The notes under the pieces are model-generated. The model made no database searches, had not been told where the DNA came from, and saw only the letters and a program-made list of their open reading frames with translations. 35,470 bases of DNA, taken from NCBI GenBank assembly GCA_018267585.1, contig JAFDYE010000110.1, positions 1-35,470 on the forward strand, in the 5' to 3' direction. Position numbers and translations under genes: made by a program. The DNA is from Bacteroidota bacterium (GTDB lineage: Bacteria; Bacteroidota; Bacteroidia; Chitinophagales; Chitinophagaceae). Shown here one piece after another: positions 1 to 35,470 of the stretch (position 1 is its first letter; each line of letters starts with the position of its first letter).

Positions 1-1158
1 ATAGTCATTGGCGTTCTTCGCCTCGCGCCATCCATCGAAAGCCTCATCGATCACCAGCATCCCCAGCCTGTCACAGGCATCCAGCAAGGCCGGCGACGGC
101 GGGTTATGCGAGGTCCTCAGCGCATTGAAGCCCGCCGCTTTCAGGAGCCCGACCTTCCGCTCTTCCGCCCTGTCAAAAGCCGCAGCACCGAGACACCCAT
201 TGTCATGGTGGATACAGCCCCCGAACAGTTTCATCGCCTTCCCATTCAGGCGAAAACCGTTGCCCACGGAAAATTCGATCGTTCGGATACCAAAACTGCT
301 CGCATATTCATCCCTCCGCCGGCCGCCGCTGCTCAGTGTCATCTTCACCCGGTAGAGCCAGGGGCTATCCACCGACCACAGCTTCGGCCGCATAACAGCC
401 ATCCTCCTTTCGACCGGCACCTCCCCCCTTCCCTCTAACCGGACCCGCACACTGTCACGGGCTACCACCCTCCCCCCTTCATTCACGATCTGCGTCGACA
501 ACACCACATCTCCCGCCACACCCGGACCATTCTTTACAATAGCCGCAACCTTAACCAGGGCCTTATCCAAAGTAACCTCCGGCGTAGTGATCCCCACCCG
601 CCACGGATCGATATGCAAAGGGTCCTTCACGGCGATCCGCACGTGCCGGTAGATCCCCGAACCGCTATACCACCGGCAATTCACCTGCTGCGAATTGTCC
701 ACCCGCACCGCGATCACATTCTTCCTACCCCAATCCAACAGACGCGAAATATCATAGTCAAAAGTCGAATACCCGTAAGGATGAACACCCAGCGACCGTC
801 CATTGACGAAGACCTCCGCGTTCATATACACCCCCTCAAAAAGGACTTCGACCTCCTTTCCCTTCCAGGAAACCGGCGCCGCGAACTCCTTCCGATACCA
901 GCCTACGCCCGTGGGAAAATACCCGCCCGCACCCTTCGAAGGATTTGACCGGTCGGGTTCGCCTTCAATGCTCCAGTCATGCGGCAGCTCGACGGAACGC
1001 CAGCCCCGGTCATCAAAATCACGCCCGGCGGCGGCCCTGTCATCCCCCAGCGAAAATTTCCAGTGGTCGTCGAACAACGCTCCCCAACCCTGAGCGCCTG
1101 CACAAAACCAACCCATTGTCAAAATAAGATATAACGCAGTTGTTTTAACATTTACCAT
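1..1158 (-). CDS. GH2 beta-galactosidase, 3' end beyond the window
   Basis: The frame reads from an ATG at 1158 to base 1 without a stop, giving 386 residues of a longer secreted enzyme. A signal peptide covers about residues 1-22 (hydrophobic run, then GAQ). A GH2 jelly-roll sugar-binding domain follows at about 25-185 (LPHDWSIEGEPD at 58-69, GWYRKEF at 86-92, VFVNGRSLG at 116-124). The Ig-like domain is at about 188-295, and the start of the TIM barrel contains FGGCIHHDNG (312-321) and RTSHNPPSP (348-356), both typical of GH2. The catalytic glutamates would lie beyond the edge. GH2 enzymes in such loci usually remove beta-galactosyl residues, here probably from xyloglucan side chains; mannosidase or arabinosidase activity cannot be excluded. 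It is the last visible gene of the SusC-1 operon, 41 bp after GH97. Confidence 0.92.
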   Translation of the reverse strand, partial: MVNVKTTALYLILTMGWFCAGAQGWGALFDDHWKFSLGDDRAAAGRDFDDRGWRSVELPHDWSIEGEPDRSNPSKGAGGYFPTGVGWYRKEFAAPVSWKGKEVEVLFEGVYMNAEVFVNGRSLGVHPYGYSTFDYDISRLLDWGRKNVIAVRVDNSQQVNCRWYSGSGIYRHVRIAVKDPLHIDPWRVGITTPEVTLDKALVKVAAIVKNGPGVAGDVVLSTQIVNEGGRVVARDSVRVRLEGRGEVPVERRMAVMRPKLWSVDSPWLYRVKMTLSSGGRRRDEYASSFGIRTIEFSVGNGFRLNGKAMKLFGGCIHHDNGCLGAAAFDRAEERKVGLLKAAGFNALRTSHNPPSPALLDACDRLGMLVIDEAFDGWREAKNANDY

Positions 1159-1199
1159 AATCGTAAAGTTAACATTTAATCGGATCGGCAGGCAGGTGC

Positions 1200-3143
1200 T
1201 TAGCGCCGTGGCTTCAGCGTCGCCGCAAAACCACCCCTCGGCAGACAGTCTACGCTGACGTGGCCACCTTTTCTTATCGTCAGCGTCTTCCTCGCAAACG
1301 CCTTATCCGTCTCCCCATCCGAGATCAGCTCGAGTTCATACTCCCCATTGCCAAGGTAACCGAAGGAAAGCTGCAGCGCCTGCCCATGGTCTTCGCCATT
1401 CAGCCCGCCGATGTACCAGCTGCGTCCGCTGCGCCGCGCGATCACCACCCGCTTACCCGGGAAACCATCGATCAGCCGCGTGTCGTCCCAGGCAACCGGC
1501 ACCGTCATCAGGAACCGCTGCTCCTCGGGCGGCAATTTATAAAAGGCCTCGGGCTTGTCCGCAAAATGCTGCAGCCCCGATTCGAAAACCACCGACAAGG
1601 CCAGCTCGTGCGCATATGTAGTCGTATGGGGGAACAAAATATTGGAAAAGGTCACCGGCGTATAATCCATCGGGCCAATCACGTTCCGCGTAAAAGGCAG
1701 CGTCGCATTGTGGCTCGCTCCCATATTCGTCAGCAAAGGCGAATACCCATACCACTCGGCGCCATACACCGCCTCCACCGTCATCAGGTTCGGATATGTC
1801 CGGTCCCAACCCCGCGGAACCGTCGCCCCGTGAAAATCCACCATCAGGTGATAACGTGCGGCATCTTCCAATATATCGATACAATACGCCATTTCCTTCT
1901 GACGGTCGTCTTCAAAAAAATCCACCTTGACCCCATATACTCCTATCCGGTTCAGCCATTCAAATTCTTTGCTCCTGGCGGCATGCGTCTGTAGCCTGCC
2001 ATACGGGTCCAGCCCCACACCCGAGCTCGCCGAATCCTTCGAATTGTACCACATCAACGGCCTGACCCCCTTGCTCCGCGCATACGCGACCGCGTCTTCG
2101 ATGGACCCGCCATTGCCCATCCTGTCCCACTCCCAGTCGATCAGGACATAGGGCCAATGCATCCTTTTGGCGAGGTCCACATACTCCACCACTTTCCGAA
2201 AATCTTTCGACCCGTGATTATACGCCCAGTACACCCAGGCCGCAGTGCCGGGCCGGATCCACTCCGTCGTATTCAGCTTCGAAGGCTCGCTCACATCCGC
2301 GACCAGCGTCGACTCGACGATATCCGAAAGTGCTCCGATCATAACTACCCGCCAGGCCGACTTCCATGGCAGAGCAGCCGACACCTCCTTTTCCGGCATC
2401 GTGACGGTATACTCGTTCTCGTCCCCCCGGTTGGAAAGCCGCGACGCACAATTTCCTCTCGTTACGTCCGCCTCGGTGACCAGCACCCAGACCGGATTGT
2501 CCTTTACTTTATACAAGGCCGGGAACCCCCACTCCCGCTGGTCCGGCTTGTCCCCGACGCCATTCGTACGCATCGGATAGAGCCCCTCATAAGCGCTCGT
2601 ATACTGCTGCATCCACCGCTCAGTCCCCGCCGGGACCACAAAGCTCGTCCGCTCACCGGTTATCCTGCACTCCCCTTTCCCGGTCTCCCCTGGAAAAACA
2701 TATCGAAAGGCTACCCCGTCATTATAGGCCCGGAATACCACGTCCACCAGCTGGCCGTCCCCGTTCCTGAACCGGAAGACCTTCTCCCTTGCGACATTCC
2801 TGCAATGCGCACGCTTGCCATGGATCATTTTGTACTCGTCGACTACCCTCCGTTCGCTCACCAAACCCGCATAGTCCAAACCCCTGGACAGATCGGCGTC
2901 TGCCCTGATGATCCCCAGCGCCGACCGGGATACCGCGACGACGCGCTCCCTGCCCTTCACATAGTTCACCTGGTAGTTCAGCATTCCCTGACCGTCCAGT
3001 CCCAGTTCTACCTGGACCGACCCGTTGGGCGATACCACCCGCAGCCCCCCGGCCGCCGGCGACACCGCCTGCGCATGCAAAAAACCCGTCCGTACAACAG
3101 CTCCTAAAATCCAGAGCATTAACCGAAAAAATCGTTGTCTCAT
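1200..3143 (-). CDS. GH97 glycosidase, probably a retaining alpha-galactosidase
   Basis: A full-length 647-residue GH97 protein with a signal peptide (about 1-25, ending FLHAQ). The N-terminal beta-sandwich (about 34-290) starts with the family's VSPNGSVQVELG pattern. A TIM barrel follows (about 300-560), then a C-terminal beta domain. GH97 contains inverting alpha-glucosidases (SusB type) and retaining alpha-galactosidases. This sequence has an Asp in VKVDFFEDD (D408), the position I assign to the retaining nucleophile. It has Gly (HG, 438-439) where SusB-type enzymes carry a catalytic Glu. E457 in NLMTVEAV is the likely acid/base. This points to the retaining, alpha-galactosidase-like group, by recall of the family rather than by alignment. 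It lies 30 bp after the esterase/GH39 gene. Its substrate in a xyloglucan locus is not obvious. Confidence 0.9.
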   Translation of the reverse strand: MRQRFFRLMLWILGAVVRTGFLHAQAVSPAAGGLRVVSPNGSVQVELGLDGQGMLNYQVNYVKGRERVVAVSRSALGIIRADADLSRGLDYAGLVSERRVVDEYKMIHGKRAHCRNVAREKVFRFRNGDGQLVDVVFRAYNDGVAFRYVFPGETGKGECRITGERTSFVVPAGTERWMQQYTSAYEGLYPMRTNGVGDKPDQREWGFPALYKVKDNPVWVLVTEADVTRGNCASRLSNRGDENEYTVTMPEKEVSAALPWKSAWRVVMIGALSDIVESTLVADVSEPSKLNTTEWIRPGTAAWVYWAYNHGSKDFRKVVEYVDLAKRMHWPYVLIDWEWDRMGNGGSIEDAVAYARSKGVRPLMWYNSKDSASSGVGLDPYGRLQTHAARSKEFEWLNRIGVYGVKVDFFEDDRQKEMAYCIDILEDAARYHLMVDFHGATVPRGWDRTYPNLMTVEAVYGAEWYGYSPLLTNMGASHNATLPFTRNVIGPMDYTPVTFSNILFPHTTTYAHELALSVVFESGLQHFADKPEAFYKLPPEEQRFLMTVPVAWDDTRLIDGFPGKRVVIARRSGRSWYIGGLNGEDHGQALQLSFGYLGNGEYELELISDGETDKAFARKTLTIRKGGHVSVDCLPRGGFAATLKPRR

Positions 3144-3173
3144 AGTTGTAATTCATAGCCGCCGTCCTTGAGG

Positions 3174-6100
3174 TTAAAGCCGGCGAAGATTGATAAAATA
3201 GACGTCATTCTCCCTGAGCGGCAACACCTGCGAAAACCTTCCATTGCTTCCTACCACCACCGTTCGCTCCAACACCGGCGCGTCATTGTTCTTTTGCTTG
3301 ATCATCCTTACCTGCTCCCTCGTCAGCTGCGAAGGAGCGCCAAGGTCGAGGTAGGTATCGTAGGCATCATTGGCCCGGTACCCCGTCAGATACACAGACA
3401 GCCTGTATCGTCCCGGCCGCAGGTTCGCAACAATGGCGTCGACCCTGCCCTTCGGCTTCGCCGCCACGTCCCGTTTATAGTATACCTGGTCATTCAGGCT
3501 GTCGCCCGCCGGGCTGTTATTCGTGAAATCCCAGAACAACAGCTGAACACCCCCACGATCATCAGTACACGCCCAGCTCGCCGCATCGTTCACCGACAGC
3601 TCGGTCCCGCCCAACCGGTTCAAATACTTGTATGCATAATACGCCGGCTTGGCGATGTCTTCGTAGTTGACCAGCCCGAATCCGCCATGGAAAGGCGTCA
3701 TCCTCGGACCAGCCTCCTCGAAAATATCGGTGAACGTCCAGTACGACATCGAATTGGCCGCCAAACCCGTCTTTCTTAATTTATCCAGGACATACGCGGC
3801 CTCCTGGTAGTTGTCGTGCAACGGATCGCTCGGCGTATACGACGAGCTCCACTCCGTATAGTGCAGCTCAAGACCCGGCAGCGCCGAGCCGTCGATCTGC
3901 CTCCTGCTGCGATGCACGTCGCCCCAGATGGAGCTGTCATTCCTGCTCAGCACCGTCCCCCTGTTGCCATGCTCATCCAAAAACCCCACGTCTACCCCGT
4001 AAGTATGCGTGCTGACAAAGTCTACCGGCACCCGGTTGCGCACACAATAGTCCACAAACTCCGGGATCCACGCATTCCCCGCCGTCGCCGGCCCTCCCAC
4101 TCTGAACCGCGACGATACGGCCTTGATCGCCCGCGCCGTCGACGCATACAGTTTGAAATATTCCGCCTGGTCCCCCGTCCAGAACCCGTCCTTCAGATTC
4201 GGCTCGTTCCACACCTCGAAATACCACCGCGCGACCTCTTCCTCGCCATACCGCTGCACCCAATGCCGCACCAGTGCCTCTATCAGCTCATCCCAACGGT
4301 CATAATCCCTCGGCGGCGTGACATTACCCCGCCACCAGAAGATCGTCCTCCCCCCACTCGCCAGCGCACCGGGCATAAAACCCAGCTCCACGAACGGTCG
4401 TACATGTACGCTTTCCAGAAAATCATACAGCTCGTCGATATACTGCCAGTTATACACCACACGACCCGAATCATTATAGCCGCAAACTCCCATGTCGTCG
4501 CTCAACAGCCCGTGCATCCGGATATACCGGAAACCCAGCTGGTCTTTTACCATCCGCAACTGCCGCTGCCAGTCCGCGCGCAACCCTTCGTTCGCACGTC
4601 CTGCACCCACACATTCATTAAAAACCCGGTTCAGCGGCCCTTTCACGACCGCCGCATCCACCACCACTTCCCGCTCCCGTTGCGTAATACCCCTCCAGTC
4701 ATCGGTCCTGAACGGTACCGCCGGCAACCCTTCTTTATTAATCAGATTACAATCCGGATTATCCGCCCACGCATATCGCACCGCTACCGGCCGGGATACC
4801 TCTCCGGAATGGACAATGACCTCATTCCCATCCGCCACAGCCTGCGCCCAGTGCCACTGCCTGTCGACGCCGGCAACAGCAAAGCCCGCGACCGGCCTGC
4901 CATCCCTCGTTGCAAGTCCCGAACCCGCCGTCGAGAACCGCACCAGCACCCTGTCCCCCTCGATCTTATAGCTTTCATACATGGGACCTGCAGCGACAGC
5001 GCGCCCGCCATACACCAGGCTCTCCGCACCCAGCGCGAGACGAAAGCCCACGTCCTGCTTGTCGGTCGGATGGATAGTGTTCCCATCGCCGATATCTATA
5101 GCACACGCCATCGCCGTATGAGGCAGTGACAAGGCCATCGCCTGCGCTTCCCGCAATTCAGCCCAGGCGCTCTCCCCGGGGGAAGACTTCCTGCCCATAA
5201 AATTCGCGAGCTGCACAAATAGAAAAGGTAGATCACCCCTAAGCCATCTTTGCCGCCAGTCTGAGATCATCATAGGGAACATCTTCCGGTAGTTGTATGC
5301 TTCCGAATCGTTGGCCTCCCCCTGATACCAGATAAATCCCTTGATGCCATATGGGATCAGGGGATTCACCATGGCATTGAACAATAGACTCGGATAATAT
5401 TGATAATTACGGATTGGCGCCACGGGCTCGAGGTCCTTACTGTATCGCCACTCACCAGCCAGCGATACCCTGGCATCGCCGTTACCGATGTATATCTCGT
5501 CAGCCGGCGGCTTCAGCCCGCCCCCTCCCCATAACATCGCCATCCGGATCGCAACCGTGTTCTCCCCCTTCTTTACGAGATCCGCCGGAATAGCATAAGA
5601 ATGACCGGGACTCGCATTCCAGACATTTTTACAGATCTCAACACCGTTGAAATAGAGTGAGTAGGCCATCTCCGGATGCCCCAGGTCGAGTGTCAGCGAC
5701 TTCCCCGCGAAAGCATCCGGCAACACGACCTTCTTCCGCAGCCATAGGATCCCCTCATACCTGCCGATCCCGAAATGATCCAGCGTCCGCGGCATTTCCA
5801 CTCTCGCCCACCCCGAGTCGTGGTAATCGGGCATTGGAATGATCTTGTCGGCATTATTCTGTGGATGATTGATAACATCCCAAAAATGACCGGCGTTGAT
5901 GCTGTCTTGCACGAACAGGCCCTCGCTAAGGGTATCGATGGCCCGAAGACCATCCTTCGTGAGCGGCGACGAGATCAGCTTCTCCCTGCTCGTCCAGGCC
6001 TGTATCGGCGTCCCGCCCCAGGTAGTCTGTATAATGCCGATGGGTACATGCTCGTCCCTATGGATCTTCCTGGCAAAAAAATAGGCGACGGCAGAGAGCC

Positions 6101-6638
6101 TCTTTACACTGCTGGTATCGCAGGCCTCCCAGCCCTTTGTCCTGATATTCATTTGCGGTGCAACCCGTATGTCATGTTCAACGATCAGAAAACGCATGTC
6201 GGGATAGACCGCCTGCGCAATCTCCTGCGCCGCATTATTCGCCTGCTGCACGGGCCACTCCATATTGGATTGACCCGAAGCCACCCACACATCCCCGATC
6301 AAAATATTCTTGAACTCAATCCGGCTTCCCGGCTTTCCCTGCTCCGCGATCTCAAGAATATACGGACCTCCTGCCACCATCTTCGGAAAATGCAGCATCC
6401 ACTTCCCTTTCCCGTCGGCCTTCGCGGTCACTACCCCGGCCCCCAGCTTTCCAATGACCTCTACTCCGGGATCCGCCCGGCCCCAAACGGGGATCGCAAT
6501 CCCCCTCTGCAAAACCATATTATCACCAAACACCCCGGGAAGGCTGACGGTCCGACGACTACGACTATCCCCTTGCGACCATGCACGAACCGTCATAAGA
6601 AATACAGTCGCGCCGATTAACAGTGTACGAATATTCAT
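3174..6638 (-). CDS. Fusion of a CE20-like SGNH acetylesterase and a GH39 glycosidase
   Basis: One uninterrupted chain of 1154 residues; the ATG at 6638 is chosen over an in-frame TTG two codons upstream. Residue numbers here count from that TTG. A signal peptide ends at about residue 24 (RAWSQ). Residues about 33-645 form a SASA-type SGNH esterase: catalytic Ser126 in SGQSNMEWP, WYQGEAN at 439-445, and D520/H525 in GDGNTIHP. A jelly-roll is inserted at about 280-400, as in CE20 xyloglucan acetylesterases. Residues about 660-1156 form a GH39 clan-A module with acid/base E814 in VWNEPNL, nucleophile E931 in YTEWSSS, and a C-terminal beta-sandwich. The esterase would remove acetyl groups from galactosyl side chains; the GH39 half is most likely a beta-xylosidase. 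It lies 29 bp after BACON-GH5. Confidence 0.9.
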   Translation of the reverse strand: MNIRTLLIGATVFLMTVRAWSQGDSRSRRTVSLPGVFGDNMVLQRGIAIPVWGRADPGVEVIGKLGAGVVTAKADGKGKWMLHFPKMVAGGPYILEIAEQGKPGSRIEFKNILIGDVWVASGQSNMEWPVQQANNAAQEIAQAVYPDMRFLIVEHDIRVAPQMNIRTKGWEACDTSSVKRLSAVAYFFARKIHRDEHVPIGIIQTTWGGTPIQAWTSREKLISSPLTKDGLRAIDTLSEGLFVQDSINAGHFWDVINHPQNNADKIIPMPDYHDSGWARVEMPRTLDHFGIGRYEGILWLRKKVVLPDAFAGKSLTLDLGHPEMAYSLYFNGVEICKNVWNASPGHSYAIPADLVKKGENTVAIRMAMLWGGGGLKPPADEIYIGNGDARVSLAGEWRYSKDLEPVAPIRNYQYYPSLLFNAMVNPLIPYGIKGFIWYQGEANDSEAYNYRKMFPMMISDWRQRWLRGDLPFLFVQLANFMGRKSSPGESAWAELREAQAMALSLPHTAMACAIDIGDGNTIHPTDKQDVGFRLALGAESLVYGGRAVAAGPMYESYKIEGDRVLVRFSTAGSGLATRDGRPVAGFAVAGVDRQWHWAQAVADGNEVIVHSGEVSRPVAVRYAWADNPDCNLINKEGLPAVPFRTDDWRGITQREREVVVDAAVVKGPLNRVFNECVGAGRANEGLRADWQRQLRMVKDQLGFRYIRMHGLLSDDMGVCGYNDSGRVVYNWQYIDELYDFLESVHVRPFVELGFMPGALASGGRTIFWWRGNVTPPRDYDRWDELIEALVRHWVQRYGEEEVARWYFEVWNEPNLKDGFWTGDQAEYFKLYASTARAIKAVSSRFRVGGPATAGNAWIPEFVDYCVRNRVPVDFVSTHTYGVDVGFLDEHGNRGTVLSRNDSSIWGDVHRSRRQIDGSALPGLELHYTEWSSSYTPSDPLHDNYQEAAYVLDKLRKTGLAANSMSYWTFTDIFEEAGPRMTPFHGGFGLVNYEDIAKPAYYAYKYLNRLGGTELSVNDAASWACTDDRGGVQLLFWDFTNNSPAGDSLNDQVYYKRDVAAKPKGRVDAIVANLRPGRYRLSVYLTGYRANDAYDTYLDLGAPSQLTREQVRMIKQKNNDAPVLERTVVVGSNGRFSQVLPLRENDVYFINLRRL

Positions 6639-6667
6639 TTCCAAAATCGATAATTATTTATAATAGC

Positions 6668-8128
6668 CTATTGCGCTCCTTTCTTTATAGCATCAACAGT
6701 CCGCTGGTCGATCACCACATTGTTTACCCGGTCAAAAACTCCACCTGTCTCCCATAGAAAAGGCTTTGCACCGATCGCCAGGCACTGTTTAGTCAGATAA
6801 GTATACCACGCGTCCACCGAGTTGTCATGTTTTACCATATCCAGCGGTATATGCGTCTCCCACGGGTGCTGAATGCTCCGGCGGTTAGTGCTGTACTCAC
6901 CCATCACCAAAGGAATACCCTTGTCGATATAGTTCGTTTTCAACTTGGTGTAATAAGCCAGCTGGTCAGCCTCCTCACCATACGTAGCATTCCGGTATGA
7001 CGAGTCGATCGTCGAATGGTTCCCCGCGCCCCAGTAATAGAAGATATACCCCCAGCCACCTTCCGAAGGATCCTGATCCAGTATCGCGAAATTGCTCGGC
7101 GTGTAATTGTGGAACTCGAAAGCCAGGCGATTGGGAGTAGGGTCCGTTGGGAAATATGCCCCCGGCTTTATATAGTCATCCGGGCCCTGGATGGCGATCG
7201 TCCGGTAAGTGTTGCGGCCGCCCGTCGAACGCACGGCATCGATACAAGCCTGGTGATAGGAAACAAGGTTTTTGGCAGTCTCACCATCATTAACGTTGAA
7301 CGGCTCATTGGCGCTCGCAAACAGCAAATGCTCGTCAAAATCACGCATTGCGGTTGCAATCTGCTCCCAATACGCCTTCTGACGCGCCTGGACAGAATCC
7401 TTTCTTGAAGAAGCAGCATTTCCGGGTCCCTCTAACCAGCCGCCATCCCAGTGAATATTCAGCATCACATACATGTCGTTGCTCACACACCACTGCACCA
7501 CCTGCTTTACCGAGTCCATCCACGCCTTCGGGATCTTAGCCGTCGGATTATTGCCGCCGTGCAAATACCAGCCGCAGGGCAGTCGAACGGCATTGAACCC
7601 CATCTGCTTCAGCATCTGAATATAGGCCAGCGTAGGATACGGCTCAACATTATTCAGCTCGAGCGTATTGCCGATATTCGTACCTAGAGTCATTTTCGCG
7701 ATCAGCTGAGCCGCCGTGCTGCTCATACCCGAAGCATCCGGCGCGATCGGCGACACATTGTAGGTCGGGTAAATAAGCGCATACTGATACACCGTGATCC
7801 GCCTGCCCTGGCCGCTGGACGAACCGACATAGAGCAGTCTTGACCGCCCCGCACCCGTGGCATTGGTGTCCGTAACGGTTATCTGAATGGCGGCATTTCC
7901 GCTGCCACCCGAAACCGGGCTTATTTTCACCCAACCCAAACCCGACGTATCGATACTCCACGCTCCGTCGCTCGTAAAATTGATCGTTTTAGCACCACCG
8001 GTCGCGGCAATGGTATCGGTGTGGTTGGTGAGCGAAAGCACTGGCGCCGAGCCCGCTTTTTTGCAGGAGGCCACCGTCCCCAAAGCCACAAACGCCACTG
8101 CAAACATTAAAAAGAATTTACTTGTCAT
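6668..8128 (-). CDS. Surface lipoprotein BACON-GH5 endo-glucanase, likely endo-xyloglucanase
   Basis: 486 residues. The signal peptide ends in a lipobox (LGTVASC, Cys22), predicting lipid anchoring and, in this phylum, surface display. A BACON domain covers about 28-116 (SLTNHTDTIAATGG, GAWSIDTSGLGWVKISP). The GH5 barrel (about 130-486) contains GTNIGNTLE (149-157), VRLPCGW (181-187), acid/base E275 in FASANEPFN and nucleophile E411 in LVMGEYS. The BACON-GH5 lipoprotein layout is that of BoGH5A, the vanguard endo-xyloglucanase of the Bacteroides ovatus xyloglucan locus, so the same role is inferred. The GH5 subfamily (GH5_4 expected) was not tested. It sits between GH42 and the esterase/GH39 fusion. 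Confidence 0.92.
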   Translation of the reverse strand: MTSKFFLMFAVAFVALGTVASCKKAGSAPVLSLTNHTDTIAATGGAKTINFTSDGAWSIDTSGLGWVKISPVSGGSGNAAIQITVTDTNATGAGRSRLLYVGSSSGQGRRITVYQYALIYPTYNVSPIAPDASGMSSTAAQLIAKMTLGTNIGNTLELNNVEPYPTLAYIQMLKQMGFNAVRLPCGWYLHGGNNPTAKIPKAWMDSVKQVVQWCVSNDMYVMLNIHWDGGWLEGPGNAASSRKDSVQARQKAYWEQIATAMRDFDEHLLFASANEPFNVNDGETAKNLVSYHQACIDAVRSTGGRNTYRTIAIQGPDDYIKPGAYFPTDPTPNRLAFEFHNYTPSNFAILDQDPSEGGWGYIFYYWGAGNHSTIDSSYRNATYGEEADQLAYYTKLKTNYIDKGIPLVMGEYSTNRRSIQHPWETHIPLDMVKHDNSVDAWYTYLTKQCLAIGAKPFLWETGGVFDRVNNVVIDQRTVDAIKKGAQ

Positions 8129-8161
8129 CGTTTTTGATTTTCTGTTTTTGGGAACCTATTA

Positions 8162-10210
8162 CTATTTTAATTCAATAAATTCCGGTTCATACGGCGGTAG
8201 CACGAACCGTTCCGTATAATTTCTCTCCGATAGAATGCCCCTGGCAGCCCGGTTGACCTTTATTTCTTTCGGATCACCGCTGACATTGAGATAGAGCACG
8301 TGATCCTTGTCGATCTGCCGGGCCATGACGCCCGCCGGAACCTCAGGACCCTTTTGAAGGGAAAGCTCGCTGATCAGTTGGTCCACAAGCGGCCCCAATA
8401 CCTCTCCCCTGGCGGGAAGCCCCACATAGATGGCCCTGCCCTTGCCATAGCGGTTGGACGTTATGATCGGATAGTCCTTGTCCAGACTGGTTAGCTTCCC
8501 CAACACTTCCGCACCGGCTGGCTCGACAACCTCGAAATACGCAGCTTCCGTGGCGATACGCTTCCCATCGTACAGGCATTCCAGTTTCTTTCCCGTCTCC
8601 TTGGTCCTGGAAACCTCATTCATGGCCGACGTCTCTTCATAATGCGCTACCCGGATCCCGAAAACATCGCTCAATAGTCCCGGATGCCGCGACGCATAGA
8701 CTTTCCCTGTTCCGTCAACAACCGCCGTATTCCCCGTCATCACCACCGTCCCTCCGTTGTTCACAAAATCCCGGACCCGCGCGGCAGTCGGTTCATCCAT
8801 CACGGAAAGGCCTGGCAGGAACAGCAGCTTGTAGTTCAACGGGCTCCTCGCCACGTCGATCACGCGGGCATCCATATTCCGGTAGGCAAATAGATCAAAA
8901 CAGGTCTGCAGCTGCTGCTGGTGTTGCTCGGTAAAATAACCACCCGCAATGACCGAAGGAAAGGAGAAGGCCAACCCAACCTCCGCCCGCTGCCTGTAAG
9001 GGAAATATTTTTCGATCTTCCTGAACTCCCCGGCAATCCTTTTATATTCGTCGTATTTTCGATTGGGCGTCCCGTCCCAATCCAGCATGCCTTCCAGGTA
9101 TTGCTCCTCTCCTCCGTGCATGCTTTGCCAGGTCCATCCGCACACCATCTGATTACCGTATAACAGCGTAGCATAGGCAGACTTGCGGATGGAATTGGGA
9201 ACCGCCGTCATGGTCGTGAACTCGGTACACCAAAAAGGCGTAACGCTTTCCATCTGTATCCTGGCCATCCCGAACAACGCGTCCATAATACCATAATTGG
9301 TCACCAGGGAAGGGCCGGGATAAAATCCACACCCTTCGCGCGTCATCTTTCCCGAATAGGCGATCGGCGAATAGTCGAAGAATTTCATGGGACTGTAATA
9401 CCAGGCATTGGTATTGACAAGGGCATGCGGCGCATTGGCGTTCACCTTATTGATCACTTTCATCAGAAAACCGCCGACCTCATCCGATATGAACCGCCGG
9501 AAATCCAGCACCCTTTCGGGAGCGCCGTTTATGTTCCCCGATACCGGCAACCCGATCTCCTGGAAATCACCTACCTTCCTCGACCATCGCTGACCCGCCC
9601 AGGCGGAATTCAGGCTGTCGACTCGGGAATATTTTCGTTTCAACCAGGTTATGAACCGCTGCCTGACCGACTCCGAATACGATATCGGGCCGTCTCCGGA
9701 CTCATTATCGATCCCGAAAGCCAGCAGGGCCGGATGACGCCCATAGTGCCGGGTCAGCGAGTCCGCATACCTCAAGGCATACCGCTGATAGTCAGGATCG
9801 CCGACATCCTCCATGTACCGATGGTTCGGATACTGCCTGTTCCCCTCCGCATCCGTGACATCGATAGACGGAAATTGGTGATGCAGCCATAGGGGCGCCG
9901 GCCGGACCGCGATATCCAGGATCACCTTGATTCCCGCCTCATCCATCCTATCCATCACCTTGTCGAACCACGCGAAATCAAAATGCCCGTCCGTCGGTTC
10001 ATAGCTGTCCCAGGCAAGATGCCCCATCCGGACAACCCTGAACCCCGCCTCCTTCATCAGCCGGATGTCCTGCGCGATCTTATCCATGTTCTTGTCATCG
10101 TGCGGATGATAGTTGGCCCCTACATATAAGGTCTGAGACCGTACAGCCGCCGCTGCCAGCAACATCAACCCCGCCACGAAACCAAAGATCCTAACTCGGT
10201 TACTCATCAT
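8162..10210 (-). CDS. GH42 beta-galactosidase
   Basis: 682 residues, the usual GH42 length, with a signal peptide ending at about residue 26 (AAVRSQ). The barrel starts VGANYHPHDD (30-39), a GH42 hallmark, and runs to about 400. The acid/base is E170 in FGIDNES and the nucleophile is E330 in FWCTEFTTM. A Rossmann-like beta-galactosidase trimerisation domain follows at about 408-600 (LLFLPGLSVMDE, VNNGGTVVMTGNTAVVD), then a small C-terminal beta domain. It should remove terminal beta-galactose from imported oligosaccharides in the periplasm. Two start codons lie in tandem (ATGATG at 10210). It begins only 6 bp after the SGBP stop, so it is firmly within the SusC-1 operon. With GH2 downstream, the operon encodes two presumptive beta-galactosidases. 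Confidence 0.93.
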   Translation of the reverse strand: MMSNRVRIFGFVAGLMLLAAAAVRSQTLYVGANYHPHDDKNMDKIAQDIRLMKEAGFRVVRMGHLAWDSYEPTDGHFDFAWFDKVMDRMDEAGIKVILDIAVRPAPLWLHHQFPSIDVTDAEGNRQYPNHRYMEDVGDPDYQRYALRYADSLTRHYGRHPALLAFGIDNESGDGPISYSESVRQRFITWLKRKYSRVDSLNSAWAGQRWSRKVGDFQEIGLPVSGNINGAPERVLDFRRFISDEVGGFLMKVINKVNANAPHALVNTNAWYYSPMKFFDYSPIAYSGKMTREGCGFYPGPSLVTNYGIMDALFGMARIQMESVTPFWCTEFTTMTAVPNSIRKSAYATLLYGNQMVCGWTWQSMHGGEEQYLEGMLDWDGTPNRKYDEYKRIAGEFRKIEKYFPYRQRAEVGLAFSFPSVIAGGYFTEQHQQQLQTCFDLFAYRNMDARVIDVARSPLNYKLLFLPGLSVMDEPTAARVRDFVNNGGTVVMTGNTAVVDGTGKVYASRHPGLLSDVFGIRVAHYEETSAMNEVSRTKETGKKLECLYDGKRIATEAAYFEVVEPAGAEVLGKLTSLDKDYPIITSNRYGKGRAIYVGLPARGEVLGPLVDQLISELSLQKGPEVPAGVMARQIDKDHVLYLNVSGDPKEIKVNRAARGILSERNYTERFVLPPYEPEFIELK

Positions 10211-10216
10211 ATTTAC

Positions 10217-11668
10217 CTATTTGATCTGTACTACTCTTAAATTATCAAAGGCAGCATAAAACCCCGTCGTCGTAGAAGAACTCGCATAGTTGTGGATATA
10301 CATCGTGCACGCACTGTTGCCCGACGCACCCAGCAGGTCGGCAAAACTCGCTATCGGAGCTCCCTTGCCATCTCCAAGCGTCGCGTCCTTGGATTTGAAC
10401 ATCCCGAAAGGGATCGTTACCGTCATCCACCCATGTGTCGAATATGCCGCTGTCCTGGTCGAAGACACTTGCCAGGGCTCCCATCGCGCGATATAGGTGC
10501 CCAACGAGCTCTGGATATCGATCGTTCCCCCATTCCAGCCGTTCGGAACGCTTACCTCGAACTTGAATGCCCAGTTACCTACCGCGTCGCCGAGATGCGC
10601 CGCCGGCACCCACTGCGCCGCATTTAAAAGAATGGCATAGCTGGAATAGGTATTCCCTTCGCCACCGGCAAGGATCCCCGTCTTCAGCACCATGTACTGA
10701 CTCGAATTACCGGGAAAATCCGCGTTGCCGCTGGTTAGGGTAGCGCCACCCCACCACTGCCAGTTGAAAACACCGCCCCATTCCCAGTTGGACAACGCAC
10801 CCGTCGCAATGTCATTCACATTGTATACGGTAGCCGTCGTACCGAATTTGGTCGTGACCGATACGGGCCCGGCGCCACTCAGCGCAGGCACTACAAAGCC
10901 AACCCAACTCCCATCGCCGGCGGATACAGTGGACGTAACATCGGCGCCCGCAAATGACAGCGACTGGATATTCTTGAGATAAGTTCCGAAGACATACACC
11001 GAATCACCCGGATTCGCATTCTCGTTGGATACACTGGTTATGGTGGGCGTAGCCACTATTTTGAAGTTGACCGTACCGCTCTTCGTAACGACCACTACCT
11101 GGTCGTTGCTCGTTTGCGCCGGCATGAGGAAGCCGAGAGAAGTTCCGTCGGCGCTCGAATGGAAAGAAGTTATTGCGGTACCCCCATATGAGAGCTGCTG
11201 AACCAGGACCAGGTTCGCGCCGGTAAGAAAGACAGAATCCCCCGGATTCGCAAACACATTGGATATCGCCGCTACAGTTGGCGCCGCCGGACCTAATTTG
11301 AACGGAAAGCTCGTCGACCCTGCCGCCGTCGTGTAGCTAACGGTATACAACTTTGTCGTATCCACCGACGAGAACAGGATGGCAGGTATCTGCACCACGG
11401 CGCTGCCCGGGGCGACCAGCGCGCTATTGAAGCCGGCCGCAACGCCATCGAACTCTATCCGCAATGGATTCTGTAGATTTTGCCCCGTGAGAACCACCCA
11501 CTGGCCATTGGCCACCAGACTCGTAAACACCGTATCATTGGGCGACGCGACATAATTTCGCACAGCGTTGATCACGGGAGGACTTCCGGCATTCTTTTTA
11601 CAGGCCGGCAACAGCCCCGCCACTAATAGCGCCGCAATGATCAGGCGGCAACAAAATATATTTTTCAT
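10217..11668 (-). CDS. Surface glycan-binding protein with TIG domains, SGBP-B-like
   Basis: 483 residues, lipoprotein signal with Cys23 in GLLPACKK. Three IPT/TIG Ig-like spacer domains are visible at about 33-125, 130-205 and 208-284; two of them open with the related strings NPGDSVFLTGANL and NPGDSVYVFGTYL. The C-terminal domain (about 293-483) is rich in aromatic residues (WEWGGVFNWQWWGG, 295-308; RWEPWQ, 395-400) and fits the glycan-binding domain of SGBP-B-type proteins, known from the B. ovatus xyloglucan locus. It would hold the polysaccharide at the cell surface next to SusCD-1. It follows SusD-1 by 25 bp, the usual SusE/F position. There is no catalytic domain. Direct evidence of the ligand is lacking. 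Confidence 0.85.
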   Translation of the reverse strand: MKNIFCCRLIIAALLVAGLLPACKKNAGSPPVINAVRNYVASPNDTVFTSLVANGQWVVLTGQNLQNPLRIEFDGVAAGFNSALVAPGSAVVQIPAILFSSVDTTKLYTVSYTTAAGSTSFPFKLGPAAPTVAAISNVFANPGDSVFLTGANLVLVQQLSYGGTAITSFHSSADGTSLGFLMPAQTSNDQVVVVTKSGTVNFKIVATPTITSVSNENANPGDSVYVFGTYLKNIQSLSFAGADVTSTVSAGDGSWVGFVVPALSGAGPVSVTTKFGTTATVYNVNDIATGALSNWEWGGVFNWQWWGGATLTSGNADFPGNSSQYMVLKTGILAGGEGNTYSSYAILLNAAQWVPAAHLGDAVGNWAFKFEVSVPNGWNGGTIDIQSSLGTYIARWEPWQVSSTRTAAYSTHGWMTVTIPFGMFKSKDATLGDGKGAPIASFADLLGASGNSACTMYIHNYASSSTTTGFYAAFDNLRVVQIK

Positions 11669-11693
11669 ACAACTTTGTTTTTTAGTAATTCAA

Positions 11694-13271
11694 TTAATAA
11701 TAGGGCACCGGCGGCTGGGCCAGCTTAGGATCCGACGTCAGTTCCGAAGACGGAATTTGCAGCGTAAAGGCGCTGATCGTTGCCGGTACGACACTGGGCG
11801 CGGCACTGGAATCCTTCGTGGCTATTCCCGTTGACGGATCATAAGAGAAAGTCATTCGGTATTGATTATTGATCATGCTGACTGCCTTTTGCGGATTGTA
11901 ATACGAAAGCCTCACCAGGTCCAGCCAATATTGGCCCTCAAAGGCAAATTCAAGTCTTCTTTCCGTAAGGATCGTGTCCGCATCCAGCATCGGCGCAGGG
12001 TCTACACCCGCCCTCGCCCGCACTTTGTTAAAATACAGCAGCGCATCGGGGTCCGTCGTGCTGGCATTATTTCCCAGGATCGCATCGGCATACACCAGGT
12101 ATACGTCGGCCAGCCGGAGAATGGAATTGTGCTCGACAGACGACCAGATATCCATCGTCGGTGCATTGTTGTCCTTCTCGTTGCCGATAATATGCTTTTT
12201 CATGCCTGACCCGGTTGCCTTGTAGCCGCCGCCCGCCGCATTGAGCTCGGGATAATAATCGCCGTTGAGCATGAACGAGGCTTTCCGTCTTACCGAATCC
12301 TTCCAGCTATAGTTCTTATAAAGGTCCCAGGTCGGCGCCAGGGGAACCCATGCACCCGACTTCTGCGGATTGATATCGCTGCTGGGTGAAAAGGTCAGCC
12401 AGTCGTTGCCATTGCCATAACCCACGCCGGCCGTCCACTGCAGGGCAAATAAGGATTCCGGGTTATCGTTGTACTGTGCCCTGAAAAGATTATAATAGCT
12501 GGCGAACAGCGACAATCCGCTGTTCCTGCACACACTGCCCGCATATTTTGCGGCGCTGTCCAGGAAGGCCTGGTTACGGCCCCCGCCATTCTGCCCCAGA
12601 CCCGCCACCATCAGATACACCTTAGCGAGCATCCCCTGCGCCGACCAGGTAGTTACCCGACCCGTCGCGTCCGTAGCCGGAAGATTCTGAGCCGAAAAAC
12701 TAAGGTCATTGATAACGAATTTGTAAACGTCCGTCAATGTATTCCTGTTTAGCAGCGGCTGCTTGATCAGCTTGGTATTGTCCTCCATGATCGGGACAGC
12801 GCCCCACAAGGCAGCCAGATGATAATAGGCTACCCCGCGAATAAACCTCGCCTCTCCGATAGCCGCATTCTTATCGGCCGCCGAAATAGTCGAAGCCGAC
12901 TGCTGCCGGACCGCATTGATAACTGTGTTACACTGCGCTATTACGTTGTAAAGTCCCGTCCAGCCGCTCGCCAGGATCCCATTCTGACCCGTGGTCGTAC
13001 GTGTATACAGCTGCACCAGGTCCCCATTATATCCGAAATAGGCATTGCCGCTCATTACATCCCCGAGCTGCAACAACGCCCCGTTATGAAATTGCCACCA
13101 GGGCGAACCGCCGTAAAGACTCGCCGTAGCCAGCCGCAGATCGGAAGTAGACTGATAAAAAGTTGTCGAACTGATCTGCGAGTTCGATGGACGCTCCAGG
13201 AAACTCCTTTTACATCCTGCTACCGCCGCCACAAGCGACAGTACCACAATTAATTTATTCGTTGCTCTCAT
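11694..13271 (-). CDS. SusD/RagB-family glycan-binding lipoprotein (SusD-1)
   Basis: 525 residues with a lipobox at VAAVAGC (Cys20). The N-terminal pattern FLERPSNSQIS, the TPR-like helices with VAYYHLAALWGAVPI, and the C-terminal SusD signature ERRLEFAFEGQYWLDLVR (437-454) identify the family. SusD proteins form a lid on the SusC transporter at the outer surface and help capture oligosaccharides. It is encoded 24 bp after SusC-1, as expected for a partner pair. The ligand, probably xyloglucan oligosaccharides, is inferred from the neighbouring enzymes. Confidence 0.95.
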   Translation of the reverse strand: MRATNKLIVVLSLVAAVAGCKRSFLERPSNSQISSTTFYQSTSDLRLATASLYGGSPWWQFHNGALLQLGDVMSGNAYFGYNGDLVQLYTRTTTGQNGILASGWTGLYNVIAQCNTVINAVRQQSASTISAADKNAAIGEARFIRGVAYYHLAALWGAVPIMEDNTKLIKQPLLNRNTLTDVYKFVINDLSFSAQNLPATDATGRVTTWSAQGMLAKVYLMVAGLGQNGGGRNQAFLDSAAKYAGSVCRNSGLSLFASYYNLFRAQYNDNPESLFALQWTAGVGYGNGNDWLTFSPSSDINPQKSGAWVPLAPTWDLYKNYSWKDSVRRKASFMLNGDYYPELNAAGGGYKATGSGMKKHIIGNEKDNNAPTMDIWSSVEHNSILRLADVYLVYADAILGNNASTTDPDALLYFNKVRARAGVDPAPMLDADTILTERRLEFAFEGQYWLDLVRLSYYNPQKAVSMINNQYRMTFSYDPSTGIATKDSSAAPSVVPATISAFTLQIPSSELTSDPKLAQPPVPYY

Positions 13272-13295
13272 ATTAATGCGCTTGATTGGTGATGG

Positions 13296-16200
13296 CTATT
13301 TAGCAAATGTGATATTGGCACCGATAGTGAACGTCCTCGACTGGGGATAGTACCCCTGGTCCCAGCCTGCCTGGAGAGGATTCCACGAACCGATCTCCGG
13401 GTCCATTCCCGAATAGTTGGTGATGATAAAGGCATTCGTCACCGTAGCGTACAGGCGGAACGACTGCAGGCGGGCCTTTGACAGGATACGCTCAGGCAAC
13501 CGGTACCCCAGCGTAATATTCTTACACCGGACAAAAGACCCGTCTTCAATAAAGAGATTGGAAGGGCGGTTATTACTATTCGTATTGTCATTCCGCAATC
13601 CTACGACATGCGTGTTTGGATTGGTGACATACACATTGTTGACATCGGACGCAGAACCATTAGGGTCTACCAGCGCGGTTCTCGCATAGTTCAGGACCGA
13701 CGAAAAGAAGTTGGTGTTGTTTTGAGCATTGGTCTGCGCTACCGCCAGCTCATTGAATACCTTGTTGCCGACACTGCCGCTGAAGAAGATATTCAGGTCG
13801 AAATTCTTATAGCTGAAGGTATTGTTGATGCCAAACTGGAATTTCGGGATGGGCGAACCCAAAAAGGTCTGGTCCTTTGTATCGATAACGCCGTCGCCAT
13901 TCAGATCCCTGAATTTCCGGTCGCCATACCAGATACCGCCGCCCGACGGAGAGATCGGATAGGGGTTTCCGCTCTGGTCGACAGGTAAGGCGTGCTTTTG
14001 AAAATCCGACGGCTTCGCAAAAATGCCATCGAAGATATAGCCATAGAATTCACCGATGGGCTGACCCACCACCGTCTTCTCGATAATATCGTTGATCACA
14101 TACGACTTCTGGCTTAGGTTAGCCTGGTCTCCGGCGCCCAAAGACACTACCCTGTTGACATTGCGGGATACCACAACATCGGATTTCCAGGTGAAATTCC
14201 GATAGTTCAAATTGGTAGAGCTGATCCTGAAGTCAAACCCTTTATTGGTGACAGCACCTACATTCACATATGGCGCCGCCATAGATCCGGGCGAATACCC
14301 GGCGGTAGTACCGGAGTACAGCGGCAACGGAACCTTTAACAAAAGCCCATCCGTTTTGCGGTAGTACCCATCGAATGAAAAGCTGATCCGGTTATTGAGG
14401 AATGATCCATCCACGCCCGCGTTATAATAGTTTGTTTTTTCCCATGTCACGTCGGGATTGGCCAGGTTGCTCTGGAATTGAGCGATACCCGACAATCCAT
14501 TCGCGACCGTAGAAAGCTGTGTGACAAAAGTATTGCCCGGGATGCCCTGGTTATTCGTCAACCCGTACCCGAGTCGCAGCTTCAATTCATTGATGACATT
14601 CACCGTCTTAAGGAACGCCTCGTTGTTGATCTTCCAAGCAAACGCTCCCGACCAGGTACTGACCCACCGGTTGTACGCCGGAAAATTGGATGATCCGTCA
14701 TCCCGGATATTACCGGTCAGAAGATACTTGTCGTTCCAGGAAAAATTGATCCGGCCGAACCAGGACTCCTGCGAAGAACCGAGGCCATTGTCGCCGGAGT
14801 TTTTCGCTGTGGTAGCGTCGCCCGCGTTGAGCGCCTGTACATTGTTGGCCGGGAAGTTCGACCTGCTGCCGAAGATATTTTCGTAATTGGACGACTGCGC
14901 TTCGTGCCCCGCCACCGTGTTGATACCGAAATGGTCGAAATTATGATTATACGTCAGGTAATTACGCAGTACGGCATAGATGTTCTGGCTATAATTCGAA
15001 GACCCGCTGTTCGTCCCGTTGACCAGCTTTCCAAAGGTATACGTCGGCGTAAAATTGTCCATCGTAGTGAAATCGAAATTGCCGGACACCTCATTTCGCA
15101 GCGCCAGGTCTTTGGTGAATTGGATTTCGGCATACGCGTTGCCGAACAGCTGATTTCTTTTCCGCTGATTCTTGATGAGCCGCGCAATCGCCACCGGGTT
15201 GGCGACCGGGTTCACCCAACCGCTGGTATTGGTAATACCGCCCCAGGTGCCGTCAGGATTTTTTACCGGAACATCGGGCGTAAGGTTCAGCGCCGAGTTG
15301 ATCACGCTGGCCGCGGTCGTGTTCACATTTTCGAAAATATGCGCCATCTGGAGGCTGGTCCCAACCTTTAGCCAGTTGGTCGTCTTGTTGTCCAGGTTCA
15401 GCCTAACGGAATAGCGCTGAAAATCCGAGCCGAGCGCCATACCCTGCTGCTCGAAATAGGAGCCCGACAGTAAATACTGTGTCCTGGCATCGCCACCGCT
15501 GACGGTAACCGTGTGGTTCATCTCCGGCGGCTTCCGGAATAGTTCTTTCTGCCAGTCGGTCCCCGCGCCAAGGTATTTCGGATTCGCAAATTCGGGCCTG
15601 ACATCGAAGCCCCATACCTGCGCCCGCGCGTTAATATAGGTTGCAAACTGCTGCAGGTTCATGGTAGGGAGCCTTTTGGGTATCTCCTGGAACCCGCCAT
15701 AAGCATCATAGCTGATCAGCGGCGCCCCCGCCTTACCTCTTTTCGTAGATATAACAACGACACCGTTGGTTGCCTGCGATCCGTAAATGGCCGTCGCAGA
15801 AGCATCTTTCAGTACATCGATCGTTTCTATCTCAGCAGGGTTGATCGAACCCAGCGGATTCGAGCCGTTGCCCGGATCGTTGACGGGAGGGATGATCACC
15901 CCGTCGATCACATACAGCGGGGAATTCGTTCCGCTGATAGAAGAGACTCCCCGGATCTGTATCGACACACCGCCGCCGGGCTGTCCCGAAACCTGCTGCA
16001 CCACAACACCCGCAACCTTCCCCTGCAGGGCCTGGTCAAAGGTCGCCGGCTGCGTCTTCATCAGCTCAGCCCCGGAAATAGAAGAAATGGATCCGGTCAC
16101 ATCCGGCCGGCGCACCTTGCCATACCCGATGACGACTACGTCATTCAGTTTGCTCCGGTCCTCCACCTCCAGCCGAATATTGACCATCGGACGGCTTCCC

Positions 16201-16490
16201 ACCCTGACCTCCCGGGGAGAATAGCCGACATAGCTGATGATTAATACATCGCCGCTTTTAGCATTCAGGCTGAACAGGCCGTCCTTGTCCGTCTGGACCC
16301 CGCCGGTACGCCCTCTGACCGTCACACTGGCCCCCTCGAGGGGTCTGTCGCCCGGCACGACCGTCACTTTTCCGGAAATTTTTTGGGAGACGGGCGGATT
16401 CTGTGCATATCCGCCGGAAGAGAAGAGAAAAAGGCTGAACAAGGCCATAAAAAGGCCGGTCAACCCTCGATTGAGATTTCGCTTTTTCAT
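13296..16490 (-). CDS. SusC/RagA-family TonB-dependent outer-membrane transporter (SusC-1)
   Basis: The ATG at 16490 gives 1064 residues beginning MKKRNLNRGL with a clear signal peptide (ends GGYAQ). The open frame continues upstream to a TTG at 16748, but that extension crosses the promoter and lacks a secretion signal at its start. The mature protein has a carboxypeptidase-D-like regulatory domain (ISGKVTVVPGDRPLEGASV), a TonB-box-like DVVVIGYG, the plug with VSGQPGGGVSIQIRG and SPLYVIDGV, then a large beta-barrel ending ANITFAK. It would import oligosaccharides across the outer membrane with SusD-1. It opens an operon that continues to the left edge, led by a 254-bp gap with a conserved promoter. 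Confidence 0.95.
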   Translation of the reverse strand: MKKRNLNRGLTGLFMALFSLFLFSSGGYAQNPPVSQKISGKVTVVPGDRPLEGASVTVRGRTGGVQTDKDGLFSLNAKSGDVLIISYVGYSPREVRVGSRPMVNIRLEVEDRSKLNDVVVIGYGKVRRPDVTGSISSISGAELMKTQPATFDQALQGKVAGVVVQQVSGQPGGGVSIQIRGVSSISGTNSPLYVIDGVIIPPVNDPGNGSNPLGSINPAEIETIDVLKDASATAIYGSQATNGVVVISTKRGKAGAPLISYDAYGGFQEIPKRLPTMNLQQFATYINARAQVWGFDVRPEFANPKYLGAGTDWQKELFRKPPEMNHTVTVSGGDARTQYLLSGSYFEQQGMALGSDFQRYSVRLNLDNKTTNWLKVGTSLQMAHIFENVNTTAASVINSALNLTPDVPVKNPDGTWGGITNTSGWVNPVANPVAIARLIKNQRKRNQLFGNAYAEIQFTKDLALRNEVSGNFDFTTMDNFTPTYTFGKLVNGTNSGSSNYSQNIYAVLRNYLTYNHNFDHFGINTVAGHEAQSSNYENIFGSRSNFPANNVQALNAGDATTAKNSGDNGLGSSQESWFGRINFSWNDKYLLTGNIRDDGSSNFPAYNRWVSTWSGAFAWKINNEAFLKTVNVINELKLRLGYGLTNNQGIPGNTFVTQLSTVANGLSGIAQFQSNLANPDVTWEKTNYYNAGVDGSFLNNRISFSFDGYYRKTDGLLLKVPLPLYSGTTAGYSPGSMAAPYVNVGAVTNKGFDFRISSTNLNYRNFTWKSDVVVSRNVNRVVSLGAGDQANLSQKSYVINDIIEKTVVGQPIGEFYGYIFDGIFAKPSDFQKHALPVDQSGNPYPISPSGGGIWYGDRKFRDLNGDGVIDTKDQTFLGSPIPKFQFGINNTFSYKNFDLNIFFSGSVGNKVFNELAVAQTNAQNNTNFFSSVLNYARTALVDPNGSASDVNNVYVTNPNTHVVGLRNDNTNSNNRPSNLFIEDGSFVRCKNITLGYRLPERILSKARLQSFRLYATVTNAFIITNYSGMDPEIGSWNPLQAGWDQGYYPQSRTFTIGANITFAK

Positions 16491-16559
16491 ATGCAATCGT
16501 CTTGGTTTTAACTTATAAGATCGATTCGCGGAATACCCGTCGATAATCCGCTTTCGATT

Positions 16560-16567
16560 CAAAAATA
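16560..16567 (-). promoter_or_regulatory. -7 promoter box of the SusC-1 operon
   Basis: On the minus strand this reads TATTTTTG, an exact match to the Bacteroidota -7 consensus TAnnTTTG. Transcription would start roughly 7 nt downstream, near 16553, leaving a leader of about 60 nt before the SusC-1 ATG. No good -33 TTTG was seen at the normal distance, which fits an activator-dependent promoter. The same 8-mer sits at the same distance from the conserved ATTTGCCGG in front of GH31. Confidence 0.6.
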
Positions 16568-16598
16568 ATTGGCTATGTCGATTGGCGGGGGAGTACGG

Positions 16599-16661
16599 CC
16601 GGCAAATCTTAGTGTGGAAATGTTCACCACAGGGGTACAATTCCGGTATTTCTGGGGTATC
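16599..16661 (-). promoter_or_regulatory. Putative HTCS operator upstream of SusC-1
   Basis: Read on the plus strand, GGGGTA occurs at 16632-16637 and again at 16654-16659, a direct repeat with 22-bp period separated by an AT-rich stretch containing AATTCCGGTATTT. On the promoter side, 24 bp away, lies CCGGCAAAT (16599-16607; ATTTGCCGG on the transcribed strand), and 31 bp further the -7 box. The whole arrangement recurs upstream of GH31 with identical 24- and 31-bp spacings. AraC-type DNA-binding domains, such as the C-terminus of the HTCS here, commonly bind direct repeats with about 21-22 bp period. Binding by that HTCS is inferred. Confidence 0.6.
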
Positions 16662-16744
16662 GTTCGTTAACCAGATGCATTTTACCCGACCCTCGGGCGT
16701 CCGGCGGACCGGCGCCCCCCGGAATGCGCGAAGGGAAGGATAGC
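16662..16744 (-). other. GC-rich inverted repeats after the thioredoxin gene
   Basis: Between the TlpA-like stop and the operator lie two adjacent small palindromes, CCCGAcccTCGGG (16685-16697) and GTCCGGCGGAC (16699-16709). They could form hairpins at the 3' end of the upstream transcript and slow polymerase. The stems are short and no U-tract follows on the transcribed strand (it continues TAAAATG), so a classical intrinsic terminator is not supported. Nothing else is visible in this stretch. Confidence 0.25.
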
Positions 16745-17818
16745 TCAATGAATATGCTCTTCCAGGAATAAACTCAGGCTTTTCAGGTCAGGATCCCTCT
16801 TAACGATCTTACCCTGACTATCTAACAAGAATGTTGTGGGAAAAGCCCTAATTAAAAGACCGGAAGCCTGATGTCCCCCCATGTCAAGATATTGGGGCCA
16901 GGGAAGCCGATATTCCCGGATCACTCTTTTCCAATCCTGTACAGACTTCTTATCATCGGTCGACACGGCCGCAACGGCTAACCCAAATGGTTCGTTTTCT
17001 TTGTATAGCTTCTTTAGTTCCTCAAATTCCCTTAAACAAGGACCACAGTGACTATACCAAAAATCAACCAATGCATATTTACTGTGCCGTGAAAAAAGAT
17101 CAATTTTAACCTTGTTCAAATTCGTATCCAAAAGCGCCAATTCTGGAAATGGCGCTCCCACGCCAAACCTCCGCATAGTCGCCATTTTTTTGGCAAGAAC
17201 CTTCCCCGCAAAACTGCTTCTTACAGGAACAGAAAGAGAATGATACGCGGAATCCAATAACGGGTCATACCCTCCTCCTGTCAGCTTCTCGATCATCTCC
17301 CATAGAACAATAAAAGATTCCCGATGAGCCCGGGCATAATTTAATAAAAACTGGCTCCTTTCGGTTTCGCGTTTTTCTTGTGCAGTTTCAAAATTTCTGA
17401 ACTCGCCCATGTATTTGTTCCCGATTCCCGGAATTTCTCTTATAGAGTCGATATTACAAGTGATATCCTGTATCCCGGAATTGACGATAAAATAATTCGA
17501 TATATATATTGGAACGGAATCGGCCGCGATACAAAGCCCGAACATAGACGGCTGAGAACAGAGGCCCCGGATCGTAAATTTTCCTTTGCTGATCATCGTC
17601 TTATGGAAAACCGCTTCTGTTGGATAATAAGAACTATCATAACTTACAGGAACCAGATACGCTCTCCCCATATCAATATTTATCTTTCCATTTAAAACAA
17701 AATGCCTGCCAGGCGACTGCCCGAATACAGACATAGTAAAAAGAAACCAGTTCATAAAAGGAAAGGTTGGCAAAAGCCAACCTTTCCAATGCGCTAAAAA
17801 TTTAATTAATTTTTTCAT
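16745..17818 (-). CDS. TlpA-like thioredoxin-fold protein with DUF4369-like N-domain
   Basis: 357 residues. A hydrophobic N-terminus (about 12-33, ending SVFGQ) suggests export or membrane anchoring towards the periplasm. Residues about 38-130 resemble the DUF4369 beta domain that often precedes thioredoxin folds in this phylum. The C-terminal domain (about 218-357) is TlpA/AhpC-like, with the redox motif CGPC at 258-261 (DFWYSHCGPC) and a FPTTFLLD segment carrying the probable cis-proline. The role would be thiol-disulfide exchange; the partner is unknown. Its ATG overlaps the GH5 stop by 4 bp (ATGA), implying coupled translation. It is clearly more AT-rich than its neighbours (for example 19 of 60 GC at 17461-17520), unlike a typical member of this locus and possibly acquired separately. 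Confidence 0.88.
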   Translation of the reverse strand: MKKLIKFLAHWKGWLLPTFPFMNWFLFTMSVFGQSPGRHFVLNGKINIDMGRAYLVPVSYDSSYYPTEAVFHKTMISKGKFTIRGLCSQPSMFGLCIAADSVPIYISNYFIVNSGIQDITCNIDSIREIPGIGNKYMGEFRNFETAQEKRETERSQFLLNYARAHRESFIVLWEMIEKLTGGGYDPLLDSAYHSLSVPVRSSFAGKVLAKKMATMRRFGVGAPFPELALLDTNLNKVKIDLFSRHSKYALVDFWYSHCGPCLREFEELKKLYKENEPFGLAVAAVSTDDKKSVQDWKRVIREYRLPWPQYLDMGGHQASGLLIRAFPTTFLLDSQGKIVKRDPDLKSLSLFLEEHIH

Positions 17819-19632
17819 TTTGTGATCTTTATCACCTTGAATGTCTTCACACCATTGGACCGGTACACGTTTACAACATACTCACCCACACCCAGCCCGG
17901 CGCCAATGAGCATCGACCTGGACGGACTCGTGATCCGCTGCATGGTCCTGCCCGAGAGATCGACAATGACGACCTCCTTCACCTGAGCCGGATCATCCAC
18001 CGTCAAATAGAATGCCGACGTAAAAGGATTCGGGTACGCACGCAACCCGCTGCCCGCCAGATCACCCGAAAGCGCAGCCGCGGCATTCCCAACTACCCCT
18101 CGTTGAACAGCCGCCGACTGAACATGCCCGACCGTACCTATCGTCCACTGCTGCGCCGTGCTGCCGCTATAGCTCCACTGACCCAGGTTGGCACCGTTGG
18201 TATAATTGTAGATCCCATCGATATACATGCCAGTCGCCTTGTTGGATAGTGTAAAATAACCACCGGACGGCTGTATCAGCCACAGCTGCGCGTCACTGCC
18301 GCTCAGCGCCCACTGCCCGCAGGCCGACCCGTTCGTCGTATTCGACAGACCATCGAGATACAGCCCCGTCGCCTTGTTGACAAGACTGACATACCTGCCC
18401 GACGGTACGATCTGCCATTTCTGCGCGTCGCTGCCGCTGTTGCTCCACTGCCCGCAGGCCGACCCGTTGGTATTCCTGTACATACCATCCACCAGCTGCG
18501 AGCTCGCGCGATTGGTGACCGTCACATACGCATTTCCCGCCCCCTGGTTCATAGCATCGATGATGCCCTGATCCAATACAGCAGCCGTGCTCCGGTTATA
18601 CATGGCCATATTGATATCCCAGACATACGGAATAAGCCCCTTGCTCCTGGCTGAGCTGACCACATATCGGTACCAGTACCTGCGCGAAGCATCCGCCAGC
18701 GTCTGGTCCGATGGCGGACTCAACGTCCTGCTCGGCGCACCGAATTCCCCGATGATCACCGGGATGCCCTTGTCCACGAACTTGGTCTTCATTAGATTGA
18801 AGTTCGAATCCAGATAGCTCTCTTCCCCATACGTGGCATTCCTGGTCACATCCGTCGTCGAATGATAGCCCGTCCCCCAGTAATAGAACATCTTACCCCA
18901 GCTGGCATCCTGGGTGAGGATACAGAACTGCGGAGGATCATAATAGTGCACCTCCACCATCATCCTGCCCCCGATCGGATCCGAAGGCAGCGTGTTCATC
19001 AGGGTATTGGTCAACCCCATATTCGTATTAGGCCCCTGTACGATCAGCGTACGCGACGCATTGTTCCCGCCCGTCGCCCTCACCGCATTGACAAAGGTCT
19101 GATGGTAGGACAGCAGCACCGACATCGCCGTCGCATCCGACGCATTCGGCTCGTTCGCGCTCGCAAACAACAGATGCTCGTCATAGTTCTTGAAATAGTT
19201 CGCGATCTGCGTCCAGTAGTTCTTCTGCTTGGCATTCACCGACGCCTGCGCGGAAGTGGTCACGTTGTTCTCCAGCCAGCCGTCGTCCCAGTGAATGTTG
19301 ATGATCACATAAAGACCGTTGTTGACACAAAGATCCACCGCCTGCTTCACCGTAGCCATCCAGCCCCCGTCGATGACCCCGTTGGTCGCATGACAGTCCC
19401 AGGCGCAGGGCAGCCTCACGGTGTTAAAACCCGAAGCCTTTACCTGGTCGACCATTGACTGGGTCAGCGTCACGCCTCCCCAGGCGGTTACGCTGCACTG
19501 CGCTTCCAGCGTGTTGCCTAAATTCCAGCCGACCTTTAATTTCGAGGCGATCGTTTGCGCCGTCGGCAGTTGCGCTCTTATGCCCATGGACATAAGGATC
19601 CCGATCATCAGGTAGACGATTTGCTTTTTCAT
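17815..19632 (-). CDS. T9SS-secreted GH5 endo-glucanase with ricin-type repeats
   Basis: 605 residues with a standard signal peptide (ends GIRAQ, about 21). The GH5 barrel (about 25-362) has VGWNLGNTLEAQ (34-45), VRLPCAWDC (72-80), acid/base E161 in FASANEPNAS and nucleophile E296 in VIIGEFGAP. Residues about 366-500 are three 45-residue ricin B-like repeats ending in QxW (QKW, QLW, QQW), a probable carbohydrate-binding domain. Residues about 531-605 start AYPNPF and match a type A sorting domain of the type IX secretion system. The enzyme would be released or attached outside the cell, unlike the lipid-anchored BACON-GH5, to which its barrel is clearly related. Endo-xyloglucanase or endo-glucanase activity is inferred. 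It begins 24 bp after the surface lipoprotein gene. Confidence 0.92.
   Translation of the reverse strand: MKKQIVYLMIGILMSMGIRAQLPTAQTIASKLKVGWNLGNTLEAQCSVTAWGGVTLTQSMVDQVKASGFNTVRLPCAWDCHATNGVIDGGWMATVKQAVDLCVNNGLYVIINIHWDDGWLENNVTTSAQASVNAKQKNYWTQIANYFKNYDEHLLFASANEPNASDATAMSVLLSYHQTFVNAVRATGGNNASRTLIVQGPNTNMGLTNTLMNTLPSDPIGGRMMVEVHYYDPPQFCILTQDASWGKMFYYWGTGYHSTTDVTRNATYGEESYLDSNFNLMKTKFVDKGIPVIIGEFGAPSRTLSPPSDQTLADASRRYWYRYVVSSARSKGLIPYVWDINMAMYNRSTAAVLDQGIIDAMNQGAGNAYVTVTNRASSQLVDGMYRNTNGSACGQWSNSGSDAQKWQIVPSGRYVSLVNKATGLYLDGLSNTTNGSACGQWALSGSDAQLWLIQPSGGYFTLSNKATGMYIDGIYNYTNGANLGQWSYSGSTAQQWTIGTVGHVQSAAVQRGVVGNAAAALSGDLAGSGLRAYPNPFTSAFYLTVDDPAQVKEVVIVDLSGRTMQRITSPSRSMLIGAGLGVGEYVVNVYRSNGVKTFKVIKITK
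18133..18537 (-). repeat. Three tandem 135-bp units encoding the ricin-type repeats
   Basis: Matching strings occur at 18176, 18311 and 18446, an exact 135-bp (45-codon) period. The second and third units share CACTGCCCGCAGGCCGACCC with no change, while the first has drifted (CACTGACCCAGGTTGGCACC). Each encodes one QxW beta-trefoil subunit. The outer borders are approximate. The high identity of two units suggests a fairly recent internal duplication or gene conversion. Confidence 0.7.
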
Positions 19633-19656
19633 ATGGATTCACGTTTATTGGTTTTC

Positions 19657-20475
19657 CTAGTGCGTATTCCAGTAATCCTGGCTCACATAGTTGTAGATAC
19701 ACCAGTCGTTGGCATCCTTCAACGCAATGATCTCCAGGCCGTCGGCCGTCAGCGACTTAATCGCCATTTTCGCATACCAGTTGGCGATATTCGGCCCCTG
19801 GGTCGGATCATGGATCAGCTGTGCGCCGATCGTAGCCAGCTGCATGGTATTCGTATAGAGCATGAACTTGCCGCTGGCCTGACCCAGCGCCGGCAACATC
19901 TTGTTATTGGAGCTGAAATTGGCGTTCCCGATCAGGTCAAAGGTCATCGTTCCATAGTCCCCCAACGGACAGATCCAGCTGGCCCAGCCGGCATCCCACT
20001 CCCAACCCGTCCCGCCAAAATAGATCGGGCCGTTGAACAGCTTGCTCCCGCCAGAAGACGTCAGATCCAAAACCCAGGTCTTCGACTTTCCATATCCCCC
20101 CGTAAGATTGGTCCACTCCGGCGTGCTCACAGCCACAGAATCCAGCGTGTTGATCGTTACGATCGTCGTATCGGCCTCCACAAGCCCGCCGGCGCTCTCC
20201 ACGCCATAGACGAATTTGTATTGCCCCGGGAAAGGAACATTGACCGTATCCTTCACCCGTTGCGACTGCCCGAAAGGCGTCACCCATACGGGCGTAAGGC
20301 CGGGCGTATTGCTCGTCAGAACGATATTATTGGGATTGGTCGATGAAGGCGCAATGGTGAACGCCAACGTCTTTTTATCAGCCAGGGGCCCCAACGAAAA
20401 TTTCTGCTTCATGCACGAGGTCAGCAGCACCACGCATCCCATCGTCACACAAACGCTATTTATGATACTTTTCAT
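19657..20475 (-). CDS. Putative surface glycan-binding lipoprotein in SusE/F position
   Basis: The ATG at 20475 is preferred; an upstream in-frame TTG (20502) lacks support. The product has 272 residues and a lipobox at LLTSC (Cys21). Residues about 45-110 look like a PKD/Ig-type domain (GQYKFVYGVESAGG). The rest (about 118-272) is rich in Trp and Gly (GGTGWEWDAGWASWICP, 154-170), resembling C-terminal domains of lipoproteins encoded beside SusCD pairs in beta-glucan loci. It is probably a second SGBP working with SusCD-2, with a fold different from the TIG-domain SGBP of the other operon. The gene starts 30 bp after SusD-2 and precedes the T9SS GH5. The function is inferred from position and lipidation. 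Confidence 0.8.
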   Translation of the reverse strand: MKSIINSVCVTMGCVVLLTSCMKQKFSLGPLADKKTLAFTIAPSSTNPNNIVLTSNTPGLTPVWVTPFGQSQRVKDTVNVPFPGQYKFVYGVESAGGLVEADTTIVTINTLDSVAVSTPEWTNLTGGYGKSKTWVLDLTSSGGSKLFNGPIYFGGTGWEWDAGWASWICPLGDYGTMTFDLIGNANFSSNNKMLPALGQASGKFMLYTNTMQLATIGAQLIHDPTQGPNIANWYAKMAIKSLTADGLEIIALKDANDWCIYNYVSQDYWNTH

Positions 20476-20505
20476 GACTTTTAGTTTTAGATGTTTAGGC
20501 AATGA

Positions 20506-22098
20506 CTACCACCCGGCGTTTTGTTTCAACATCCCGGATGACAACGTGATCTGATCGGAAGGTATCTGCTGGAATCCGCGAGTGGCCATGATGTTCGCCT
20601 GCAAGGTAGAAGCGCTGGGCTGCGAGCCCGTTCCATCGTTGATCAGAGAGAGCGTGGTATTCGCTGCAATGGTCGACGCAGCCGTAGAAAGCCCCTGACG
20701 CAAAAGATCCCAATACCGGATCCCTTCCCCGACAAATTCAAGCCGGCGTTCCGCAAGGATATCCGCCTTGGTGACGGCAGTCACAGGCGCCGCAGAAGGA
20801 ACCGCCCGCTGGTGTACCTGGTTGAAATACGACACGGCATTCGGACTTCCCAGCTCGGCCGCCATCAACAATACATCCGAATAACGGATAGCGAAATAAT
20901 CCTGGCTCTGCGCGACCTGGTAGTTGTCGACGGGAAGAGGGTTGTTGTTGACGTCACAGATCGGACTGTATTTCTTCATATAATACCCCGTGTACTCGCG
21001 ATTGGCGGCCTGCTTGCTGAACGCCAGGTGCTCCCCGTCGATCGAGGTGATCGAAGCAAAATACCGGCTGTCATTGGTCTGGTCGAACAGTGCCACCAGT
21101 TTGGGATCCACGGTACAGCCTCCCCAACCGAACCCATAGGGATAAACGCTCTGTTCGCGCATACCCGTCATGATCATCCATCCGTTGCCGGTAATGTTTC
21201 CGTTGTAGTCGCCCGCAGAAGAATACTTGATGGAAAAAACAACCTCCTTGTTGTCCTCTCCCGCATAGGTCACCTTCTTGGCCAGCGACGCAGCAGGCCA
21301 CAGCGTCGTATAGTCAGACACCAGGCCGTGGCCGCTGTGCGCGATCACATCCTCGACCGCAGCCAGGGCCGTAGCCGCCGTTTCCTTCCCGATCGAACTC
21401 TTTCCGTAATACCCCGAGTAGAACATATACACCCTTGCCAGTAAAGATTCAGCCGCCCACTTGGTTACCCTTCCCGTGGGTACGCTGGTATATGGCGCAG
21501 AAGGAAGATTGTCGGCCGCATACCGCAGATCGTCCATGATCTGTCCATATGTCGAGTCAGGAGAGGCCTGGGGCACATTCGCCAGATTGGGGACCGTCAG
21601 CAGGGGAACCTTTTCAAACAACCGGACCAGGTCGAAATAACAAAAAGCACGGATAAAACGGACCTCGCCCGTATATTGCGTTTTCAACCCCGTACTGTCG
21701 CCCCACGCCACATTGTCCATATGCTGCAGCAGGACATTGCACCGATAGATGGCCTGGTAATATTTTGTCCAGGCGGCGCTGTGAACAGCCACATCCGAGG
21801 GGGATATCGTCTTGTTGAACTCATCCATCATCTCCCATCCATACCCGTCCGAAGCGCCGGTACCGCCAAAACAGTTGTCGGAAAAGACCTCCATCAGCGG
21901 CGGTATCGCTTCCCCGTTCCAGATAAGGTTCAACCCGTTGTAACACCCTACCATAGCGGTAAATGCATCAGAAGGCGTTTTATAATAGGAGACGTCGGTC
22001 TGCTTGGGATCCGTGAGCGTCGTGGTCAGCCATTTCTTACACGAACCAAGCGTCAGCATCGCCAAAAAACCAATTATTATTATTTTATGACTTTTCAT
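20506..22098 (-). CDS. SusD/RagB-family glycan-binding lipoprotein (SusD-2)
   Basis: 530 residues, lipobox at LTLGSC (Cys20). The family is shown by the N-terminal KWLTTTLTDPKQTDVSYYK, the helical core with VRFIRAFCYFDLVRLFEKVP, and the SusD signature ERRLEFVGEGIRYWDLLR (450-467). It would act as the binding lid for SusC-2, encoded 17 bp upstream. It is only distantly similar by eye to SusD-1, so the two pairs look like different lineages and not a recent tandem duplication. Confidence 0.95.
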   Translation of the reverse strand: MKSHKIIIIGFLAMLTLGSCKKWLTTTLTDPKQTDVSYYKTPSDAFTAMVGCYNGLNLIWNGEAIPPLMEVFSDNCFGGTGASDGYGWEMMDEFNKTISPSDVAVHSAAWTKYYQAIYRCNVLLQHMDNVAWGDSTGLKTQYTGEVRFIRAFCYFDLVRLFEKVPLLTVPNLANVPQASPDSTYGQIMDDLRYAADNLPSAPYTSVPTGRVTKWAAESLLARVYMFYSGYYGKSSIGKETAATALAAVEDVIAHSGHGLVSDYTTLWPAASLAKKVTYAGEDNKEVVFSIKYSSAGDYNGNITGNGWMIMTGMREQSVYPYGFGWGGCTVDPKLVALFDQTNDSRYFASITSIDGEHLAFSKQAANREYTGYYMKKYSPICDVNNNPLPVDNYQVAQSQDYFAIRYSDVLLMAAELGSPNAVSYFNQVHQRAVPSAAPVTAVTKADILAERRLEFVGEGIRYWDLLRQGLSTAASTIAANTTLSLINDGTGSQPSASTLQANIMATRGFQQIPSDQITLSSGMLKQNAGW

Positions 22099-22115
22099 TT
22101 TTCTCTTTTTACCGA

Positions 22116-25100
22116 TTAGAAAATAATACTCACCCCAACCATCGTCTTTCTCGGACGGGGATAATAGCCCAGGTCGACACCCTGCCCGAAAGAATATATT
22201 CCGGAGGCATCGTACGAAGAATATCCGATCTCAGGGTCCATGCCGCTGTATTTTGTAAAGGTGAAGAGGTTCTCGCCAGCCACATACAGACGGAATTGGC
22301 TGAGACCTTTCCACTTCACCAGTTTTGCGAGATCGTATCCCAGGGTGATATTCGAAATTCTCCAATAGCTGCCGTCATGAATATAGAGATCGGAAAAATC
22401 GGTCCAATTGACATTGTTCTGGGTCACCCGGGGCATCGAATTGGAAGTGCCCTGTCCATGCCAGCGGCCGAGGATATCGGAGGTCCAGTTGCCATACGAA
22501 CTGGGCGCATCTCTATAGGACTGAACGATCTTATTTCCCGCAACGCCATTCGTTGTTATGGAGAGATCAAAATTCTTATACCTGCCGGAAACTCTAAAAC
22601 CAAACACATGGTGAGGATTCGGATCGCCGATGTTCACCTTGTCATCTGCTGTAAGGACGCCGTCCCCGTTCATATCCACAAACTTCACGTCACCGGGATG
22701 GGCAGAGGGCTGCAAAGGCGCGCCTGATTTCCCCTTCCATGCCTGCACGTCCGCCTCCGTCTGGAAGATCCCCGCCGTTTTATAACCCCAGAAATAGCCG
22801 ATCGGGTTTCCGGACGATGCCCGGAAAAATTCAGGAGCATTCACAAACAGGCTGTTCGAGCCGCCATGGATGATCCCGTCGGCCGTCGGAATATTGTTCA
22901 CCTTGTTCTGGTTATAGGCGTAGGACCCCGAGACCGAATAAGAGAAATCCTTTCCGATCGTATTGTTATAGGCCAATTGGAGTTCTACTCCCTTATTGGT
23001 GACGTTGCCGCCATTGATGTACGGATTTGTCGAAACACCCGCCGTCGCCAGCAGCGGCGCCGCCACCAGCCAGTCCTTCGTCAACTTGTCATAGAGATCG
23101 ATGCTTACGCTTAATTTGCTGTCCAGCAGCTGGGCGTCTGCACCGATATTGGTCTGCCGGGAGGTTTCCCATTTGGTCTTTTCAACGCCGATGGAGGAAG
23201 GATAGGAACCCTGCGTCAGGGCGCTATTGGTATTCCCAAAATTATACTGGGCATTCGCCAGGCTGATGAGAGAAAGGTAATTGAAGGCAGTAATGCCGTC
23301 ATTGCCGTTGGACCCCCAGCTCGCCCTCAGCTTTAGGAAATTCAGCCAGTTCCTGGTCGATGCCATAAAGGATTCCTCACTGGCTACCCAGCCCACAGAC
23401 AGCGACGGGAAATACCCCCATTGATGATCTTTGGCGAACATGGTAGAACCATCAGCCCGGAAAATGGCTGAAGCCAGGTATTTGTCTTTATAGGAATAGT
23501 TGATCCTTCCAAAAAAAGAAGCCTGGGCATAAATTGCATTGGCGTTCCCGGAAAGCGACATGGAATTGGTGACCGTCTGCCTGTTGGCGGTGGAAGTATC
23601 GGCGCTCATCTGTATAGAAGTGACATTGACAGTGCTCAGATAGCCGCGGTCAAAACTGGTGAACAAGGTTGACCCGGTATTGAACCCGCCTACATAAGTC
23701 CCCTGGTACTTGCGAACCGCGCTGCCCGCCAGAAAATCAAATTTGTGCTCTCTGATCCTGAGCAGGTAGTTGGCCGTATTGTCCCAGCTCAGCGTATAGT
23801 TAGTGGAGCTGTTCTGACCGGTCCTTTCGAACCGGTTATACGAGTACACAGACAGGTTATCATAGATCGGCAGATAGCTGTGATCCGCCGATGACGTATA
23901 GTTGAAGCCGAAAGTGGTCTTGAGCTTTAAATTTTTCACCGGCTGCAGCTCTGCAAAGACGTCCCCAAATAATTTCTGCGTCTTGGTGTCTTTTTGATTG
24001 TTGTAGGCCATCAAGGCATAAGGGTTGGCTTCACCCGTGTTCCAGGGACCTCCGTTATATACTGTCGACTTAAGGCTGCTCAGATAATTGCCCGCCGAGT
24101 CGTACATAGCCAGCAGCGGACTCGTCTGAAAGGCCCCGCGAAGCGAGTTACCATAGATCCCGCCGTCCTGGATCCCGTATTGGTTGATAAAGGAGAACGT
24201 CAGATGTTCCCCGATCCTCAGCGCTCCATCATACAATTTGCGTTCGGAATTCGTCCGGAAATTGTAGCGCTCATAATTGGAAAGCTTCTGGCCGCCGACA
24301 ATGCCACCCTGCTGCGTGTAGGACATTCCCAGCGAATAAGAGGAGACGTCGGACCCGCCGTTGACGGACAGATTATAATTTTGAACGGGCACATTGGAAG
24401 ACAACATCTCATCCAGCCAGTTGGTGCCCTTACCCAGTGAATTGATCTGCGACTGAGTAAAAAGAGCAGGCAGACCCGAATTCAACGCCGCCTCATTTTG
24501 CATCACCGCATATTCCCTGGCATCCAGCAGCTTAGTCTTCGGAGGAGAATTCTGCCAGCCATAGTAAGAATCAAAAGACACCTGACCCGCATTCTTGCTG
24601 CCCATTCTTCCGCTCTTTGTAGTGATCAGCACAACCCCATTCGCCCCGTTGATGCCGTAGATGGCAGCCGAGGCAGCATCTTTCAAAATGTCCACAGCAG
24701 CGATATCCGCCGGATTCAGGTACGTGATATCGCTCGTGATCACACCGTCCACCACATACAGCGGATTGGCATTTCCAATGGTCCCGGCCCCGCGGATATT
24801 GACCTTGAATCCTCCGCCCGGCTGGCCCGAGGTCGACGTAATATTAACCCCCGCCGCCTGCCCCTGCAACGCCTGCAGCGCATTGGTGGTATTCAGCTTG
24901 GCAAGGTCTTCCCCTTTGACATGGGCCGTAGCGCCTGTCACGGCCTTGGACTTCTGCACCCCATATCCGACAACGACGACATCGTCCAGCTTGGCATAGC
25001 TTTCAGCCAGCTGGATATCCATGCTGTTCATCCCTGGATCTATCCTCAACGTCTTCGTCGCATGCCCCACAGAACTTATTTCGACCGTCTCACCCGTCCT

Positions 25101-25325
25101 GACCGTGACAACAAATACCCCGTCATTATTGGAAACAACTGTATTTTTCCTCCCTTTTACGGCGATCGTGGCATTGGCCACGGGCTGCCCGGTCACCGCA
25201 TCGGTGATCTTCCCGGTTATTTTTCGTTCGTCTCCCTGCGAAAAGGCGTAGACGCTAAGCAGCAGAAGGGTCAGCACCGACAGGATCGGCTTTGACCACC
25301 TCCGTTTGATTTTCATTTCTGGCAT
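22116..25325 (-). CDS. SusC/RagA-family TonB-dependent outer-membrane transporter (SusC-2)
   Basis: 1069 residues from the ATG at 25325; a second ATG three codons downstream (25316) is equally possible. The signal peptide ends at about residue 30 (VYAFSQ). A carboxypeptidase-D-like domain follows (ITGKITDAVTGQPVANATI), then DVVVVGYG, and a plug with TSGQPGGGFKVNIRG and NPLYVVDGV, and the beta-barrel. It should import the oligosaccharides made at the surface in partnership with SusD-2. It is the second gene of the GH31-led unit, 27 bp after GH31. Confidence 0.95.
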   Translation of the reverse strand: MPEMKIKRRWSKPILSVLTLLLLSVYAFSQGDERKITGKITDAVTGQPVANATIAVKGRKNTVVSNNDGVFVVTVRTGETVEISSVGHATKTLRIDPGMNSMDIQLAESYAKLDDVVVVGYGVQKSKAVTGATAHVKGEDLAKLNTTNALQALQGQAAGVNITSTSGQPGGGFKVNIRGAGTIGNANPLYVVDGVITSDITYLNPADIAAVDILKDAASAAIYGINGANGVVLITTKSGRMGSKNAGQVSFDSYYGWQNSPPKTKLLDAREYAVMQNEAALNSGLPALFTQSQINSLGKGTNWLDEMLSSNVPVQNYNLSVNGGSDVSSYSLGMSYTQQGGIVGGQKLSNYERYNFRTNSERKLYDGALRIGEHLTFSFINQYGIQDGGIYGNSLRGAFQTSPLLAMYDSAGNYLSSLKSTVYNGGPWNTGEANPYALMAYNNQKDTKTQKLFGDVFAELQPVKNLKLKTTFGFNYTSSADHSYLPIYDNLSVYSYNRFERTGQNSSTNYTLSWDNTANYLLRIREHKFDFLAGSAVRKYQGTYVGGFNTGSTLFTSFDRGYLSTVNVTSIQMSADTSTANRQTVTNSMSLSGNANAIYAQASFFGRINYSYKDKYLASAIFRADGSTMFAKDHQWGYFPSLSVGWVASEESFMASTRNWLNFLKLRASWGSNGNDGITAFNYLSLISLANAQYNFGNTNSALTQGSYPSSIGVEKTKWETSRQTNIGADAQLLDSKLSVSIDLYDKLTKDWLVAAPLLATAGVSTNPYINGGNVTNKGVELQLAYNNTIGKDFSYSVSGSYAYNQNKVNNIPTADGIIHGGSNSLFVNAPEFFRASSGNPIGYFWGYKTAGIFQTEADVQAWKGKSGAPLQPSAHPGDVKFVDMNGDGVLTADDKVNIGDPNPHHVFGFRVSGRYKNFDLSITTNGVAGNKIVQSYRDAPSSYGNWTSDILGRWHGQGTSNSMPRVTQNNVNWTDFSDLYIHDGSYWRISNITLGYDLAKLVKWKGLSQFRLYVAGENLFTFTKYSGMDPEIGYSSYDASGIYSFGQGVDLGYYPRPRKTMVGVSIIF

Positions 25326-25352
25326 AACAGCAATTTTTGGTTATTAAAAAAA

Positions 25353-28214
25353 TTATGGTTTGTAGACCGTCTTTGTTCTTCCATCATAGGTCGACATCAC
25401 CGCCGGCCCCTTCGAGGCGCCGATGCCCTGCCCCACCCACTCTATTCTGAAGACACGCTTGCGAAGCATCCCTTCGAATCGGCCCTCCCTCACCCCGATA
25501 GTCAGCCTGCCCTTTGCCTCGTCATAACGCACCGGTATGATCGCATACCCCCCCTTCTCGTAGTTGTAGTTCGTCCCCTCATCCTCGTACAGGTTGAAGG
25601 CCGCATCCCTGCCGGTATAAACCCGCAGCGTGATCGTGTCCGCCGGCCGCTCCCCCGTGTATTGCAGATCCGGCCCCAGGGCCAGGATCGATCCCTCTTT
25701 AACATACACGGGCATCCGCTCATAAGGCGCGTCCGCAATAATTCGCCGTCCGCCCGCCATGTACTTCCCGGAATAGAGATCATACCAGCCCTGACCCGCA
25801 GGAAGGTAGACCTCCCTTTCGCGCGCCTTGTATACAGTGACGGGCGCCGCCAGCAAAGACGGTCCCAGCATGAACTCATCCGCAACACCCAGCACCGCCG
25901 TATCACTTGAAAAATCCATCGCCAGACCCCGCATCATCGTATAGTCGTCCTTCCATACCCAGCCGCAAAGCGAGTAGAGATAGGGCAGCAGCCGGTAACG
26001 CAGCTTGTCATAATAGAGCATGCTCCGGTATGCCGGATGATCCGCCGGCGCTACATTATAGATCTCCCGGTAGGGGAATTGCCCATGCACCCTGAACAAA
26101 GGACAAAAAGCTCCGAACTGATACCACCTCGTCATCTGCTCCCTCCATTCTTCCAGGTCCTCACCCTTCGCGTCCTCAAACCGCCGCTCCACAGCAAATC
26201 CCCCGATATCCATCGTCCAGTAGGGAATACCCGACATGGAAAAATTGATCCCCGCAGCTATCTGGCTTCTCATGTCCGACCACCGCGCCGCAATATCACC
26301 GCTCCATACCGCCGCCCCGTATCGCTGCGACCCGGCAAAACCGCTCCGGGTAAGTATAAAAACCCGCCGACCGCTATCGGCGGAACGCTGACCTTCATAA
26401 ATGCCACGCGCATTCTCCAGCGGATAGGCATTGAGCCACTCCGCCGAAGACCCCAGCGCCGTAGGCGTCATCTCTTCTTTTCTTTTCTGTGGAGATACAT
26501 TGGAGAGGATATCCGGCTCGCTCGCATCCATCCACCAGGCGTCGACGCCTTTGCGGTACAGCTTGCGGTCAAGCAGCTCCCAAAAGCCCCGGCGGGCCGC
26601 CGGATTGAAAGCATCGTAAAATGTAGAGACATACCCATCTCCTATCCAATCACGCTGACTATCCGCAATATTTCTTTTATAGAGCCACCCCTTCCTGTCA
26701 AAATCCTTATACGCATCGATCCCCTCATAGAACTTCGGCCAGACCGAGATCATAAAATGCGTGTGATAGTCCTGGTGCAGCGCCCGGATCATGCTGTCCG
26801 GCGAAGCAAACCGCGCCGCATCGAATTCCTGGCTGCCCCAGTCATCTTTCCGCCAGTAGCTCCAGTCCAACACGATATTGTCCAGCGGTATGCCGCGCCT
26901 CCTGAATTCCTTTACCGTCCCCAGCAGCTCCCCCTCCGTCTTATACCGCTCTCTGCTCTGCCACAGGCCCATCGCCCACTTCGGCGCTACTCCGGCCTTC
27001 CCCGTCAGGCGACGATAGCCCGCGACCACCTCATCCGCATTCTTGCCATATATGAAATAATAATCCAGTTGCGCCCCCGCTTCAGACGCAAAGCTGATAT
27101 CGTCCTCCTGCCCCGCCGGCAGAGGCCCCAGCCATTTCACCGACAGATACGACTCCCCGCCATCCGGTTTCCATTCGATGCGGACAGGCGTCTTCCTATC
27201 CCTCTCCAGCAACACCCGCAATTGCGCCGTCCCCGGATTCCACGCCTCCCTCCACCGGTCCAGCAAAAGCCGCCCGTCGACATATACTTTAACATATCCG
27301 CCATACTTTACCCGGAACGTATGCACACCCGTCGTCTCCGACGAAAGCGCACCCTCCCATACCACCGAGCCACCCGCCGCATCGAAAGCCGGAGGCAGCA
27401 GCTTTTTCGAATCGCCAAGCCACTCATAGTCGATATCCGAAGCCGCCAGCTGAATATCCTGAGACCGCGGACCCCTATTGTGCCGGAAACTTGCCGTCAG
27501 CCATCCCTCCTCCCCATACTTGGAGAATAGCCGCAAAGCAGACAGCGGCTCATACGGCCGCACATCTCCTACCGCACTGATAGAGTAATTATCCCAGAGG
27601 ATGCCATAGTTCCGGCTCGAGACAAGAAAAGGAACAGCCACCTCCGTATTGTTTTGAAAAAGGTCCACCCGGTGTCCCTTGTAATTGACCAGCCCGTCCT
27701 GGTGCTGCCCGAGGCCGTAAAACGCCTCCCCCGCCACGGTGCTGAACGTCTGCCTGATATGCCATAGGGACCTGCCATCAAAAACAGCCGGCTCAAAGCT
27801 CCGCCCCCCGACAGCCTTCTCCGAAAGGATAACCCTGCCGGAATGGTCGTCAAACCGCACCGATCCTGTCGAAAACCTGACCGTGGCCGACAACAAACGC
27901 GTCTTGAGGACGACCTCGCTGTCGTTTTCCGAGACATCCCAATGTACAGAAGAGTCGTTCTTGTAATTCGTAATAAGGCTTTCCGCCTGCCGGGAAGGCT
28001 CACCCACCGGGCTGGAAAGCACCCTGATGATATCGTCCCCAACCACCGCCAGCCTGACAGCCGGGATATGCCCCGGACGGCAGCCGCCCGGATAGACGAC
28101 CACGCCATCCGCAGTACGGGTCCAACGGGGACCGTTCATACCACCCCTCGAACCGGGGACCATGAAAACAAGGAAGAAGACAGTAAATAGGCAATGCAAC
28201 CCCTTTTCCAACAT
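25353..28214 (-). CDS. GH31 alpha-xylosidase with inserted PA14 domain
   Basis: 953 residues with a signal peptide (hydrophobic about 8-20). The GH31 N-terminal beta-sandwich contains EAFYGLGQHQDG (163-174). It is interrupted by a PA14-like insert at about 255-372 (WEGALSSETTGVHTF, VKVYVDGRLLLDRW). The catalytic barrel carries nucleophile D563 in WWMDASEPD and acid/base D640 in VWSGDI. The PA14 insert and length match alpha-xylosidases such as BoGH31A and Cellvibrio Xyl31A, which remove alpha-1,6-xylose from the non-reducing end of xyloglucan oligosaccharides. This is the most diagnostic xyloglucan marker in the window. It is the first gene of its unit, about 20 bp after a strong -7 box. Alpha-glucosidase activity is a less likely alternative. 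Confidence 0.93.
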   Translation of the reverse strand: MLEKGLHCLFTVFFLVFMVPGSRGGMNGPRWTRTADGVVVYPGGCRPGHIPAVRLAVVGDDIIRVLSSPVGEPSRQAESLITNYKNDSSVHWDVSENDSEVVLKTRLLSATVRFSTGSVRFDDHSGRVILSEKAVGGRSFEPAVFDGRSLWHIRQTFSTVAGEAFYGLGQHQDGLVNYKGHRVDLFQNNTEVAVPFLVSSRNYGILWDNYSISAVGDVRPYEPLSALRLFSKYGEEGWLTASFRHNRGPRSQDIQLAASDIDYEWLGDSKKLLPPAFDAAGGSVVWEGALSSETTGVHTFRVKYGGYVKVYVDGRLLLDRWREAWNPGTAQLRVLLERDRKTPVRIEWKPDGGESYLSVKWLGPLPAGQEDDISFASEAGAQLDYYFIYGKNADEVVAGYRRLTGKAGVAPKWAMGLWQSRERYKTEGELLGTVKEFRRRGIPLDNIVLDWSYWRKDDWGSQEFDAARFASPDSMIRALHQDYHTHFMISVWPKFYEGIDAYKDFDRKGWLYKRNIADSQRDWIGDGYVSTFYDAFNPAARRGFWELLDRKLYRKGVDAWWMDASEPDILSNVSPQKRKEEMTPTALGSSAEWLNAYPLENARGIYEGQRSADSGRRVFILTRSGFAGSQRYGAAVWSGDIAARWSDMRSQIAAGINFSMSGIPYWTMDIGGFAVERRFEDAKGEDLEEWREQMTRWYQFGAFCPLFRVHGQFPYREIYNVAPADHPAYRSMLYYDKLRYRLLPYLYSLCGWVWKDDYTMMRGLAMDFSSDTAVLGVADEFMLGPSLLAAPVTVYKAREREVYLPAGQGWYDLYSGKYMAGGRRIIADAPYERMPVYVKEGSILALGPDLQYTGERPADTITLRVYTGRDAAFNLYEDEGTNYNYEKGGYAIIPVRYDEAKGRLTIGVREGRFEGMLRKRVFRIEWVGQGIGASKGPAVMSTYDGRTKTVYKP

Positions 28215-28234
28215 AGCAAGCAGTTATTTCTGAC

Positions 28235-28242
28235 CAAAAATA
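28235..28242 (-). promoter_or_regulatory. -7 promoter box of the GH31/SusC-2 unit
   Basis: TATTTTTG on the minus strand exactly fits the Bacteroidota TAnnTTTG consensus and is the same 8-mer as in front of SusC-1. The start of transcription would lie near 28228, giving a short leader of about 14 nt before the GH31 ATG. CATAGC is conserved just upstream in both promoters. No clear -33 box was seen. Confidence 0.6.
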
Positions 28243-28273
28243 GACTGCTATGCCCCACGCCAGGGTAGCCTTA

Positions 28274-28335
28274 CCGGCAAATGAAGGTATCGGATTGTTC
28301 TCACCTGGGGTATAATTCCGTTATTTTTAGGTATC
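28274..28335 (-). promoter_or_regulatory. Putative HTCS operator upstream of GH31
   Basis: Plus-strand GGGGTAT (28307-28313) and AGGTAT (28329-28334) form a direct repeat with 21-bp period around ATAATTCCGTTATTT. CCGGCAAAT lies at 28274-28282, 24 bp away, and the -7 box is 31 bp further on. The match to the SusC-1 promoter covers about 100 bp in order and spacing although the filler sequence has diverged. This argues for one regulator acting on both units, most simply the HTCS whose gene ends just upstream. Confidence 0.6.
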
Positions 28336-28399
28336 CAACGGTTCAACTACCTACTGGTTTACAAGACCGCTCGCAGCATCGGGGAATGAGTCCGGCGTC

Positions 28400-31300
28400 T
28401 TATTTCCCCCTCTTTTCCGCCTGATAAACACTCGGCAGCACCCCATATACCTCCTTGAAATACCTTGCAAAATATTTCGGGTTGTTGAACCCCACCATAT
28501 ACGCCACCTCCGCGACATTATGCCGCCCCTTCTCCAGCAGCTGCGCCGCCCGCTGCATCCTAAAATTGCGGATAAACCCGGTCGGCGTCTTGCCCGTCGC
28601 CGACAAGATCTTTTTATACATCGTCGTCCGGCTCAGCCCCATCCCCCGCGCCCACTCATCCACCGAAAAATCCGGGTTGGCTATATTCTTTTCGAGCACC
28701 TCGACCGCCTCCCGGACAAAATCCTCATCCGTCCTCTCCGGTTCTACTTCCACCTCCGCGGGCTCCACAACAACCCTTCGTTTTAAAGTCTCCTGCACGG
28801 AACCCCTGAACTCCAACAGATTCCTGATACGCGAGATCAGTATCTCTACATTAAAAGGTTTCGAAATATAGTCATTGACGCCCATGCCCAACGCCCGCAG
28901 CTGATCCTGTTCGCCCGAAAGCGCTGTCAGCAGAACCACCGGAATATGCCGCACCCGCTCATCACCCTTGATCTTCTTACAAAGCTCCAGCCCGTCCATC
29001 AGCGGCATATTGACGTCACTCACCACCAGGTCCGGCTGGGCCGACAGCGCCTTCTGCCATCCCTCCCTGCCATTCGCCGCCTCCAGGACGGTGAACAGCG
29101 GCGCCAGGTTATCCTTTAAATAGAACCGGAAATCCTCATCATCTTCCACCAACAGCACCTTGAACCGCTTCCCCCCGCTGCCAGCCGGCTGTACAACCGC
29201 ATCGGTCCTCCCGCCCCCTTGCGCAACCGGCATCGACAGCTCCGATCCGCCCATCCCGTCTGCCGCAACGACCTCCGCCGATCGCGCCTCCTGGTCCCGC
29301 GAACCACCCGCCACCACCGTCACCGGCAACAGCACAGTAAAACAACTGCCTTCATCAGGCACGCTCTCCACCTTGATCGTCCCGCCGTGCATCTCAACGA
29401 ACTCGCGCGTAATAGCCAGCCCGATCCCCGTCCCCTGGTTGCGGATATGCCCGGGCGCATCGCCCTGAAAAAAAGATTCAAATATCCTCCCCTGCAGCTC
29501 CGCCGGGATCCCGATGCCCGTATCGCTCACCCTGACCTCCAGCAAGGCCCCCTTTTCATCCCTTTCGAGCACGGCCAGCCGCACCCGGACCGACCCGCCC
29601 GTCGGCGTGAACTTGAAGGCATTCGACAGCAAATTGAACAATATCCGCTCGACCTTGTCCCTGTCGAATAGCGCAGCCAGCTGCTCCACCTCCGTCTCGT
29701 AGCAAAGCTCGATCCCCCGCTCATTCGCCAGGTCCGTAAAGGAGTCTACCGTCGCCCTGACGAACGAAGCGATATCTCCCCTGCCCATGCTCAGCTTCAG
29801 CTCGTTGACCTCCATCTTCCGCATATCCAGCAGCTGATTCACCAGGTGCAGCAGCCGCTTAGCGTTCCGCTCGATCGTCATCGCCAGCTGCCTCCGCACC
29901 GGATCATCCGTCCCGCGGATCAACCGGTCCACCGGCGAAAGGATCAGCGACAACGGCGTTCTGAACTCATGACTCATGTTCGTAAAGAACTTGATCTTCA
30001 TCCGGTCCAGCTCATGGACGCGCATCGCCTCACGACGCTCCTCCGCCAGCGCAAACCTCGCCCTCGCCCGACGGATGATCCGCAAACGCGCCAGGTACAG
30101 GATCAACAGCACCGCGATAATATAAGCAGCGTATGCAAACCCCGTCTTCCAGAAGGGCGGCTTCACCACTACCTTTATAGCGATCCCGCGGTCATTCCAT
30201 ATCCCGTCACTATTGGAGGCCTTCACCCGAAAGATATAGTCGCCGGGATCGATATTCGTATACACAGCCCTCCGGCTCCTTCCATCCGTCGTCATCCAGT
30301 CCTTATCAAAACCCTCCAGCCGGTATGTATACCGGTCCTTTCGCGCGTTGATATAGCTGAGCGCCGCAAACTCCAGCGTAAAATTATTCTGGTCATAGGA
30401 GAGCACCAGTTTACCATCCTTTCCGACGGAAGACGGCAGCGATACCTCTTTATTATAAAGCTGCAAACCCGTCAGCACCACCGGCGGCGGCCGGTCATTC
30501 AGCCCGATCGATTCCGGCCTGAACAGGTTGAACCCTTCCGGCCCTCCAAAGATCAATTCCCCTTCCCTGGTCCGAAAACCGGCACTTATGTTGAACTCCC
30601 GCGCCTGCAGACCATCCAGTTCATCAAAATTCAGACAACGTATCTTTAGCCGGCCCCGGTCCCGGGTGACGCCGATCTTCGATAGGCCACCGGTAGAGCT
30701 TACCCACAAGAACCCGTCCTTATCCTCCTGCACGCTCGCGATCGTATTGCCCGGCAGGCCATCCTTCACCGTAAACGATTGGAAACTATCCGTACCCGCC
30801 TGCATCACGCTCAGCCCCCTCCTCGTCCCCACCCACATGTTGCCCCGATGATCATAGGTCAGCCCGAAAATGATATTGTCGCTCAGCCGGCTGTTCTCAG
30901 TAGTATAGTAGACGTAATGACCGGTATTCCGCGCGAGAACGCAGATCCCATAGGCCGTCCCTATCCACAGATTGGACGCCGAATCCTCCGCAAGAGCCGG
31001 AACATAGTTCGAGTGCAATGAATTGGGCACGCTCATATTGTTGTGATAGAACCTGCCCGTCGCCACATCCAGGCGGTCAAGGCCACCCGCTATCGTTCCC
31101 AGCCAAAGGCTCCCGTCTGTGTCCTCCAAAAGTGAATAGACCCTGTTGTCAGCCAGGCTATACGGGTCGTCGTCCCGGTGCCGGTAGTGCGTGAACACCC
31201 CGCCGTCAAATCGATCCAGCCCCCCCTGGTAGGTGCCTATCCACAGGCTTCCCCGGCGATCGATATGCAGCGACACGATGACATCGCCACCGATAGAATT

Positions 31301-32527
31301 GGAATTGTTCTTATCGTGCCTGTATTGTATCCACCTGCCGGCGGCCCTGTCGAAATAGATCAGTCCTCCCCCATCCGTGCCGATCCAGAGATTGCCTTTC
31401 CCATCCTCCTCAAAGCAATTCACGTCGTCGAACGGCAGGCTCGTCGGCTGGCCCGGCTGATGTCTATACAAAGGAAAACGTAGCATATGCTGCTGGTAAT
31501 AGGCGATCCCGTTCTTGAAAGTACCCACCCATATGCCTCCCATATCATCACGAAAAAGCGTAGTGATCGTATTCGCAGGCAGGCTCCGCTCTTCATCCGA
31601 ATGCTGAAGATAACGGATCGTCATCTTCGTCTTGTCGAGAATATCCACCCCGCCCTTGTCTGTCGCGATCCAGATCAACCCCTTGTCATCCTGCACGACA
31701 TCGCCGACGTTGTTCGTGTTAAGCCTCGCCACACCCGAGTCCCGGGAAAAATGCCGCAGGCTTCCCGTCGTATAATCCAGCTGCCATAGCCCTGAAAGAT
31801 TGTCCATGGAATACAGCCACAGCTGATCCTCGCGGTCGATATACAGCTTGTATGCCGAAGACACCCGATCCCGTTCGCGCTTGAAGACATCCGTCCGCGC
31901 CGTCACAGTCGCCCGTTGCAAGTCGACACGCTCCAGCATGCCATCCAAATGGCACAGCCAAAGGCCACCGCGACTGTCGCAGGCAGCGCCCGCAATCGGA
32001 CTTCCCATCCCCACCGCTGCCTGAGCCCCTACCCGCACCGCGCCCCTCCCGGGCTCATACCGGTAAACGCCCGAATCACTATAAACAAAATAATACCTGT
32101 CGTCCCTGGCCTTTATAATATTGATCAGCCCATACGGCTGGATATGACGATCTCCAAGATAGGCCGCCCTTGCGGGGACGAATGCCCCCGCCGCCGGATC
32201 ATAGACATTGATCCCTCCGGATCCCGTATTGATGTACAGCTTATTCTCCGGCCCGTCGAAGATGGCGCCGATATGGTCGTCCAAAAGAGAAGAAGAGTCT
32301 GAATCATCGTGCCTGAACACCTTGAACGCGTACCCGTCATACCGGTTCAACCCCGAGCTCGTCCCGATCCAGACAAAACCCTGCCGGTCCTTGAATATCA
32401 CATTGACGTGATTATTGGAAAGACCATCCTTGACGGCAAGCCGCTCAAAAGGATAGTCCCTCACCTGGCTATACCCCGTCAACCCGGCCCCCGCCAGACA
32501 TGCAAGCACCAACCATCTCATGATCAT
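28400..32527 (-). CDS. Hybrid two-component system (HTCS) sensor-regulator
   Basis: 1375 residues in the complete HTCS order. The signal peptide ends at about residue 21. Two-bladed propeller sensor with many Reg_prop repeats (about 30-640; FVWIGTSSGLNRYDG, LWIGTDGGGLIYFD), a Y_Y_Y domain (about 715-790), and one membrane segment (796-817). Next come a HisKA domain with phospho-acceptor H853 (MSHEFRTPLS), an HATPase domain (NLLSNAFKFTP, SDTGIGIP, GTGIGLAI), and a receiver domain with D1171 (VVSDVNMPLMDG) and K1223. An AraC-type DNA-binding domain ends the protein (about 1270-1372). It would sense an imported oligosaccharide in the periplasm and activate the locus. It starts 3 bp after GH29, so the two are co-transcribed. 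An ATG two codons later (32521) is also possible. Confidence 0.95.
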   Translation of the reverse strand: MIMRWLVLACLAGAGLTGYSQVRDYPFERLAVKDGLSNNHVNVIFKDRQGFVWIGTSSGLNRYDGYAFKVFRHDDSDSSSLLDDHIGAIFDGPENKLYINTGSGGINVYDPAAGAFVPARAAYLGDRHIQPYGLINIIKARDDRYYFVYSDSGVYRYEPGRGAVRVGAQAAVGMGSPIAGAACDSRGGLWLCHLDGMLERVDLQRATVTARTDVFKRERDRVSSAYKLYIDREDQLWLYSMDNLSGLWQLDYTTGSLRHFSRDSGVARLNTNNVGDVVQDDKGLIWIATDKGGVDILDKTKMTIRYLQHSDEERSLPANTITTLFRDDMGGIWVGTFKNGIAYYQQHMLRFPLYRHQPGQPTSLPFDDVNCFEEDGKGNLWIGTDGGGLIYFDRAAGRWIQYRHDKNNSNSIGGDVIVSLHIDRRGSLWIGTYQGGLDRFDGGVFTHYRHRDDDPYSLADNRVYSLLEDTDGSLWLGTIAGGLDRLDVATGRFYHNNMSVPNSLHSNYVPALAEDSASNLWIGTAYGICVLARNTGHYVYYTTENSRLSDNIIFGLTYDHRGNMWVGTRRGLSVMQAGTDSFQSFTVKDGLPGNTIASVQEDKDGFLWVSSTGGLSKIGVTRDRGRLKIRCLNFDELDGLQAREFNISAGFRTREGELIFGGPEGFNLFRPESIGLNDRPPPVVLTGLQLYNKEVSLPSSVGKDGKLVLSYDQNNFTLEFAALSYINARKDRYTYRLEGFDKDWMTTDGRSRRAVYTNIDPGDYIFRVKASNSDGIWNDRGIAIKVVVKPPFWKTGFAYAAYIIAVLLILYLARLRIIRRARARFALAEERREAMRVHELDRMKIKFFTNMSHEFRTPLSLILSPVDRLIRGTDDPVRRQLAMTIERNAKRLLHLVNQLLDMRKMEVNELKLSMGRGDIASFVRATVDSFTDLANERGIELCYETEVEQLAALFDRDKVERILFNLLSNAFKFTPTGGSVRVRLAVLERDEKGALLEVRVSDTGIGIPAELQGRIFESFFQGDAPGHIRNQGTGIGLAITREFVEMHGGTIKVESVPDEGSCFTVLLPVTVVAGGSRDQEARSAEVVAADGMGGSELSMPVAQGGGRTDAVVQPAGSGGKRFKVLLVEDDEDFRFYLKDNLAPLFTVLEAANGREGWQKALSAQPDLVVSDVNMPLMDGLELCKKIKGDERVRHIPVVLLTALSGEQDQLRALGMGVNDYISKPFNVEILISRIRNLLEFRGSVQETLKRRVVVEPAEVEVEPERTDEDFVREAVEVLEKNIANPDFSVDEWARGMGLSRTTMYKKILSATGKTPTGFIRNFRMQRAAQLLEKGRHNVAEVAYMVGFNNPKYFARYFKEVYGVLPSVYQAEKRGK

Positions 32528-32530
32528 GGC

Positions 32531-34165
32531 CTAAATATACACATCTCCCCCGATCTTAAGAACAGAAGCCATCGGTGTCGGGATGCCGGCCGGCAATACC
32601 ACCCTCAGCCCATCTTCTGAATTCTTCCATTCCAGGTCGCCGGCATATCCGACCAGCCTCACTGTCTTCACAGCCTTGCCTTTTAACGTCCTGATCACCA
32701 CCTCTCCCGAAGGCTCCCCCATGACGATCGCATACAGCGTATCGCCCTTTCTGGTAAACCGGATATCTTCAGCCGAAAAGGGCTTCCCCTTACCCTCGTT
32801 GAACCCGGGCCCTTTTAACTCACCCGCCCCTGCCATCGCCGGCCCTTCGCCATATACACTATAAGGCCGGGTTTCATATATACATTCGCTGTTGACCTTC
32901 ATCCACCCGCCGATACCCTTCACGATCTCACGCTCATCACCGTCGATCGTGCCATCGCCCGCCACCGGAACACTGAGCAGCAAATTCCCGTTCTTGCTGA
33001 CCACATCCACCAGCGTATGGATCACCGTCTTCGCCGATTTATACTGGTGGCGCTCCAGTATCCGCCTGTCGTAGTGCCAGCTGCCGATACAGGTATCCGT
33101 CTGCCAGGTGTATGGCTGTATCTCATTGCTCTGCCCCCGCTCGATATCCCACACAAGACACTTCCGCTGGTCTTCATTCAATATCTTGCCGTTCATCACC
33201 GCTTCCAGCGACCCATGACGTTTGATGCTGCTGTTGTAATGATGCGCGGCGATCCGCAGTCCGACGTCGCTCACCGGCCACAGCGGCAGCACCGTATCGT
33301 CAAAATAAAGGAGGTCGGGAGAATATTTGTCGATCAGTTCGATCGTCCTGTTATAGAATTTCTCACAGTACCGCTTTGACGGAACCGCCGCGCCATTCCC
33401 CCAGGCCCACTGTCCGCCGATCGCGCCGTCGTTCTCACTGTTCAGGCTCAGCGCATGATCCTGCTCATATAGGTCCTGCGGATCAAACCCTTCCCACCAC
33501 AGCCCCTTGCCATCAGCCTTCCTCAGCCTGCCATCGTATGGAACACCCATCATCGGCCCCTTCTTGTCATGGCGCTGCGCCGTCTCATACCAGGTCCAGG
33601 CGTGCGCCGCGTGGATGCTGACGCCGAAATGAAGACCCTGCCTTCTCGCCGCCTTCGCCCAGCCGCCGATCAAATCTTTCTTCGGCCCCATCCTCACCGA
33701 GTTCCACGGCTGATACGAGCTGTCATAATTATCAAAATTATCGTGGTGATTGGCAAGCGCGACAAAATACTTCGCGCCCGCTTCCTTATAAAGCGCCAAC
33801 AATTCCTCCGGGTCCCATTTCTCGGCCCTCCATTCATGGATCACATCCTTGAAACCAAACTTAGAAGGATGCCCGTATGTCCTGACGTGGTAATTGTAAT
33901 CATCGCTCCCTTCCTGGTACATGCTCCTCGCATACCAGTCCCCGTGACCCGGCTGACACTGCGGACCCCAGTGCGCCCACAATCCGAACTTCGCGTTCTT
34001 ATACCAATCCGGCACCTGGTACTGCGCCAGCGAGTTCCAGTCCGGTTTAAATGGCCCCTGTGGGGCGGAAGCCAATGCCGCAGGCACCATATCCAGTCCC
34101 TGTCTCTTCAGCAACAACGCAGGCAATAGCGCAATCGAATTTCGTAAGAGTGCTCTTCTTTTCAT
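32531..34165 (-). CDS. GH29 alpha-L-fucosidase
   Basis: 544 residues. The N-terminus (KRRALLRNSIALLPALLL) combines twin arginines with a hydrophobic stretch and may be a Tat-type signal. The GH29 barrel contains WYKNAKFGLWAHWGPQ (54-69), FVALANHHDNFDNYDS (134-149) and the nucleophile motif LLYFDD with D289. A C-terminal beta domain starts at about 430. In xyloglucan loci such an enzyme removes the alpha-1,2-L-fucose that caps galactosyl side chains, implying that fucosylated xyloglucan is used. It is encoded directly before the HTCS and divergent from the AraC regulator, outside the two SusCD units. The acid/base residue was not assigned. Some GH29 members act on other fucosylated glycans. 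Confidence 0.92.
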   Translation of the reverse strand: MKRRALLRNSIALLPALLLKRQGLDMVPAALASAPQGPFKPDWNSLAQYQVPDWYKNAKFGLWAHWGPQCQPGHGDWYARSMYQEGSDDYNYHVRTYGHPSKFGFKDVIHEWRAEKWDPEELLALYKEAGAKYFVALANHHDNFDNYDSSYQPWNSVRMGPKKDLIGGWAKAARRQGLHFGVSIHAAHAWTWYETAQRHDKKGPMMGVPYDGRLRKADGKGLWWEGFDPQDLYEQDHALSLNSENDGAIGGQWAWGNGAAVPSKRYCEKFYNRTIELIDKYSPDLLYFDDTVLPLWPVSDVGLRIAAHHYNSSIKRHGSLEAVMNGKILNEDQRKCLVWDIERGQSNEIQPYTWQTDTCIGSWHYDRRILERHQYKSAKTVIHTLVDVVSKNGNLLLSVPVAGDGTIDGDEREIVKGIGGWMKVNSECIYETRPYSVYGEGPAMAGAGELKGPGFNEGKGKPFSAEDIRFTRKGDTLYAIVMGEPSGEVVIRTLKGKAVKTVRLVGYAGDLEWKNSEDGLRVVLPAGIPTPMASVLKIGGDVYI

Positions 34166-34204
34166 ATGGAGTAAAAGTAAAAGAACCCGAACTTAAGAAT
34201 TTTG

Positions 34205-34241
34205 CATAGATTCGACTTTGTATTACACAAATCCGACTTAG
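34205..34241 (+). promoter_or_regulatory. 21-bp-period direct repeat, putative AraC operator
   Basis: CATAGATTCGACTTTG (34205-34220) and CACAAATCCGACTTAG (34226-34241) match at 12 of 16 positions with a period of exactly 21 bp, two helical turns. This is the usual layout of an AraC-family dimer site. The second copy ends two bases before the AraC ATG, and the pair lies about 40 bp upstream of the GH29 ATG in the 78-bp divergent gap. It could mediate autoregulation and control of the GH29-HTCS unit. No exact TAnnTTTG box was found in the gap for either direction. Confidence 0.45.
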
Positions 34242-34243
34242 CC

Positions 34244-35128
34244 ATGATCCGAAGAATAATAAAGGAATCCTTTGTGCTGCTCAATATAGATCATGTCAAC
34301 CTGGGCGCCAAATGGAATTATAAGGACGTCCTGAGCCCCTACTACCGCATGTACTATATCGACGGCGGGCAGGGCCTGATCTATAGTCAAAAACAGACAT
34401 GGTCGCTTGAACCGGGATTCATGTACCTCATCCCCGGCTTTACCCTCTGCAACCTCCTGTGCACGGCTCGCCTCAGCCAGTATTTTATCCATTTCTTCGA
34501 AGACACCGGCGACGGCATCTCCCTCTTTCACAACTCCAACACCGTTTTTAAGGTCAGGGCCTCCGATATGGACATCGCCAATTTCAAAAGGCTGCTCCAG
34601 ATCAATCCCTGCCGAAAACTCAACCGCAGCGACAACCCGCGGGCCTACGAAAAGCACGCCTACTACCAGGAATATGAAGAGCTGAACAATAGCCAGAGTT
34701 ACGACCTCTTCCTCGAAACCCAGGGCATCCTTCTGCAGCTGGTATCCAAATTTGTGCCTCTGAAAAACCAAACCCGCACCGACAGCACCGGCATCCCCTC
34801 CAAAGTAATGGACCTCCTCGGATATATCCAACTCAACCTCGGCAACCCCCTGACCGTCACCAGCCTCGCCAGACTGGTCAGCCTCCATCCCGACTATCTC
34901 TCCAGGCTCTTCGTCAAAATGACCGGCCAGCGGCCCCTTGCCTATATCCACAACAAACGCATCGAAAGAGCGCAGCACCTGATCGTAACCACCGACATGT
35001 CGCTCTCCCAGATCGCAGAGACAATGGGCTTCGACAACGTCCAGCACTTTACAAAAGTCTTTAGGAAAATAACAAGCCTCACCCCCGGCCGCTACCGCGA
35101 ACAGCACAATTCTTTTGGTCATATGTAA
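34244..35128 (+). CDS. AraC-family transcriptional regulator
   Basis: 294 residues from the ATG at 34244; the frame is open to a TTG at 34202, but that would place the direct repeat inside the gene. The N-terminal half resembles the cupin-like sensing domain of AraC regulators (YYIDGGQGLIYSQKQTWSLE, then PGFMYLIPG). The C-terminal domain (about 195-290) has two helix-turn-helix motifs: SLARLVSLHPDYLSRLFVKM followed by GQRPLAYI, and SLSQIAETMGFDNVQHFTKVFRK. It is the only plus-strand gene, divergent from GH29-HTCS and convergent with the F5/8 type C protein, 8 bp from its stop. It probably senses a sugar released in the pathway and adds a second control layer; the ligand is unknown. Confidence 0.9.
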   Translation: MIRRIIKESFVLLNIDHVNLGAKWNYKDVLSPYYRMYYIDGGQGLIYSQKQTWSLEPGFMYLIPGFTLCNLLCTARLSQYFIHFFEDTGDGISLFHNSNTVFKVRASDMDIANFKRLLQINPCRKLNRSDNPRAYEKHAYYQEYEELNNSQSYDLFLETQGILLQLVSKFVPLKNQTRTDSTGIPSKVMDLLGYIQLNLGNPLTVTSLARLVSLHPDYLSRLFVKMTGQRPLAYIHNKRIERAQHLIVTTDMSLSQIAETMGFDNVQHFTKVFRKITSLTPGRYREQHNSFGHM

Positions 35129-35136
35129 ACGCGGAC

Positions 35137-35470
35137 CTATCGCGTGATCACATCTACCTCGGCATACCCCGCGTCACCATCACCCTGCGTATTCCGAAGG
35201 GCCCGCAGCTTGATATACCTGCCTTTCACCGGCGGGAATTTCCGCACCTGCCACAGCGGATTGTTGTCGATATTCGAAAACTCTCCCTCGTCCGCCTTTT
35301 GCCATTCCCCGCCATCCTGCGATACAAAAAGCTCGTATTTCGTGATAACGCCGCTGTGACGGCCCTGGTCCGGAAGATATCTGAAGCCCTCCAGGCTCAG
35401 CTCACCGCCAAGATCGATAACGATATCCACCGGCATCTGCTTTCCACCACGCTGATGCCAGGCTGTATGA
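35137..35470 (-). CDS. C-terminal F5/8 type C (CBM32-like) domain of a protein entering from the right
   Basis: The frame is open to the window edge, so only the last 111 residues are seen. They contain HTAWHQRGG, PVDIVIDLGGELSLEGFRYL, then ITKYELFVSQDGGEW and GRYIKLRALRN, the core of a discoidin/F5/8 type C jelly-roll. In Bacteroidota such domains commonly end secreted glycosidases, including alpha-fucosidases and hexosaminidases, so a glycosidase is likely upstream. The internal ATG at 35436 is not a plausible start because the domain pattern begins before it. The stop is 8 bp from the convergent AraC stop and no terminator hairpin fits between them. Confidence 0.8.
   Translation of the reverse strand, partial: HTAWHQRGGKQMPVDIVIDLGGELSLEGFRYLPDQGRHSGVITKYELFVSQDGGEWQKADEGEFSNIDNNPLWQVRKFPPVKGRYIKLRALRNTQGDGDAGYAEVDVITR

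Follow-up and report, generated by a model that had tools for sequence, protein, structure and literature searches.

Class II activators of the AraC family help to recruit sigma through their promoter-proximal monomer, and at araBAD the direct repeats bound by AraC are about 21 bp apart, with the proximal one at the upstream core promoter element. HTCSs govern much of the glycan use in Bacteroidota, and their operators have mostly been predicted, one regulator at a time. The passages of Ravcheev et al. 2013 that deal with Bacteroides HTCSs give the predicted motifs as direct repeats with an average of 21 bp between the two sites, present HTCSs as thought to bind as dimers, and mention some distant regulon members (PMC3878776). 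Excerpts of further papers indicate that the receiver of HTCSs inhibits the DNA-binding domain (PMC11253607), that an HTCS fragment shifts promoter fragments (PMC5061871), and that the Bacteroidetes sigma-ABfr promoter has TAnnTTTG at -7 and TTTG near -33 (PMC7366714).

Here, we analyzed a window of 35,470 nucleotides (the whole stretch of DNA under study) that holds two copies of a composite element. On sequence comparison, we consider it quite probable that both copies serve as operator-promoters in a single HTCS regulon directed at a xyloglucan-like glycan, each with a doubled HTCS operator set at a constant distance from the -7 box. By analogy, the element would resemble the sites of class II AraC activators in its direct repeats of about 21 bp and in the proximal repeat at the upstream core promoter element, and differ from them in the membrane-tethered HTCS, the doubled operator and the Bacteroidetes sigma. 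Like the HTCS operators in the passages of Ravcheev et al. (PMC3878776), the element consists of direct repeats upstream of susC-led operons beside an AraC-type HTCS, with about two helix turns between sites (here steps of 21-23 bp), and it is likewise conserved before susC-led operons beside orthologous HTCSs. Unlike those operators of two sites, it has four half-sites in one register, and its fixed distance of 35 bp from the last half-site to the -7 box has no counterpart in the 2013 passages (PMC3878776). Its -7 box, TATTTTTG, is like that of the sigma-ABfr promoter as excerpted, whereas a half-site, not TTTG, stands at the -33 place (PMC7366714). HTCS direct repeats of about 21 bp were already known; neither the doubled operator nor the fixed -7 distance was found in the open-access literature, as far as its accessible passages go. 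The passages of PMC12125979 deal with a Vibrio regulator.

The locus and the two copies in the window

The features of the window are as follows (half-sites are numbered from the distal end).

1..16490, minus strand: unit A, with SusC-1, SusD-1, SGBP-B xyloglucan-binding-domain protein, GH42, GH5, esterase-GH39, GH97 and GH2
16671-16558, minus strand: copy A, whole element, before SusC-1
16655..16668, minus strand: copy A half-site 1, AACGAACGATACCC, its TACCC 22 bp ahead of the second TACCC
16633..16647, minus strand: copy A half-site 2, ACCGGAATTGTACCC, containing the GGGGTA / AATTCCG block of the earlier note
16610..16624, minus strand: copy A half-site 3, AACATTTCCACACTA, absent from the earlier note
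16588..16602, minus strand: copy A half-site 4, CCGGCCGTACTCCCC, a weak match at the place of a -33 box
16560..16567, minus strand: copy A -7 box, TATTTTTG
16745..28214, minus strand: unit B, with GH31, SusC-2, SusD-2, a 281-aa protein, GH5 with ricin-type lectin and a TlpA-like thioredoxin-fold protein
28346-28233, minus strand: copy B, whole element, before GH31
28330..28343, minus strand: copy B half-site 1, AACCGTTGGATACC
28308..28322, minus strand: copy B half-site 2, AACGGAATTATACCC
28285..28299, minus strand: copy B half-site 3, AACAATCCGATACCT
28263..28277, minus strand: copy B half-site 4, CCGGTAAGGCTACCC
28235..28242, minus strand: copy B -7 box, TATTTTTG
28400..32527, minus strand: HTCS, with Reg_prop propeller, Y_Y_Y, HisKA, HATPase_c, receiver and AraC-type HTH_18
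34202-35128: AraC-family regulator, with an AraC-type HTH

The window makes up a complete contig (C12) of a genome of 7.0 Mb in 929 contigs (95% complete), and the window ORF map places all genes of both units on the minus strand, with GH29 and then the HTCS upstream of copy B and unit B. The start of SusC-1 is the ATG at 16490 by our own choice, GH2 as the last gene of unit A is truncated at the contig end, and the 281-aa protein of unit B had no Pfam match. We infer xyloglucan as the substrate from the gene families in the two units. The HTCS carries Reg_prop, Y_Y_Y, HisKA, HATPase_c, Response_reg and HTH_18 in one chain, each above its curated cut-off; compared with the S/CHIP-DK interface motif, it has HIP at 1194-1196 with R replacing S/C, and the D-K part was not located. 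Its closest named records (at least 67% identity, among the best 80 of 150) belonged to Puia dinghuensis, Flavitalea sp. BT771, and Chitinophagaceae or unplaced Bacteroidota metagenome bins. A scan and fold for a terminator between the units gave no convincing site, so transcription may read through from the GH31 unit into the SusC-1 unit.

Aligned without gaps, copy A and copy B are identical at 68 of 112 positions, the window's next best place reaching 48, and GGGGTA-N{0,2}-AATTCCG occurs twice in the window and in none of 100 shuffles. The earlier note had described the same blocks in the same order before SusC-1 and GH31, with identical spacings of 24 bp and 31 bp, and this observation is real: both copies were confirmed on the minus strand and both spacings are as described, although the first half of the direct repeat is not identically spaced (22 bp in copy A, 21 bp in copy B). 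The interpretation that went with it is partly supported. Among the 18 copies described below, CATAGC is no general part, being intact by eye in just three (the two of the window and the GH31 copy of genome G022), and the ATTTGC block is indeed conserved but belongs to the fourth half-site region. Moreover, two TACCC-like half-sites had been missed, CACTAA (copy A) / TACCTT (copy B) and TCCCC (copy A) / TACCC (copy B), and the proposed single direct repeat with two other blocks gives way to four half-sites in a register of about 22 bp. Half-sites 3 and 4 of copy A are weak; in an unsupervised four-unit repeat test, the score of copy A was reached by 49 of 200 shuffles and that of copy B by 0 of 200, and copy A by itself is not beyond chance as a four-unit repeat.

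Half-sites and the -7 box in 18 copies

In the 18 copies, which all come from one genus and are not independent, the element consists of four copies of the half-site AAC-N7-TACCC with a typical spacing of 22/23/22 bp. When 12 copies were anchored on the second TACCC, words resembling TACCC fell at -22, 0, 23 and 45, each preceded by an AAC-like word some ten bases ahead, and the -7 box fell at +70; the last half-site starts 35 bp ahead of the TA of this box. The self-similarity of the profile was strongest at lags of 44, 66-68, 43 and 22 bp, and none of 2000 column permutations reached the 22-bp period statistic and one of 2000 permutations of five-column blocks did, while a window-based self-similarity score failed the column-shuffle control (best -2.9; null mean -6.8, 99% point +4.0). 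The mean top-base frequency was 0.80 in the half-site columns and 0.68 in the remaining columns. In addition, an A/T tract before half-site 2 lies at the same place as ATTTGC does relative to the fourth half-site region, which suggests the pairs 1+2 and 3+4.

TA..TTT starts at +70 in 15 of the 18 copies and at +69 in two, consistent with the fixed phase to the -7 box that had been proposed, and the copy before GH44 in genome G002 has CTTTTTTA in its place. These 17 boxes follow TAnnTTTG, with A or C, not G, as the last letter in four. Between offsets 40 and 53, which lie 16-30 bp before the start of the -7 box, none of the 18 copies has the beginning of a TTTG; just outside, it starts at 39 in four and at 54 in two, and the place of the expected -33 box is occupied by half-site 4.

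The TACCC word is best kept in half-site 2 and matches most poorly in half-site 3, as would fit one HTCS dimer on the upstream repeat (half-sites 1+2) only, with the stretch from ATTTGC to the -7 box left to sigma or a second factor; the published HTCS operator is likewise a single direct repeat in the passages of PMC3878776. However, we regard this arrangement as unlikely, since conservation in the same register extends to half-sites 3 and 4 (each AAC base of half-site 3 is kept in at least 16 of the 18 copies) and the profile lag of 22 bp scores no higher than those of 44 and 66 bp, since the Parapedobacter loci L105 and L106, which have only the proximal two units, use the places 35 and 57 bp before -7 (those of half-sites 3+4, not 1+2), and since ATTTGC starts 40 bp ahead of the -7 box, which is too distant for a -33 box.

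Distribution among genomes and the predicted regulator

An ortholog of the HTCS (at least 65% identity) was found in 8 of 98 genomes, its own included, two of them as fragments at contig ends, and 22 further genomes had only HTCS matches of at most 51% identity (E up to 1e-150; 6 first-look candidates scored per genome). For the element, a sequence-only profile was built from ten aligned copies of six related genomes, none of them from the window. Over its own 7.0-Mb genome (150 of 2347 first-look candidates scored), the profile matched 28234-28345 (E 9.7e-20) and 16560-16669 (E 1.1e-16), with E of 0.2 to 5 for the four further matches listed. Over the 98 genomes, with stricter filters and 38 first-look candidates scored per genome, it matched 18 places (E up to 0.001) among the candidates scored, every one of them in a genome with the HTCS ortholog (all 8 such genomes were represented, and none of the other 90 was); the species are closely related, so that this co-occurrence does not equal 98 independent trials.

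The genes behind the element are SusC-1, GH31, SusC-2 and GH5 (GH5-ricin), and also GH44 and GH3. Eight of the 18 places lie outside the training set: the pair in the window, a pair in G022 at the same two genes as in the window (GH31 and SusC-1), and one each in G009 (before GH44), G002 (before GH44, on a different contig from the main locus), G014 (before a GH3-esterase gene) and G007. The GH44 and GH3 places lend good support to a predicted pathway regulon, because the search had not asked for such genes. The place in G007 (L092 9400-10600, G007:C27; E 9.4e-9) is a weaker copy; the reading frame behind it is interrupted and may be a regulon member in decay. A search for GH44 in the window's own genome gave no match, but the control genomes gave none either.

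Bare motif searches are unspecific and only the whole composite stands out. The two-half-site pattern (up to 2 mismatches) had 40 matches in 8 genomes against 29 for the reversed control and was not above the control in 4 of the 8, and the first block of the earlier note (up to 2 mismatches) had 132 matches in the window's genome against 87 for the reversed pattern.

The occurrence of the element in all 8 genomes that have the ortholog and in none of the 90 others, together with the two strong matches in its own genome, is strong support for the window HTCS as its predicted regulator, which was the regulator first suggested, and one regulon of the two units (6 + 8 genes by our count) with predicted HTCS binding is well supported. 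The DNA-binding domains of the seven orthologs compared were 83-89% identical to that of the window HTCS, and those of other HTCS loci 44-64%, one side match of 31% excepted. Although the AraC-family regulator at 34202-35128 is part of the locus and carries an AraC-type HTH, binding by it is highly improbable, for matches to it (E up to 1e-60) occur in no more than 5 of the 8 genomes with the element and also in 7 that lack it; it was rejected as a partner because its distribution does not follow the element, whereas the HTCS, the other regulator seen in the window, does co-occur with the element. The chance that the two copies within one window are non-functional, through recent duplication of one promoter or coincidence, is next to negligible, in line with the earlier doubt on this point: the E values above came from a profile without either copy, the nearest match to copy A is the SusC-1 copy of G022 (0.73) rather than copy B (0.62), and copies from other species likewise come nearer to copy B (up to 0.73) than copy A does, so that the duplication is older than the species.

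With the doubled HTCS operator, the HTCS (28400-32527) would sense the glycan in the periplasm and phosphorylate its own receiver, and its AraC-type DNA-binding domains would occupy half-sites 1+2 and 3+4 as two head-to-tail dimers on one DNA face. The promoter-proximal monomer would cover the place of the missing -33 box and help to recruit sigma; we infer both the two-dimer occupancy and this role of half-site 4. Both units would then be switched on together, since both copies would be bound by the same HTCS. A doubled operator at a fixed -7 distance offers a testable model of how a membrane-tethered regulator and an unusual sigma factor work together, and would allow regulons to be assigned from the sequence only.

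GH29 and the AraC-family gene start back to back at 34165-34202, about 36 bp apart. The profile search of the window's genome gave no element copy before GH29 or the HTCS gene, and the GH29-HTCS unit is therefore probably under other control.

Spacing at other HTCS loci

A half-site matrix from the 18 copies was applied to 20 regions 3' of other HTCSs (34-48% identical), taken from other genera and from paralogs in this genus (20 of 22 loci, L031 and L038 being dropped). A four-unit chain at 21-23 bp was found at p < 0.05 against 300 shuffles in 9 of the 20 regions (L028, L030, L035, L036, L037, L098, L100, L113 and L119). All four units scored above zero only in L035, and 8 of the 9 passing regions had at least one unit below zero, so that two or three good half-sites carry the score there; L098 and L113 are similar regions, both from Chitinophaga, and in L119 the adjacent transporter genes lie on the opposite strand. 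The full element profile over 26 other HTCS loci found only L035 (E 0.04). In the unsupervised four-unit test, which has low power per sequence, the score was reached by 0 (L035), 3 (L113) and 9 (L105) of 200 shuffles; L040 (0/200) and L034 (2/200) were rejected, their repeats being without half-site letters and no half-site chain being present (p4 0.89 and 0.88). The doubled array is clear in few loci outside the genus.

We then scanned the distance from a half-site pair to TANNTTT[GA] without choosing the box, which was in range in 13 of the 20 regions. The scan peaked at 35 bp (mean 2.9) with a shoulder at 36 bp (0.8) and a second peak at 57-58 bp (means 0.0 and -0.4), and the means outside 34-37 and 56-59 were -5.8 to -15.5; 7 of the 13 regions scored at least 6 at 35 bp, L098 not among them. 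Half-sites 35 and 57 bp before -7-like boxes are found downstream of other HTCSs, including those of Chitinophaga and Parapedobacter. In ten regions with boxes chosen by eye, a choice by which the means lean upward, the best distances were 35, 57, 36, 58 and 102. Counted from the box in this set, L028, L035 and L100 have four units above zero, and L098 and L113 are spaced 22/23/22 like the window element with a weak third unit; two boxes (L037 and L039) are off consensus, and the unpicked test is the distance scan of the 20 regions.

A strict AACA/AACA/-7 pattern over 8 genomes gave 75 matches against 67 for the reversed control. Its distance histogram (74 of the 75 matches, one overlapping repeat being dropped) peaked at 34 bp with 7 of 74, against a mean of about 2.4 per distance and 6 at 24 bp; five of the seven matches at 34 bp adjoin an HTCS, and this peak is suggestive only. 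Tentatively, and with rather less than even confidence, we propose that HTCS promoters share a positional grammar, in which half-sites would lie 35 and 57 bp upstream of -7, with two more at about 80 and 102 bp in promoters of a doubled class. In this grammar, a second HTCS dimer would stand head-to-tail on the first, and the proximal monomer would replace the -33 element. If true, such a positional rule would let HTCS regulons be read directly from Bacteroidota genomes.

In the window, G022 and G032, the four-half-site element stands before GH31. In G007 (L055 400-700), G002 (L059 7582-7900) and G014 (L064 8062-8400), GH31 follows a second HTCS, which is about 41-45% identical to the window HTCS (50% in one fragment), and its operator there is a different one, with two TTTGCAACA words at a distance of 22 bp and, judged by eye, a TAGTTTTA at 35 bp. 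On these sequences, the regulon seems to have been rewired within the genus. In G009 (L051 16595-16760), the GH31-type promoter and its start word are kept with SusC-2 directly after, as if GH31 had been lost and its promoter retained.

The start word is a CGATTGC- or GCTTGC-like word just ahead of the ATG of the first genes of the units. It was seen at 16491-16505 and 28215-28225 of the window and also in L052, L055, L058, L060, L063, L089 and L090. Similar words also stand before some genes without this operator, and the word is perhaps a translation-start feature of the genus.
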